Shown here: positions 1-51,885 of the stretch, one piece after another
Numbering within the stretch: position 1 is the first letter of the stretch
Layout: each line of letters starts with the position of its first letter
NCBI GenBank assembly: GCA_947447355.1
Contig: CANFJF010000020.1
Span: 1-51,885, forward strand
Direction of reading: 5' to 3'
DNA: 51,885 bases
Origin: Comamonadaceae bacterium
Lineage (GTDB): Bacteria; Pseudomonadota; Gammaproteobacteria; Burkholderiales; Burkholderiaceae_C
Notes under the pieces: model-generated
Told to the model about the DNA's origin: nothing
The model's database searches: none
What the model saw: only the letters and a program-made list of their open reading frames with translations
Made by a program: the position numbers and the translations under genes

Positions 1-231
1 GCCGCCGTGATCGGTATGACGGACACCGACGGGCTGACCAAGACCAAGGCCTATGTGGTCCTCAAGTCGGGGCAAACGGCCACGGCTGACGAACTCAAGG
101 CCTTCGTGAAAGAACGCTTGGCGCCTTACAAATACCCGCGTGTCATCGAATTTATACCCGAGCTGCCAAAGACCGCGACCGGCAAGATTCAGCGCTTCAA
201 ACTGCGCGAAATGGACAAGTCCTCCGCATGA
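1..231 (+). CDS. Benzoate-CoA ligase-like AMP-forming enzyme, C-terminal end only
   Basis: The last 76 residues of an AMP-forming acyl/aryl-CoA synthetase; the gene begins before the window. The visible part is the mobile C-terminal subdomain, ending in PKTATGKIQRFKLRE, the A10 motif whose lysine contacts the adenylate. The Pro-Lys-Thr-Ala-Thr-Gly-Lys-Ile-Gln-Arg form is usual in benzoate-CoA ligases. The stop overlaps the next gene's ATG by four bases. The position next to an alpha/beta hydrolase and a HAAT transporter matches aerobic benzoyl-CoA (box) operons, so benzoate or a substituted benzoate is the likely substrate. The assignment to benzoate is inference; the enzyme family is certain. 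Confidence 0.8.
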   Translation, partial: AAVIGMTDTDGLTKTKAYVVLKSGQTATADELKAFVKERLAPYKYPRVIEFIPELPKTATGKIQRFKLREMDKSSA

Positions 232-1070
232 TGCAAAGCTTTGATGACCGGGTTAATCAGCAGGCATTGATGGCCGAGGTCGATTGGGCCGGACGGGCCG
301 TGCGCATCGAATACCAATGGCTGTGCGAAGAAAATGCCGATGCAAATGCCGACGCGGCGTTGCTGGTTTTTTTGCACGAAGGGCTGGGCTCTATCTCGAT
401 GTGGCGTGATTTTCCGCAGACGCTGTGCCGTGCACTGGGCTGCCGCGGCTTGGTCTATTCGCGGCCCGGCTACGGCCAGTCGACGCCACGCGCGACGGAC
501 GAAGTTTGGGGACCAGACTTCATGCACCGCCAGGCGCATGAAGTGTTGCCGGCCTTGCTGCTGGCCTTGGGCGTGGACACCGCTGCCAACCCGCCTTGCT
601 TGCTGGGGCACAGCGACGGTGGCTCGATCGCTTTGCTCTACGCTGCGCGCTTTCCGGATCGGGTGGCGGGCGCCGTGGTGTTGGCGCCTCACATCATGGT
701 GGAAGACATCTCGGTCAGCAGCATTGCCAAGGCCCGCACGGCCTATCTTGACACCGATTTACGGCAGCGCTTGGGGCGCCACCATGCCAACCCTGACTCT
801 GCCTTTTGGGGCTGGAACAACAGTTGGTTGAATCCGGCTTTCCGGCTGTGGTCGATCGAAAAAGATATCGCCACGATCGCTTGCCCCTTGCTGGCGGTGC
901 AGGGCCTCGACGATGAGTACGGCACACTGGCGCAAATTCGCGGTATTGCCAAAGTCGTGCCGCAGACCGAGTTACTGGAAATGGCAGAATGCGGACATTC
1001 CCCGCACCGAGATCAGCCAGCGCTGTTGACCTCGCGCATGGAACGTTTTTTCAAACAGCACGCTTTTTAA
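228..1070 (+). CDS. Alpha/beta hydrolase (box-cluster type)
   Basis: A 280-residue alpha/beta hydrolase. The nucleophile elbow GHSDGGS (serine near residue 129) and the late acidic and histidine residues (QGLDDEYG, CGHSPHRDQP) give a plausible Ser-Asp-His triad. There is no signal peptide, so it should be cytoplasmic. It starts at an ATG that overlaps the ligase stop (ATGA), which implies translational coupling. Box gene clusters often carry such a hydrolase, possibly a thioesterase that relieves a build-up of CoA esters or an esterase that feeds benzoate in. The substrate cannot be read from sequence. The binding-protein gene follows 38 bases later. Confidence 0.85.
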   Translation: MMQSFDDRVNQQALMAEVDWAGRAVRIEYQWLCEENADANADAALLVFLHEGLGSISMWRDFPQTLCRALGCRGLVYSRPGYGQSTPRATDEVWGPDFMHRQAHEVLPALLLALGVDTAANPPCLLGHSDGGSIALLYAARFPDRVAGAVVLAPHIMVEDISVSSIAKARTAYLDTDLRQRLGRHHANPDSAFWGWNNSWLNPAFRLWSIEKDIATIACPLLAVQGLDDEYGTLAQIRGIAKVVPQTELLEMAECGHSPHRDQPALLTSRMERFFKQHAF

Positions 1071-1108
1071 TCACCCTGTTAACTGACAAACCACCCGAAG
1101 GAGACAAC

Positions 1109-2293
1109 ATGACACAAAACCGCATGACCCGCCGCCCACTTGTCGCAGCGCTCGCTGCTCTCAGTCTGCTGGCCAGTGCCGGCACAGCACTGGCGCAGGC
1201 CCCCGCCAAGCTCAAGGTTGGCCTGATGCTGCCTTACACCGGCACCTTTGCATCGCTGGGCACGGCGATTGAAAATGGTTTTCGCCTGTACGTGGCCGAA
1301 AACGGCGGCAAGCTGGGTGGCCGTGAGATTGAGTTCTTCAAGGTGGACGATGAGTCGGACCCGTCCAAGGCGACAGACAACGTCAACAAGCTGGTCAAGC
1401 GTGACAACGTTGACGTGCTGATCGGCACTGTGCATTCAGGCGTCGCCATGGCCATGGCCAAGGTTGCCAAAGACAGCGGCACTTTGTTGATCGTGCCCAA
1501 CGCTGGCGCTGACGCCGTGACGGGCCCGATGTGCGCCATCAATATTTTCCGCAGCTCTTTTTCAAACTGGCAACCAGGTTACGCCATGGGCGAAGTCGTC
1601 GCCAAAAAAGGCCATCAAAAAGTCGTCACCATCACTTGGAAATACGCCGCTGGGGACGAGTCCGTCAAAGGCTTCAAGGAAGCCTTTGAAAAGGGCGGCG
1701 GCAAAGTCGTCAAAGAACTCAGCCTGCCTTTCCCGAACGTCGAGTTTCAATCCTTGCTGACCGACATCGCCGCCACCAAGCCGGATGCGGTTTTCACCTT
1801 CTTTGCCGGCGGTGGCGCGGTGAAATTCGTCAAGGATTATGCGGCGGCGGGTTTGAAGAAAACCATTCCGTTGTACGGCTCCGGTTTCCTGACCGACGGC
1901 ACGTTGGAAGCTCAAGGCGCCGACGCCGACGGCCTGCTGACCGCGCTGCACTATGCCGACAGTCTCGGCACGCCGCGCGACAACGTTTTTCGCCTGAGTT
2001 ACGCCAAGGCCTACAAAATGCAACCCGACGTCTACGCCGTGCAAGGTTATGACGCGGGACAAATGCTCGGCATCGGCTTGGCTGCAGTCAAAGGCGACGT
2101 GAGCAAGAAAGTTGAATTTGCGGCAGCCCTGCACAAAGCGAAAATTGACAGCCCACGCGGCCCCTTCACCATTTCCAAGTCGAACAACCCGGTGCAAGAT
2201 TTCTACTTGCGCCAAGTGTCCGGCAAAGAAAACAAAGTGATTGGCATTGCCAGCAAAGGTCTGTCGGACCCCGGTCGTGGCTGCCGTCTTTGA
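1109..2293 (+). CDS. HAAT ABC transporter periplasmic binding protein (benzoate-type)
   Basis: Periplasmic binding protein of the LivK/Peripla_BP_6 family, 394 residues. It has a signal peptide (MTRRPLVAALAALSLLASAGTALAQA, cleavage after the AQA) and the family opening KVGLMLPYTGTFASLG. The ATG at 1109 has a strong ribosome site (AAGGAG, 1098-1103); an upstream in-frame extension to 989 would put a non-secretory leader before the signal peptide. It heads the permease and ATPase genes 2387-5778 and follows a benzoate-CoA-ligase-like gene, so an aromatic acid such as benzoate is the likely ligand. That ligand is inferred from context only. Confidence 0.9.
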   Translation: MTQNRMTRRPLVAALAALSLLASAGTALAQAPAKLKVGLMLPYTGTFASLGTAIENGFRLYVAENGGKLGGREIEFFKVDDESDPSKATDNVNKLVKRDNVDVLIGTVHSGVAMAMAKVAKDSGTLLIVPNAGADAVTGPMCAINIFRSSFSNWQPGYAMGEVVAKKGHQKVVTITWKYAAGDESVKGFKEAFEKGGGKVVKELSLPFPNVEFQSLLTDIAATKPDAVFTFFAGGGAVKFVKDYAAAGLKKTIPLYGSGFLTDGTLEAQGADADGLLTALHYADSLGTPRDNVFRLSYAKAYKMQPDVYAVQGYDAGQMLGIGLAAVKGDVSKKVEFAAALHKAKIDSPRGPFTISKSNNPVQDFYLRQVSGKENKVIGIASKGLSDPGRGCRL

Positions 2294-2328
2294 TCTGCAC
2301 TAGCGTTTAAGCATCCGTCCAACGAGCG

Positions 2329-2362
2329 CGCCCGCCGACCGTTTTTTGAGGGTCGGCGGGCG
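2329..2362 (+). promoter_or_regulatory. Stem-loop between binding-protein and permease genes
   Basis: A perfect 12-base inverted repeat (CGCCCGCCGACC at 2329-2340 and its complement at 2351-2362) with a 10-base loop containing a T run. No T run follows the stem, so it is not a classical terminator. Its place, just after the binding-protein gene and 24 bases before the permease ATG, suits a structure that protects the upstream mRNA end or attenuates transcription so that the binding protein is made in excess. The structure is seen in the sequence; the role is inferred. Confidence 0.7.
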
Positions 2363-2386
2363 TTGCTCTGCCCAGAGGTTTTGTTC

Positions 2387-3268
2387 ATGGATTTGTCCAT
2401 TTTTTTGATCCAGTGCTTGAACGCATTGCAATACGGCTTGCTGCTGTTTTTGGTGGCCTCGGGCCTGACGTTGATCTTCGGGATCATGGGCGTCATCAAC
2501 TTGGCGCACGGCAGTTTCTACATGATCGGTGCCTACATGGCGTACGCGTTGGCACCGTTCGTGGCGATGACGTTTGGCGGCGGATTTTTTGCCACCCTGT
2601 TCGTCGGGCTGGTGCTGGCCGTGATTTTGGGCTATTTGCTGGAGTGGGCTTTTTACAGCTTCTTGTACGATCGCGAACACCTGCAGCAGGTGCTCATGAC
2701 CTACGGTCTGATTCTGGTGTTTGAAGAGTTGCGCAGTATGTTGGTGGGCGATGACGTGCATGGCGTCGATGTGCCGTCCATGTTGTCTGGAACGCTGGCC
2801 TTGGGCGACGTGATGACCTACCCGGTGTACCGCCTGTTTGTGTCGGCGGTCTGTTTGGTGTTGGCGCTCGGCATGTACCTCGTCTTCACGCGCACACGCT
2901 TGGGCATGATGATCCGTGCCGGCAGCACGAACCGCGAGATGGTGCAGTCGCTTGGGATTGATATTAAATTTTTATACCGCGTGGTGTTTGCCGCCGGCAT
3001 GGCGATTGCCGTGTTGGCCGGCATGGTGGCAGCGCCGGTGTCGTCGGTTTACCCGGGCATGGGCAACAGTGTGCTCATCATCTGTTTTGTGGTGGTCGTC
3101 ATCGGCGGCATCGGCTCCATCCGCGGTGCGCTGTTGGCGTCGCTCTTGATTGGCGTGGTCGACACCTTCGGCAAGGTGCTGCTTCCGGAAGCAGCCGGTG
3201 TGCTGGTGTATGTGTTGATGGCCTTGATCCTGCTGTGGAAGCCGGACGGACTTTTCAAGGCGGGCTGA
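2387..3268 (+). CDS. HAAT ABC transporter permease, LivH type
   Basis: Integral membrane permease of the LivH family, 293 residues with about eight hydrophobic spans. The family signature GLTLIFGIMGVINLAHGSFYMIGAY starts near residue 25, and the C-terminal part carries the GGIGSIRGAL motif expected at the ATPase contact. The ATG at 2387 follows an AGAGG ribosome site; an earlier in-frame codon at 2363 is inside the end of the stem-loop region and has no such site. It should pair with the LivM protein at 3272 to form the channel of the benzoate-type importer. Confidence 0.9.
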   Translation: MDLSIFLIQCLNALQYGLLLFLVASGLTLIFGIMGVINLAHGSFYMIGAYMAYALAPFVAMTFGGGFFATLFVGLVLAVILGYLLEWAFYSFLYDREHLQQVLMTYGLILVFEELRSMLVGDDVHGVDVPSMLSGTLALGDVMTYPVYRLFVSAVCLVLALGMYLVFTRTRLGMMIRAGSTNREMVQSLGIDIKFLYRVVFAAGMAIAVLAGMVAAPVSSVYPGMGNSVLIICFVVVVIGGIGSIRGALLASLLIGVVDTFGKVLLPEAAGVLVYVLMALILLWKPDGLFKAG

Positions 3269-3271
3269 GCG

Positions 3272-4264
3272 ATGTTCAATTCAAAAAATTTGTTTGCCCT
3301 CGCGTCCTTTGTGGCGTTGGCGCTTTACCCGCTGGTCAGCGGAAGTTATGGCATTGACCTCGTCACCAAGATCATGATCTTCGCGGTCTTTGCGCTCAGC
3401 CTGGAGCTGCTGGTCGGCACCACCGGGCTGGTGTGTTTTGGCCATGCCGCGTTCTTTGGCATTGGCGCGTACGCGGCGGTGTTGCTGGCTTCGCCGATCG
3501 ACGCGTCTTCGTTGGCTTGGTTGCTGCCGGCCAGCGTGCTGGCTGCCAGTGTTTACGCGTTGATGGTGGGTGCGCTGTCGCTGCGGACCAAAGGGGTTTA
3601 CTTCATCATGGTCACGCTGGCTTTCGCGCAGATGGCGTATTACGTGGTCCATGACACGCCCTTGGGCGGCGGCACCGATGGCATTTACCTGATGGTCAAA
3701 CCGACGCTGGGCACACTGATTGATCTGGACAATGCGCAGGTGTTGTACGGCTTCACGCTGGCAACGCTGGTGGCCGTATTCTGCTTTTTGGCGGTGCTGT
3801 TGCGCTCACGTTTTGGCCGGGCGCTCTCTGGAATCCGCGTCAACGAGCAGCGCATGCGGGCCACCGGCTTTTCGACCTACCCCTACAAACTGGCAGCCTT
3901 TGTGATCTCTGGCGGCATCGCCGGGCTGGCGGGATTTTTGTTCGCCATCAAGGACGGTTATGTGAACCCCGAGATGATGAGCTGGCACCTCTCGGGGGCC
4001 GTGCTCATCATGATTATTTTGGGTGGATTGGGTGACTTGCGCGGCGCACTGATTGGCGCGTTTGCCTTTGCACTGCTGCAGGAATTTTTCAAATCCGAAG
4101 CGATTTTTGGCGCTTTTGCGAAGCATTGGAACATGGGCTTGGGCCTGACCATCATCGCCAGCGTGGTGTTTTTGCCGCGTGGTCTGGTCGGTTTGCCAGG
4201 ACAAATCAAGGCACGGCTGACCGGCCGCCGTGGTGAGGAAGGAGCGCGCCATGAAGCCGTCTGA
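3272..4264 (+). CDS. HAAT ABC transporter permease, LivM type
   Basis: The second permease subunit, 330 residues, LivM family. Visible signatures are the early GTTGLVCFGHAAFFGIGAYA and the late GGLGDLRGALIGA, which is the ATPase-coupling loop. Several hydrophobic helices fill the rest, and the last 20 residues are a charged cytoplasmic tail (LTGRRGEEGARHEAV). It begins three bases after the LivH stop and overlaps the next ATPase gene by 14 bases, so all the transporter subunits are translated from one message. Confidence 0.9.
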   Translation: MFNSKNLFALASFVALALYPLVSGSYGIDLVTKIMIFAVFALSLELLVGTTGLVCFGHAAFFGIGAYAAVLLASPIDASSLAWLLPASVLAASVYALMVGALSLRTKGVYFIMVTLAFAQMAYYVVHDTPLGGGTDGIYLMVKPTLGTLIDLDNAQVLYGFTLATLVAVFCFLAVLLRSRFGRALSGIRVNEQRMRATGFSTYPYKLAAFVISGGIAGLAGFLFAIKDGYVNPEMMSWHLSGAVLIMIILGGLGDLRGALIGAFAFALLQEFFKSEAIFGAFAKHWNMGLGLTIIASVVFLPRGLVGLPGQIKARLTGRRGEEGARHEAV

Positions 4265-5015
4265 AACCGTTCCCGACGTCTTGCTGCGCGGGCAGGAGAT
4301 CAGCCGCCGTTGGGGCGGGCTGCTGGCGCTCGACAAAGTGTCGCTGACCCTTGAGCGCGGGAGTGTGCACGCCGTCATCGGCACCAATGGCGCTGGCAAG
4401 TCCACGCTCATCAACATCTTGTCGGGCGAAATCGCGCCATCCAGCGGCCGCGTCGAGTTGATGGGTCAAGACGTGACCGGCTGGACTCAGCCGCGACGCG
4501 CCCGTGCCGGGCTGGGGCGCAGCTACCAGCGCAACACGATTTACCCGAGCTTCTCGGTGCTTGAAAACTGCCGTCTGGCGGCCCAAGCGGGCAACCAAAA
4601 GCCATGGTTGTTTTGGCAAGACGCACAGCGCTGTGAAGCCAGCCTGGCGGCCGCGCACGCCGCAGCGGAACGCAGTGGCTTGAACCCACTGCTTGACCGC
4701 GCCGCCGGCCTGCTCTCGCACGGACAAAAACGCCAGCTTGAAATCGCCATGTGTCTGGCCACGGCGCCCGATGTGCTGCTGCTCGACGAACCGCTGGCAG
4801 GGATGGGCGCCGAAGAGACCGAACGCATGCTGACCTTGCTGGCTGAACTCAAACAAGGTCACGCTATTTTGCTGGTCGAGCACGACATGGACGCCATTTT
4901 TCGCATCGCTGACTGCATCACGGTGATGGTCAATGGCTGCGTGATCGCGACCGACACGCCGGCTGCCATACGCAGCAATCCGCTGGTGCAGGCCGCTTAT
5001 CTCGGGGAGCATTGA
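4251..5015 (+). CDS. HAAT ABC transporter ATPase, LivG type
   Basis: An ATP-binding subunit of 254 residues. Walker A is GTNGAGKST, the signature is LSHGQKRQLE, Walker B is VLLLDEP and the H-loop is VEHDMD, all in the usual order, so it should be active. I chose the ATG at 4251 because AAGGAG lies eight to ten bases before it; an in-frame GTG at 4230 lacks a site. It overlaps the LivM gene end and is followed by the LivF gene after one base. It powers uptake together with the LivF-type subunit. Confidence 0.9.
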   Translation: MKPSETVPDVLLRGQEISRRWGGLLALDKVSLTLERGSVHAVIGTNGAGKSTLINILSGEIAPSSGRVELMGQDVTGWTQPRRARAGLGRSYQRNTIYPSFSVLENCRLAAQAGNQKPWLFWQDAQRCEASLAAAHAAAERSGLNPLLDRAAGLLSHGQKRQLEIAMCLATAPDVLLLDEPLAGMGAEETERMLTLLAELKQGHAILLVEHDMDAIFRIADCITVMVNGCVIATDTPAAIRSNPLVQAAYLGEH

Positions 5016-5016
5016 C

Positions 5017-5778
5017 ATGAGCAACCTCAACACGGCAGTTTCCATGTCGGACGACGTTTCTGTGACTTCTGCCGACCTTTTACTGGACGCCGACGGCATC
5101 CATGCCTGGTACGGTTCCAGCCATGTGCTGCACGGCATTGATCTGCAGATCGGGCGCGGCGAAACGATCGGTCTGCTCGGTCGCAACGGCATGGGCAAAA
5201 GCACATTGATTCGCAGTCTGCTCGGTCATGTGATGCAACGCGAGGGTCATTTGACACTGTTCGGCAAAGATTGTTCGCGCGCCAAACCGCACGAGGTGGC
5301 ACGACTCGGCGTGGCTTACGTCCCAGAGGGGCGCGGCGTGTTTCCCAACCTCACGGTACGAGAAAATTTGGTGATGGCCGCCCGGCTTGGCCGCGACGGA
5401 CGCAACGACTGGTCGTTAGAACGGGTGCTGGACACCTTTCCGCGGCTGCAAGAGCGGCTCAGCAACCTTGGCGCGCAGTTGTCCGGTGGTGAGCAGCAAA
5501 TGCTGTCCATCGGCCGCGCGCTGATGCAGCACCCGGAACTCATCATTCTGGATGAAGCCACCGAAGGTCTGGCGCCGTTGATCGTGGCCGACATCTGGCG
5601 CGTGATTGGACAGATCCGTGCCAGCGGCATCGCCACCTTGATCGTTGACCGTGACTACCGCAAGGTGTTGACCCATTCAGACCGCGCTGTTGTTTTGCAA
5701 AAAGGTCTGGTGGTGCTACAGGGTTCAGCCTCTGCGGTGGCGGGGAGCTCTGCGTTGGCTGGATTCTTAGGGGTTTAA
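5017..5778 (+). CDS. HAAT ABC transporter ATPase, LivF type, with altered switch motif
   Basis: The second ATP-binding subunit, 253 residues, with a roughly 25-residue N-terminal extension before the first strand. Walker A GRNGMGKST, signature LSGGEQQM and Walker B LIILDEATEG are all present. The switch region reads LIVDRDYRK, where the other LivF proteins of this window have LVEQN or LIEQN, so the residue at the H-loop position is arginine. This is the last gene of the rightward transporter operon. It converges with the PanE-like gene, with only 13 bases between stops and no obvious terminator. Confidence 0.88.
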   Translation: MSNLNTAVSMSDDVSVTSADLLLDADGIHAWYGSSHVLHGIDLQIGRGETIGLLGRNGMGKSTLIRSLLGHVMQREGHLTLFGKDCSRAKPHEVARLGVAYVPEGRGVFPNLTVRENLVMAARLGRDGRNDWSLERVLDTFPRLQERLSNLGAQLSGGEQQMLSIGRALMQHPELIILDEATEGLAPLIVADIWRVIGQIRASGIATLIVDRDYRKVLTHSDRAVVLQKGLVVLQGSASAVAGSSALAGFLGV

Positions 5779-5791
5779 GCTTGAGTTGGGT

Positions 5792-6790
5792 CTAGGTTGT
5801 TGGGTACAAACCCAGCCCTTGCATTTGCAATCGTGCCAAGCCAAAAAGCGCATCGGTGAAGGGTGTCGAGACCCCGGTGATCTGGCCTAACTCTCTCACG
5901 GCGCCGACCAACGCATCAAGCTCTACGGCGCGCTTGGCCTCGACGTCTTGCAACATCGAGGTCTTGAAGGCACCGAGCTGGCGCGTGACAGCATGCCGAT
6001 CTTCCGGTTGTTGATTGATCGGAATTCCGATCGCTTCACCGATGGATTTCGCCTCCAACATCACCCGCGAGATGAAGTTCAACACCAACGGGTCATTCAT
6101 AATTTTGTCAGTCGTGGCACCGGTCAAAGCGCTGACAGGATTGACCGTCATGTTCCCCCAGAGTTTGTACCAAGTGTCTTTTTGAATTTGCGCCGACAGC
6201 GTGGTGACGAACCCGGCGTTTTGCAGCAAGGCGTGTAACGCTAGAACGCGCTCAGACACCAGGCCGGAAGGCTCGCCAATGATCAGGCCGTTGCCAAAGT
6301 GGTGCTGTACTTCGGCAGGACTGCGCAGAGAGCAACTGGCGTGCACCACACAGCCGATGACATGGTTGGCGGGAATGGCTTGGGCGATGCGACCCTGCGG
6401 GTCCACGCTGGACAGCGGGGTGTTGGCGTGTGCACCGCCAAAGCCTTGCAAGAACCACCACGGCACGCCGTTCATCGCCGTCAGCACCACCGTCTTCGGC
6501 CCTAGCAGTGGGGCGATATGCGCTGCGACATCCGCGAGATTCGGCGCCTTGACGGCCACAACGACCAAATCTTGCACGCCTAAATCAGTCGGATTTTGGC
6601 TGGCGGTTAGCGCGCTGTGCGAGGTCAAAGCGCCTGACATGTGCAAGCGCAAACCAGAGGCCTTCAGCGCGGCGAAGGTCGCACCACGCGCCACGATAGA
6701 CAGCGCAACGCCGGGCTGTTGCGCCAAGCGTGCGCCTATCCAGCCGCCGATAGCGCCCGCGCCGTAGATGGCAATTTTTTGAAACATCAT
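5792..6790 (-). CDS. Ketopantoate reductase-like (PanE/ApbA family) protein
   Basis: An NAD(P)-dependent reductase of 332 residues, PanE/ApbA family. The N-terminal Rossmann fold begins IAIYGAGAIGGWIGARL (GxGxxG), and the catalytic-lysine segment TWYKLWGNMTVNP is present in the C-terminal domain. It begins three bases after the amidohydrolase stop, so the two form one leftward unit divergent from the phenylpropanoid genes. True PanE makes pantoate for CoA, but PanE-like paralogues inside catabolic clusters act on other 2-oxo or 3-oxo acids. The placement argues for a role in the aromatic pathway, not in pantothenate synthesis, but this is not shown. Confidence 0.8.
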   Translation of the reverse strand: MMFQKIAIYGAGAIGGWIGARLAQQPGVALSIVARGATFAALKASGLRLHMSGALTSHSALTASQNPTDLGVQDLVVVAVKAPNLADVAAHIAPLLGPKTVVLTAMNGVPWWFLQGFGGAHANTPLSSVDPQGRIAQAIPANHVIGCVVHASCSLRSPAEVQHHFGNGLIIGEPSGLVSERVLALHALLQNAGFVTTLSAQIQKDTWYKLWGNMTVNPVSALTGATTDKIMNDPLVLNFISRVMLEAKSIGEAIGIPINQQPEDRHAVTRQLGAFKTSMLQDVEAKRAVELDALVGAVRELGQITGVSTPFTDALFGLARLQMQGLGLYPTT

Positions 6791-6793
6791 GGT

Positions 6794-7657
6794 CTAAGAA
6801 AGTCCCAACAAACGAACCGCGTTGTCTTTCAAAATGCCGGGCATCACCTCGGGTTTGAAGCCGGCTTCTTGAAACTCTTTCATCCAGCGATCGGGCGTGA
6901 TCAGCGGGTAGTCACTGCCAAAAAGAATGCGGTCTTTGAGCAGTGTGTTGGCGTATTGCACCAACTGCTTCGGAAAGTACTTGGGGCTCCAGCCACTCAG
7001 GTCAATCCAAACGTTGGGTTTGTGGGTGGCTACGCTGAGCGCTTCGTCTTGCCATGGAAAACTGGGGTGGGCCATGACGATTTGCATGTCCGGAAAATCA
7101 ATCGCGACGTCGTCCAGGTGCATGGGGTTGCTGTACTCCAAGCGAAGCCCGCCGCCGCAGCGCATGCCACTGCCAATGCCGCTGTGACCGGTGTGAAAAA
7201 TAGCCGGTAATTTGTACTCGTTGATCACCTCGTAAATGGGCCAGGCCATGCGGTCGTAAGGGTGGTAGCCCTGCACCGTGGGGTGAAACTTGAAGCCCTT
7301 GATGCCAAACTCTTCAATCAGGCGCCGCGCCTCACGCGCACCCATCTTGCCTTTGTGCGGATCGATGCTGGCGAAGGCCACCATCATGTCGGCGTTGGCC
7401 TTGGCCGCCTCGGCGATTTCTTCGTTCGGTATGCGCTGCCGTCCCATCTGTGATTCAGCGTCGACCGTGAACATCACCAGACCAATTTTTCGCTCGCGGT
7501 AATAGGCAATGGTTTCGGCAATTGTCGGGCGGCGACTGTTTCGAAAGTACTTGTCAGCGGCGCGGTCAAATTCCTCGCCGTAGTTGTCAAACGGATTCCA
7601 GCAACTCACTTCAGCGTGGGTGTGAATATCAATGGCGATGAGGTTTTGATGGTCCAT
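6794..7657 (-). CDS. Amidohydrolase_2 family metal-dependent hydrolase (CouO-like candidate)
   Basis: A 287-residue TIM-barrel metal hydrolase of the Amidohydrolase_2/ACMSD superfamily. Metal-ligand motifs in order are IDIHTHAE (HxH), GFKFHP, FHTGHSG, VMAHPSFPW and a late ILFGSDYP aspartate. I start at MDHQN; a longer in-frame opening to 7708 adds a poor leader. In actinobacterial and alphaproteobacterial hydroxycinnamate clusters a protein of this class (CouO in Rhodococcus) hydrolyses the beta-ketoacyl-CoA side chain by retro-Claisen cleavage. The neighbouring ligase, hydratase and SDR make that role likely here, but family membership alone does not prove it. Confidence 0.75.
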   Translation of the reverse strand: MDHQNLIAIDIHTHAEVSCWNPFDNYGEEFDRAADKYFRNSRRPTIAETIAYYRERKIGLVMFTVDAESQMGRQRIPNEEIAEAAKANADMMVAFASIDPHKGKMGAREARRLIEEFGIKGFKFHPTVQGYHPYDRMAWPIYEVINEYKLPAIFHTGHSGIGSGMRCGGGLRLEYSNPMHLDDVAIDFPDMQIVMAHPSFPWQDEALSVATHKPNVWIDLSGWSPKYFPKQLVQYANTLLKDRILFGSDYPLITPDRWMKEFQEAGFKPEVMPGILKDNAVRLLGLS

Positions 7658-7732
7658 AAAAATGCCTGAAGTGGGGTTGGTGAGTGGTTCGAGGCCTAGG
7701 GTAAACACTGATCAATCGGGGTGAAAAGCCTC

Positions 7733-7761
7733 TTGAGTTAGTTATATCTTATAACCATAAT
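7733..7761 (+). promoter_or_regulatory. Promoter of the phenylpropanoid operon with palindromic operator in its spacer
   Basis: A -35 box TTGAGT (7733-7738) and a -10 box CATAAT (7756-7761) are separated by exactly 17 bases. The spacer contains the palindrome GTTATATCTTATAAC (7741-7755: six-base arms, three-base centre). Transcription would start near 7768, leaving a short leader before the hydratase ATG at 7785. A palindrome filling the spacer is a typical repressor site, and the MarR regulator at 19531 is the obvious candidate. The boxes and palindrome are seen; the regulator assignment is inferred. Confidence 0.6.
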
Positions 7762-7784
7762 TCAGCGCAGAAAGATTTAACACC

Positions 7785-8567
7785 ATGAGCATAAAAGACA
7801 TTCAATTCGAACTGTGTGGCGAACAAAAAGAAGTCGCCGTGATCCGCTTGAGCCGCGTGGTCAAGCGTAATGCCTTGAACGATGCCCTCATTCTGGCATT
7901 GCGCGACCTGTTTGAAAATATGCCCGCCAGCGTCCGTGCTGCCGTCATTGATGGCGAGGGTGAACACTTTTGTGCCGGTCTTGATTTGAGTGAGCTTCAA
8001 GATCGGGATGCGGGCCAAGGCTTGCATCACTCCCGCATGTGGCACGCTGCGCTAGAGCGTGTTCAGTATGGTCCCGTGCCGGTCATTGCCGCTTTGCACG
8101 GCGCTGTGATCGGCGGCGGTCTTGAGTTGGCCAGCGCTTGCCATATCCGTGTCGCCGATGAAACTACTTTTTATGCGCTGCCCGAAGGCTCGCGTGGCAT
8201 ATTTGTGGGCGGGGGCGGCTCGGTGCGCATTCCGCGCCTGATTGGCGCGGCACGCATGACCGACATGATGATGACCGGCCGTGTCTTCAACGCGCAAGAC
8301 GGTGAGCGCATCGGTCTGGCCCAGTACCTGGTGCCGCAAGGAACAGCTTTTGAGAAGGCCTATGCGCTGGCCGTGCGCATTGCCACCAACGCACCGCTGA
8401 CCAACTACGCGCTGACCCATGTGCTGCCGCGTATTGCGGAGCAGCCGGCGGATCAAGGCTTCATGACCGAGGCCATGATGGCGGCGATTGCCCAGAGTGC
8501 ACCAGAGGCCAAAGAGCGTGTTCGTGCGTTTCTGGAAGGCCGCGCCGACAAGGTCAAAAAAGCTTAA
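7785..8567 (+). CDS. Enoyl-CoA hydratase (probable hydroxycinnamoyl-CoA hydratase)
   Basis: Crotonase-fold enzyme, 260 residues. The two oxyanion-hole segments are HFCAGLDLSEL and ALHGAVIGGGLELA, and the catalytic-glutamate segment is ALPEGSRGIFVGGGG. It is the first gene after the operator/promoter and 29 bases before the CoA-ligase gene. In this context it would hydrate the aryl-acryloyl-CoA double bond to the 3-hydroxyacyl-CoA. Whether it also cleaves the product to an aldehyde (Ech/HCHL type) is uncertain; the downstream SDR and thiolase favour a beta-oxidation route. Confidence 0.85.
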   Translation: MSIKDIQFELCGEQKEVAVIRLSRVVKRNALNDALILALRDLFENMPASVRAAVIDGEGEHFCAGLDLSELQDRDAGQGLHHSRMWHAALERVQYGPVPVIAALHGAVIGGGLELASACHIRVADETTFYALPEGSRGIFVGGGGSVRIPRLIGAARMTDMMMTGRVFNAQDGERIGLAQYLVPQGTAFEKAYALAVRIATNAPLTNYALTHVLPRIAEQPADQGFMTEAMMAAIAQSAPEAKERVRAFLEGRADKVKKA

Positions 8568-8596
8568 ATGCCAACGGACACACCAGAGACAAGACC

Positions 8597-10456
8597 ATGA
8601 AAGCTCCTACATTTCGCCCGATGACTTTTGGCGTCACCCGCGTCAACCTGCGGGACGCTGTGCCTGGCGTACATTACTTGAAAGCCGATCAGGCACTGGC
8701 GGATTACCCGGTACGGATGACAGATCGTCTGCAGCATTGGGCAGAGACCGCGCCGGATCGTGTCTTTATCGCTCGCCGCGAAAAGCTCGCGGGCGGCGGC
8801 AGCGGTGAATGGCAAGAGATCAGTTATGCACAAGCTTGGGCCAGTGCCCGCAGCATCGCCCAAGCCCTGATCGACCGAGGGCTGAGCGCTGAGCGGCCGG
8901 TGGCGATTCTGTCTGAAAACGACCTGGAGCATGCGCTGCTGTCATTGGGTTGTCTGGTGGCGGGTGTGCCGTTTGTCCCCACTTCTCCGCCTTATTCGCT
9001 GGTCAGCCAGGACTACGACAAACTGCGCCATGTTCTGAAGACAGTCACCCCCGGTTTGGTGTTTGCAGCGGATGCCACTCGCTATGCCAAAGCCATCACG
9101 GCGACCGTTGGCGCAGAGACAGACGTTATTTTGATGCACGGTGAGTTGAGCGATCGGGCCAGTACCTCGTTTCAATCACTGCTGGACACGGTGGCGACGC
9201 CTGCGGTGGACGCCGCGATGGCGGCCACGGGACCCGACACGATCACCAAGTTTCTCTTCACCAGCGGCTCTACCAAAATGCCGAAGGCGGTGATCAACAC
9301 CCAGCGCATGTGGTGCGCCAACCAGCAGCAAATGATTCAAAGCATGCCCGTGCTGGCCGAGCAGCCATTGGTGTTGGTGGACTGGTTGCCATGGAACCAT
9401 ACCTTCGGTGGCAACCACAATTTTGGCATGGTGATTTACAACGGCGGTACGCTGTACATCGACGACGGCAAGCCAACCCCCGCCTTGATGGCCGAGACCT
9501 TGCGTAACTTGCGTGACATCGCCCCCACGGTTTACTTCAATGTGCCCACCGGTTTTGAGGCCATCTCCAACGCGATGAAGACCGATGCTGCATTGCGCAG
9601 CAAACTTTTGTCACGCGTGAAAATGTTCTTTTATTCGGGGGCTGCGCTGGCACAACCTATTTGGGATGGCTTGTACGAATCCCAGGAAAAAGAAATCGGA
9701 GAGCGCATCGTGATGGCCACCGGATTGGGCATGACGGAGTCGGGGCCGTTTGCGATTTTTGTCACCAACCCCAACGTCAAGGCAGGCGACTTGGGTGTGC
9801 CAACACCGGGCATGGAGCTCAAATTGGTTGACATGGATGGGAAGACGGAAGTGCGCTACCGCGGCCCCAACATCACACCGGGTTACTGGCGCGCGCCTGA
9901 CGAGACGGCAGCGAACTTCGACGAAGAAGGCTACTTTTGCTCGGGTGATGCGGTCAAGTGGATCGATGAAACCGACATCCACCAAGGCTTGAAGTTCGAT
10001 GGCCGGATCGCCGAAGACTTCAAGCTGGCCACGGGCACATTCGTCAGCGTCGGTCCGCTGCGCGCCAAGATCATCGCGGCGGGTGCGCCCTACATCCAAG
10101 ACGTCGTGCTGACCGGCATCAACCTCAAGGAAGTTGGCGCCATGGTGTTTCCAACGCAGGCGGTTCGGACCTTGAGCGGTCTGGACGCCTCGGTGCCGAT
10201 GGCCGATGTGCTGGCCAGCGCGCCCGTCAACGCGCAGTTCCAAAAAATCATCAACCAACTGGCTTTGAGCGCCACCGGCAGCGCCAGTCGCATTGCCCGC
10301 ATGTGTCTGCTGGCTGAGCCGCCGACCATCGATCGCAGCGAGGTCACGGACAAGGGCTCCATCAACCAGCGCGCCGTACTGACGCACCGTGCCGACACTG
10401 TGGACGCTTTGCATGCGGACAAACTGCACGTCATTCTGAAACCCATCACGGCTTGA
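8597..10456 (+). CDS. Feruloyl-CoA synthetase-like CoA ligase
   Basis: An AMP-forming ligase, 619 residues, close to the Fcs (feruloyl-CoA synthetase) group. The phosphate-binding loop FTSGSTKMPKAVIN and the following VDWLPWNHTFGGNHNFG are characteristic of that group, as is TPTVYFNVP-like sequence around residue 310 (IAPTVYFNVPTGFEA). A late YFCSGDAVKW segment carries the adenylate-contacting aspartate. The enzyme would activate a hydroxycinnamic or related aryl-propanoic acid to its CoA ester, the entry step of the cluster. The exact ring substitution it prefers cannot be deduced. Confidence 0.88.
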   Translation: MKAPTFRPMTFGVTRVNLRDAVPGVHYLKADQALADYPVRMTDRLQHWAETAPDRVFIARREKLAGGGSGEWQEISYAQAWASARSIAQALIDRGLSAERPVAILSENDLEHALLSLGCLVAGVPFVPTSPPYSLVSQDYDKLRHVLKTVTPGLVFAADATRYAKAITATVGAETDVILMHGELSDRASTSFQSLLDTVATPAVDAAMAATGPDTITKFLFTSGSTKMPKAVINTQRMWCANQQQMIQSMPVLAEQPLVLVDWLPWNHTFGGNHNFGMVIYNGGTLYIDDGKPTPALMAETLRNLRDIAPTVYFNVPTGFEAISNAMKTDAALRSKLLSRVKMFFYSGAALAQPIWDGLYESQEKEIGERIVMATGLGMTESGPFAIFVTNPNVKAGDLGVPTPGMELKLVDMDGKTEVRYRGPNITPGYWRAPDETAANFDEEGYFCSGDAVKWIDETDIHQGLKFDGRIAEDFKLATGTFVSVGPLRAKIIAAGAPYIQDVVLTGINLKEVGAMVFPTQAVRTLSGLDASVPMADVLASAPVNAQFQKIINQLALSATGSASRIARMCLLAEPPTIDRSEVTDKGSINQRAVLTHRADTVDALHADKLHVILKPITA

Positions 10457-10469
10457 AAGCTAAAACGCA

Positions 10470-11726
10470 ATGACATCAAGCAAAGGTTTCTTCTCCCACT
10501 TCGACGACGTCTGGATGCTCGACGGCGTGCGCACGCCGATGGTCGATTACTGCGGCGCACTCGGCCATATTTCGCCGACCGATCTGGGCATCAAGGCGGC
10601 GCGTGCCGTGTTGGCGCGCAGTGGTGTTCCGGGGGGGCACATCGGCGCGGTGATTGCGGGCAACATGGCCCCTGGCGACTTTGACCAATTCTTTTTACCG
10701 CGCCATATTGGTTTGTACGCCGGCGTGCCCGTCGAGGTGCCCGCCCTCATGGCGCAGCGCATTTGCGGCACCGGGTTTGAGTTGTTTCGCCAAGCCGGCG
10801 AGAGCATTCAAAGTGGCGCGTGCGAAGCGGCATTGGTGGTCGGCACCGAAAGCATGACGCGCAACCCGATTGCTGCTTTCAGTCACCGCACGGGCTTCAA
10901 ATTGGGCGCTCCGGTGGACTTCAAGGACTACATGTGGGAAGCCTTGAAGGACCCGGCGGCCGGCATCAACATGATCCAGACGGCCGAGAACCTGGCTAAA
11001 AAATACAGCATCAGCCGAGAGCAGGTCGACGAATTTGCCTCGGCCTCGTTTGCCAAAGCGGTGGCGGCGCAGCAAGCCGGTTTTCATGCGGGTGAGATCG
11101 TCCCGGTGATCACCGAAAAATTCGAGCTCGAGGGGTACCAATCCCGCGGCATCAAGCTGCAAGGAAAAATCACCGAAGTCGCACAAGACACGCATGCCCG
11201 CATTTCGCCCGCCGACGTGCTGGCCAAGCTGCGCTCCGTCTACGAAGGTGGCGTTCAAACAGGCGGCAACAGCGCGGCGCTGGTCGACGCGGCTGCAGCC
11301 GCTGTGGTGGCGTCGGGTCGCTATGCCAAAACACACGGCAAAAAACCGATGGCGCGTGTGGTGGCGGCTGCCGTTGTCGGCGTGCCGCCAGAGATCATGG
11401 GCATTGGCCCGGCTCCGGCCATTCGTCTGCTGCTGGAACGCGCCGGCTTGAGGCTGGATCAAATTGGTCGTTTTGAAATCAATGAAGCCCAGGGCGCGCA
11501 GACGCTCGCTGTGGGTCGCGAATTAGGCTTGGACTTGAGTCTGCTCAACGTCAATGGCGGTGCCATCGCGCTGGGTCACCCGCTGGCCACCACCGGTGTG
11601 CGCTTGACCATCACGTTGGCACGTGAACTCCAACGCGCTAACAAACGCTGGGGCATTGCGTCGGCCTGTATTGGCGGCGGCCAAGGCATTGCACTGCTGC
11701 TTGAAAATCCGGAAAGTGCGACATGA
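10470..11726 (+). CDS. Thiolase (acetyl-CoA acyltransferase)
   Basis: A thiolase of 418 residues. The nucleophilic cysteine is in QRICGTGFE (about Cys99), the histidine in GGAIALGHPLATTG, and the second cysteine in ACIGGGQGIA. The usual NEAFA motif reads NEAQGAQ. It follows the ligase by 13 bases and overlaps the SDR start by four. It could release acetyl-CoA from a 3-aryl-3-oxopropanoyl-CoA, giving an aroyl-CoA. The amidohydrolase at 6794 offers an alternative hydrolytic route to the same cut. Confidence 0.88.
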   Translation: MTSSKGFFSHFDDVWMLDGVRTPMVDYCGALGHISPTDLGIKAARAVLARSGVPGGHIGAVIAGNMAPGDFDQFFLPRHIGLYAGVPVEVPALMAQRICGTGFELFRQAGESIQSGACEAALVVGTESMTRNPIAAFSHRTGFKLGAPVDFKDYMWEALKDPAAGINMIQTAENLAKKYSISREQVDEFASASFAKAVAAQQAGFHAGEIVPVITEKFELEGYQSRGIKLQGKITEVAQDTHARISPADVLAKLRSVYEGGVQTGGNSAALVDAAAAAVVASGRYAKTHGKKPMARVVAAAVVGVPPEIMGIGPAPAIRLLLERAGLRLDQIGRFEINEAQGAQTLAVGRELGLDLSLLNVNGGAIALGHPLATTGVRLTITLARELQRANKRWGIASACIGGGQGIALLLENPESAT

Positions 11727-12508
11727 AAATACAAGGACAAACAGCACTCGTCACCGGCGGCGGCTCCGGTCTGGGTGAGGCGACGGCGCATGAACTCGCC
11801 CGACTAGGCGCGCGCGTCGCGTTGCTCGACGTGAACCTTGCACAGGCCGACAAAGTCGCGGCAGATATCAATGCAGCCTATGGCGAAGGCAGCGCCGTCG
11901 CCTGCCCTTGCGACATCACCCACACAGACAGTCTTCAAGCGGCGATAGACCAAGCCACCGCCGCACTCGGCCCGGCCCGCATGCTGATGAGCATCGCCGG
12001 TATCGGTGTGGCGAAACGCGTGATCGCCAAAGACGGCTCGCCTGCACCGCTGGAAGATTTTGTGCGCGTGATCAACGTCAACTTGATTGGCACCTACAAC
12101 GCGGCCCGTTTGTTTGCCGCAGCCTGCGCCAAACTGGCACCGATGGAAGACGGCGAGCGCGGCGTGATGGTCTTGACCGCCTCGGTCGCGGCCTTTGATG
12201 GCCAAGTGGGCCAGCAGGCCTACAGCGCCTCTAAAAGCGGCGTGGTCGGTATGACCTTGCCAATGGCGCGTGACTTGGCGCAATACGGCATTCGGGTCTG
12301 CACCATCGCCCCCGGCCTGTTCGCCACACCGCTGATGAAGACACTGCCTGAGCCGGTGCAAGCGTCGCTGGCCGCCAGCATTCCTTTTCCGGCGCGTCTT
12401 GGCAAGCCTGAAGAGTTTGCGCAATTGGCCAGCCACATCGTCACCAACATGCACTTGAATGGCGAAGTCATTCGCCTGGATGGCGCACTGCGCATGGCGC
12501 CACGCTAA
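11723..12508 (+). CDS. SDR-family 3-hydroxyacyl-CoA dehydrogenase
   Basis: A short-chain dehydrogenase of 261 residues resembling the HSD17B10/type II 3-hydroxyacyl-CoA dehydrogenases. Visible motifs are the cofactor site VTGGGSGLGEA, an NAG-like MSIAGIG, an active-site serine in VLTASVAAFDG and the YSASK pair. The long insertion around residues 95-110 and the IAPGLFATPLM segment fit that group. Translation is coupled to the thiolase by an ATGA overlap. It would oxidise 3-hydroxy-3-arylpropanoyl-CoA to the 3-oxo ester. Confidence 0.85.
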   Translation: MKIQGQTALVTGGGSGLGEATAHELARLGARVALLDVNLAQADKVAADINAAYGEGSAVACPCDITHTDSLQAAIDQATAALGPARMLMSIAGIGVAKRVIAKDGSPAPLEDFVRVINVNLIGTYNAARLFAAACAKLAPMEDGERGVMVLTASVAAFDGQVGQQAYSASKSGVVGMTLPMARDLAQYGIRVCTIAPGLFATPLMKTLPEPVQASLAASIPFPARLGKPEEFAQLASHIVTNMHLNGEVIRLDGALRMAPR

Positions 12509-12523
12509 ACCCACAAAAGAATC

Positions 12524-12943
12524 ATGACCAAAACTGTCGTTTATGAAGTCAACGTGATGTTCGGCGATTGCGATCCGGCCGGCATTGTGTTCTTTCCGAA
12601 TTTCTCCAAATGGATGGATGCTTCGTCGCTGAACTTTTTCGTCCAGTGCGGCGTGCAGCCGTGGCGTGAGTTGGTCAAAACCACCGGCATCATCGGCACA
12701 CCCTTGCTTGAGATTCACACCAAATTTTCACGTCCTGCGACCTATGGTGAAACGCTGCAAATTCACACCTCGGTGGAAGAATGGCGGGACAAAGTGTTCG
12801 TCCACAAGCACGTGGTCAAACGCGGAGACGACATGCTCTGCGAAGGCACTGAAACACGGGCTTTTTGCACGCGCCACCCCGAGCATGCCGACCGCATCAA
12901 GGCCATACCCGTGCCTGAATTCATCAAGAGTCTGTGCTCATAA
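12524..12943 (+). CDS. 4-hydroxybenzoyl-CoA thioesterase (4HBT)
   Basis: A hot-dog-fold thioesterase of 139 residues. The N-terminal motif FGDCDPAGIVFFPNF places aspartate at residue 17, the same number as the catalytic Asp17 of Pseudomonas CBS3 4-hydroxybenzoyl-CoA thioesterase. Further resemblance (CGVQPWRELV, IIGTPLLE, EWRDKVFV, IPVPEFI..LCS) runs through the whole chain. It would free 4-hydroxybenzoate from its CoA ester, which suggests that coumarate-like substrates are shortened here. The next gene, 64 bases on, is the transporter binding protein. Confidence 0.88.
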   Translation: MTKTVVYEVNVMFGDCDPAGIVFFPNFSKWMDASSLNFFVQCGVQPWRELVKTTGIIGTPLLEIHTKFSRPATYGETLQIHTSVEEWRDKVFVHKHVVKRGDDMLCEGTETRAFCTRHPEHADRIKAIPVPEFIKSLCS

Positions 12944-13007
12944 AAGAGCCGTGTAAGCTCGCCACTTTCCCCTCAACGCTACTTAAACTTATCAGGAGAC
13001 AACCACC

Positions 13008-14141
13008 ATGAAGAACTTTAAAACACTCGTTGCAATGGCCGTCGCGGCCTTGGTCACTGGCGCGGCGCAAGCTGACATCACGGTCGGCGTGAGCCTGCCT
13101 TTGACTGGCCCGGCCTCCGGTCTTGGTATCCCGATGAAGAACCAGATCGCCTTGTGGCCTGCCAGCATTGCAGGCGAGAAGATGAAATACATCGTGCTCG
13201 ATGACGCGACCGATCCGACCAATGGCGTCAAGAACGCGCGCCGTTTTGTGACCGATGAAAAAGTCGATTTGATCATTGGCTCTGCCGCCACACCGGTCGG
13301 CATCGCGATGGCCGACGTCGCCATGGAAAGCCAAACGCCCCAACTGTTGGCAACGCCCGCTGGCCTGCCACCCGGGAAAGACGCGTGGAGCTTTCGCCTG
13401 CCGCAATCCAACTCGGTCATGTCGCACGCCATGGTGGAGCACATGAAAAAGCAAGGCGTCAAAACCGTCGGCTTTTTGGGTTACACGGATGCCTACGGCG
13501 AAGGCTGGTTGAAAGAATTTACGCCTATCGCGGAAAAAGCGGGCATCAAGGTCATCGCCGCTGAGCGCTTTGGCCGGACCGACACCAGTGTCACAGCGCA
13601 AGCGCTCAAGCTGACATCCGCCAACCCTGATGCGATGCTGATCGTTGCCTCTGGCAGCGGCGCGGCTATGCCGCACATGGCGATCGTCGACCGTGGTTTC
13701 AAAGGCAAGATTTACCAAACGCACGCAGCCGCTACACGCGACTTGATGCGCGTTGGCGGCAAAGCGGTCGAAGGCTCTTACGTGGTCTCTGGCCCGGTCA
13801 TTGCACCAGAGCAACTGCCCGACAGCCATCCTTCCAAAAAACTGGCCCTTGATTTTGTGCAGAAGTACGAAAAAGTGTATGGAGCAGGCAGCCGTAACCA
13901 GTTCGCGGGTCATGCCTACGATGCCGAAATCGTCATGCAAAAAGTCATTCCGGTGGCGCTGAAAAAAGGCAAGCCAGGCACCCAAGAGTTCCGTACAGCG
14001 CTGCGTGATGCGATTGAAACAATGGGCCGAACCAACTTTGCCCACGGCATCATGAACTGGACCAAGCAAGACCATTGGGGCTTCACCAACGAGACCGGCG
14101 TCATCGTCAAGGTTGTCAATGGTGATTGGAAAATGGAATAA
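13008..14141 (+). CDS. HAAT ABC transporter binding protein (hydroxycinnamate-type)
   Basis: Periplasmic binding protein, 377 residues, with a clear signal peptide (MKNFKTLVAMAVAALVTGAAQA) and the family opening ITVGVSLPLTGPASGLG. The ribosome site AGGAG (12994-12998) lies ten bases before the ATG. Being inside a CoA-ligase/hydratase cluster, it parallels the CouP binding protein of Rhodopseudomonas palustris, which binds cinnamic acid derivatives. The ligand is inferred. The gene is followed by a stem-loop (14158-14193), as are the other two HAAT binding-protein genes of the window. Confidence 0.9.
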   Translation: MKNFKTLVAMAVAALVTGAAQADITVGVSLPLTGPASGLGIPMKNQIALWPASIAGEKMKYIVLDDATDPTNGVKNARRFVTDEKVDLIIGSAATPVGIAMADVAMESQTPQLLATPAGLPPGKDAWSFRLPQSNSVMSHAMVEHMKKQGVKTVGFLGYTDAYGEGWLKEFTPIAEKAGIKVIAAERFGRTDTSVTAQALKLTSANPDAMLIVASGSGAAMPHMAIVDRGFKGKIYQTHAAATRDLMRVGGKAVEGSYVVSGPVIAPEQLPDSHPSKKLALDFVQKYEKVYGAGSRNQFAGHAYDAEIVMQKVIPVALKKGKPGTQEFRTALRDAIETMGRTNFAHGIMNWTKQDHWGFTNETGVIVKVVNGDWKME

Positions 14142-14157
14142 AACGCTCGCCAGCGTG

Positions 14158-14193
14158 GCCCGCTAGAACGCCTTTCAGGTCGACCTAGCGGGC
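14158..14193 (+). promoter_or_regulatory. Stem-loop after the binding-protein gene
   Basis: A perfect nine-base inverted repeat (GCCCGCTAG at 14158-14166, CTAGCGGGC at 14185-14193) with an 18-base loop. A short pyrimidine-rich stretch (TTTCCTTTTTAG) starts about eight bases later, so partial termination is possible. It sits between the binding-protein stop and the permease start at 14234, the same place as the stem-loops at 2329 and 32871. Confidence 0.65.
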
Positions 14194-14233
14194 ATGGCTT
14201 ATTTCCTTTTTAGTTTTCAACCAAGGGTTGGTC

Positions 14234-15274
14234 ATGGATACCTCGATCGCCAGCATTTTGTTGCTGGACGGGCTCATCAATGGGTCTATTTATGCCCTTT
14301 TGGGTCTGGCCACCGTGCTGGTGTTCACCGTCACGCGGGTTATTTTTATCCCGCAAGGTGAGTTCGTCGCCTATGGCGCATTGACACTGGCTATTTTGCA
14401 AACCGGCAAAATTCCCGGCACAGTCTGGCTGCTGCTCATTTTGGCGGGCGTTGCCTCATTGATGGACATGACCAGCGCTTGGCAGCGGCATCGCAATGGC
14501 CTGGCTGCTTTGATGGCCGGCGTGAAGACTCTCCTCCTGCCGGGCGCGATTGCAGGCCTGACCGCTTGGGCCGCACCCCAGCAGTTTCCGTTGACGGTTC
14601 AAGCCTTGTTGAGCGTGGCCATCGTGACGGCCTTTGGACCGTTGGTTTATCGGGTGGCCTTTCAGTCGTTGGAAGCCGCCACACCCTTGGTGTTGCTGAT
14701 TGTCGCGGTCGGCGTGCACTTCGCCATGACCGGACTGGGCTTGCTGTTTTTTGGCGCTGAAGGTTTTCGCAATCCATCGTTCTGGGATATCCGATTGCCG
14801 CTGGGGCCGGTGGTGTTGTCAGGGCAAACCATCATCATCTTCACGGCCTCGTTGGCGCTGATCGTCATGTTGTGGCTGTTTTTTGAGCGCTCCCTGTATG
14901 GCAAAGCCTTGCGGGCGACAGCGGTGAATCGTCTGGGTGCACGTTTGATGGGCATTTCATCGCACAGCGCCGGACAACTCACCTTTGCCATGGCGGCCTT
15001 GATTGGCGCCTTGTCGGGCCTGTTGATCGGGCCGACCACCACGGTGTTTTACGACTCCGGCTTTTTGATCGGCCTCAAGGGCTTTGTTGCCGCGGTGATC
15101 GCCGGCTTGTCGAGCTACCCGGGCGCCCTGCTAGGTGCCTTGTTTGTCGGCATCGTCGAAGCGTTTGGTTCCTTTTGGGCCAGTGCCTTCAAAGAGGTGA
15201 TCGTGTTCACGCTCATTTTGCCAATTTTGCTGTGGCGCTCGCTGCAGAGCGGCACTTCAGACGAGGACCATTGA
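14234..15274 (+). CDS. HAAT ABC transporter permease, LivH type
   Basis: A LivH-family permease of 346 residues, longer than the usual 290. The extra length is in the loop around residues 75-115 (MDMTSAWQRHRNGLAAL and the following hydrophobic segment). The opening DGLINGSIYALLGLATVLVFTVTRV is the family signature, and GFVAAVIAGLSSYPGALLGA is the coupling region. The ATG at 14234 is preferred over a TTG two codons upstream. One base separates it from the fused permease-ATPase gene. Confidence 0.88.
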   Translation: MDTSIASILLLDGLINGSIYALLGLATVLVFTVTRVIFIPQGEFVAYGALTLAILQTGKIPGTVWLLLILAGVASLMDMTSAWQRHRNGLAALMAGVKTLLLPGAIAGLTAWAAPQQFPLTVQALLSVAIVTAFGPLVYRVAFQSLEAATPLVLLIVAVGVHFAMTGLGLLFFGAEGFRNPSFWDIRLPLGPVVLSGQTIIIFTASLALIVMLWLFFERSLYGKALRATAVNRLGARLMGISSHSAGQLTFAMAALIGALSGLLIGPTTTVFYDSGFLIGLKGFVAAVIAGLSSYPGALLGALFVGIVEAFGSFWASAFKEVIVFTLILPILLWRSLQSGTSDEDH

Positions 15275-15275
15275 C

Positions 15276-17042
15276 ATGTTGGCTAGACGCTATGGATTGC
15301 TCGCACTGGTCATCGCCATCGTGCTGGTGGCCGTGCTGCCGTTGCCAGATTTTTGGATCACGCAGCTCAACTACATTGCCTTGTACAGCCTCGTCTGCTT
15401 GGGCTTGGTGCTGCTGACGGGTGTCGCCGGCTTGACTTCCTTTGGACAAGCGGCCTTCGTTGGTATCGGCGCTTACAGCACCGCTTGGCTGACACTCAAT
15501 ACGGGCTTGTCGCCCTGGGTGACGCTGTTTATCGGTCTCGCTATCACGGGGATTTCGGCCCTGATCGTGGCGGGTATCACGCTGCGCATGTCGGGTCACT
15601 TTCTGCCATTGGCGACCATTGCCTGGGGCTTGTCGCTGTACTACCTGATGGGCAATTTGGATGCGCTGGGCAAGTACGACGGCTTGCTGGGGATTCAAAC
15701 ACTGTCGCTGTTTGGCATCGAGTTGGGCCAGGGCCGCGGCTTCTTTTTGTTCGCCTGGTCGGTCGTGGTGCTGGCGGCGCTGGCAATCCTCCATTTGCTG
15801 GACTCGCGCCCGGGCCGCGCCATGCGGTCCCTGCGCACCGGCACCCAGATGGCCGAAGCCATGGGTGTCAACACCTTGCGCTACAAGATCATTATTTTTG
15901 TGATCGCCGCGCTGTTGGCATCGGTTTCAGGTTGGTTGTTTGCGCACTTTCAGCGCTCCGTCAACCCGTCGCCCTTCGGTCTCAAGATGGGTATCGAATA
16001 CCTGTTCATGACGGTGGTCGGCGGTGTTGGTTATGTCTGGGGCGCCATCACCGGTGCCTTGTTAACCAAACTGCTGGAAGACGAGTTGCAGGTGCTGTTA
16101 CCCATGTTGATTGGCACCAGCGGCAGCTATGAAACGATCGTCTTCGGCATTGTCTTGGTGCTCACGCTGAAGTTTTTGCCCAACGGGCTGTGGTCATTGG
16201 TGGCGCAAAAACTGCCCCGCCCAGAGCGCCCGATGGACTGGGCCAATGCCCCGGCACTGAGCGAGCGCAATAAGCCAGCGACAGGCGAGTTGGTGTTGGA
16301 GGTGCAAGCCATTCGCAAACAGTTTGGCGGCTTGGTGGCCGTCAACGACATTGGCTTCCAGATCAAGGCCGGGCAAATTGTGGGGCTGATCGGACCGAAC
16401 GGTGCGGGCAAGTCCACCACCTTCAACCTGATCACCGGCGTCTTGTCGCTGACCAGTGGCAAGGTTGTTTTCCGGGGTGAAGACATCAGCGGTCTGCGCT
16501 CCCGCGAGATCGCCAGCCGAGGCATGTCGCGCACCTTCCAACACGTCAAGATGATCCCCGACATGACGGTGCTAGAGAATGTCGCGCTGGGCGCTCATCT
16601 GCGAGGTCGCAAGGATGTGGTGTCCGCCATGACCCGCTTGAACCTTGACGAGGAGCGTCAGTTACTGCGTGAAGCACAGCGTCAACTGGAACGCATCGGC
16701 ATGGGCGCGCATCTGCACGAACAAGCCGGCAACCTGGCCATGGGTCCGCAACGCCTGATGGAAATTGCCCGCGCCCTGTGCAGTGACCCCGCGCTGTTGT
16801 TGCTGGACGAACCCGCCGCCGGATTGCGCCACAAAGAAAAACAGGCCTTGGCCGATGTGCTGCGCCAACTGCGCGGTGAAGGCATGAGCATTTTGCTGGT
16901 CGAGCACGACATGGACTTGGTGATGGACGTCTGCGACCACTTGGTGGTGATGGAGTTTGGCACCTTGCTGACCGAGGGCACACCGCTTGAAATTCAGCAA
17001 AGCCCGGCAGTGCGAGCCGCCTATCTTGGCACTGAACATTGA
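15276..17042 (+). CDS. Fused LivM permease - LivG ATPase
   Basis: A 588-residue fusion. Residues 1 to about 310 are a LivM-type membrane domain (GVAGLTSFGQAAFVGIGAYS; late GGVGYVWGAI). After a linker (about 310-340) comes a LivG-type ATPase with Walker A GPNGAGKST, signature LAMGPQRLME, Walker B LLLLDEPAAGL and H-loop VEHDMD. The signature has Pro-Gln where most have Gly-Gln-Gln, but the glycine remains. Such fusions occur in transporters for aromatic acids. The arrangement fixes one ATPase to one permease, with the partner ATPase encoded next at 17054. Confidence 0.9.
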   Translation: MLARRYGLLALVIAIVLVAVLPLPDFWITQLNYIALYSLVCLGLVLLTGVAGLTSFGQAAFVGIGAYSTAWLTLNTGLSPWVTLFIGLAITGISALIVAGITLRMSGHFLPLATIAWGLSLYYLMGNLDALGKYDGLLGIQTLSLFGIELGQGRGFFLFAWSVVVLAALAILHLLDSRPGRAMRSLRTGTQMAEAMGVNTLRYKIIIFVIAALLASVSGWLFAHFQRSVNPSPFGLKMGIEYLFMTVVGGVGYVWGAITGALLTKLLEDELQVLLPMLIGTSGSYETIVFGIVLVLTLKFLPNGLWSLVAQKLPRPERPMDWANAPALSERNKPATGELVLEVQAIRKQFGGLVAVNDIGFQIKAGQIVGLIGPNGAGKSTTFNLITGVLSLTSGKVVFRGEDISGLRSREIASRGMSRTFQHVKMIPDMTVLENVALGAHLRGRKDVVSAMTRLNLDEERQLLREAQRQLERIGMGAHLHEQAGNLAMGPQRLMEIARALCSDPALLLLDEPAAGLRHKEKQALADVLRQLRGEGMSILLVEHDMDLVMDVCDHLVVMEFGTLLTEGTPLEIQQSPAVRAAYLGTEH

Positions 17043-17053
17043 GGACGCCTGAC

Positions 17054-17794
17054 ATGACAACGCCACTTCTTCGTGTCCAAAATCTGCGTGCCGGCTACGG
17101 CCGAGCCGAGGTTTTGCACGGCATCAATCTGCACGCCGACAAGGGCAGCGTGATCACGGTGATCGGACCCAATGGCGCTGGTAAATCCACCTTGCTCAAT
17201 ACGCTGATGGGTGTTCTGCCTGGACGCGGAACCATTGAATTCAACGGTCAGGACGTCAGCGCCCTCACGCTCGAAGACCGTGTGATGTTGGGTATTTCTC
17301 TGGTGCCGGAGCGGCGTGAATTGTTCGGCACAATGTCGGTTGAGGACAACCTCGTGCTGGGTGCGTTCCGCCAAGTGAGGCAAAAAAACAAACTCTGGCG
17401 TGAACAGATTCATGTGGTGTATGACCTCTTTCCGCGCCTGCTTGAGAGGCGTTCTCAAATGGCCGGCACCTTGTCCGGTGGCGAGCGTCAAATGTTGGCG
17501 GTCGGCCGCGCCTTGATGGCTCGCCCGGCTTTGCTGATGCTGGACGAACCGAGTCTGGGTTTGGCCCCCTTGGTGGTGAAGGAAATTTTCCGCACGATCG
17601 ATGGTCTGCGCAATACCGGCGTGACCACGCTGTTGGTCGAACAAAACGCCCGCGCGGCGTTAGAAACCGCGGACGACGGCTATGTGCTGGAAATGGGTGA
17701 GATCGCACTACACGGACCCGCCAAAGAATTGGCCACCGATTCACGCGTGATCGACACCTATTTGGGCGCCGCCCGAAAGAAAGAGGCCGCATGA
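17054..17794 (+). CDS. HAAT ABC transporter ATPase, LivF type
   Basis: An ATPase subunit of 246 residues with Walker A GPNGAGKST, signature LSGGERQM, Walker B LLMLDEPSLGLAP and switch LLVEQNAR, all canonical for LivF. The ATG at 17054 follows GAGGAC; an in-frame start at 17039 would overlap the previous stop but has no better site. It overlaps the acyl-CoA dehydrogenase start by four bases (ATGA), which ties uptake and catabolism into one message. Confidence 0.9.
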   Translation: MTTPLLRVQNLRAGYGRAEVLHGINLHADKGSVITVIGPNGAGKSTLLNTLMGVLPGRGTIEFNGQDVSALTLEDRVMLGISLVPERRELFGTMSVEDNLVLGAFRQVRQKNKLWREQIHVVYDLFPRLLERRSQMAGTLSGGERQMLAVGRALMARPALLMLDEPSLGLAPLVVKEIFRTIDGLRNTGVTTLLVEQNARAALETADDGYVLEMGEIALHGPAKELATDSRVIDTYLGAARKKEAA

Positions 17795-19494
17795 ACTACC
17801 AGCCGCCGTTGGACGATATTCACTTCATCCTTCATGATGTTCTCAAAGTGCCTGAGCAGTTGCAGGCGCTCGACGCTTTTGTGGACACCGATGCAGATTT
17901 GATGCGCCAAGTCGTGGGCGAAGCTGGTAAGTTTGTCGCCCAAGTCGTCGCCCCCTTGCAAGAAATCGGCGACACCGTTGGCTGCCAGTGGGCAGACGGC
18001 CAGGTCACCACGCCACCCGGCTTCAAGGCGGCTTATCAAGCCTTTTGGCAAGCCGGTTGGCCTGCACTGGCTTGCTCGCCGGAAGATGGCGGCCAGGGTT
18101 TGCCTGCGGTGCTTGAAGCGGTGCTGTATGACATGCTGAGTGCGGCCAACCATGGCTGGACCATGGCACCTGGTTTGTTGCATGGCGCTTATGAGTGCCT
18201 CAAACACCACGGCAACGCTTCTTTGAAGTCGACGTATCTCGAAAAAATTGCCACTGGCGAATGGTTGGCCACCATGTGCCTGACCGAACCCCACGCCGGC
18301 AGCGACTTGGGTTTGGTGCGCACCAAAGCAACGCCTCAAGCGGACGGCAGTTACCGCTTGAGCGGCAGCAAAATTTTCATCTCCGGTGGCGAGCACGACT
18401 TGAGCGACAACATCGTTCATTTGGTCTTGGCGCGTCTGCCCGATGCACCGCCGGGACCCAAAGGACTGTCCTTGTTTCTCGCCCCCAAGGTGCTGCCCGA
18501 TGGCGCTGTCAACGCCGTTCATTGCGATCGCATTGAGGACAAAATGGGTCTGCACGGCAGCCCGACCTGCGCCATGCGTTTTGACGAGGCCACCGCGTGG
18601 CTGATTGGCGAGCCGAGCCGTGGCCTCAACGCCATGTTCGTGATGATGAACGCCGCGCGCTTGCATGTCGGTTTGCAGGGCATTGGTCTGCTGGAGGCCG
18701 CTTGGCAAAAGGCCGACGCCTACGCCAAGGAGCGTCGGCAAATGCGCGCACCCAAACAGCCGATGAGCACGACACCAGACCCGATCGCAGAGCATCCGGC
18801 GGTGCGGCGAATTTTGTCGACCCAGCGCGCTTGGATTGACGGTGGGCGTGTGCTGGCTTACCGCACTGCGGTCGAACTTGACTTGGCCAAAGACCATCCC
18901 GATGAGTCTCGCCGCCAGGCTGCCCAGCAGTGGTGCAGCTTCGTCACGCCGGTGCTCAAAGCCGCCTGGACTTCGCAGGCGTTTAAAGGCAGCAGCGACT
19001 GTCTGCAAGTCTTTGGTGGCCATGGTTACGTGCGCGAATGGGGTATTGAGCAAATCGTGCGTGACTCACGGGTCACCATGATTTATGAGGGGACGAACGA
19101 GATCCAAGCGATTGATTTGCTGGTGCGCAAAGTGTTGCCCGACGGCGGCGTTGGCCTGTTTGAATTTTTACAAACACTGAGCCTTGAGTTGGACTTGGAA
19201 AACCCAGAGAGCGTCCAGCTTTTGACTCAAATGAATGACTTGAAAGCTTTCACCAGCTTGCTGGCGAGCAATGCCAAAACCCAGATTGAGCTGCCGTATT
19301 GGGTCGCGGACGACTTCCTGCGCGCCATCGCTTTGCTCTTGCTGGATTGGGCCTGGCTGCAAATCAAACAAGCCGCGACAGAAATTCCTACACATGATCT
19401 TTCTGGCCGATGGACCGAGCCTGCCCGTGCACTGCGGCACTGGATTTCCCCGGAATTCAATTTGTGCATGAGCATCATGAAAACGCATTTTTAA
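17791..19494 (+). CDS. Acyl-CoA dehydrogenase (aryl-propanoyl-CoA candidate)
   Basis: A long-form acyl-CoA dehydrogenase of 567 residues with the extra C-terminal domain seen in the DmdC-like group. Flavin-site segments MCLTEPHAGSDLG and ISGGEHDLSDN are present, and the catalytic glutamate is in MIYEGTNEIQA (about residue 433). In this operon it could desaturate a saturated side chain, for example a dihydrocinnamoyl-CoA, to the acryloyl ester used by the hydratase at 7785. This would widen the substrate range from cinnamates to phenylpropanoates. The substrate is inferred. Confidence 0.87.
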   Translation: MNYQPPLDDIHFILHDVLKVPEQLQALDAFVDTDADLMRQVVGEAGKFVAQVVAPLQEIGDTVGCQWADGQVTTPPGFKAAYQAFWQAGWPALACSPEDGGQGLPAVLEAVLYDMLSAANHGWTMAPGLLHGAYECLKHHGNASLKSTYLEKIATGEWLATMCLTEPHAGSDLGLVRTKATPQADGSYRLSGSKIFISGGEHDLSDNIVHLVLARLPDAPPGPKGLSLFLAPKVLPDGAVNAVHCDRIEDKMGLHGSPTCAMRFDEATAWLIGEPSRGLNAMFVMMNAARLHVGLQGIGLLEAAWQKADAYAKERRQMRAPKQPMSTTPDPIAEHPAVRRILSTQRAWIDGGRVLAYRTAVELDLAKDHPDESRRQAAQQWCSFVTPVLKAAWTSQAFKGSSDCLQVFGGHGYVREWGIEQIVRDSRVTMIYEGTNEIQAIDLLVRKVLPDGGVGLFEFLQTLSLELDLENPESVQLLTQMNDLKAFTSLLASNAKTQIELPYWVADDFLRAIALLLLDWAWLQIKQAATEIPTHDLSGRWTEPARALRHWISPEFNLCMSIMKTHF

Positions 19495-19530
19495 AAGATG
19501 CGTACGCTGAGCTATTTACCCGAGTAAGCC

Positions 19531-19986
19531 ATGGACGCCAAGACCCAAATCCCCAGCGTTCAGAAAGTGAACACGCGTTATCTCGAAACATTGATTGGCT
19601 ACAACGCGCGTCGCGCTGCGCTGGCCATCATTGGCGTCTTTATGGACCGGATGAGTCTTTACGATCTGCGGCCGGTTGATTTCTCAGTGTTGTCGCTAAT
19701 CGCGCACAACCCGGGCATCACGTCGCGTCAATTGTGCGCATCACTGGGGCTGCAGGCGCCTAACTTGGTGGGGATGATTTCGGCCATGGAAAAACGGCGT
19801 CTCATTCATCGACTGCCACACCCCCAAGATGGCAGAGCGACTGGTTTGCATCCCTCTGCGGAAGGGTTGGCCATGATGCGCAATGCTGAAAAAACAGCAG
19901 CGCAATTAGAGTCGGAGACGGCCGATCGACTCAGTCCCGAAGAGCGCAAGACATTGATTGCGCTGCTCAAAAAAGTTTATAAATAG
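19531..19986 (+). CDS. MarR-family regulator (CouR-like)
   Basis: A winged-helix MarR protein of 151 residues. The recognition region is about residues 60-85 (ITSRQLCASLGLQAPNLVGMI) and the wing about 90-105 (HPQDGRATGLH). Hydroxycinnamate clusters in R. palustris and Rhodococcus are controlled by MarR repressors (CouR) that release DNA on binding the aryl-CoA ester, and this gene closes the equivalent cluster here. Its likely operator is the palindrome at 7741-7755. The stop lies one base from the convergent ferredoxin gene's stop. Confidence 0.85.
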   Translation: MDAKTQIPSVQKVNTRYLETLIGYNARRAALAIIGVFMDRMSLYDLRPVDFSVLSLIAHNPGITSRQLCASLGLQAPNLVGMISAMEKRRLIHRLPHPQDGRATGLHPSAEGLAMMRNAEKTAAQLESETADRLSPEERKTLIALLKKVYK

Positions 19987-19987
19987 C

Positions 19988-20302
19988 TCAGCCTTCGAAC
20001 TGCAGATACACGCGGCCGCCTTCAATCTTCACCGGCCAGGATTTCACCGGCTCGGTTGCCGGCGCGCAGGTCGCCGCACCTGTTCGGACGTCAAATCGGC
20101 CTTGGTGAAACGGACACTCCACCTCATGCCCTTCGATGTAGCCGTCACACAGTCTGGCGTGACCGTGCGAGCAGATGTTGTCGGTGGCGAAGACTTCGCC
20201 ATCGATGCTGAAGAGGGCCACGTCATAGCTTTGCGCTTGCACGGCAATGCCCGCACCTTCAAATAAATCGGCCTCGGCGGCAACGTCAATCCATGAGCTC
20301 AT
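19988..20302 (-). CDS. Rieske [2Fe-2S] ferredoxin of ring-hydroxylating oxygenase
   Basis: A 104-residue Rieske ferredoxin with Cys44-x-His46 (CSHGH) and Cys63-x2-His66 (CPFH). It would carry electrons from a reductase to the oxygenase encoded just upstream (20315-22056). No ferredoxin reductase is encoded in the window, so that partner must lie elsewhere. It is the last gene of the leftward alpha-beta-ferredoxin operon. The sequence class fits NagAb/AndAb-like ferredoxins. Confidence 0.9.
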   Translation of the reverse strand: MSSWIDVAAEADLFEGAGIAVQAQSYDVALFSIDGEVFATDNICSHGHARLCDGYIEGHEVECPFHQGRFDVRTGAATCAPATEPVKSWPVKIEGGRVYLQFEG

Positions 20303-20314
20303 GGTGGGTGTCTT

Positions 20315-20788
20315 TCAAATCGGGTAAATGATGGCGTTGGGGATCATTTCGCTGTCGAAGACCACCAAGCGTTCGGCAAACTTCAGGCCCTCCGGCGTCT
20401 GCACGATGGTGTCAATGTAGCGGCCCACATTGAAGACCGTGCTTAGTTTGTCGAGCTTGGTGCGAAACACCGCGTAATTGGCTTCGCTGTGAATGCGGCC
20501 GGCTTCAACCTTGCGCACCACCGGGGCACCGACCACATGGCGCTGGTAATACGGGTCATGAAACAGTGTTTCCTGGATGCCGTAGACGCGGTCCTTGAGC
20601 ATGCCTTTGCTGGTGAATGACAGGGTGGCCAGCGGAAAGCCGCGTTCATGGTTCTCGCGCGCTTGCAGTTTGTAAATGCCGTCGTCTAGAAAAAATTCTG
20701 GCCATAAATCCCACTGTCCGCTGTCCACGGCCAGGGCGTAATCGGCATACAAGCGGGTCAGCGCCAAGTGCGTTTCAAAGTTGATCAT
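20315..20788 (-). CDS. Ring-hydroxylating oxygenase beta (small) subunit
   Basis: Small subunit of an aromatic-ring-hydroxylating oxygenase, 157 residues, scytalone-dehydratase-like fold without metal sites. Typical segments are RLYADYALAVDSGQWDLW and the C-terminal FAERLVVFDSEMIPNAIIYPI. The ATG at 20788 lies two bases after the alpha-subunit stop, and GGAGGAG within the end of the alpha gene serves as ribosome site. A GTG six bases earlier would overlap the stop. It forms the hexameric (alpha3beta3) oxygenase with the product of 20791-22056. Confidence 0.88.
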   Translation of the reverse strand: MINFETHLALTRLYADYALAVDSGQWDLWPEFFLDDGIYKLQARENHERGFPLATLSFTSKGMLKDRVYGIQETLFHDPYYQRHVVGAPVVRKVEAGRIHSEANYAVFRTKLDKLSTVFNVGRYIDTIVQTPEGLKFAERLVVFDSEMIPNAIIYPI

Positions 20789-20790
20789 GC

Positions 20791-22056
20791 TCACTCCTCC
20801 ATCACTTTGCGCCAGTAGGCGTACATGCCGCGGATCAGGGTTTCTGTGACCATGTGGTCGGTCTCACCGACCTCACGACCACCTAACTCGGCCAGCGTAC
20901 GGTGCTGCGGTTTGCTCTCAAAAGCCTGTTGCGAAAACTCGATCACTTCGCCATCGTCCGCCGACACAAAACCGGCAGGGCCGAATAGGTTGGCCTGTCG
21001 CAAGCGGCGCTCATGCATCTCGGGCGTGTCGTCTTCAAAACCAAAATGCGTCCAGACAAAATCAAACGCACCGTGGCCGTCAGGCTGAATGTGGCGCGTC
21101 GACACGCTGTTGACTTGCTGCTGAAAAATCACGCTCGGAAAGAGCGTCATCATCACCGCCGTTGGCCCGCCCCACCAAGCTTCAGGAACGATGTCCAGAA
21201 AGCTCGGGTCATTCAGTTGCATGTCCGCTTTGAAACTGCTGACCTGGGTCACTTGCGAGGCTTGGCCTGACGCTACGCCAGCGCTACCGCGTGTGGACAC
21301 CATGGCCGCGTGCCGGTGGTGTGCATCCATGCGAAGCTCTGACTTGTTGTCAGCCCGCCAAAGTCCAAACGTCACAAACCAAGTGTGCAGCAAGCCAGGG
21401 TGATACGGGTCTTTGATGTTTTCCTGCATCAGCTTCCAGTTGCCTGGAATGCGTTGCCGGTTATAGCCCAAGATGACCAACTTCCGGCCGTTGAAGAGCC
21501 TGTCAAAGTAGCCCAGGATGGTCGGGCCCATGAAGTCTTCCAGCGACTCGACCGCGTGGTCAAAGGACGCAAACACCACGCCGCCCCGCACCGCGACTTT
21601 GAGCGCCGTGAGGCCGTGGTCTTTGGGATCGAAGTCAGCCGGCATGCCGCCATTGACTTTGCCGTCTTGGCGAACGCCCCGACGAAAAGGGACACCCTGC
21701 AGATCGCCTTTGAGCGTGTAGCTCCACTGGTGGTAAGGGCAGACGAATTCTTTTTTATGGCCGTGCCGCTCGCGACAAAACTGCATGCCCCGATGCGCGC
21801 AGACGTTTTCGACCACATGGATTTGGCCGTCATCGGCCCGCGTCATGATGACCGAGCGTTCACCAACCACCGTGCGTTTGAAGTCGCCGGGCTCGGGAAT
21901 TTCTGCTTCCAGACCCACATAACTCCAATGCGCTTTGTAGAAAAATCGCGCCAGTTCCTTCTTGTGGCGTTGCCCGTCGGTGTACACGCCGAAGGGGATG
22001 CGGCTGGTGTCACCCTTTTCCCAATGGATGGGTTGGGCCGCAGGGCTTTGACTCAT
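20791..22056 (-). CDS. Rieske ring-hydroxylating oxygenase alpha subunit (salicylate 5-hydroxylase/anthranilate dioxygenase type)
   Basis: Large oxygenase subunit of 421 residues. The Rieske cluster is held by Cys86-x-His88 and Cys106-x2-His109. The mononuclear iron site is in ENIKDPYHPGLLH, with Asp216 linking the centres and His219 and His224 as ligands. The ATG at 22056 has AGGAG eight bases upstream; the frame stays open for 180 codons further but that stretch is antisense to the LysR gene. The overall sequence recalls NagG and AndAc, enzymes for salicylate and anthranilate. The NahR-like regulator next door supports salicylate or a close analogue; the substrate is inferred. Confidence 0.85.
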   Translation of the reverse strand: MSQSPAAQPIHWEKGDTSRIPFGVYTDGQRHKKELARFFYKAHWSYVGLEAEIPEPGDFKRTVVGERSVIMTRADDGQIHVVENVCAHRGMQFCRERHGHKKEFVCPYHQWSYTLKGDLQGVPFRRGVRQDGKVNGGMPADFDPKDHGLTALKVAVRGGVVFASFDHAVESLEDFMGPTILGYFDRLFNGRKLVILGYNRQRIPGNWKLMQENIKDPYHPGLLHTWFVTFGLWRADNKSELRMDAHHRHAAMVSTRGSAGVASGQASQVTQVSSFKADMQLNDPSFLDIVPEAWWGGPTAVMMTLFPSVIFQQQVNSVSTRHIQPDGHGAFDFVWTHFGFEDDTPEMHERRLRQANLFGPAGFVSADDGEVIEFSQQAFESKPQHRTLAELGGREVGETDHMVTETLIRGMYAYWRKVMEE

Positions 22057-22084
22057 GCGATGTCTCCTCATATTTATGGGATGA

Positions 22085-22113
22085 ATCATCCGCCAGCTTC
22101 TTAAATTCGTAAA
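22085..22113 (-). promoter_or_regulatory. Candidate weak promoter of the oxygenase operon
   Basis: Read leftward, TTTACG (22113-22108) and GATGAT (22090-22085) match the -35 and -10 consensus at four of six places each, with a 17-base spacer. The -35 box lies inside the palindrome 22106-22118, the usual geometry for a LysR-activated promoter. Prediction from sequence only. Confidence 0.4.
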
Positions 22114-22118
22114 TCGAA
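22106..22118. promoter_or_regulatory. LysR-type palindrome (promoter-proximal site)
   Basis: TTCGTAAATCGAA, a T-N11-A palindrome with four-base perfect arms. It overlaps the predicted -35 box of the oxygenase operon, as an activation site of a LysR regulator would. The second palindrome has its centre 31 bases away. Confidence 0.5.
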
Positions 22119-22135
22119 GCATGCCGATACACTCT

Positions 22136-22150
22136 ATTTGAATATCAAAT
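22136..22150. promoter_or_regulatory. LysR-type palindrome (recognition site)
   Basis: ATTTGAATATCAAAT, six-base perfect arms around a three-base centre and containing T-N11-A. It ends 15 bases before the LysR ATG, so binding could also repress the regulator's own gene. It is the more perfect of the two sites and so is the likely high-affinity recognition site. Confidence 0.5.
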
Positions 22151-22165
22151 ACTACATACCCTTTT

Positions 22166-23113
22166 ATGCAATTGTCCCAGATCGACCTCAATCTTTTGCT
22201 CGTTTTCCAGCACCTGCTCAGAGAGAAACGTGTCTCAGGCGTGGCCCGATCGCTGAGCATGAGCCAACCGGCGGTCAGTAGCGCGCTCAAGCGCTTGCGC
22301 CTAACCTTGGGCGACGAGCTATTCTTGCGAACCCAGCAAGGCATGCAGCCGACCCCGTTTGCACTGCAATTGGCCGAACCGGTGGCGCAAGCGCTGGACG
22401 CGCTGCATCTGGCCTTGAACGTGCGCAGCAGTTTTGAGCCAGCCAGCAGCACGCGCAGCTTCAGCCTGGCCATGACCGATGTCGGTGAGATGTATTTTTT
22501 GCCCGTGCTGATGGATTTGCTCGACCAGCACGCTCCGGCGGTCACCTTGAACGTGGTCTCGGTTGCCCGCGACAGCCTGAAAGACGACATGGCCGCCGGT
22601 CGCATCGACCTGGCGCTGGGCTTGCTGCCGCAATTGCAGGCCGGGTTTTTTCAGCAAGCCTTGTTCCGGCAGGACTATGTGTGCCTGATGCGACAAGCCC
22701 ATCCTTTGGCGCAGCGCAAAAGGATGGGTCTGGCGGAGTTTGCCACTGCGGCGCATGTGCGGGTAACGGCCGCTGGCACCGGCCACGGCCGGGTGGATGA
22801 GGCGCTAGAGCGTCAAGGCATGCAACGCCGGATACGCCTGACCGTGCCGCACTATGTCGCACTGGGCGATGTGCTCTGCCATTCGGATTTGATCGCGACG
22901 GTGCCTGAACGCTTCGCGCAACGCGTGAGCAGGCCCTTTGGGTTGACCACCTGCGCCTTGCCACTGGCCGTGCAAAGCAGCGCGATTCACCAGTTCTGGC
23001 ACGCCCGTTTGCACCGAGACCCGGGGCACCAGTGGCTCAGGGCCTTGATTGCGCAGGGCTTTGGTGCTGACGGGGGCAGTCCAGCGCCTTGGGAATCGCG
23101 CGCGATGGTTTGA
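22166..23113 (+). CDS. LysR-family regulator, NahR-like
   Basis: A LysR regulator of 315 residues. The N-terminal helix-turn-helix (about 20-50: VSGVARSLSMSQPAVSSALKRLR) and the phrase LFLRTQQGMQPTPFALQLAEPV resemble NahR/NodD-branch proteins such as NahR, the salicylate-responsive activator. The C-terminal effector domain follows from about residue 90. It is divergent from the oxygenase operon across a 109-base region with two matching palindromes. It probably activates that operon in response to salicylate or an analogue; the effector is inferred. Confidence 0.87.
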   Translation: MQLSQIDLNLLLVFQHLLREKRVSGVARSLSMSQPAVSSALKRLRLTLGDELFLRTQQGMQPTPFALQLAEPVAQALDALHLALNVRSSFEPASSTRSFSLAMTDVGEMYFLPVLMDLLDQHAPAVTLNVVSVARDSLKDDMAAGRIDLALGLLPQLQAGFFQQALFRQDYVCLMRQAHPLAQRKRMGLAEFATAAHVRVTAAGTGHGRVDEALERQGMQRRIRLTVPHYVALGDVLCHSDLIATVPERFAQRVSRPFGLTTCALPLAVQSSAIHQFWHARLHRDPGHQWLRALIAQGFGADGGSPAPWESRAMV

Positions 23114-23159
23114 TGGATAAGGCGAACAAAATCGCTCATCACCGCTTTCATCGGCGGCA

Positions 23160-23254
23160 TTACCCTACGCAACCACCTGCAGTGGCTTGGACCTCTTTTT
23201 TGCTGTAAAAGGCTTTGCCATCTTGGGTCAGCGCCACGGCATAGACGTCGCTGG
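23160..23254 (-). pseudogene. Possible SoxY C-terminal remnant
   Basis: Read leftward, an open stretch of about 31 codons ends at a TAA (23160-23162) and finishes YSKKEVQATAGGCVG. The thiosulfate carrier SoxY ends in a conserved GGCGG preceded by a similar V-x-V-T strand, with the cysteine as the sulfur-carrying residue. Here the end reads GGCVG. No start or upstream part is present, and the right side runs into the MmgE/PrpD remnant. It looks like a leftover tail of a deleted gene. The match is short, so confidence is low. Confidence 0.35.
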
Positions 23255-23827
23255 TTGTACGGTGCCTGCCATCATTCTCATGCTGCCATGGAGGCGCTTG
23301 AAGCCATGCTAATTGAACGCCCCGAATTAAGGGGGGGGCAAGATGTCAGATCAGCCACCGTTCATTGCTCAAAGATGGCGATGAACTTTAACAACGCGAC
23401 CCCGCATACCACCCTCGGCGCGAAATTTTCGATACCTCATGCGATTGCTGCCACCTTGGTTCACGGTGCAGATGACCCCGGCAACTTTTTGGATCAGAGT
23501 TTGTCAGATCAGGCCATCAAAGACCTGAGCCTTCGCGTGAATTTAGTGGAGTTACCAGGCATTAAACCTTGGCCTTATGACCGGCCTGCTAAGGTGACCT
23601 TATTGCTCAAAAGCGGAGTGCTGCTTGAAAATAGTTGCGAAGCAGCTCTTGGCAGTTCGGCCCGACCCCTAGACGCTACGCAGGTGCTAACAAAAATTCA
23701 TCAATTGTCTAAAGTTAGCGCGCCAAGGCTGCAAAAAGCTGTGATTAAGTTGCGTGAAGAAATAGGCGCTGATCGCCTTGGAGAACTCGACTTCTCGCGC
23801 TGGGTTCAGAGTTTTTACATGCGTTAA
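23255..23827 (+). pseudogene. MmgE/PrpD family protein, C-terminal fragment
   Basis: About 190 codons that match the C-terminal portion of MmgE/PrpD (2-methylcitrate dehydratase-like) proteins, which are normally near 450 residues. YGACHHSHAAMEAL corresponds to the central conserved segment of the family and KFSIPHAIAATLVHG to a later one. The N-terminal half is missing: upstream of 23255 the frame degenerates and the opposite strand carries a different remnant. No ribosome site or ATG is found at the left edge. It is best read as a truncated, non-functional gene. Confidence 0.75.
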
Positions 23828-23853
23828 CTGCTGAATTTTTTCAGGCAACTAAC

Positions 23854-24678
23854 TTATCCCCGTGCTACCTGCAGCACATCCCGCGTCTTGATGGCTTCGC
23901 GGCGCGCCGCTTCGGCAAAGTCATCCCCCGACGACGCGTACAAAATCGCCCGCGATGAATTGACGATGATGGGTGCCCCGGCCTTGTAGCCGGCGCGCAC
24001 GGTGGCCACGGCGTCACCGCCCTGAGCGCCTACGCCGGGAATGAGCAACGGCAATGTCGGTGCGACTTGGCGCACGCGCTCAATTTCGGCCGGGTAAGTG
24101 GCGCCCACCACCAGGCCGAGTTGGCCATTGAGATTCCATGGACCTTGCGCTAAACGCGCCACATGTTCGTAGAGCAGCGGTTGGCCTTCAATCGACGCGA
24201 GGCGCTGATTTTGCAAATCGTCACCACCGGGGTTGGAGGTGCGGCACAGCAAAAACGCACCCTTGCCTTCGTACTTCAAATAGGGTGCGACCGAGTCAAA
24301 ACCCATGAACGGCGACAGCGTGACAGCGTCAGCGCCGTAGCGCTCGAAGGCCTCAATCGCGTACTGCTGTGCGGTGCTGCCGATGTCGCCGCGCTTGGCA
24401 TCCAGAATGATCGGCACCTGCGGCGCCACGCGGCGCATGTGCTCCATCAAACGCTCAAGCTGACCTTCAGCGCGATGCGCGGCAAAGTAAGCAATTTGCG
24501 GTTTGAAGGAGACCACGAGATCGGCCGTGGCGTCAACGATAGCCGCGCAAAAATCATAAATTTTGTTGGCGTCGCCTTTGAGCTTGCCTGGGAAACGTGT
24601 GGGTTCCGGGTCCAAGCCCACGCAGAGCATGGATTGGTTCTGCCGGCCGGCGGCATCGAGCATGTCGAGAAAAGTCAT
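23854..24678 (-). CDS. pyrF: Orotidine 5'-phosphate decarboxylase
   Basis: A 274-residue orotidine-5'-phosphate decarboxylase of the longer bacterial type (type 2 PyrF). The active-site motif [11 protein letters not shown] supplies the Asp-Lys-Asp charge network; [13 protein letters not shown] at the N-terminus and [13 protein letters not shown] near the end are also characteristic. It makes UMP in pyrimidine synthesis. It is a single core gene between the oxygenase region and the hydantoinase cluster, divergent from the latter by 149 bases. Confidence 0.95.
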
Positions 24679-24735
24679 GCGGGTATTGTAAGAAGGGCAT
24701 GCTCCCTAGGGTTTGTACGCGTATTGATTTTGTTA

Positions 24736-24771
24736 AATATTGAATATTCTAAATAAGAGTAACGGCGTTAC
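24736..24771. promoter_or_regulatory. Two perfect palindromes upstream of the hydantoinase operon
   Basis: AATATTGAATATT (24736-24748) and GTAACGGCGTTAC (24759-24771) are both 13-base palindromes with six-base perfect arms, centres 23 bases apart. They lie 57 bases or more before the GTG of the hydantoinase A gene. The IclR regulator encoded in the same operon is a plausible binder of the second; the first may only be AT-rich promoter sequence. Symmetry is seen, function is inferred. Confidence 0.45.
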
Positions 24772-24827
24772 CAATTATAAAAATACATCCCGGACTGAGG
24801 TCCGCCGGATGCAAAGGAGACCAGACA

Positions 24828-26906
24828 GTGCATTCAAGACAGGCGGATTCACGTGTTGCTGCTGACGTTGGCGGAACATTCACGGACATTGCTATCTTCG
24901 ATGAGAAGACTGGCCTTATCAAGCTTGGGAAATGCTTGACGACGCCCGCGCATTTGATCGATGGCATCAATGATGGCGTCGAGAAAGCGGGCGCAAGCTT
25001 CGACCAAGCCAACCTGTTTCTGCATGGGACCACGACAGCCATCAATACGCTACTTGAGCGAACCGGCGCTCGTACTGCTCTGGTGACCACCCGGGGGTTT
25101 CGTGATATCTACGAAATCGGTCGGATCAATCGCCCGGAGGCTTACAACCTTTTTTTCCAGAAACACAAGCCTCTGATTGATCGGGAACTTCGTTTTGAGG
25201 TTGATGAGCGGCTGTATGGTTCTGGCGAGGTTCTTAAGCCGTTATCAGAAGTTGAATTGGCTGAGATTGCAGATAAGTTGGAGGTCGAAAAAGTTGATTC
25301 CCTGGCCATTATGTTCATGCATTCCTACCGGAATGCCGACCACGAGATCCGCGCGAAACAGTTTTTTGAAAAACGTTTTCCGGCCATGTACATCACGGCG
25401 TCGCATGAGCTGTCGCAGGAGTATCGCGAATACGAGCGTACCAGCACGGTGGCGGCTAACGCGTATGTCGGGCCTCGGGTACGTTCTTACCTTCGGGAAA
25501 TCGTGGCGCATTTGGAACTAAAGAAGTTTGGCGGTGGCTTCCTCATCGTCCAATCCACTGGTGGACTTTATGACGTCGAGAGCGCGCAAAAGGAATGCAT
25601 TCGCATGCTGGAGTCCGGCCCGGCGGCGGGCGTGATTGGAACGCGTGAGTTGTGTCGATCCATGGGCGTGCGTGATGCTATTGCGTTTGACATGGGGGGC
25701 ACCACAGCCAAGTCCGGCGTTATCCTGGACGGCAATGTTCTGATGACGTCTAACTCAATGATTGGCGGTTATGCGGAAGGTCTGCCGGTGCAGATACCGA
25801 TGATCGATATTCAGGAGGTCGGCACGGGTGGAGGTAGCATCGCGCGGTTGGCCGCTGGCGATTCGTTGCGTGTGGGTCCCCAAAGTGCAGGCTCTGTGCC
25901 AGGGCCTGTTTGTTATGGATCGGGAGGACAAGAACCTACGGTGACCGACGCCAATCTGATTCTTGGTCGCCTGTCAGAAACACGATTCCTGGGCGGCGAC
26001 ATGCGCTTAGATGCAAACGCCGCACGCCAGGCGATGCAGGAACGCATCGGGGACAAGCTGGGCTTATCGGTGGAGGCCGCTGCGGAAGGCGTCATACGCA
26101 TCGCCGCGGTCACCATGTCCAATGTGGTGCAACGTGTCACAACCGAACGCGGGCTCGATGCGCGGGATTTCCCCATGGTTGCATTTGGTGGTGCAGGGCC
26201 TTTGCACGCGGTGCTGGTGGCGCGTGAATTGCAGATGCCGCGCGTCATTATCCCCAACGCGCCGGGTCACTTTTCCGCATACGGCATGTTGGTTGCAGAT
26301 CTTCGTCGCGACTATGTACGAACACGATTCACCTCGCTGGAGGCGTTTGACTTTGTGGAAGTGAATGAGCTCTACCTCACGATGGAGGCAAAGGGCGAAG
26401 ACGAAATACGCCGCGCTGCTGTGAAGGCTGGCGAGATCAAGATTGAACGAGGCTTAGACATGCGATATGTCGGGCAAGAGCATGCCGTGTCAGTGGATAT
26501 CCCGGTCGAGGTCTTCACGGCGCATGACCTTGCGGCCATCAAGCGCCTTTTCGATGCAGTCCATTTGAAACGTTATGGTTATTGTTCCGACAAAGAGCGT
26601 GCCGAGGTGGTGAGCATTCGTACGTCAATCTCTGGCGAAATGCCCAAGCCGACAGTGTCAGAACTCGTTGCTGGTGAAGCAGAGCCTGAGGTGGCTCCAA
26701 GTCGGCGGCCGGTGTATTTCACCGCCGAGGAAGGCTGGCAGGATGCGCGTATTTACCAGCGTCAAGACTTGCGCAGGGGCAACCGGATTGTCGGTCCGGC
26801 GCTGGTGGAAGAGTATGCCTCCACCACAGTGATTTTCCCGGGCGATGAGCTGACGGTCGATAAATTTGGAAATCTAGTGATTGAGGTGGCGAATGACGAA
26901 AACTGA
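24828..26906 (+). CDS. Hydantoinase/oxoprolinase family protein, subunit A
   Basis: A 692-residue protein of the HyuA/acetone-carboxylase-beta family, an ATP-dependent enzyme group that opens cyclic amides or carboxylates ketones. The phosphate motif DVGGTFTD is at residues 13-20, with FDMGGTTAKSG and GTGGGSIARL further on and FGGAGPLHA in the later half. The start is a GTG with AAGGAG eight bases upstream (24814-24819). It overlaps the B-subunit gene by 14 bases. No small gamma subunit is encoded nearby, so a hydantoinase or oxoprolinase-like amide hydrolase is more likely than an acetone carboxylase. The substrate is unknown. Confidence 0.85.
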   Translation: MHSRQADSRVAADVGGTFTDIAIFDEKTGLIKLGKCLTTPAHLIDGINDGVEKAGASFDQANLFLHGTTTAINTLLERTGARTALVTTRGFRDIYEIGRINRPEAYNLFFQKHKPLIDRELRFEVDERLYGSGEVLKPLSEVELAEIADKLEVEKVDSLAIMFMHSYRNADHEIRAKQFFEKRFPAMYITASHELSQEYREYERTSTVAANAYVGPRVRSYLREIVAHLELKKFGGGFLIVQSTGGLYDVESAQKECIRMLESGPAAGVIGTRELCRSMGVRDAIAFDMGGTTAKSGVILDGNVLMTSNSMIGGYAEGLPVQIPMIDIQEVGTGGGSIARLAAGDSLRVGPQSAGSVPGPVCYGSGGQEPTVTDANLILGRLSETRFLGGDMRLDANAARQAMQERIGDKLGLSVEAAAEGVIRIAAVTMSNVVQRVTTERGLDARDFPMVAFGGAGPLHAVLVARELQMPRVIIPNAPGHFSAYGMLVADLRRDYVRTRFTSLEAFDFVEVNELYLTMEAKGEDEIRRAAVKAGEIKIERGLDMRYVGQEHAVSVDIPVEVFTAHDLAAIKRLFDAVHLKRYGYCSDKERAEVVSIRTSISGEMPKPTVSELVAGEAEPEVAPSRRPVYFTAEEGWQDARIYQRQDLRRGNRIVGPALVEEYASTTVIFPGDELTVDKFGNLVIEVANDEN

Positions 26907-28839
26907 AGTGTCCGGGACAAAGCGCGCTCCGCGGCAGAATGCGGTCATTACGGAGATCATCCGAAACGGCATGGTGGCAACGACTGAGGAGATGAAGTCC
27001 AATCTCATGCGGACCGCATACAACATGATCATCTACGAGGCGCTGGACTTCACGGTCGGCATCTTCGACCGCGAGGGCAATACCGTGTCTATCGGTATTG
27101 GGCTGCCGATGTTCATACGAGGTATGAGCAACACCGTCAAGCGGATGATCGACCAGTATGGCTACGATCAGCTGGAAGACGGTGATGTGCTCTTGACCAA
27201 CGATGCCTACATCACCGGCAGCCACTTGAACCACATGACCTTTGCGGTACCTATCTTCTTTGAGGGCGAGATCGTTGGATTTTCCGCTTGCATGGCGCAC
27301 TGGCAGGATATTGGCGGCACGCTGGATGGCATGACCTTCGATATCTATTCTGAAGGCCTCCAAATGCCCATTGTGAAAGTCTACCGCCAAGGCATTCCCA
27401 ACGACGACGTGTTCCGCATCATCGAGCTGAATGTTCGTATTCCTGAACGAGCCATGGGTGATCTCAGGGCGCAAATAGCTGCTGTCAAGACCGGCGAAAA
27501 GCGGGTGATGGAAATGTTACGCAAACACGGCAAGCAGACCGTTGTCAATGCGATCGAACATATTTTCGAACAAAGTGATGCCGCTTCTCGTGCGGCCCTT
27601 AGCGACATGCCGGATGGTGTTTACTTTGCCGAATCCTTCATGGATGATGACGGCGTTGCCCACGGGAAACGCATTCCTATCCGGGTGAAGGTAATCGTTC
27701 GTGGCGATGAAATGACAATTGATTTGTCGGACGTCAGCGACCAGGTCAAAGGTTTTTACAATTCCGGAGAATCAGCGGGTATCGCCTGTGCTCAAGTGGC
27801 CTTCAAGTGCCTCGTTGCCCCGAACGAGTTGCCCATTAACGATGGCTGCTTTCGCGCGTTGACTGTTATCCTGCCAGAAGGAAAAGTGATTAACGCCACA
27901 CGCCCGGCACCCATGCGCTGGTGGATGACCTTCCCCATGACGGTCGTCGATACCGTCTTCCGCGCACTTGCAACGGCTATTCCTTCAAAAGTCATCGCGG
28001 GCCACCACGCCGATCTGTGTATTGCTTCTGTCCATGGCCGTCAACCGCATGACAACAAGCTTTTTCTTTACCTTGGGGGCTTGATTGGCGGCGGCTGGGG
28101 CGCCAAACACAATGAAGATGGCATGAGCGCGACGATTGCCATCAACGATGGTGATACCCACAACGGACCTTCCGAACAAGTCGAAGCGAAATATCCATTG
28201 CTGGTTGAGCGCTATGCCTTGCGCAGCGATTCAGGAGGCGCTGGCACGTACCGCGGCGGGCTAGGTACCGAGCAGGTTATCCGTGTACTTTCAGAAATCA
28301 TGTTCAACACCCAGATTGAGCGGGTCGAGTGTTGTCCATGGGGTTTGTTCGGTGGCATGTCGGCGATGGGCAATGAAGTTGCCCTGCATCGAAAGGGCAG
28401 GGACGAGGTCGTCTACACAACAGGGAAAGTGTTCTCGCAAATGCTGACTGCAGGCGACACTTGGACGCTGAAATCTGGCGGTGGTGGTGGCTTTGGTCCA
28501 CCGACGGAGCGTGATGTTAAAAGTATTGAACGCGATGTCGTCAACGGTTATGTGTCCACGGAAGCGGCACGCAGTCAGTACGGCGCAGTGGTGGACCCCG
28601 TCAGCCATCGGGTCGACAGAACCGCAACGGCGGAGTTGCGAGCCCACATGGTGAAGCATGGCCTGCCCTTAGATCAGCCCTACACGAGCCCTGCAAAACT
28701 GCTCAAGGCGCTGAGCGATAAGTCTAAGAAAACCAAGAGCCGAGTCACGCTGCAACCGGCAGCCCTTGCCCGCAAGGCCCAAGATTGGCAAGCTGAAGCG
28801 CGCGCCGAAGGCTTGATCGCTGACAGGTGCTGTAGCTAA
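26893..28839 (+). CDS. Hydantoinase/oxoprolinase family protein, subunit B
   Basis: A 648-residue HyuB/acetone-carboxylase-alpha family protein. Typical segments are NLMRTAYNMIIYEALDF near the N-terminus, DVLLTNDAYITGSHLNHM, and the glycine-rich end KSGGGGGFGPPTERD. The ATG at 26893 lies inside the A-subunit gene, preceded by GAGGTGG; four extra codons in frame upstream are unlikely to be used. A and B subunits of this family act as a complex. The stop overlaps the IclR start by one base. Confidence 0.86.
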   Translation: MTKTEVSGTKRAPRQNAVITEIIRNGMVATTEEMKSNLMRTAYNMIIYEALDFTVGIFDREGNTVSIGIGLPMFIRGMSNTVKRMIDQYGYDQLEDGDVLLTNDAYITGSHLNHMTFAVPIFFEGEIVGFSACMAHWQDIGGTLDGMTFDIYSEGLQMPIVKVYRQGIPNDDVFRIIELNVRIPERAMGDLRAQIAAVKTGEKRVMEMLRKHGKQTVVNAIEHIFEQSDAASRAALSDMPDGVYFAESFMDDDGVAHGKRIPIRVKVIVRGDEMTIDLSDVSDQVKGFYNSGESAGIACAQVAFKCLVAPNELPINDGCFRALTVILPEGKVINATRPAPMRWWMTFPMTVVDTVFRALATAIPSKVIAGHHADLCIASVHGRQPHDNKLFLYLGGLIGGGWGAKHNEDGMSATIAINDGDTHNGPSEQVEAKYPLLVERYALRSDSGGAGTYRGGLGTEQVIRVLSEIMFNTQIERVECCPWGLFGGMSAMGNEVALHRKGRDEVVYTTGKVFSQMLTAGDTWTLKSGGGGGFGPPTERDVKSIERDVVNGYVSTEAARSQYGAVVDPVSHRVDRTATAELRAHMVKHGLPLDQPYTSPAKLLKALSDKSKKTKSRVTLQPAALARKAQDWQAEARAEGLIADRCCS

Positions 28840-29717
28840 TGGCTGGCGCTGCTGCTAAATCAAAGCTGAGCCTCGGTAGCGCAAAGGGCGTGCAGCAGCG
28901 CGTGACCGGCGGCGTGCTGTCGGTTCGCAGGAGTTTGCAGCTGCTGGAGTTCATGTCCGAGGGCGAGGGGATGTGGTCGCTCGCAGACATTAGCCGCAGG
29001 CTGGACGTGAACAAGGCGATCGCTCTCAGGCTGATTGATGAACTTCGAGCGACAGGTTTTGTTTACTGTGACGAGGCAACCGGCGCCTACGTTTTAACTT
29101 ACAAGCTCAGTAATTTAGGTCTGCGAAAGCTGGCGCAAACGCGGTTGCTAGACCAGTCGAGCGGTGTTTTGCGCGAGTTGGCCAACGAGACGGGTGAACT
29201 CGTTCGTTTGGGGGTGGTGGAGTTCGGTTCTCGGGTTACTTGGGTACTGGCTTTTGTGGGTGCCAGGCGAACATTGCACATCGATCCCAACTATCGGCTG
29301 GACGTCCAGCTCAATACGCACGCAGCTGGAAAGGCTTGGTTGTCAACACTGTCACGTCAGCAGGCTTGGGACGTGCTGACCGAAACCGGCATTGCCAAAT
29401 GCACTGAATTTTCTAAGACCAAGCGACGAGACATTGAAGGCGATTTAGAGCAGGCCCAGCTGACGGGATATGCCCTGAGCTACGAAGAGAATGAGCTCGG
29501 CGTCGGTGCCGTTGCGGCCCCCATCATGGTCAATCTCGCCTCTGGTGAACGGGTCTGTGTCGGTGTAGTCAGTATTGCATCACCGACCACCCGAATGTCA
29601 GCCAAAGATCTCCAGACGTTGGCGCCAGCTCTGCTCAAAGGCGTGGCGAAACTCAGTGATATTTGGCCCATCGGCCCAGCGTCAAGTCGACATACGGCGA
29701 CAGCACGCAGCAGTTGA
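28839..29717 (+). CDS. IclR-family regulator
   Basis: A 292-residue IclR protein: winged helix-turn-helix at about residues 35-90 (MWSLADISRRLDVNKAIALRLIDEL), then the effector domain with the usual segments LHIDPNYRLDVQLNTHAAGKAWLS and GYALSYEENELGVGAVAAPI. It carries longer N- and C-terminal tails than most. Its ATG overlaps the HyuB stop by one base, so the regulator is translated from the operon it probably controls. The palindromes at 24736-24771 are candidate targets. Confidence 0.87.
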   Translation: MAGAAAKSKLSLGSAKGVQQRVTGGVLSVRRSLQLLEFMSEGEGMWSLADISRRLDVNKAIALRLIDELRATGFVYCDEATGAYVLTYKLSNLGLRKLAQTRLLDQSSGVLRELANETGELVRLGVVEFGSRVTWVLAFVGARRTLHIDPNYRLDVQLNTHAAGKAWLSTLSRQQAWDVLTETGIAKCTEFSKTKRRDIEGDLEQAQLTGYALSYEENELGVGAVAAPIMVNLASGERVCVGVVSIASPTTRMSAKDLQTLAPALLKGVAKLSDIWPIGPASSRHTATARSS

Positions 29718-29767
29718 TATTTCAAAATTTCTATTTTTATTCCTCTTTTCATCAAGGCGAACATCTC

Positions 29768-30622
29768 ATGCGCTTACTCAATTTTCTGCAAGATGGACAC
29801 AGCCGTTTGGGCGCACGTTTGGCCAATGACGTGGTTGATCTCACTGCGGCGGGGCTGCCGGACTGCATAGACAAACTCCTTCTACTGGGCGACGAAGGTA
29901 TGGCGCGTGCACGGCAGGCCTTGGCCTCAGCCGCCAAAAAGATTCCTTTGTCGGGTGTGACTTATCTCTCACCCGTCCTGAATCCAAGCAAGGCCATCGC
30001 CGTGGGGCTCAACTATGTGGATCATGCCGCTGAAAGCCCCTACAAGGATCCCCCCAAGTACCCGGTTTTATTCCAGAGATACAAATCGTCATGGGTTGCG
30101 CATAACCAAAACATCGTCCGCCCTAAGGTTTCGACTGCTTTTGACTACGAGGCTGAGTTGGTCGTCGTGATTGGGAAGCCAGGACGCTATATCGACAAGA
30201 AAGACGCGTTGCGCCATGTCGCTGGTTATTCTATTTTTAATGATGGCTCTATCCGTGATTACCAGCTACGCACAACGCAGTGGATGATGGGTAAAAACTT
30301 TGACCAGACAGGTGGTTTCGGCCCTGAGTTCATCACAGCGGACGAATTACCAGAAGGAGCGGTAGGCCTGCGATTGCAGGCCAGGCTTAATGGGCAAGTT
30401 GTCCAGGATGCCAATACAAAAGACATGATTTTCGATGTCGTCACGCTTGTCAATGTGTGTTCGGAAGCCATGGCGTTGCAACCCGGCGACATCATCATCG
30501 CCGGCACGCCTGCAGGCGTTGGGATGGCACGCAAACCACCGCTTTACATGAAGGCGGGTGATGTGTGTGAGATTGAAATTGAAAAGATTGGCATCCTCCG
30601 AAATAAAGTCATTGACGAATGA
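29768..30622 (+). CDS. Fumarylacetoacetate hydrolase family protein
   Basis: A 284-residue FAH-family enzyme. The opening MRLLNFLQDG and the core NYVDHAAE are typical, and metal ligands are expected at Glu128 and Glu130 (DYEAEL) and Asp159 (FNDGSIRD). The end GDIIIAGTPAGVGMARKPP is the family signature. Relatives hydrolyse or decarboxylate acylpyruvates and diketo acids, or hydrate and tautomerise ring-cleavage products. A start further upstream would overlap the IclR gene and is not supported; AAGG precedes the ATG at 29768. The specific substrate is unknown. Confidence 0.85.
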   Translation: MRLLNFLQDGHSRLGARLANDVVDLTAAGLPDCIDKLLLLGDEGMARARQALASAAKKIPLSGVTYLSPVLNPSKAIAVGLNYVDHAAESPYKDPPKYPVLFQRYKSSWVAHNQNIVRPKVSTAFDYEAELVVVIGKPGRYIDKKDALRHVAGYSIFNDGSIRDYQLRTTQWMMGKNFDQTGGFGPEFITADELPEGAVGLRLQARLNGQVVQDANTKDMIFDVVTLVNVCSEAMALQPGDIIIAGTPAGVGMARKPPLYMKAGDVCEIEIEKIGILRNKVIDE

Positions 30623-30682
30623 ATGGGTGGTGCGCTCTCGCCTGATTTGATGAACTGAACCACAAACTGCACAGGAAATCCC

Positions 30683-31603
30683 ATGTACATTCCACACGGC
30701 GTCATACCGGCCGTCTTACTGCCCTTTGAGGATGACTTTTCAATTGACGAAAAAAGTTACCGTGCACATTTGAAGGATGTCACCGCGGTAGAAGGCGTTA
30801 CTGCCATTACCACTAATGCGCATGCATCTGAGGTGGCGTCCTGCACTTTTGAGGAGCAGCGTCGGGTACTTGAAGTCACCATGGACGAGATAGGTGCGAG
30901 CGTGCCAGTTGTCAACGGTGTGTATGCAGACGGTAGCTTCGACGCCCAGCGCATCGCCCGGATGGCGACTGAAGGCGGTGCCTCGGCACTGCTGGTCTTT
31001 CCCCCTGCTCTTTACACCTTGGGTCAGCGACCTGAGATGGCTGTTGAGCATTTCAAGCGGATCGCGGATGTGACGGATCTGCCACTCATCGTGTTTCAGT
31101 ATTCTTTGGCGGCTGGCGGGCAGGGTTACCCACTGCCAACGCTTTTGAAAATCATCGAAGCTGTTCCTACGGTGCGGGCGATCAAGGACTGGTCAGGCAG
31201 CCCGCAAACGCACGAACGTAACGTCCGTGCTTTGCAGTCCCTGCCAAGGCCGATCAACGTGCTGACGACGCACAGCGCATGGCTTTTTAGCTCTCTGGTG
31301 CTCGGTGCAAATGGTCTGCTGTCAGGGAGTGGGTCGGTGATCGCCGATCTTCAAGCCCAGCTTTTCCGCGCAGTTCAGCGCAACGACTTGGCCGCGGCAC
31401 GCCGTTTGAACGACAGAATTTTTCCAACAGCAGAGGTGTTTTATGCAGAGCCCGCTGTGGACATGCACAACCGCATGAAGGAGGCGTTGGTGCTGCTCGG
31501 GAAATTGCCGCGCGCAGTGGTACGGCCCCCGCTGATGAAATTGAGCAACGAAGAGATTCAAAAAATTCGGTCGGCACTGGTACTGGCCGGGCTGCTTGAA
31601 TAG
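30683..31603 (+). CDS. DapA-family (dihydrodipicolinate synthase/N-acetylneuraminate lyase) protein
   Basis: A TIM-barrel lyase of 306 residues. The Schiff-base lysine is Lys168 (RAIKDWSG) and the helper tyrosine Tyr140 (VFQYS). The usual GTTGE loop reads ITTNAHASE (Thr43-Thr44), so substrate contacts differ from true dihydrodipicolinate synthase. Members in catabolic clusters are aldolases, dehydratases or deaminases of keto acids. Together with the FAH-family gene it suggests that the pathway ends in a 2-oxo acid. An AGGA ribosome site precedes the ATG. Confidence 0.83.
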   Translation: MYIPHGVIPAVLLPFEDDFSIDEKSYRAHLKDVTAVEGVTAITTNAHASEVASCTFEEQRRVLEVTMDEIGASVPVVNGVYADGSFDAQRIARMATEGGASALLVFPPALYTLGQRPEMAVEHFKRIADVTDLPLIVFQYSLAAGGQGYPLPTLLKIIEAVPTVRAIKDWSGSPQTHERNVRALQSLPRPINVLTTHSAWLFSSLVLGANGLLSGSGSVIADLQAQLFRAVQRNDLAAARRLNDRIFPTAEVFYAEPAVDMHNRMKEALVLLGKLPRAVVRPPLMKLSNEEIQKIRSALVLAGLLE

Positions 31604-31658
31604 GTTGACTGAGAAGTCAGTTGTTAATCGTCATAAATCAAAATGCTGGAGACAAAAA

Positions 31659-32864
31659 ATGAACAGACACACAGTATCAATAATCACCAAATGGGGTCTT
31701 GCCAGCTCCATAGCACTGTGCTCGGCTAGCGGATTTTCCCAGCCCGGCAACCCTATCAAGATCGGGTTCGTCACCGAACTCACGGGGCCCTGGGCCTTCT
31801 TCGGAACCAGTTGCGTGGCGGGCCTGAAGATGGCGACGGACGAGATCAACAAGGCAGGCGGCGTGCTCAAGCGCCCGCTCGAGTTCATCATCCAGGACAA
31901 CCAGACCAACTCGTCGCAGGCCCTGGCCTCGGCGCGGAACCTGGACGTCAACGACAAGGTTGTCGCGCTGAGCGGGCCCACCAGCTCGGACGTCGCGCTG
32001 GCCATGTACGGATATGCAGAGCAGCAGAAAATACCCTTCCTTGTGCCGGTGGCCGCATTCCCGCAGCTGACCAAACCTGGAACGCGCTACACCTTCCGGA
32101 TCGAGCCCGATGCGGCTGGCTGGGGCTACGCGATGGCCAAGTTCATCGAGCAGCGCAAGCCCGGTGCCAAAGTGGCCCTGATGCATTCTGACGCCGCGCT
32201 GATGCGCGCGATCATGGCCGGATTCCGCTACCAGGCGCCGAAATCCAAGCTCACCATCGTGTCGGACATCTTGTTCCCGCAGGGTTCGAGCGATGCAACC
32301 GTGCAGGCGGCGCAGGTCAAGGCGTCGAATCCCGACTATGTCATCGTCAACGGCGCAGGCGCCTTCGACAACGTGCTCACCAACCAGCTGCTGGATCTGG
32401 GCATCAAGCCCGAGCAGATCATCCATCCCTACGGCATCACTACCCAGGTTTTCGGCTGGGGATCGCGCAGCGTGGGCTCCATCTACGGCACCTTCTTCGA
32501 CCACGGCATGGATTCGCTGACACCCGATGGCAAGTCGTTCATTTCGCGCTTCGACGCCGCCAACACCCGGCCGCCGTCCTACGTCGAGAACTACTGCTAC
32601 GTGACGCCTTATATCTTCAAGGAGGCGCTGGAGGCCGCAGGCACCGACGATCGCGAAAAGCTCCGCAATGCAATATCGAAGCTCAACACCAAGGAAACCA
32701 CCAGCGGTGTGCCGATCACTTTCGACAAAAACGGAGCGCGCAAGGAATATATGTATTTCATGGAGCTGCAATCTGTCAATGGCAAGCGCACTTATAAGTC
32801 CAAGCAACAGTTCTACATCGAGTGGGATCCAGAAGTCATCCCCGTCTATGACTTGGTGAAGTAA
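31659..32864 (+). CDS. HAAT ABC transporter binding protein with foreign-looking codon use
   Basis: A periplasmic binding protein of 401 residues: signal peptide (cationic MNRHTVSIITKWG, then a hydrophobic stretch ending SGFSQ) and the family opening IKIGFVTELTGPWAFFG. The ATG at 31659 has GGAG at 31648-31651. Codon use in the interior differs sharply from its neighbours: of 47 codons at 31821-31961, 45 end in G or C, against 34 of the first 47 codons of the permease that follows. Only two leucines are TTG. This points to replacement of most of the gene by recombination with a high-GC relative. The ligand is unknown. Confidence 0.88.
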   Translation: MNRHTVSIITKWGLASSIALCSASGFSQPGNPIKIGFVTELTGPWAFFGTSCVAGLKMATDEINKAGGVLKRPLEFIIQDNQTNSSQALASARNLDVNDKVVALSGPTSSDVALAMYGYAEQQKIPFLVPVAAFPQLTKPGTRYTFRIEPDAAGWGYAMAKFIEQRKPGAKVALMHSDAALMRAIMAGFRYQAPKSKLTIVSDILFPQGSSDATVQAAQVKASNPDYVIVNGAGAFDNVLTNQLLDLGIKPEQIIHPYGITTQVFGWGSRSVGSIYGTFFDHGMDSLTPDGKSFISRFDAANTRPPSYVENYCYVTPYIFKEALEAAGTDDREKLRNAISKLNTKETTSGVPITFDKNGARKEYMYFMELQSVNGKRTYKSKQQFYIEWDPEVIPVYDLVK

Positions 32865-32870
32865 ATATCC

Positions 32871-32908
32871 TGCTGTCCCGCAAGCGAATAGCCACTTGCA
32901 GGACAGCA
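32871..32908 (+). promoter_or_regulatory. Stem-loop after the third binding-protein gene
   Basis: An outer stem of eight perfect pairs (TGCTGTCC at 32871-32878 with GGACAGCA at 32901-32908), one mismatch, then five more pairs (GCAAG/CTTGC), with a 10-base loop. A short ATTTTC follows. It sits seven bases after the binding-protein stop and 33 before the permease ATG, the same location as those at 2329 and 14158. Partial terminator or mRNA stabiliser is the likely role. Confidence 0.7.
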
Positions 32909-32941
32909 TTTTCACTCACTTGAAACTTCCAAGGCATTTAT

Positions 32942-33823
32942 ATGTCCGATGCGAATCTGTTGATTCTCTTGTCCACGCTGTCGACTGGCTTGATCCTAGG
33001 CGCGATATTTTCTCTGGTCGCTGCTGGCGTCACCATCGTCTACGGTTGTGTCTGGCTGCCCAACGCCAGCAATGGGCAGTTCTTTTTGCTTGCCGCATTG
33101 GTGGCCTGGAGCTTTACTTCCTCCCTTGGGTGGAACAGCTTTGCCGCGTCACTGGCTGTGATTTTTCTGGGTGTCCTGCTGGCACTGGCACTGGAGATGG
33201 TTTTGATACGGCGTCTCTACGATGCGCCCAACAGGAATGTTGCCTACTTTGTTGTAACACTCGGCATGACGCAAATCATGTCTGGGATCTTTTCTCTGAC
33301 TTACGCGAAATGGAGCGACCAATTTTCGTTGCCGCCGATCATCGACGGTATCACCATGATCGGACCTTTGCCGATCCAGAACAATCGCCTGCTTGTGATG
33401 GCAGTTAGCCTCAGCATCCTGGTTTTTTTGTTCTTACTACTGCGCTTTCATCCCTACGGTCGTGCTCTGAGGGCAGTTTTCCAGAACCGTGAAGCGGCGG
33501 CCCTGCGCGGCGTTAACGTGCGAGCCATCTACAAATTGTCCTTTGTGCTGGGATCAACGATTATTTTTATTGGCGGGATTCTCTTCGCCTTAGCCTACAG
33601 CTTTGACTTGACCATTGCGTGGACGATGTCCATTACGGCCTTCGCCATCATGATCATAGGCGGTCCGGGTTCGGTGATCGGGGCGCTGGTGGTGGGCATG
33701 ACTTTTGGATTCACGCAAGCAATTGTCAGTATTTTTGCCAGCCCAACGGCTGCGACCTTCTCCTACCTCGGAGCGATGCTGATCATGCTGCTGTTCCGTC
33801 CAAATGGGTTGTTCAAAAAATGA
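32942..33823 (+). CDS. HAAT ABC transporter permease, LivH type
   Basis: A LivH-type permease of 293 residues, hydrophobic through about eight helices, with the coupling segment MIIGGPGSVIGALVVGM near the C-terminus. The LivH opening motif is divergent here (VTIVYGCVWLPNASNGQFFLLAAL in place of the more usual INLAHG segment), so the transporter is not a close copy of the other two in the window. The stop overlaps the LivM start (ATGA). Confidence 0.87.
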   Translation: MSDANLLILLSTLSTGLILGAIFSLVAAGVTIVYGCVWLPNASNGQFFLLAALVAWSFTSSLGWNSFAASLAVIFLGVLLALALEMVLIRRLYDAPNRNVAYFVVTLGMTQIMSGIFSLTYAKWSDQFSLPPIIDGITMIGPLPIQNNRLLVMAVSLSILVFLFLLLRFHPYGRALRAVFQNREAAALRGVNVRAIYKLSFVLGSTIIFIGGILFALAYSFDLTIAWTMSITAFAIMIIGGPGSVIGALVVGMTFGFTQAIVSIFASPTAATFSYLGAMLIMLLFRPNGLFKK

Positions 33824-34800
33824 ATATCAATTCTAAATACGGTATCGCAATCGCCACGCTGTTCGCGCTGTCGCTACCCTTCTTGGCGGATGGAAATCGC
33901 TTCTTGGCGTTTGTCCTTGGCATGACTTTCATCAGCCTGCTGTGGGCCACAGGGATGAACCTGATGTACGGATTCGTCGGTTTGATGCCGCTGATGTTTG
34001 CCGGTGTTGCCGGTATTGCCGCTTATGCCATGGTGTATTTGACGCGAACGGCCGGATGGTCTTTTTGGTTGGCCATGCCTGCCGCCTCACTGATCGCATC
34101 CATCGCCGGGGTGGCGCTGGGTTTGCCCGCATTAAGGCTCAAAGGTTTTTACTTTACGCTTTGCTCCCTGGTCATCCAATCCGTGCTGACACTGGCGTTC
34201 ATCTTTTTTCCTAAATTCACGAACGGTGATACCGGTATCAACCAGATAGAACCACCAGACTGGTTTGGGGGCTTGGTCCTCAAAGGCGGTCACTTAGATT
34301 TTGTCGTGGCCTTTATTGCTGTTGCGGGCATACTTTTTTGCACTTGGCTCACACGAACACGGCTTGGCCAGAAATTTGTGGCGGTCCGTGAGGATGATGT
34401 GCTGGCAGATTCAATCGGTATCAACGTCGTGCGGACCCGGATCACAGCGTTTTTTATCGTTTCACTTTATGCGGGCATTGGCGGGTGCTTGTACGCCACC
34501 TATGTCGGATTTATTTCGCCGCGTGCATTTGATGTCTTGATGTCGCTCAACATTTGGTTATTTGTCGCTTTCGGTGGTCGGGGCACGATCATCGGGCCGA
34601 TTATTGGGACCATCATTCTTGCCCCGATTCCTTTCCTGTTGCAGGATCTTCAGGCTTTCAAGGAAATCCTGTCCGGCCTGCTGATCATCGTCGTCACGCT
34701 CATCATGCCGGGGGGTATTTACGGCGCGTTTCGCATGTGGTTGTCTAAAAAAACGAGTCGTCCTGGTGAAGCCAGTAGCGTTCAGGAGCAGCGAGTATGA
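33820..34800 (+). CDS. HAAT ABC transporter permease, LivM type
   Basis: A LivM-type permease of 326 residues. It opens MNINSKYGIAIATLFALSLP and carries the family segment GMNLMYGFVGLMPLMFAGVAG, with the coupling segment AFGGRGTIIGPIIG near the end. Its ATG overlaps the LivH stop by four bases, and its own stop overlaps the next ATPase start by four, a tight co-translated array. Confidence 0.87.
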   Translation: MNINSKYGIAIATLFALSLPFLADGNRFLAFVLGMTFISLLWATGMNLMYGFVGLMPLMFAGVAGIAAYAMVYLTRTAGWSFWLAMPAASLIASIAGVALGLPALRLKGFYFTLCSLVIQSVLTLAFIFFPKFTNGDTGINQIEPPDWFGGLVLKGGHLDFVVAFIAVAGILFCTWLTRTRLGQKFVAVREDDVLADSIGINVVRTRITAFFIVSLYAGIGGCLYATYVGFISPRAFDVLMSLNIWLFVAFGGRGTIIGPIIGTIILAPIPFLLQDLQAFKEILSGLLIIVVTLIMPGGIYGAFRMWLSKKTSRPGEASSVQEQRV

Positions 34801-35510
34801 GATTGCTGGAAGTTGATAACTTGTCTAAGCGCTTTGGTGGGGTGGCGGCTTTACGCAATGTTACAGCCCATTCTGTTGAGGGTGAAACGCTTGGGATGAT
34901 CGGTCCTAATGGCTCTGGAAAAACGACCTTTGTCAACATTGTCAGTGGTCATGTCAAGGGCGATGTCGGCAGTCTGATCTTTGGCGGTGTCGATATCGCA
35001 GGCATGTCGCCCCATCAATTGGCTGCGGTCGGTTTGTGCCGTACGTACCAGGCGGTGCGTGTTTTCTCTGCTCTGTCAACGCAAAAAAACATCGACAACG
35101 CCCGTCTGCTGCTGGCGCACAGAGGCCTTGACCATGCTGAATTAAAAGAGTTGATCGAATGGCTGCGTCTGGACCGCCATCTGGACAAGGATGCGGGCAG
35201 TCTCACGCTTTTTGAGCAACGTCGACTCGAACTGCTGATGCGTTTGGTCCTCAAGCCGCGTTTAATCATGCTGGATGAACCGGTCGGAGGTCTGGCCGTG
35301 ACAGAAGTCATCGAGATGATCAAGCTGCTGCAGGAACTCAAGGGGCGTTGTTCAATTTTCGTGATTGAGCACACGATGCGTGTGATACGTGAATTAGCGA
35401 ATCGAGTCATTGTGTTGATAGCCGGCGAAAAAGTTGCCGATGGCCCTCCGTCTGAAATTCTTCAAAATCAGCAGGTCATCGATGAATATCTGGGGACTAC
35501 CCATGCTTGA
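34797..35510 (+). CDS. HAAT ABC transporter ATPase, LivG type, degenerate signature motif
   Basis: An ATPase subunit of 237 residues. Walker A GPNGSGKTT, Walker B LIMLDEPVGG and H-loop VIEHTMR are intact, but the signature reads LTLFEQRRLE where the family has LS-x-G-Q-Q-RRLE, so the key glycine is phenylalanine. In ABC heterodimers one of the two ATP sites can be degenerate while the other works; the LivF partner (35503) has a normal LSGGQQQM. It overlaps both neighbours in the operon. Confidence 0.85.
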   Translation: MRLLEVDNLSKRFGGVAALRNVTAHSVEGETLGMIGPNGSGKTTFVNIVSGHVKGDVGSLIFGGVDIAGMSPHQLAAVGLCRTYQAVRVFSALSTQKNIDNARLLLAHRGLDHAELKELIEWLRLDRHLDKDAGSLTLFEQRRLELLMRLVLKPRLIMLDEPVGGLAVTEVIEMIKLLQELKGRCSIFVIEHTMRVIRELANRVIVLIAGEKVADGPPSEILQNQQVIDEYLGTTHA

Positions 35511-36207
35511 CGTACGCGACCTCGTTGTCCGCTATGGACCTTTTCTGGCCTGCGATCGAATCAATATTCATGTCAAGCCTGGCGAAATAGTCGGCGTCAT
35601 TGGCCCGAACGGGGCCGGTAAAAGTTCCATCGCACGGGCGATTGCCGGCCTTGTCACACCCACTGAAGGTCAGATTGATTTTCTAGGGGAGTCCATCCTG
35701 GGTATCGAGTCACATCTCCTGATTCGACGTGGCTTATCGCTGGTGCCTGAAGGACGGGGACTTTTTGCGCACATGTCGATTGAAGAAAATTTGTTGATGG
35801 GCGGTTATTCATTAAAGAATCCTGTCCGGCGCAGCGAATTAATGGCTCGATGCTATGACCTCTTTCCAATACTCAAACAACGCCGGCGCCAGATTGCCGG
35901 AACGCTCTCCGGCGGCCAGCAGCAAATGGTGGCGGTGTCGGTCGGACTCATGGGAGACCCCAAGCTTTGCATCTTTGATGAGCCCTCTTTGGGGCTGGCA
36001 CCGATCGTGATTCAGCAGATTGGTGAAACGCTTCAAGCGATGCGAAAGCTGGACTTGACGGTGCTGTTGATCGAACAAAATGCCAAGCTCGCCAGTACGG
36101 TGGCAGATCACATTTATGTGATCTCCGCAGGCCGCACGCAATACCACGACACACCTCAAGCGCTTCTAGAAAATCCAGATGTACTAGAGAAGTTTCTGAG
36201 TGCATGA
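35503..36207 (+). CDS. HAAT ABC transporter ATPase, LivF type
   Basis: The last gene of the hydantoinase/transport cluster, 234 residues. Walker A GPNGAGKSS, signature LSGGQQQM, Walker B LCIFDEPSLGLAP and switch LLIEQNAK are all canonical. The ATG at 35503 overlaps the LivG stop by eight bases; earlier in-frame starts lie deep in the LivG gene. It converges with the leftward operon, 80 bases away, and I see no strong terminator in that gap. Confidence 0.88.
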   Translation: MLDVRDLVVRYGPFLACDRINIHVKPGEIVGVIGPNGAGKSSIARAIAGLVTPTEGQIDFLGESILGIESHLLIRRGLSLVPEGRGLFAHMSIEENLLMGGYSLKNPVRRSELMARCYDLFPILKQRRRQIAGTLSGGQQQMVAVSVGLMGDPKLCIFDEPSLGLAPIVIQQIGETLQAMRKLDLTVLLIEQNAKLASTVADHIYVISAGRTQYHDTPQALLENPDVLEKFLSA

Positions 36208-36287
36208 CCAAGGCGGTACGCATCTCTAGCAGGACTGTCGGCTAAATCCCTGCGGGCGAGCTGGCGAGTTGTGTCGTCAGCGGTAGC

Positions 36288-37055
36288 TCAATATTTTTCA
36301 GCCAGCAGGCCCATGCCCGGCAGTTTGTCCTGGATGCCAAGACGCCGCAGGGCATGCCAGTAGGTCGCCACGTTGACACCGATCAGCGGCTTGCCAAATT
36401 TTTCTTCAATTTGTGGCGTCATGGCAGACACGGGCAGGTTGGTGCCAACATGCACCAGCACCTCCGCGTCTGAGTGGTCTACATCTGCAAAGCCTTGCAT
36501 GATCTGCGCTGCCGTGAATCGGGCCACGGCGGTGGGGCCTGTTGACTTGAGTCCATGGGTCGATGTCACTTCATAGCCGCACGATCTGAAGAAGTCGGCA
36601 ATCATCATGTCGGCCGGCGGCCAATAGGGCGTCAAGATTGCAATTTTGCGTGGCTGGCCAATAGCTTTCAGGCCTGCCAACACGGCGCGCGAGGGCGTGA
36701 CAAAAGGCACGCCACAGAGTTTTTCCAGCCGCTCTTCTTCGGCCAGTGCACGTTGGCCATCACCGCGAAAGGAGTGAATCGAATGACCGTGCGCGACCAC
36801 ATGGGGCTCGCAGACCATCACCAACTGCAGTGCAGCCTCGAGGTTGCCTTCTTCAGTTTCCAACGCTTTTTTGTAGGCCACTTGGTCATCGTAGGGACGC
36901 GGCGGCAAGTGCATGCGGGTCACATGGTTGGTCACGCCCGGTGGTCGCATGGCCTCCATTTCAGGCTGCACGATGGTGTTGGTGGCCGGAACGACCACAG
37001 CCACTTTGGCTCGGGTCGCGAGTGCATCGAACGTTGGCTTGCGATGTTCAATCAT
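36288..37055 (-). CDS. Maleate isomerase/Asp-Glu racemase superfamily protein lacking both expected cysteines
   Basis: A 255-residue protein with the maleate cis-trans isomerase/arylmalonate decarboxylase fold pattern, opening KVAVVVPATNTIVQPEMEAM. Enzymes of the group use one or two cysteines: the first expected position reads His-Gly-His-Ser (about 89-92) and the second Val-Gly-Thr-Asn (about 203-206). Cysteines at other places (82, 114, 159) do not fall in those motifs. The chemistry may therefore differ, or the protein may bind without catalysing. It starts four bases after the TctC stop with GGAG in front, and is the last gene of the operon. Confidence 0.75.
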   Translation of the reverse strand: MIEHRKPTFDALATRAKVAVVVPATNTIVQPEMEAMRPPGVTNHVTRMHLPPRPYDDQVAYKKALETEEGNLEAALQLVMVCEPHVVAHGHSIHSFRGDGQRALAEEERLEKLCGVPFVTPSRAVLAGLKAIGQPRKIAILTPYWPPADMMIADFFRSCGYEVTSTHGLKSTGPTAVARFTAAQIMQGFADVDHSDAEVLVHVGTNLPVSAMTPQIEEKFGKPLIGVNVATYWHALRRLGIQDKLPGMGLLAEKY

Positions 37056-37059
37056 GACG

Positions 37060-38049
37060 TCACTCCATTTTGAGATTGCTGGCTTTGGCGGCTTCTGACC
37101 AGACGGCAAGGTCTGATTTCAGCGTATCCAAAAACTGCGCCGGGGTGTCGCCAATCGGGTCGACGCCCATCTGCCCGAGTTTCGCGATGGTGTCGGGCAG
37201 GGCGACGGCATCTTTCACGGCCAGCGCGATACGGTTGATGACGGCTGGTGGCGTTCCGGCGGGTGCCACCAAGCCATTCCAAGTGACCGTCTTGAAGCCG
37301 GGAAAGCCGGATTCAGCAACCGTCGGAACATCGGGCAGTTGGCGTGCACGCTGGCCACTAGAGACACCGATGATGCGGATCTGTCCGCCAGCGGCATGCG
37401 GAGCAAGTTCAGAGAGATTGCCAAAATACATTTGCACCTGACCGCCCAGCAAGTCGGTCACCGCCGGGCTGCCGCCCTTGTAGCTGATGTGGGTCATGTC
37501 GATGTTGGCACGCTTCACAAAGAGTGCCGCCGACAGGTGCGAAACACTGCCTGAGCCACCCGATGCGTAGTTCAATTTACCGGGATTCTTTTTCACAAAA
37601 TCCGCCAGCTCTTTGGCGTTGTTGGCCGGCACCGATTTGTGGACCGCCATCACAAACGGGTTGCTGCCGACGATGCTGATGGGCGTGAAGTCACGCAGCG
37701 GGTCGAAATTGGTTTTGGTGATGGTTGGCAGGATCGCCAAGACAGGCATGGCGGCCATCATCAGGGTATAGCCATCAGGGGTGGACTTGGCCACCAGGTC
37801 GGCGGCAATGGCACCGCCCGCGCCGGCCCTGTTTTCGATCAGCACGGGCTGGCCCAATGATTGGGTCAGGCGCTCGGCAGTGAGCCGCGCGATGCCGTCG
37901 GTATTGCCGCCAGCCGCAAACGGCACGATGATTCTGATCGGCTTTTGCGGCCAAGCGGCGGGTTGTGCCTGGCTGAACGTCGACAGCGCAGTGAGAGATA
38001 CGAGCACGGTCATCTGGACGAAAGAGCTTGGGCTAAAGCGACGGGTCAT
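37060..38049 (-). CDS. TctC/Bug-family periplasmic binding protein
   Basis: A 329-residue Bug-type (tripartite tricarboxylate transporter) binding protein. After the secretion signal (cleavage near STFSQAQPA) come the family landmarks WPQKPIRIIVPFAAGGNTDGIAR, VENRAGAGG-like IENRAGAGGAIAAD and the late PDVPTVAESGFPGF. No TctA or TctB membrane genes are nearby, as is common in Burkholderiales, which have many orphan Bug proteins. It may serve a distant membrane pair or act as a sensor. Bug ligands are mostly carboxylates. Confidence 0.9.
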   Translation of the reverse strand: MTRRFSPSSFVQMTVLVSLTALSTFSQAQPAAWPQKPIRIIVPFAAGGNTDGIARLTAERLTQSLGQPVLIENRAGAGGAIAADLVAKSTPDGYTLMMAAMPVLAILPTITKTNFDPLRDFTPISIVGSNPFVMAVHKSVPANNAKELADFVKKNPGKLNYASGGSGSVSHLSAALFVKRANIDMTHISYKGGSPAVTDLLGGQVQMYFGNLSELAPHAAGGQIRIIGVSSGQRARQLPDVPTVAESGFPGFKTVTWNGLVAPAGTPPAVINRIALAVKDAVALPDTIAKLGQMGVDPIGDTPAQFLDTLKSDLAVWSEAAKASNLKME

Positions 38050-38083
38050 GAAAGCTCCTTGGGTAAGACTTGAGGGTCGAGCA

Positions 38084-39304
38084 TCAAGTGATGGCGTTGG
38101 CGCGCTTGATGCTGTTGATCATGGAAGACATGAGCAGATAGGCTCGGGTTTTCTCAGGGTCTTGTGCCACGGTGCGTAACTCGTCAAACCGAGCCAGCCG
38201 TTTGGTCAGATCCTTTTCTTCGAGGTTCTCTTTGTTTTTGATGGAGATGTTCTGCACATATTCCATCGCCACCGTTCGGCGCTGGCGCTCATACAGGTCA
38301 AGCAGGTCGGCATTGGCATCACCTTGGAACACGCGGGCAAGTTTGTCGCCGAGATTGACCGCATCGTGAATGCCGCTGTTCAGACCAAAGCCACCGAGCG
38401 GGTTGTTGACATGCGCTGAGTCACCTGCCAGCAGCACGCGCCCGACCCGAAACTGGTTGGCAACGCGCTGATGAACCCGGTAGACGCTTTGGTGAACGAT
38501 CGGGTAGTGATCAGTGTCCGGTGCGCCAATGGCGCGGTTGATGGCCCGCTGTGCGAACGGTGCGGCCAAGACCTCGTCATCGCTCAATTCTTGTCCAACG
38601 GGCAAGGTCATGCGCCACAGGCCGGGCGGGCCTTTGTCGGGCATCCTGAAAAAGGCGATCCATTGCTCCGGGTCGCTGACGTAGGCGTTGTCTGCGTAGC
38701 CGAGTGGTTCAAAGTCAAACGTCGTGCTGACCACGCTGTATCGTTCGGGCCAGGTGTAGCCGTCAAATTCGATCTGCGCCGCTTTGCGCACCGGGCTTTT
38801 TCCGCCGTCCGCGCCGATCACCCAACTGGCGCGCAGCATCGTGTCGCCTTGCGGATGGCGGGCTTGTACCGTGACCTCATCGGGGTGTTGCGTGAGGCCG
38901 ATGAACTCATGCGAAAACCTCACCTCGGCATGCGGGTAGGCTGCCAATTTTTCAAGCAGGATAGGCGTCAGTCGGTGCTGCTCTAAGTGCAAACGAAACG
39001 GGTAGGGCGTGTCGTTTTGAAGTGCTGACAAGTCCCACTCGACAATCAAGCCATGCTCGCGGTCGCGTGATTGCCAGCGCTCCACCTGAATGCCCACTTC
39101 CAGCATGGCATCGGCCACGCCATCGGGTTGCAGCATTTCGATGGTCGGTGGGTGAAAGGTGCCGGCACGCAAGTCAAGGGTGGTGCCAGGCTCGGCCTCA
39201 ATGACGAGGACCGGGACGCCCCGGCGCGCCAATTCCAGCGCGCAAAGCAGCCCGACAGGGCCTGCGCCCACAATCAGAACGGGCAGAGTTGAAGTTTGTG
39301 ACAT
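38084..39304 (-). CDS. FAD-dependent aromatic monooxygenase
   Basis: A 406-residue class A flavin hydroxylase (UbiH/PheA/MhpA-like). The N-terminal Rossmann motif VGAGPVGLLCALELARRG, the middle GADGGKSPVR (DG motif) and GDSAHVNNPLGGFGLNSG (GD motif) bind FAD and NAD(P)H. It is shorter than MhpA (about 550) and lacks the thioredoxin-like C-terminal domain. The ATG at 39304 immediately precedes the Rossmann strand. It would hydroxylate an activated, usually phenolic or N-heteroaromatic, ring; the substrate of this operon is unknown. Confidence 0.86.
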   Translation of the reverse strand: MSQTSTLPVLIVGAGPVGLLCALELARRGVPVLVIEAEPGTTLDLRAGTFHPPTIEMLQPDGVADAMLEVGIQVERWQSRDREHGLIVEWDLSALQNDTPYPFRLHLEQHRLTPILLEKLAAYPHAEVRFSHEFIGLTQHPDEVTVQARHPQGDTMLRASWVIGADGGKSPVRKAAQIEFDGYTWPERYSVVSTTFDFEPLGYADNAYVSDPEQWIAFFRMPDKGPPGLWRMTLPVGQELSDDEVLAAPFAQRAINRAIGAPDTDHYPIVHQSVYRVHQRVANQFRVGRVLLAGDSAHVNNPLGGFGLNSGIHDAVNLGDKLARVFQGDANADLLDLYERQRRTVAMEYVQNISIKNKENLEEKDLTKRLARFDELRTVAQDPEKTRAYLLMSSMINSIKRANAIT

Positions 39305-39330
39305 CGATGCTTGGGTGGATTTTCTGCAGG

Positions 39331-40110
39331 TCAAACGGGGGAGGCAAACGACTGGCCGCCGTCGACATTGAGCACGGTCCCAGAGAGATAGCCTGACAGG
39401 GGTGAGCAGCTGAAGACGGTCAGGTCGGCAATTTCTGCCGGCTCCGTCATGCGGCCAAAGGGCAGGCCTGCGGTGAGCTCCAGCCAACGATTTTCATCGC
39501 CTAATTTTTTGCTGGCTTGTAGGCGCAACATGCTTTCCATGCGGTCGCTTCGCGTCGGTGACGGGTTGATGCCGAAAACCCGCACGCCTTTGCGCGGGCT
39601 GGTTCCGCCGACGGCTTGTGTGAATGCCATGAGGGCGGCGTTGGCGGTTGATCCACAGATGTATTCAGCCCGCGGTGCGGCGCCCGCCATGCCGATGATG
39701 TTGCTGATCACACCGCTGCCGCGTTGTTCCATGACGGGCAACACAGCGCGAATCAGGTTGATGTAGCCAAAGAGTTTGAGCTCCCACGCCTGTCGCCATT
39801 TGTCGTCGCCCACATCGGCGAGTGAGCCACCCGGAATCGCGCCGGCGTTGTTGACCAGAATATCAATCTCGCCAGCACTCGACATCAAGTGTGCAATGCC
39901 CGCTTGGGTCGCGAGGTCGACCGCGATGGTCTGGGCGAGGATGCCGGTTTCTTGCTGGATGGAGAGCGCTGCTTTATCCAGTGACTCAGCGCTTCGTGAC
40001 ACTAAAACGGGGATGGCCCCTTCCTTGGCAAAGCGCATGGCGATGGCCAGACCAATGCCCTTCGAGCCACCGGTGATCACAGCGCGTTTTCCCTTGAGTT
40101 GCAAATCCAT
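39331..40110 (-). CDS. Atypical short-chain dehydrogenase/reductase
   Basis: A 259-residue SDR-fold protein. The cofactor loop ITGGSKGIGLA and the structural NNAG are intact, and the end YLSGTVLNVDGGQSF is classical. In the active site, however, the serine position reads NIIGMAG, and the YxxxK motif reads YICGS, so the catalytic lysine is serine. Either another residue takes over or the reaction is not a normal hydride transfer. The ATG at 40110 is preferred to the open stretch upstream. It lies between the deacetylase-like and monooxygenase genes. Confidence 0.8.
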   Translation of the reverse strand: MDLQLKGKRAVITGGSKGIGLAIAMRFAKEGAIPVLVSRSAESLDKAALSIQQETGILAQTIAVDLATQAGIAHLMSSAGEIDILVNNAGAIPGGSLADVGDDKWRQAWELKLFGYINLIRAVLPVMEQRGSGVISNIIGMAGAAPRAEYICGSTANAALMAFTQAVGGTSPRKGVRVFGINPSPTRSDRMESMLRLQASKKLGDENRWLELTAGLPFGRMTEPAEIADLTVFSCSPLSGYLSGTVLNVDGGQSFASPV

Positions 40111-40154
40111 GTCGACTATCCTTGTTGCGTTAATTGAATGCGATGCGTAAAAAA

Positions 40155-41036
40155 TCAGGTCGCTGCAGGCGGCGGAACTTGTGCGCTGAACCAGTCGGCG
40201 ATCTCGTGTCCCTGCTTGAAACACACGCCTGGTGTTTGCATCAGCAAGTCGAGCATTCCTTCGAAGGAGGCAAAGCGATGAGGCACGCCGATCAGGTGGG
40301 GATGCAAGCCGATCGCCAGCACCCGCGGGTGCTTGGGTGCTTCACGCACAAAGAGTGCCAGTGTCCGTTTCAGCCGTTCCAGCATTTCGTCTGAGGAATG
40401 CTTTTCGATGGCATAGATGATTGAGTCGTTGATTTCGAGGTTGTACGGCAGGCTGAGCAAGGGGCCGTTCGCCGTGGTCATCCAGTTGGGTACATCGTCA
40501 ACGACCCAGTCAAAGACGTAGTCAACCCCGGCAGCCTTGAGGGTTTCCGGTGTGTTGTGGCCTTCGCGCAGGCCAGGGCCGAGCCAGCCGCGGGGCCGGA
40601 TCCCGGTGAAAGATTCGATCATGTCCAGGCTGGTGCGAACCACTTCTTCTTCAGCGCCGGCATGGTTCAGGGACTTCTGGTGCATGCCGTGACCGATGAA
40701 TTCCCAACCTGCCGCGTGCATGGCTTCAGCGGCGCGCGGGTAGGCGTCAATCACGCCGGCGTTGATGCTGGTCGATGCGGGGAGACCGCGGTCTTGGATA
40801 GCGTCGAGGATGCGGGGCAGACCGCAGCGCATGCCGTAATCGGCCCAGCTGAAGTTGGGTACATCGGGCACGGTTTCCTTGCCATGCGGCGGCGTGATGA
40901 GCGTGCGCGGCATCGGTGCATCAAACTGCCAGTGCTCCACATTGACCACCAGATGCACCAAGATATTGCCCTCGGGCGGTGGCACCAAAGCAGGACCTTC
41001 ATTGGAAAAGCGATAGGGAATGCGGGGATTGGCCAT
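40155..41036 (-). CDS. Polysaccharide deacetylase-like (PuuE-type) amide hydrolase
   Basis: A 293-residue NodB-fold protein without signal peptide, so cytoplasmic. VVNVEHWQFD near the N-terminus carries acidic and histidine residues expected at the active site, and FIGHGMHQKSL supplies the HxxH-like metal motif. Cytoplasmic members of this superfamily, such as the purine-pathway allantoinase PuuE, open cyclic amides and do not act on sugars. In an operon with an amidase and a flavin monooxygenase, a C-N bond hydrolysis step is plausible. The substrate is unknown. Confidence 0.78.
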   Translation of the reverse strand: MANPRIPYRFSNEGPALVPPPEGNILVHLVVNVEHWQFDAPMPRTLITPPHGKETVPDVPNFSWADYGMRCGLPRILDAIQDRGLPASTSINAGVIDAYPRAAEAMHAAGWEFIGHGMHQKSLNHAGAEEEVVRTSLDMIESFTGIRPRGWLGPGLREGHNTPETLKAAGVDYVFDWVVDDVPNWMTTANGPLLSLPYNLEINDSIIYAIEKHSSDEMLERLKRTLALFVREAPKHPRVLAIGLHPHLIGVPHRFASFEGMLDLLMQTPGVCFKQGHEIADWFSAQVPPPAAT

Positions 41037-41047
41037 AGCGATGTCTT

Positions 41048-41797
41048 TCAGTGACGGATTTGACGAAGAATTTCCCGCTTCATGGTGTTGAAGTCTTCGG
41101 CCGTTGTGTCTTCAATCGTGCGGGGGCGTTTGAGCGCGACATCGATACGCGCTTGAATGCGGCCGGGTCGCGCCGACATAACGTAAATGGTGTCGGCTAA
41201 AAACAAGGCTTCATCAATGTCATGGGTCACAAACAAGATGGTGGGTTTGAGCTGTTGCCAGACCGACAGCAGCAGCTCTTGCATCGTCAGGCGCGTCTGT
41301 GCGTCGAGCGCGCCGAAGGGCTCGTCCATCAGCAACACTTGCGATCCCAGCGTCAGGATGCGCGCAATGCCGACCCGCTGGCGCATGCCACCGGACAGCT
41401 GCACAGGTAAATGGTGTTTGAAATCCGTCAGGCCAACGATCTTCAACATCTCGTTGGCGCGGTCTTCGTAGTCCTTGGCTTTGAGGCCTTGTGTTTTGGG
41501 GCCGAAAACCACGTTTTCCCAGACGCTGAGCCAAGGAAATAAAGCGGCTTCTTGAAAAACAACGCCACGGTCTGGGCCCGGTTTGTCGATGGTTTTTCCG
41601 TGCACCGTCAACGTGCCGTTGCTGACCTGTTCAAAACCGGCCAGCAAGTTCAGCAGCGTTGATTTACCGCAACCTGAAGGTCCTAGCAAGGCGACGAATT
41701 CGCCTGACTTGATCGTTAGATCTATTTTGTCGAGTGCATGAACCGGTGGCTCTGTCGGGTAAATTTTGTCGAGTTTGTCGATGTGGATGGCGGTCAT
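41048..41797 (-). CDS. NitT/TauT-family ABC transporter ATPase
   Basis: A 249-residue ATPase of the nitrate/taurine/sulfonate group. Walker A GPSGCGKST, Q-loop VFQEAALFPWLSVWENV, signature LSGGMRQRVGIA, Walker B VLLMDEPFGALD and H-loop VTHDIDEAL are complete. The ATG at 41797 is chosen; a TTG three codons upstream is the only earlier option. It starts five bases after the permease stop. With the permease and binding protein upstream it makes a full importer. Confidence 0.92.
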   Translation of the reverse strand: MTAIHIDKLDKIYPTEPPVHALDKIDLTIKSGEFVALLGPSGCGKSTLLNLLAGFEQVSNGTLTVHGKTIDKPGPDRGVVFQEAALFPWLSVWENVVFGPKTQGLKAKDYEDRANEMLKIVGLTDFKHHLPVQLSGGMRQRVGIARILTLGSQVLLMDEPFGALDAQTRLTMQELLLSVWQQLKPTILFVTHDIDEALFLADTIYVMSARPGRIQARIDVALKRPRTIEDTTAEDFNTMKREILRQIRH

Positions 41798-41802
41798 GGT
41801 GC

Positions 41803-42603
41803 TCAATGGTTTTGAAGGATGCGCCAGCGAAGAACCCGCCGTTCGCTGAGGACAATCAGGCGATCGCTGAGGTAGCCCATGGCACCGATAGAGACCATGT
41901 CAGCCAGCACGATGTCCATGCGACCGACGTAGTAGGCGTCCCACAGGACATAGCCCAAGCCTGACTTCACTGCGACCATTTCGGAGACGATCACGGCTGT
42001 CCAGGAGATGCCCAAGCCAATCCGCAGACCCGTGAAAATAGACGGCATGGCCGAGGGGAAAACCACCCGTCGCAAAATTTGGCTGCGGCTTGCGCCCATC
42101 ATCAGTGCCGCCCGCATCAGGTTGCGTTCAACATCCCGTGCGCCTTGCGTGGTGTTGACGACGATGGCGTAAAATCCACCCAGGAAAATCAGAAAAATAG
42201 AGCCCAGATTACTGATGCCAAACAAGGCAATCGAAAATGGCAGCCAAGCGGTGATAGGGATCGGCCGCAGGCATTGAATCATCGGATCGAACAGCTGAGA
42301 CGCCAGACGGCTCCAGCCGATCAAGAGCCCCAGCGGCACGCCCAGTAGCACGGCCAGCGCGAAACCCTGGACCACGCGCAGGCTGGAGTTTTGGACGTTG
42401 GCCAGCCAAGTTCCGCTGTAGGGATTGAGGCCCATGCCAGCGGAGCCGAAGACCCAGTCATTCCAGCCTGCTATAACGGCCAAGGGCGTCGGAACGATGC
42501 CGGCCATGTCGGGCTGACTGGCAGCGAACTGCCAGAAGACCAAAACGGCCGCCGGAACCAGTAAGCCCTGGATCAGGAATTTCAAACGAAGCATGAAATT
42601 CAC
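41803..42603 (-). CDS. NitT/TauT-family ABC transporter permease
   Basis: A 266-residue permease of the SsuC/TauC type with about six helices. The EAA coupling loop is ALMMGASRSQILRRVVFPSAMPSIFTGL. I give the GTG at 42603, which overlaps the binding-protein stop as GTGA; an ATG at 42594 is an equally possible start (263 residues). It belongs to the importer with the genes on either side. Confidence 0.88.
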   Translation of the reverse strand: MNFMLRLKFLIQGLLVPAAVLVFWQFAASQPDMAGIVPTPLAVIAGWNDWVFGSAGMGLNPYSGTWLANVQNSSLRVVQGFALAVLLGVPLGLLIGWSRLASQLFDPMIQCLRPIPITAWLPFSIALFGISNLGSIFLIFLGGFYAIVVNTTQGARDVERNLMRAALMMGASRSQILRRVVFPSAMPSIFTGLRIGLGISWTAVIVSEMVAVKSGLGYVLWDAYYVGRMDIVLADMVSIGAMGYLSDRLIVLSERRVLRWRILQNH

Positions 42604-43577
42604 TGCTTGATCTCTCGAGCCATCGAATCGTCATAGAGCGCGGCCGCTTCTGCGCCAACGTCTTTTTGAACGATCCCTTGTTTGAATGCAGCTTCGGCCA
42701 ACAGGCGCACTTGCTCTTTGGTCAGCACACCACCAAGCTTGATTATTTTGGCTGACTCTTGCGTGACGGTAAGTGGCAAACCTGTGTACTTGGCGTAAGC
42801 GTCTGCGAACAATGCATTATTTTTCGCCATCTTTTCTTCTGCATTCAGATAGACCCACAGAAAACGACGAACGGCTTCACGCTTGTTGGTCATGGCATCA
42901 CGCGACGCTGCCAGCATGCCAAGTTCGGCGCCCACTGATTTGGACTGGCTGTATTCCAGACCTTTCGCAAAATACGCATCACCTTCGGCGACGGCTTGCG
43001 ATTCAAACGGCTCCCAAAGCACCATGGCGTCAATGTCGCCGCGCTTGATGGCTTGAATGAAGGCGGTGCCGCCGCCTTGAATATTCACCGGTGTGAAGCT
43101 GTTGTAGGGAATGCCGCGCTCCACCAGCGTCATGGCAAATTGGAACCAGACAGCCGAGCCGGGGGCAATCCCGATGCGCTTGCCGGCGATGTCTTTCCAG
43201 TCATTGATGGTCACGCCTTTGCGGACCACCAGGTTCTTGGCTGAGCCGGCCACACCGGTCAGGCCGATCAAGTTGCGGCTGCCTTGCGATGCCGCAATGG
43301 CGAGATCGCCAGGGCCGACCGCCGAGACGTCAACGGTGTTGGACAACAGCGCCGTGCGTGCGTCGGCATAGCGAACGAACTCTGCGCGCTTGACATCAAT
43401 GTTGAACTTCTTGAGTTCTTCTTCAATGTTGAGGATGGGCGACAAATGGCCGACTTTCACAAAACCGATGGTCAGCGTTTCGCGCTGCGCCAGTGGCGCA
43501 GGTGCCGGGCCGATGGCCTGCACCAGACTCGTGAAGGCCGTCAACGTGACGGCGGCTAGGGCGGTACTGAGTTTCAT
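42600..43577 (-). CDS. NitT/TauT-family ABC transporter binding protein
   Basis: A 325-residue periplasmic binding protein of the SsuA/TauA group. Signal peptide MKLSTALAAVTLTAFTSLVQA, then the mature opening ETLTIGFVKVGHLSPI; VDVSAVGPGDLAIAASQG and GKRIGIAPGSAVWFQF are typical ligand-site segments. The ATG at 43577 has AGGAG eight bases upstream, better than the GTG three codons before. Ligands of the group include sulfonates, nitrate, thiamine precursors and aromatic acids. A 98-base gap, with nothing recognisable in it, separates it from the hydratase gene. Confidence 0.88.
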   Translation of the reverse strand: MKLSTALAAVTLTAFTSLVQAIGPAPAPLAQRETLTIGFVKVGHLSPILNIEEELKKFNIDVKRAEFVRYADARTALLSNTVDVSAVGPGDLAIAASQGSRNLIGLTGVAGSAKNLVVRKGVTINDWKDIAGKRIGIAPGSAVWFQFAMTLVERGIPYNSFTPVNIQGGGTAFIQAIKRGDIDAMVLWEPFESQAVAEGDAYFAKGLEYSQSKSVGAELGMLAASRDAMTNKREAVRRFLWVYLNAEEKMAKNNALFADAYAKYTGLPLTVTQESAKIIKLGGVLTKEQVRLLAEAAFKQGIVQKDVGAEAAALYDDSMAREIKQ

Positions 43578-43675
43578 GTTTAACACTCCTGTTTCGATGG
43601 ATAAAAGGTCGCTGTGGCTCGAGAACTAACGCGGAAAACGAAATGGAAAATATCGATGGCAAGGCGCTGAAGACG

Positions 43676-44452
43676 TTAACGCCCCACGAAGCGCGCCGGA
43701 CGTTTTTCGGCGAAGGCCTGGCGACCTTCGGTGTAATCCTGACTTTCAAAGCAGGTCTTGACGGCCTGCGCTACTTTCTCAGCGTCGGACTCAGACGAGC
43801 CGGCCAACACGGTCAGAAAAGCCAGCTTAGCGGCGGCAATCGTCAGCGGCGCGTTGGCGCTTATTTGTGCGGCAGTCTCCGCTGCGTGCAAAAAGCAATC
43901 GTCTTGCACACTGCTGACCAAGCCGATCTTCAACGCATCTTGTGCATCGCAGACGCGCGCGGTGTAAAACAATTCGCTGGCATTGGCCACGCCTAAAACA
44001 TCGACCATGCGCTTGACGCCTTTGAGGGCGTAGCCCAGACCTAAGCGGGCCGCGGGCATACGGAACTTGGCGGTTTTTGAAGCGTAGCGCAGATCGCAAG
44101 CCAACGCCAGCCCCAGACCGCCGCCGTAGCAGATGCCACTGATGGCGGCAATCACGGGGCGGGGAAATCCGGCCAGCGCGGTTTGGGCTTCATCCACAGC
44201 ACGGTCGTAGGCGACGACGCTTGCCGGGCTGTTGCGCTGCTCGCCAAACTCAGAGATGTCGGCGCCAGAGACAAAGGCCCGATCGCCATCGCCGCGCAAG
44301 ACCACGGCACGCACAGCCGCATTGTTTTTCAATTCTCCCAGCAGGGCTGCCAGCTGCTGCCACATGGCGAGCGACATGGCGTTGAAGCGGCCTTCATTGG
44401 ACAGAACGATCGTGGCCACATGGGCTTCGAGGGTGTAGGTGACGGTTCCCAT
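43676..44452 (-). CDS. Enoyl-CoA hydratase/isomerase family protein
   Basis: A 258-residue crotonase. Oxyanion-hole segments are AFVSGADISEFGE and AISGICYGGGLGLALA; the RMPAARLGLGYALKGVKRM segment lacks the glutamate found in hydratases of the EG-P type, so hydratase activity is not assured and another crotonase reaction is possible. The ATG at 44452 comes four bases after the CoA-transferase stop. A longer in-frame opening to 44560 lies inside that gene and is rejected. Confidence 0.85.
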   Translation of the reverse strand: MGTVTYTLEAHVATIVLSNEGRFNAMSLAMWQQLAALLGELKNNAAVRAVVLRGDGDRAFVSGADISEFGEQRNSPASVVAYDRAVDEAQTALAGFPRPVIAAISGICYGGGLGLALACDLRYASKTAKFRMPAARLGLGYALKGVKRMVDVLGVANASELFYTARVCDAQDALKIGLVSSVQDDCFLHAAETAAQISANAPLTIAAAKLAFLTVLAGSSESDAEKVAQAVKTCFESQDYTEGRQAFAEKRPARFVGR

Positions 44453-44456
44453 GGTG

Positions 44457-45653
44457 TCAGACCACGCTGTCGGTGTGAAATTGCTGAATTTCGTCAGCCG
44501 AGTAACCCGCTTCTTGCAGGACTTCGTCGGTGTGTTCGCCCCAGCCAGGCGCGGGCGCAACGACTTTGGACGGCGTCCGCTCCAAGGTCACGGGTTGCGT
44601 GATGTAGTGCATTTCTTTTCCAAAGTTGGTCATGAGGGTGGTCGTGACGCCGAGGTGCTTGACTTGCTCGTCTTCGAAGACCTGGGGCACGGTGTAGACC
44701 GGACCGGCTGGAACGCCGGCTTCATTCAGCAGATCGACCCACACAGCCACCGTCTTGGGTTTGAAAATAAGGGCCAGCGCCTCGTTCAGGCGTTCCCGGT
44801 GTTTGACGCGCAGTGGCTCGTCAAGGAACTCGGGGTCCGTCAACCATTCGGGCCGATCGATCAGTTGGCACAAGCGCACCCAGTTGCCTTCGCCAGATGC
44901 GCCGAGGTTGAAGACGCCGTCGCTTCCTTCGAACAGCCCCATGGGGCTGCTGGTCGGATGGTTGTTGCCGACCTGTACGGGAATATCTTGGTCGTTCAAA
45001 TAACGTGCCGCTTGAAAGTCCATCATGGCAATTTGAGAATGCAAGAGCGAGGCGTGAACCCACTGGCCTTTGCCGGAGACTTCACGCTCAAGCAGCGCAG
45101 TCAGGATGCCTAGCGCGGTGTACAGGCCGGCGCTCATGTCGGCGACGGCCAAGCCGGCTCGCACAGGGCCTGATTCGGCATGACCGGTGACGGACATCAA
45201 GCCGCCCATGCCCTGCAAAATCTGGTCAAAGCCGGGACGCCAGGCGTAAGGCCCATCTTGGCCAAAGCCGGAAATGCTGGCCAGGATGATGCGTGGGTTG
45301 ACCGCTGCCAGCGCGGCATAGTCGACGCCGAGTTTTTTCTTGACGTCCGGCCGCCAGTTCTCGACCACCACATCGGCATCTTTGACGAGCCGCATCAGGA
45401 TGTCTAGGGCGCCCGGTTTTTTGAGATTCAGCGTCATCGAGCGCTTGTTGCGGTTGATGTTTTGAAAGTCACCGCCTTGCCGGTTCGCCGCGAACATGGC
45501 TTCATTGGGATCAATGCCTGGTGGGGGCTCGATGCGAATCACGTCGGCACCAAAGTCCGTCAGCATGCGCACGCAATTAGGACCGGCGCGGACCCTTGAA
45601 AGATCGAGCACGCGAAATCTTGACAGTGCTTGAGACGCTTGAATTTTGGGCAT
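44457..45653 (-). CDS. CaiB/BaiF family CoA-transferase
   Basis: A class III CoA-transferase of 398 residues. The opening RVLDLSRVRAGPNCVRMLTDFGADVIRIEPP and NRNKRSMTLNLKKP are the family marks, and the catalytic aspartate is in VADMSAGLYTALG (about residue 170). It would move CoA onto a carboxylic acid intermediate and feed the hydratase-like enzyme downstream. It lies seven bases after the amidase stop in the same operon. Donor and acceptor are unknown. Confidence 0.92.
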   Translation of the reverse strand: MPKIQASQALSRFRVLDLSRVRAGPNCVRMLTDFGADVIRIEPPPGIDPNEAMFAANRQGGDFQNINRNKRSMTLNLKKPGALDILMRLVKDADVVVENWRPDVKKKLGVDYAALAAVNPRIILASISGFGQDGPYAWRPGFDQILQGMGGLMSVTGHAESGPVRAGLAVADMSAGLYTALGILTALLEREVSGKGQWVHASLLHSQIAMMDFQAARYLNDQDIPVQVGNNHPTSSPMGLFEGSDGVFNLGASGEGNWVRLCQLIDRPEWLTDPEFLDEPLRVKHRERLNEALALIFKPKTVAVWVDLLNEAGVPAGPVYTVPQVFEDEQVKHLGVTTTLMTNFGKEMHYITQPVTLERTPSKVVAPAPGWGEHTDEVLQEAGYSADEIQQFHTDSVV

Positions 45654-45660
45654 TTAAAAG

Positions 45661-47004
45661 TTAACTTTGCAAGTGTGAAAAATGTCGTGTGATGCCGCAG
45701 TGTCCAAAGCGTTTGATTTCAAGCCCATCCGCAAAGGCTAGCAAGGTTCGTTCCTCAAACGGTCGGGCGATGAATTGAGCGCAGATGGGCAGGCCGCGTG
45801 CATCGCTGGCAATCGGCATTACCAGCGATGGAAAGCCCAGGTAATTGACCCAACCCATGAAACTGTGCAGGCTGAGCAGTTGCTTGACGTCGAAGTCAGT
45901 GTTGCCAGGGGTGACCACCGACCCGTCCGGCACCGGCTGCGGCAGCGCTGGCAGCATCAGAATGTCGTGGTCTTTCAGATGCGCGTTGAAAAAAGTGCGC
46001 GCGCGTGAGCCGCGGTCACGCACTGCCGCCTGATACCAGTCCAGCGGCATGACCAAGCCTGGCAAAGCGACGGCCTGAACGCTGGTGGACAGCGTGTTGT
46101 TCAGCAACCCGCTCTGGTGCGTGGTGGCTGCTTCATGGTGCAGCAGGATCTCTGACAGCGCGGTCAACAGGCGGTGCTCGGCAAGTTGACCGATGCGTTG
46201 TGTGACGCTGCACTCGTCTGCCAGCGCCGTGAGTGCCGCAGCAACGCTGTCATGCAGTCCGGTCTCAGGAATCCACGCTTTCAGGCGGGGTTCTGCCAGG
46301 CTGGGTCGTGTGTTGCTGCCGGGCGTTAAGGCGTCCAGCAACTGCTGTGCATCGGCGGCTGAGCGCGCCAGCAGTCCAATGCTGTCGAGTGACGGCGCCA
46401 AAGGATGGACGCCTTCCTGACTGATCAGGCCATGCGTGGTTTTGAGTCCGAGGAGTCCACACGTTGCTGCAGGAATGCGCACGGAGCCGGCGGTGTCTGT
46501 GCCCATCGCGCCATAGGCGATTTCGCTGGCCACGGCCACAGCACTGCCACTGGAGGAGCCGCCGACCACGGCCGCTGGGTTGAGCGGGTTGATACAGCGC
46601 GCAAAGTGGGCGTTGTCGCCGGTGGCACCACAGGCGTATTCGGCCATGACAACGCTGGCTAACTGGCTGGCACCTGCATTTTGCAACTGCTGAATAGCGG
46701 ACGCTGCCGCCAAACCGGGCACAGACCGGCCGTGGTCATGGCCCAAGCCCGGCGCTCTGCCGGCGGTGTTGAAGATGTCTTTGTGCGCCAGACCGATGCC
46801 CGCCAGAGCTTGGTGTTTGTCGGCTTGCGCTGCATCGCTGACAACCTCATCCGCTGTATCGGCCATGATGTGCACCACGCAGTGATAACGCGGGTCCAGT
46901 GTTTTCAGTCGTTGCCGCTGTGCGCTCAGGGACTCCTGTCGAGACAGCTTCCCAAGCGCCAGCGCAAGCTGTAACCCCGTGAGCGTGGCGGGCAAGGTGG
47001 TCAT
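45661..47004 (-). CDS. Amidase signature family hydrolase
   Basis: A 447-residue amidase. The Ser-cisSer-Lys triad is visible: lysine in GIGLAHKDIF, cis-serine in GGSSSGSAVAVA and the nucleophile in GTDTAGSVRIPA. Its start overlaps the small upstream gene by four bases (ATGA). Relatives such as GatA and AtzE need a small helical partner; the coupled upstream product might play that part. It would release ammonia or an amine from an amide made or imported by this operon. Confidence 0.9.
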   Translation of the reverse strand: MTTLPATLTGLQLALALGKLSRQESLSAQRQRLKTLDPRYHCVVHIMADTADEVVSDAAQADKHQALAGIGLAHKDIFNTAGRAPGLGHDHGRSVPGLAAASAIQQLQNAGASQLASVVMAEYACGATGDNAHFARCINPLNPAAVVGGSSSGSAVAVASEIAYGAMGTDTAGSVRIPAATCGLLGLKTTHGLISQEGVHPLAPSLDSIGLLARSAADAQQLLDALTPGSNTRPSLAEPRLKAWIPETGLHDSVAAALTALADECSVTQRIGQLAEHRLLTALSEILLHHEAATTHQSGLLNNTLSTSVQAVALPGLVMPLDWYQAAVRDRGSRARTFFNAHLKDHDILMLPALPQPVPDGSVVTPGNTDFDVKQLLSLHSFMGWVNYLGFPSLVMPIASDARGLPICAQFIARPFEERTLLAFADGLEIKRFGHCGITRHFSHLQS

Positions 47005-47246
47005 CGGGCGAGGCTTTGCAAGGTGGTTGAGAAAGCAACTTCTGGATCAGCTGACGGGCTGCTGGCCAGAGCGCTGTGGGCAGCTGGTTGCAATCGGCTC
47101 AGCGCTTTCACCAAGCGCAGCACCTCAGATTCAGTCGGTGCGCTGTCGCGCCTGTTCAGCCCTGCGCGCACCTGCTCAGCCAGAAGCTCGGTTTGCGAAC
47201 TGAATGGCGCGCTTTGTGGCGGCGGGATGGATGAATAATTGTGCAT
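47001..47246 (-). CDS. Small protein translationally coupled to the amidase
   Basis: An 81-residue protein I do not recognise. It begins MHNYSSIPPPQSAPF, a proline-rich lead, then two likely amphipathic helices (TELLAEQVRAGLNRR and ESEVLRLVKALSRLQPAAHS), and ends in a Ser/Ala-rich tail. It is the first gene of the 12-gene leftward operon, and its stop overlaps the amidase ATG. Size, helix content and coupling recall GatC and AtzG, small partners of GatA/AtzE amidases, but I see no sequence signature of those families. A distinct small subunit or chaperone is possible. Confidence 0.6.
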   Translation of the reverse strand: MHNYSSIPPPQSAPFSSQTELLAEQVRAGLNRRDSAPTESEVLRLVKALSRLQPAAHSALASSPSADPEVAFSTTLQSLAR

Positions 47247-47257
47247 ATCTAATTTGT

Positions 47258-47277
47258 CTGTAAATATAAATATACAG
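47258..47277. promoter_or_regulatory. Candidate GntR operator in the divergent promoter region
   Basis: CTGTAAATATAAATATACAG, 20 bases, of which eight of ten symmetric pairs match (five outer pairs are perfect). It lies 11 bases before the leftward operon's first ATG and 37 before the GntR start at 47315. A leftward TTGATA (47293-47288) upstream of it could be a -35 box. Size and position suit a GntR/FCD dimer site that controls both directions. Confidence 0.5.
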
Positions 47278-47314
47278 TATGTGTGGATATCAAGCAATGT
47301 GGGAAACTCTAAGA

Positions 47315-48001
47315 ATGCGAAGCACGAAGACCGTATTTACCAAAGCCAGCGACAAAATTCGGACTGAAATTGAAGCCCTTATTCAGTCTGGAACCCTGCT
47401 CCCCGGGGATGCGATTGACGAGGCAGGGCTGGCCAGTCAGCACGGCGTATCGCGAACGCCCATCCGTGAAGCCATGCTACAGCTGCAGGCGCAGGGCCTC
47501 CTGACCAGCTTGTCACGCGGCGGCATGGTTGTCGCCAAAATGGATTTGCAGCAGTTGTTGTCGTTGTGGGAGTTGCTGGCCGAGCTGGAGGCGGTCGCCG
47601 CTCGTCTGGCTTGTCAGCGGATGACCCGTGATGAACTCGTGGCTATCGCCAATGCCAATGAGCAGGGGCGAGCAGCGATGGAGCTTGATGATATGGCCGC
47701 TTGGCAGGAGCGCAACCTTGCCTTTCACGAGTTGATTTACCGTGCCACCCGAAACCCTTATTTGCGCCAGGAGGTATTACGCATTCGCGCGCGCACAGGG
47801 TTTTATCGTCAACATGCCTTTGGTGCTTTGGGGAAAATCAAGACGTCCTTCGAGCAACACCAGCGCTTGGTGGAGGCCTTTCAGGCGGGCGATGCTGACG
47901 CTGCTGCGGTTGCCATGGTGGCGCACATGCGGCCCGCCCGTGATGCGCAAGCGATGTCTGACTTCATCATCAACTTGCCCAAGGGCCTCAGCCTAGCTTG
48001 A
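47315..48001 (+). CDS. GntR-family regulator, FCD subfamily
   Basis: A 228-residue regulator. The N-terminal winged helix includes LASQHGVSRTPIREAMLQLQAQGLL, and the C-terminal FCD effector domain has LAFHELIYRATRNPYL with the histidine and acidic residues that usually hold a metal. The start is uncertain: ATGs at 47279, 47297 and 47315 are in frame; the first abuts the palindrome 47258-47277, so I take the last, which has GGGAA in front. It is divergent from the amidase operon and probably its local regulator. Confidence 0.87.
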   Translation: MRSTKTVFTKASDKIRTEIEALIQSGTLLPGDAIDEAGLASQHGVSRTPIREAMLQLQAQGLLTSLSRGGMVVAKMDLQQLLSLWELLAELEAVAARLACQRMTRDELVAIANANEQGRAAMELDDMAAWQERNLAFHELIYRATRNPYLRQEVLRIRARTGFYRQHAFGALGKIKTSFEQHQRLVEAFQAGDADAAAVAMVAHMRPARDAQAMSDFIINLPKGLSLA

Positions 48002-48006
48002 GGCGC

Positions 48007-48816
48007 TCAGCTGGCTGAACCTGCCGCATGGGCGATGTGTTGCGCCCGGCACAGGTCGTCCCAAGCTTTAGCTTTGTCGGGCAGACTGCGCAGCAGATAC
48101 GCCGCGTCGTAGGTGACCACCGCAGTAACGCCCGCAAGCTGATGCGCCCGTCCGCACAGCTTGCCCAGCGGCTCTGACGACTGCAGCAGCGCCTGCGCCG
48201 CAAGGCGCCCCATGATGAGGATGACATTCGGCTTCTCGGCCTTGAGCAGCTCGGCCAGCGCTGAATCCAGTGGCAGCGCATTGCCCGCATCTCCTCGACG
48301 CGACAGTGGCACGCACACCGCGCTGGCGCTTTGCGGCAGTCCGGCCGCGCGCAACATGTTGTCAAGGAGTTTGCCGGCGTCACCTGCCAGTGGATCGGCT
48401 TCGGTGGCGCCCGGTGGCGTTTCGATCAACAGCAGCCAGCGTGCTGCCGCTCCGGGGACGGCGGGTTGACCGTTGTCGGCGGCTGCTTTGGCATAGAGCA
48501 CACGCGCTTCGCCCAGAGACCAAGCGCTGTTGCCGGTAGTCGCATGGGTCGGGTTGGATGGCGCTGGCGCAGCTGAAGCTAGCGCAGCTTCAAGCGGCGG
48601 CCGACGCGAAGGCGCGATGTTAGCGGCGGATGACGGTGTTGTTGTGTTGGGTTGTGCCGGCACGATAGCCGAAGTCGGTATCGAAGCAGCGATGGTTGGC
48701 GCGTCAACCATCGCCACAGCACCCACCACTTCAGCGGCGACCTGCTGCGGTTGCCACAGTCGGATGCCCATTTCGCGCAGCATCGCGCGCTGGCGTTTGT
48801 CGAGGTCTAGGCTCAT
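48007..48816 (-). CDS. Uracil-DNA glycosylase-like protein, apparently degenerate
   Basis: A 269-residue protein. The C-terminal part follows the family 4/5 uracil-DNA glycosylase plan: IETPPGATEADPLAGDAGKL, DNMLRAAGL, VILIMGRLAAQALL and TYDAAYLLRSLP. The cysteines of the iron-sulfur cluster are not in their usual places, and the motif normally written HPAYLLR has Asp-Ala instead of His-Pro. Residues 25-115 are a low-complexity Ala/Pro/Thr stretch. Repair activity is doubtful. The location beside rimI and tsaB is usual for Burkholderiales. Confidence 0.72.
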   Translation of the reverse strand: MSLDLDKRQRAMLREMGIRLWQPQQVAAEVVGAVAMVDAPTIAASIPTSAIVPAQPNTTTPSSAANIAPSRRPPLEAALASAAPAPSNPTHATTGNSAWSLGEARVLYAKAAADNGQPAVPGAAARWLLLIETPPGATEADPLAGDAGKLLDNMLRAAGLPQSASAVCVPLSRRGDAGNALPLDSALAELLKAEKPNVILIMGRLAAQALLQSSEPLGKLCGRAHQLAGVTAVVTYDAAYLLRSLPDKAKAWDDLCRAQHIAHAAGSAS

Positions 48817-48826
48817 GTTGGGGCTT

Positions 48827-49312
48827 TCACAATGCCAGACTCATGACGATCGCGTCTTCGCGTTCGAAAGCGCTCAGCGGGTAATAGTTGCGGCGCGTGC
48901 CGACATGCCGAAAACCGCAGTGTTCGTAGACTTGCCGCGCCCGCGTGTTGCTGATGCGCACCTCCAGCCACAGCCATTCGGCGCCCTGCCCGCGTGACCA
49001 CAGGCACAGCGCGTCCAACAGAAGTCGGGCAAAGCCCTGGCCTTGGTGCATCGGCGCCACGGTGATGTTGAGCAGGTGCACCTCGTCGACTCCTTTCATG
49101 GCCACAAAGTAGCCGATCAGCTCGGGCTCGCTGCCGTGCGCAGCGTCGGCCAGCAGCATCTGACACGGGTAACCCGCCGTCAGTGAATCCGAAAAATTGC
49201 CGGACAGCCAAGGGTGGGGATAAGCGCCTTTTTCGATGCTGGCAACCTGCTCCAGCCAAGGCGTGGTCATGGCCTCGAGTCGGACTTCTCTGGGTTTGGG
49301 GACGGCATTCAT
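48827..49312 (-). CDS. rimI: Ribosomal protein S18-alanine N-acetyltransferase
   Basis: A GNAT acetyltransferase of 161 residues. The acetyl-CoA loop is HQGQGFARLLLDAL, and the late ARQVYEHCGFRHVGTRRNYYP has the tyrosine-containing segment seen in RimI proteins that acetylate the N-terminus of S18. It sits between tsaB and the UDG-like gene with gaps of about 10-15 bases, a conserved order. Confidence 0.92.
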   Translation of the reverse strand: MNAVPKPREVRLEAMTTPWLEQVASIEKGAYPHPWLSGNFSDSLTAGYPCQMLLADAAHGSEPELIGYFVAMKGVDEVHLLNITVAPMHQGQGFARLLLDALCLWSRGQGAEWLWLEVRISNTRARQVYEHCGFRHVGTRRNYYPLSAFEREDAIVMSLAL

Positions 49313-49327
49313 GAGATGGCAAAGCGT

Positions 49328-50161
49328 TCAGGCAAGGTTCGGAGTGGTTGCGGCTATGTCGGCAGTTGCGCTCGACAAAACCAGCGCTTGGCGCTTCACT
49401 TCAGCGCGTTCATCGGTGGTCAAGGCCACTTTGTCGCGGATGTAGAGCGGCAGCGCTTGTGACGCGTCCAGTGCAGCCCCCGCCGCCAGCATGGCCGGTG
49501 CCAGCCGCAGCATGGCCGCGGCGCCCGGCAGGGCGGTCAGGCGGGTACAGCCAACCGTCAGAGCAGGCAGCCGCGCGGCATAGACCTCAAAGACATTGCC
49601 GGCCAGACCATGACCAGCTTCGCTGTATGAGCCCTCTGCACTTTGAAGTACGGCGCTCAACTGCAAAGCCTCAGGCCGAACCAAAACGCACGGCGCCAGA
49701 GCGTGGCAAATGCCATCGCTCAAGCGAAAGTGCTGCAGATACATTTCGTCCATGCGGGCGTCCAGCAGCGCGGTGATCGTTAGCGGCGCGGTATGGGCCA
49801 GTGCCCATTGAAAACGCGCTTCTTCCGCCAGCGCCAGCAACGAGTCCACCGGCAGCACCGGCACGCCCGCACCCAAGGCAAGACCTTGCGCGACCGCGCA
49901 GGCTGTGCGCAAGCCGGTGAAAGAACCCGGGCCACGGCCAAAGGCAATCGCATCGAGTTGGTCGAGCCGCAGACCGGCATCGGCCAACAGTTGCAAGATG
50001 GCCGGAATCAAGGTGGCGGACGACAGCGGCCCGCCCGCGCCCTCATGCAACCACTGCTGCGCGCCGTCGCTCACGCCGATCGACATGCGGTCAGTGCTGG
50101 TGTCAAACGCGAGAAAGCGGCCGGTGGTCGGGGAGGTCAAGCTGGAAACGGTCATGGACAT
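49328..50161 (-). CDS. tsaB: tRNA threonylcarbamoyladenosine biosynthesis protein TsaB
   Basis: A 277-residue ASKHA-fold protein. LAFDTSTDRMSIGV at the N-terminus and GRGPGSFTGLRTA near residue 75 are the TsaB hallmarks. With TsaC, TsaD and TsaE it makes the t6A modification next to the tRNA anticodon. An ATG two codons later (50155) is an equally possible start. It heads the tsaB-rimI-UDG-like leftward group and is divergent from dacB by 69 bases. Confidence 0.94.
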   Translation of the reverse strand: MSMTVSSLTSPTTGRFLAFDTSTDRMSIGVSDGAQQWLHEGAGGPLSSATLIPAILQLLADAGLRLDQLDAIAFGRGPGSFTGLRTACAVAQGLALGAGVPVLPVDSLLALAEEARFQWALAHTAPLTITALLDARMDEMYLQHFRLSDGICHALAPCVLVRPEALQLSAVLQSAEGSYSEAGHGLAGNVFEVYAARLPALTVGCTRLTALPGAAAMLRLAPAMLAAGAALDASQALPLYIRDKVALTTDERAEVKRQALVLSSATADIAATTPNLA

Positions 50162-50230
50162 CGCCTGATTATCCGGTCAAGTCAGTGAGGCCCGTTGTCA
50201 GCGCACAGGCCCAGCCGTGATAATTCACCG

Positions 50231-51763
50231 ATGGCTTTTTCAGCGCTCTCTCAGACCCCCTTTTCGCATGGCTGCTCACCAAGGCATCCGCCACGCTGGC
50301 GGCTGGCGGCGTTTGCCGTGGCGTCCCTGCTGTGTCTGGCTGGCCCGGCCGCTTGGGCCGCAGAGCCGCGCCTGCCCAGAGCGATGGCCCAAGCGCTGGC
50401 GCGGGCGCAAGTGCCCGCCAGTGCGGTGACCTTGTTGGTGGTCGACGCCAGCGGCCAACGCCCGCCGCGCCTCAGCCATCGCGCAGGCGAAGCCATGAAC
50501 CCGGCCTCGGTCATCAAGCTGGTGACCACCTACGCCGCATTGGATGTGCTGGGCCCGGATTTTTTGTGGAAAACCAACATCACGATGGACGGCAGCATTC
50601 AGAATGGTTTGCTCGACGGCAACATGGTGGTACGCGGCGGCGGCGACCCGAAGCTCGTTGTGGAGCGACTGCAAGCGCTGCTGTCGCAGGTGCAAGCCAG
50701 CGGTGTGCGTGCGATTCGGGGCGACATCGTGTTGGACCGCAGCGCTTTCAGTGAGCCCTCGGTCAACGCGGCAGAGTTCGACGGTGAGCCGCTACGCCCC
50801 TACAACACGCAACCCGATGCCTTGCTCATCAATTTCAAAACGCTGGTGATGACTTTCACGCCGGACCTCTCGCAAGGCCGGGCGCTGGTGCGCACCGAAC
50901 CGCCGATGGCGGGCCTGCTGGTTGACGGTAGCGTGCCGTTGCTACCGGCTGCGAATTGCGGCGACTGGCGCAGCGACTTGCGCGCCAGTGTGGACAGCCC
51001 GAGCCACGTGCAATTTTTGGGCAGCTATGCCAGTGCCTGTGGTGAACGGGTTTGGCCTAGCGCTTATGCAGATCCGTCGAGCTTTGCCGCCCGCGCGATC
51101 GAAGGGTCGTGGAAAGTGTTGGGCGGTCTGTTGACAGGCCAAGTGCGCGAGGCCACCGCGCCTGAGTTGGTGATGTTGCGCAGCCGCGGCACGCTGTCGG
51201 GGAACACCTCACCGCTGCGCCTGGAGTCGCCTTCGCTGCCCTTGCTCGACATCGTGCGCGACGTCAATAAATTCTCCAACAACGTGATGGCGCAGCATCT
51301 TTTTTTGAGCCTGGGTCTGCACGGCAAACTCGGGCAAACACAGGCCGGCACGTTTGACGCTGGTCGCGCCGCCACGCAGGCTTGGTGGCTGAAAACGCTG
51401 CCTGCTGCCGCCCCCCCTGTGCTCGACAACGGCTCCGGCCTGAGCCGCAGCGGGCGCATCAGTGCGCGCAGTTTGGCGGCCATGTTGCAGCACGCTGCAA
51501 AGAGTCCGCTGGCCGATGCGCTGGCCGACTCTTTGCCCTTGGTCGGCGTTGACGGCAGCATGCGTGAGCGCGCCAAAGGCGCGACCGGCCGGGCGCAAAT
51601 CAAAACCGGTTCTTTGCGCGATGTCAGCGCTGTTGCCGGTTATGCCCAAGGCACCAGCGGCAGCCACTACATCGTCATCGGCATCGTCAACCACCCCAAC
51701 GCCAGCGCAGCGCGGCCAGCGCTGAACACCTTGATCGAATGGGCTGTGCAAGACCGAAAGTGA
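50231..51763 (+). CDS. dacB: D-alanyl-D-alanine carboxypeptidase/endopeptidase (PBP4)
   Basis: A 510-residue peptidase family S13 enzyme of the periplasm. A signal peptide precedes the mature part (hydrophobic LAAFAVASLLCLAGPAAWAA). Active-site motifs are SVIK (SxxK nucleophile), SNN in KFSNNVMAQ and KTG in QIKTGSLRD, with the large inserted domain between the first two. It trims and cleaves peptidoglycan cross-links. The ATG at 50231 is chosen, though no clear ribosome site precedes it; an earlier TTG at 50195 is possible. Confidence 0.93.
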   Translation: MAFSALSQTPFSHGCSPRHPPRWRLAAFAVASLLCLAGPAAWAAEPRLPRAMAQALARAQVPASAVTLLVVDASGQRPPRLSHRAGEAMNPASVIKLVTTYAALDVLGPDFLWKTNITMDGSIQNGLLDGNMVVRGGGDPKLVVERLQALLSQVQASGVRAIRGDIVLDRSAFSEPSVNAAEFDGEPLRPYNTQPDALLINFKTLVMTFTPDLSQGRALVRTEPPMAGLLVDGSVPLLPAANCGDWRSDLRASVDSPSHVQFLGSYASACGERVWPSAYADPSSFAARAIEGSWKVLGGLLTGQVREATAPELVMLRSRGTLSGNTSPLRLESPSLPLLDIVRDVNKFSNNVMAQHLFLSLGLHGKLGQTQAGTFDAGRAATQAWWLKTLPAAAPPVLDNGSGLSRSGRISARSLAAMLQHAAKSPLADALADSLPLVGVDGSMRERAKGATGRAQIKTGSLRDVSAVAGYAQGTSGSHYIVIGIVNHPNASAARPALNTLIEWAVQDRK

Positions 51764-51816
51764 GGTTAATTCAGGCCCCTTTGATGCGTCCCGATGGCCC
51801 GGCTTAAACTGGCTTC

Positions 51817-51885
51817 ATGATTCCATTTTCAGTTCTCGATCTCGCCCCCATCGTCCAAGGCAGTGATGCTGCCGAGTCTTATCGC
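51817..51885 (+). CDS. LLM-class flavin-dependent oxidoreductase, N-terminal start only
   Basis: The first 23 codons of a gene that continues past the window. MIPFSVLDLAPIVQGSDAAES is the usual beginning of the luciferase-like monooxygenase group, in which SVLDLAPI forms the first barrel strand. No further motif is visible because the sequence ends. It begins 53 bases after the dacB stop. Confidence 0.7.
   Translation, partial: MIPFSVLDLAPIVQGSDAAESYR

Follow-up and report, generated by a model that had tools for sequence, protein, structure and literature searches.

What does a compact block of twelve genes with a divergent GntR-family regulator degrade in a Comamonadaceae bacterium (GCA_947447355.1, contig CANFJF010000020.1)? 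A sequence-only reading had proposed a catabolic operon, and our literature search, which covered open-licence papers, found no characterised operon with this gene set. The window, meaning the whole stretch of 51,885 nt that was analysed, has, in its ORF listing, twelve ORFs that read leftward (36288-47297) and a single one that reads rightward (47279-48001). Likely starts were inferred from spacing and Shine-Dalgarno-like sequence, which shortened g1 (to 37055), g3 (39304), g4 (40110), g9 (44452) and g12 (47246). With these starts the leftward run ends at about 47246, and neighbouring genes (g1 to g12 by increasing coordinate, all on the minus strand) overlap by 4 bases or sit no more than 44 bases apart; the single larger intergenic gap is the 98 bases between g9 and g8. 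The tight spacing described earlier is therefore present from 36288 to about 47246. A scan against Pfam and NCBIfam covered ten window proteins and confirmed the families named in that reading, with g12 matching none, whereas the names of the ATP-binding protein, the permease and the GntR protein come from annotated homologues.

The block is a conserved unit, with related versions in many bacteria of its order. Culturable carriers include Limnohabitans sp. WS1 and 2KL-51, Polaromonas sp. CG_9.7 and Caballeronia glathei. Conservation across genomes, suggested as a check of the earlier reading, was mapped in the best 80 of 345 relatives, and 12 of these 80 loci carry the full recognisable set (the small gene is not counted). 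A subset of 39 well-flanked loci, in which the PuuE-like gene is preceded by more than 6.5 kb and followed by more than 7 kb of sequence, has a common core, where presence means anywhere in the locus: CoA-transferase (36), crotonase (34), ABC genes (33-34), SDR (32), GntR (31) and amidase (28). Two Azospirillum plasmids have the same core, as does a Variovorax replicon except that the ABC genes are missing there. The fullest versions (L051 and L054) run from GntR through amidase, CaiB, crotonase, ABC, PuuE and SDR genes to accessory or cassette genes for an ACAD, a hydratase, a lyase, a monooxygenase, a TctC protein and an AMDase-like protein; L105 has a similar order with rearranged ABC genes. 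A neighbouring HyuAB-FAH-Liv island (24.8-36.2 kb), whose FAH-to-Liv part adjoins the block in L048, is not supported as part of the pathway, because L049 and L055 have the block without that part.

The regulator gene (47279..48001, plus strand), whose Variovorax homologue is annotated as GntR, probably starts a little downstream of 47279. Its divergent position and its orthologues in 31 of the 39 well-flanked loci uphold the claim that the operon has its own GntR regulator. The promoter gap between regulator and operon contains a conserved palindrome; of 42 gaps, 35 have it with no more than 4 mismatches, a count made in the same set from which the consensus had been picked by eye, using palindromes common to up to 18 of 46 gaps. 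Four gaps of 80 bases or less, including those of L048, L049 and L055, were left out of the count; the seven gaps that miss the palindrome have 5, 5, 5, 7, 7, 8 and 8 mismatches, and a control that shuffled two-base blocks gave 41/1260 within 4 mismatches. The best match to the relatives' palindrome, at 47259-47274, is the only such site in the window (0/100 shuffles), and is predicted to be the operator of the GntR regulator.

Uptake would fall to a NitT/TauT-type importer, with an ATP-binding protein (g6, 41048..41797, named from sequence and annotated Azospirillum homologues), a permease (g7, 41803..42594, likewise from sequence and annotated homologues) and an SsuA/NMT1-like periplasmic binding protein (g8, 42600..43577; PF09084, and TIGR01728 at 102.3 bits, under its cut-off of 163.5), all with inferred starts. 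A second periplasmic binding protein, of the TctC type (g2, 37060..38049; PF03401, 238.9 bits), has no TctA or TctB partner among the twelve operon genes.

The PuuE-like hydrolase of the polysaccharide-deacetylase fold (g5, 40155..41036; PF01522, Polysacc_deac_1, 36.2 bits) is nearer to PuuE allantoinase than to HpPgdA, both by sequence and by fold (TM 0.83 to PuuE 3cl6; 0.72 to HpPgdA 3qbu). Its score against the PuuE allantoinase model TIGR03212, 103.2 bits for a cut-off of 424.6, led us to reject it as a PuuE allantoinase proper. E34, H116 and Q120 are invariant in 29/29 aligned sequences (A5), and after the addition of three more, one only 25% identical, E34 and H116 were still invariant and Q120 nearly so. 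These residues were paired by spacing with the metal site of HpPgdA, reported as D14, H86 and H90 (PMC3084791). The protein thus combines the fold and the degenerate metal site of PuuE-fold small-substrate hydrolases, and is predicted to be a cyclic imide or lactam hydrolase; proposed or known cyclic-imide openers of this fold include HxnM and a similar Pseudomonas putida cyclic imide hydrolase (PMC9304392).

The amidase-signature hydrolase (g11, 45661..47004; PF01425, 197.3 bits) retains an intact Ser-Ser-Lys motif, and its motifs are conserved in relatives. Its nearest NCBIfam model is AtzE (NF006631), at 194.2 bits for a cut-off of 461. The coding sequence of the small amidase-coupled protein (g12, 47001..47246; 98 residues in the unshortened ORF) overlaps that of g11 by 4 bases; with no Pfam or NCBIfam match, g12 is AtzG-like by position only. 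Where the upstream sequence is long enough, a small ORF directly precedes 26 of 34 operon amidases, as counted with a motif derived from those same data.

This pair of hydrolases recalls the enterobacterial hpx purine genes, which combine PuuE, an AtzE-like amidase with a small partner and a flavin monooxygenase. By analogy, g5 could open a cyclic ureide derived from a purine, pyrimidine or hydantoin, with the AtzE-like amidase and its partner removing the carbamoyl nitrogen. The resemblance of g5 to PuuE rather than HpPgdA and of g11 to AtzE, with its coupled small protein, would suit such a route, but both proteins (103 of 425 and 194 of 461 bits) score far under the curated cut-offs. Ureide routes yield glyoxylate or malonate-type acids, which leaves the CoA-transferase of the block and the ACAD, hydratase and lyase of its relatives without a role, and we regard this explanation as improbable.

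The predicted ring-processing proteins are a class A FAD monooxygenase (g3, 38084..39304; PF01494, FAD_binding_3), an SDR (g4, 39331..40110) and an AMDase/maleate-isomerase-fold protein (g1, 36288..37055). The best solved relatives of g3 are PnpA (6ain, E 1.7e-69) and HspB (7da9, E 2.7e-60), followed by 4k5r (E 1.5e-40). HspB is the 6-hydroxy-3-succinoylpyridine 3-monooxygenase of nicotine breakdown. Names of monooxygenase homologues are generic among the matches listed (120 of 7520). The SDR belongs to subfamily PRK06125 (NF004779, 361.9 bits; cut-off 261) and departs from the classical signature of Tyr-xxx-Lys plus Ser: Tyr150 is present in 56/56 family members, position 154 is S, A or Y in all 56 (catalytic Lys in 0/56), and Asn or Ile/Val occupies the expected position of the catalytic Ser. 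It is one of four enzymes in which a non-standard active site was confirmed, at least two having been expected from the sequence-only reading.

Aerobic nicotine and nicotinate pathways proceed through HspB or NicC and N-formylmaleamate to maleate isomerase, and the block resembles them in its HspB-type monooxygenase and in the fold of g1. No ring-cleaving dioxygenase family was found among the proteins scanned. The g1 protein scores 60.4 bits against PF17645, over that broad cut-off, but 54.4 bits against the arylmalonate decarboxylase model NF052327 (cut-off 225), and below cut-off for TIGR02990. Its model (pLDDT 88.7) has 4ix1, 4fq5 and 2xed as best structural matches, at TM of about 0.8. 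With catalytic positions read from the 4fq7 alignment, Cys82 is present in 20/21 family members, whereas Gly204 replaces the second catalytic cysteine in 21/21. Because one of the two isomerase cysteines is missing despite the fold, g1 is probably not a maleate isomerase, and the maleate-isomerase-like end step suggested earlier has to be given up.

The monooxygenase occurs in 17 of the 39 well-flanked loci, and since all 17 also carry the one-Cys AMDase-like gene, g1 more likely belongs to the ring-processing module. This module is absent from the other 22 loci, and so need not act on the substrate of the core. The operon might even unite two unrelated modules, one being the core (amidase through SDR) and the other a mobile monooxygenase-TctC-AMDase-like cassette for another compound, although we think this unlikely. 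Besides being absent from those 22 loci, the cassette lies variously downstream, upstream (L073, L076 and L085) or inverted (L110), and its monooxygenase and one-Cys AMDase-like genes adjoin without the core in a Thioclava and a Novosphingobium plasmid. Against this mobility, the cassette of the window is on the same strand and tightly spaced, and the SDR gene is present in 17/17 monooxygenase loci compared with 15/22 others (Fisher p 0.012).

Two further products point to CoA esters. The CaiB-type (family III) CoA-transferase (g10, 44457..45653; PF02515, 387.4 bits) has dicarboxylate CoA-transferases as its nearest NCBIfam models (NF052585, 296.4 of a cut-off of 750; NF041294, 255.8 of 700), and its best solved relative is 10uh, named formyl-CoA transferase, followed by succinate--hydroxymethylglutarate CoA-transferase 9br6. 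The crotonase-fold protein (g9, 43676..44452; NF004781, 322.3 bits, cut-off 291) has both hydratase catalytic Glu residues replaced in an alignment to 3kqf, unlike an enoyl-CoA hydratase, and the motif is conserved across 35 sequences. The CoA-ester branch of the sequence-only reading is supported, but not as an add-on, since the CoA-transferase is present in 36/39 well-flanked loci and relatives carry methylsuccinate/itaconate-type ACAD, hydratase and lyase genes.

A malonate-type route, in which g1 and the Glu-less g9 would both be decarboxylases, seems very improbable. Although Pfam places g1 in its arylmalonate decarboxylase family, its single cysteine is at another site than that of AMDase, for which we take the positions to be Gly74/Cys188, in agreement with mutant names among the structure matches of g1. 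Similarly, g9 matches methylmalonyl-CoA decarboxylase 1ef8 (102 bits) and NF008506 (164.2 of a cut-off of 257), but it scores higher with 13 other solved crotonases than with 1ef8, and the accessory genes are unfit for malonate.

These accessory genes, for ACAD, hydratase and lyase, are carried by some relatives' operons, and all three are missing from the operon of the window. Among the best 80 of 345 relatives, tblastn found the ACAD in 48/80 loci, and the lyase is present in only 6/80. Of 34 operon-cluster ACAD ORFs kept by the ORF caller (two on the opposite strand in L094), 32 share 70-80% identity with their counterpart in the Pseudomonas aeruginosa cluster (L162); the remaining two, a partial ORF in L091 and the second copy in L094, reach 68.7 and 63.3%. 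The gene order of L162 is the published PA0878-PA0886 order, and P. aeruginosa and Cupriavidus necator enzymes of such clusters were assayed as methylsuccinyl-C4-CoA dehydrogenases (PMC12290011). One of two solved relatives of the operon hydratase, 8khg (E 1.1e-54), is named itaconyl-CoA hydratase. Five operon hydratases share 45-48% global identity with that of P. aeruginosa, compared with 46-54% (one pair 67) among Ich proteins assigned by context, and local alignment of 12 gave 40-46%. The lyase, a citramalyl-CoA lyase homologue, has 8khl as its best solved match, and three operon lyases are 42-46% identical to the P. aeruginosa one versus 46-55 within the family.

The likeness to the itaconate/methylsuccinate clusters (ich, mcd, mmgE, ict, ccl) of pseudomonads and Cupriavidus (PMC12290011, PMC9875883) therefore lies in the ACAD, Ich- and Ccl-type enzymes of the block's relatives, together with a CaiB-type CoA-transferase and, in some loci, an MmgE/PrpD protein. 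The last two belong to different subfamilies from Ict and methylsuccinate isomerase, given their low identities: 34% to P. aeruginosa Ict for g10 and 34-38% for three operon CoA-transferases, as against 64-77% among Ict proteins assigned by context, and 30-36% for four operon MmgE proteins (of other loci) versus 60-68% within the methylsuccinate isomerase group. The block also adds a ring-opening hydrolase, an amidase, a monooxygenase and an SDR.

A close likeness in ring chemistry is the hxn system of Aspergillus nidulans, described with a flavin monooxygenase (HxnX/HxnV), an SDR (HxnW), a PuuE-fold cyclic imidase (HxnM) and an amidase-signature amidase (HxnN) in the same inferred order (PMC9304392). 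The logic of flavin hydroxylation and C-N hydrolysis seen in the earlier reading is borne out by this SDR-imidase-amidase order and the PnpA/HspB-type monooxygenase. The block could accordingly be a bacterial counterpart of this fungal route for nicotinate, taking a hydroxypyridine through a six-ring hydroxyglutarimide to 2-hydroxyglutarate, with the CoA genes carrying a C5 straight-chain acid onward. While the relation of g3 to PnpA and HspB and the nearest NCBIfam model of g10, a succinate-glutarate CoA-transferase, agree with such a counterpart, we consider it rather unlikely. No old-yellow-enzyme for the HxnT step was found among the ten window and ten accessory proteins scanned, the accessory enzymes are closest to those of methylsuccinate/itaconate, and g4 lacks the Ser-Tyr-Lys residues reported for HxnW (PMC9304392). 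The fungal system also differs in its alkene reductase and six-membered imide, and the part of that account used here names no CoA-transferase or crotonase step, both of which the block has.

Our data are consistent with a model, which in our judgement falls a little short of probable, where a single operon imports an N-heterocycle, converts it to a cyclic imide, hydrolyses this and, after CoA-ester formation, feeds the resulting dicarboxylate into a route of the methylsuccinyl/itaconyl-CoA type. The NitT/TauT importer and the TctC protein would take up the substrate or substrates, and the PnpA/HspB-type monooxygenase, with its one-Cys AMDase-fold partner, would hydroxylate a hydroxylated N-heteroaromatic ring to yield the imide, with the SDR setting the oxidation level. 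The PuuE-like g5 would then hydrolyse the imide to a half-amide, for which a methyl-branched five-ring imide (of 2-methylsuccinimide or methylmaleimide type) is the most economical substrate, and the AtzE-like amidase and its small partner would release ammonia and a dicarboxylate. The CaiB-type enzyme may form the CoA ester, which the Glu-less crotonase may rearrange or decarboxylate. Finally, ACAD, itaconyl-CoA-hydratase-type and citramalyl-CoA-lyase-type enzymes, encoded within the operon in some relatives and on other contigs in the window's genome, would produce acetyl-CoA and a 2-oxoacid.

A more specific version, possible but doubtful, has the ring opened through a five-ring imide by a new PuuE-fold imidase and, after deamidation, channelled through methylsuccinyl-, mesaconyl- and citramalyl-CoA, the ring plausibly being a methylated hydroxypyrrole from tetrapyrrole breakdown. 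If true, bacteria would have their own equivalent of the fungal HxnW-HxnM-HxnN steps, and methylsuccinate a second source in nature; although the genes for using it are widespread, where it comes from in the environment was described as unclear before the discovery of itaconate reduction in the gut (PMC12290011). A cyclic-imide route would likewise offer another methylsuccinate source, and in Burkholderiales such as Limnohabitans and Polaromonas it would connect dissolved organic nitrogen with central metabolism. The block further sets apart several enzyme subfamilies whose active sites are altered.

The window's genome encodes candidates for the last steps elsewhere: contig C72 carries a hydratase, an Mcd-type ACAD and a CoA-transferase (46, 77 and 70% identical to P. 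aeruginosa), and C37 an MmgE and a lyase (60 and 46%). The RipC model NF038242 was tried for recognising true itaconate clusters and, with 36/200 genomes at E <= 1e-50 and 0/200 reaching its cut-off, was replaced by the P. aeruginosa cluster itself. Hydratases at E <= 1e-50 occur in 28/39 operon genomes versus 37/150 genomes of the order; none was found at that threshold in 10 of the 27 operon genomes without an in-operon hydratase, nor in the L123 genome, whose operon was scored hydratase-positive. A close ACAD is present in 26 of those 27 genomes versus 45/150 of the order, and 15 of the 16 without an operon ACAD have one elsewhere. These comparisons used Fisher tests that ignore kinship; MAGs make up many of the genomes, and the operon is itself present in some of the 150. 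When ACADs of the window's genome were compared with an operon ACAD, the best two showed 73 and 70% identity and the third 49%, a drop that marks the operon ACADs as a narrow clade; its members also occur in a Deinococcus cluster and in a second cluster of the window's own genome, on C2.

The ORF map confirmed twelve leftward genes (36288 to about 47246) and a divergent GntR-type regulator gene (47279..48001, + strand) at the places given by the sequence-only reading; the protein family names that this reading had claimed agree for the ten proteins scanned against family profiles. With likely start codons, five of the ORFs become markedly shorter and the resulting spacing is tight, the widest intergenic gap being 98 bases, from the crotonase gene to the binding-protein gene. 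The window is contig 20 of 179 of a 3.95 Mb source genome. The palindrome TATAAATATATTTATA was found with four or fewer mismatches in 35 of 42 GntR promoter gaps, the window counted in, and in 41 of 1260 control shuffles. The sole site in the window (47259-47274, 3 mismatches; present in 0 of 100 shuffles) supports the ATG at 47246 as the start of the small amidase-coupled gene, since it is located upstream of that codon.

A search with the PuuE-like protein (E <= 1e-60) matched 38 of 399 genomes of the Burkholderiales, the window's genome among them. In the four nearest other matches (61-68% identity) more block genes adjoin the PuuE-like gene, and in the next two (52 and 48%) no further block genes adjoin it. 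A scan of named genomes yielded 345 relatives, and among the best 80 of 345, which were retained, the nearest matches were three Polaromonas/Comamonadaceae MAGs (L048, L049 and L055) with a 98% identical PuuE-like protein. The proteins of the window, together with extra genes that recur in relatives, were mapped onto the 80 loci and 12 other loci. The conservation of the block was checked in this way, and its core proved nearly constant among 39 loci with long flanks: CoA-transferase in 36, crotonase, permease and ATP-binding protein in 34 each, binding protein in 33, SDR in 32, GntR in 31 and amidase in 28. A second cassette, comprising the monooxygenase, TctC and AMDase-like genes (17, 17 and 19 of these 39 loci), was also apparent, and the AMDase-like gene accompanies the monooxygenase in 17/17. 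The amidase-to-SDR run keeps its gene order in two Azospirillum plasmids; in a Variovorax replicon the set comprises GntR, small ORF, amidase, CoA-transferase, crotonase, PuuE-like and MmgE genes. Eight loci (L089, L098, L100, L103, L105, L106, L108 and L116) have an operon version in which the binding-protein gene is inverted and the permease gene is preceded by an insertion of two extra genes, one for a second SDR and one for a lysine/alanine-rich protein. Our searches of open-licence papers listed no characterised operon with this gene set.

Accessory genes in the relatives sit between the SDR and monooxygenase genes, or after the SDR gene. Across the 80 loci, they encode an acyl-CoA dehydrogenase (ACAD; 48), a FAS1_DH-type hydratase (20) and a CitE-type lyase (6); other loci have an MmgE/PrpD protein (24/80) and a second crotonase (24/80). 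Hydratase and MmgE genes occur together in none of the 39 loci (hydratase 12, MmgE 13; Fisher p 0.003). Among solved structures, two are related to the hydratase at E <= 0.01, namely 8huc (MaoC_dehydrat_N by name) and 8khg (itaconyl-CoA hydratase), and the best solved relative of the lyase is 8khl. Neither the window's operon nor its closest counterparts, L048, L049 and L055, have the ACAD, hydratase or lyase gene. An MmgE/PrpD C-terminal fragment, possibly a remnant of an MmgE-type operon version, lies at 23255-23827 (+) beside a pyrF-like gene, and locus L096 has a 73% identical piece beside its own pyrF-like gene.

The published itaconate/methylsuccinate cluster is made up of five families, namely ACAD, hydratase, lyase, MmgE and CaiB-type transferase (PMC12290011, PMC9875883), and all five occur among the block plus the accessory genes of its relatives. 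Identities were taken against a P. aeruginosa cluster, with gene order as in PA0878-PA0886. Of 34 ACAD ORFs, 32 are 70-80% identical to its ACAD; the hydratase reaches 45-48% in five operon copies (global) and 40-46% in 12 (local), roughly as far apart as context-assigned hydratases are from one another; and the lyase is 42-46% identical in three copies. In contrast, the operon CoA-transferases (34-38%) and MmgE proteins (30-36%) form subfamilies separate from those of the cluster. The carbon skeleton is indicated by the accessory genes: because the ACAD, hydratase and lyase resemble the P. aeruginosa enzymes, the later reactions appear to be dehydrogenation of methylsuccinyl-CoA followed by hydration and cleavage. 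Activation looks to be the work of a different CoA-transferase, and we infer that it perhaps acts on a related acid or on the half-amide. A cluster on a Deinococcus plasmid (L159, 2659-11175) encodes MmgE, two thiamine-diphosphate enzymes, the 5-oxoprolinase subunit PxpA, CoA-transferase, lyase, MaoC, aldehyde dehydrogenase and a same-clade ACAD, 72-74% identical to four operon ACADs.

The window's own genome has LysR-type, hydratase, ACAD and CoA-transferase genes on contig C72, and MmgE, lyase and TctC genes on contig C37; judged by sequence identity, these belong to the itaconate/methylsuccinate set. In counts that ignore kinship, and with some of the 150 order genomes also carrying the operon, 28 of the 39 genomes with the operon have the hydratase (E <= 1e-50) versus 37/150 order genomes, and a close ACAD is present in 26 of the 27 carriers without an in-operon hydratase versus 45/150. 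Among these 27, the hydratase is elsewhere in 17 and absent in 10 (E <= 1e-50), and the ACAD is in the operon for 11 and elsewhere for 15 of the other 16.

Several active sites depart from the expected pattern. The PuuE-like enzyme retains Glu34, His116 and Gln120 in 29/29 aligned sequences, whereas the zinc enzyme HpPgdA is described as having Asp, His and His at the corresponding site, and PuuE as having no bound metal (PMC3084791). For the predicted model of the PuuE-like enzyme (pLDDT 84.0), the best structural match is PuuE (TM 0.83). The SDR keeps Tyr150, with Lys in 0/56; the crotonase is without both Glu; and in the AMDase-fold protein Cys82 is kept in 20/21, with the second Cys replaced by Gly204 in 21/21. 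In the alignment, the Ser-Ser-Lys motifs of the amidase and the Asp motif of the CoA-transferase look intact. The one-Cys pattern also occurs in two AMDase-like homologues adjoining monooxygenases (Thioclava, Novosphingobium). These alphaproteobacterial pairs (L131, 11775-16836; L132, 11807-13765) likely represent a separate heteroaromatic pathway, and the Thioclava pair lies beside isochorismatase-family and Asp/Glu-racemase genes.

The fungal nicotinate pathway can serve as a template: there, an SDR forms the hydroxyglutarimide whose ring is opened by a PuuE-fold cyclic imidase, and an amidase-signature enzyme releases ammonia (PMC9304392). All three families are also present in the block, within a single predicted operon, so that it could plausibly be a bacterial counterpart, by function, of these steps. 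The monooxygenase falls in the PnpA/HspB group. Enzymes of this group are known for hydroxylating the ring position para to an existing hydroxyl, a side group being lost in the reaction. On a hydroxypyrrole, the product of such a step would be a dihydroxypyrrole, which is tautomeric with a succinimide, and ring opening and deamidation of a methyl-substituted imide would give methylsuccinate. Those enzymes of the accessory ACAD clade that have been characterised use the CoA ester of methylsuccinate (PMC12290011). A pyrrole or tetrapyrrole as starting compound is the bold part of this scheme, a conjecture beyond the analysis results. The scheme fits most genes, with the SDR, crotonase and one-Cys protein outside any defensible step. 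The block is real and conserved, and its predicted function is narrowed to imide- or lactam-type ring opening with a branched-dicarboxylyl-CoA finish.

Next to the block, a second catabolic island (24828-36207, +) encodes the A and B subunits of a hydantoinase/oxoprolinase, an IclR regulator, a hydrolase of the FAH family and an ABC importer of the branched-chain type. The FAH-to-importer part also adjoins the block in L048; no island genes were found in the stretches of L049 and L055 examined. A Rieske ring-hydroxylating oxygenase alpha subunit is encoded at 20791-22605 (-), beside a putative LysR-type regulator ORF, and the 3.95 Mb genome has 32 amidohydrolase-2 family matches, 31 above the family cut-off.
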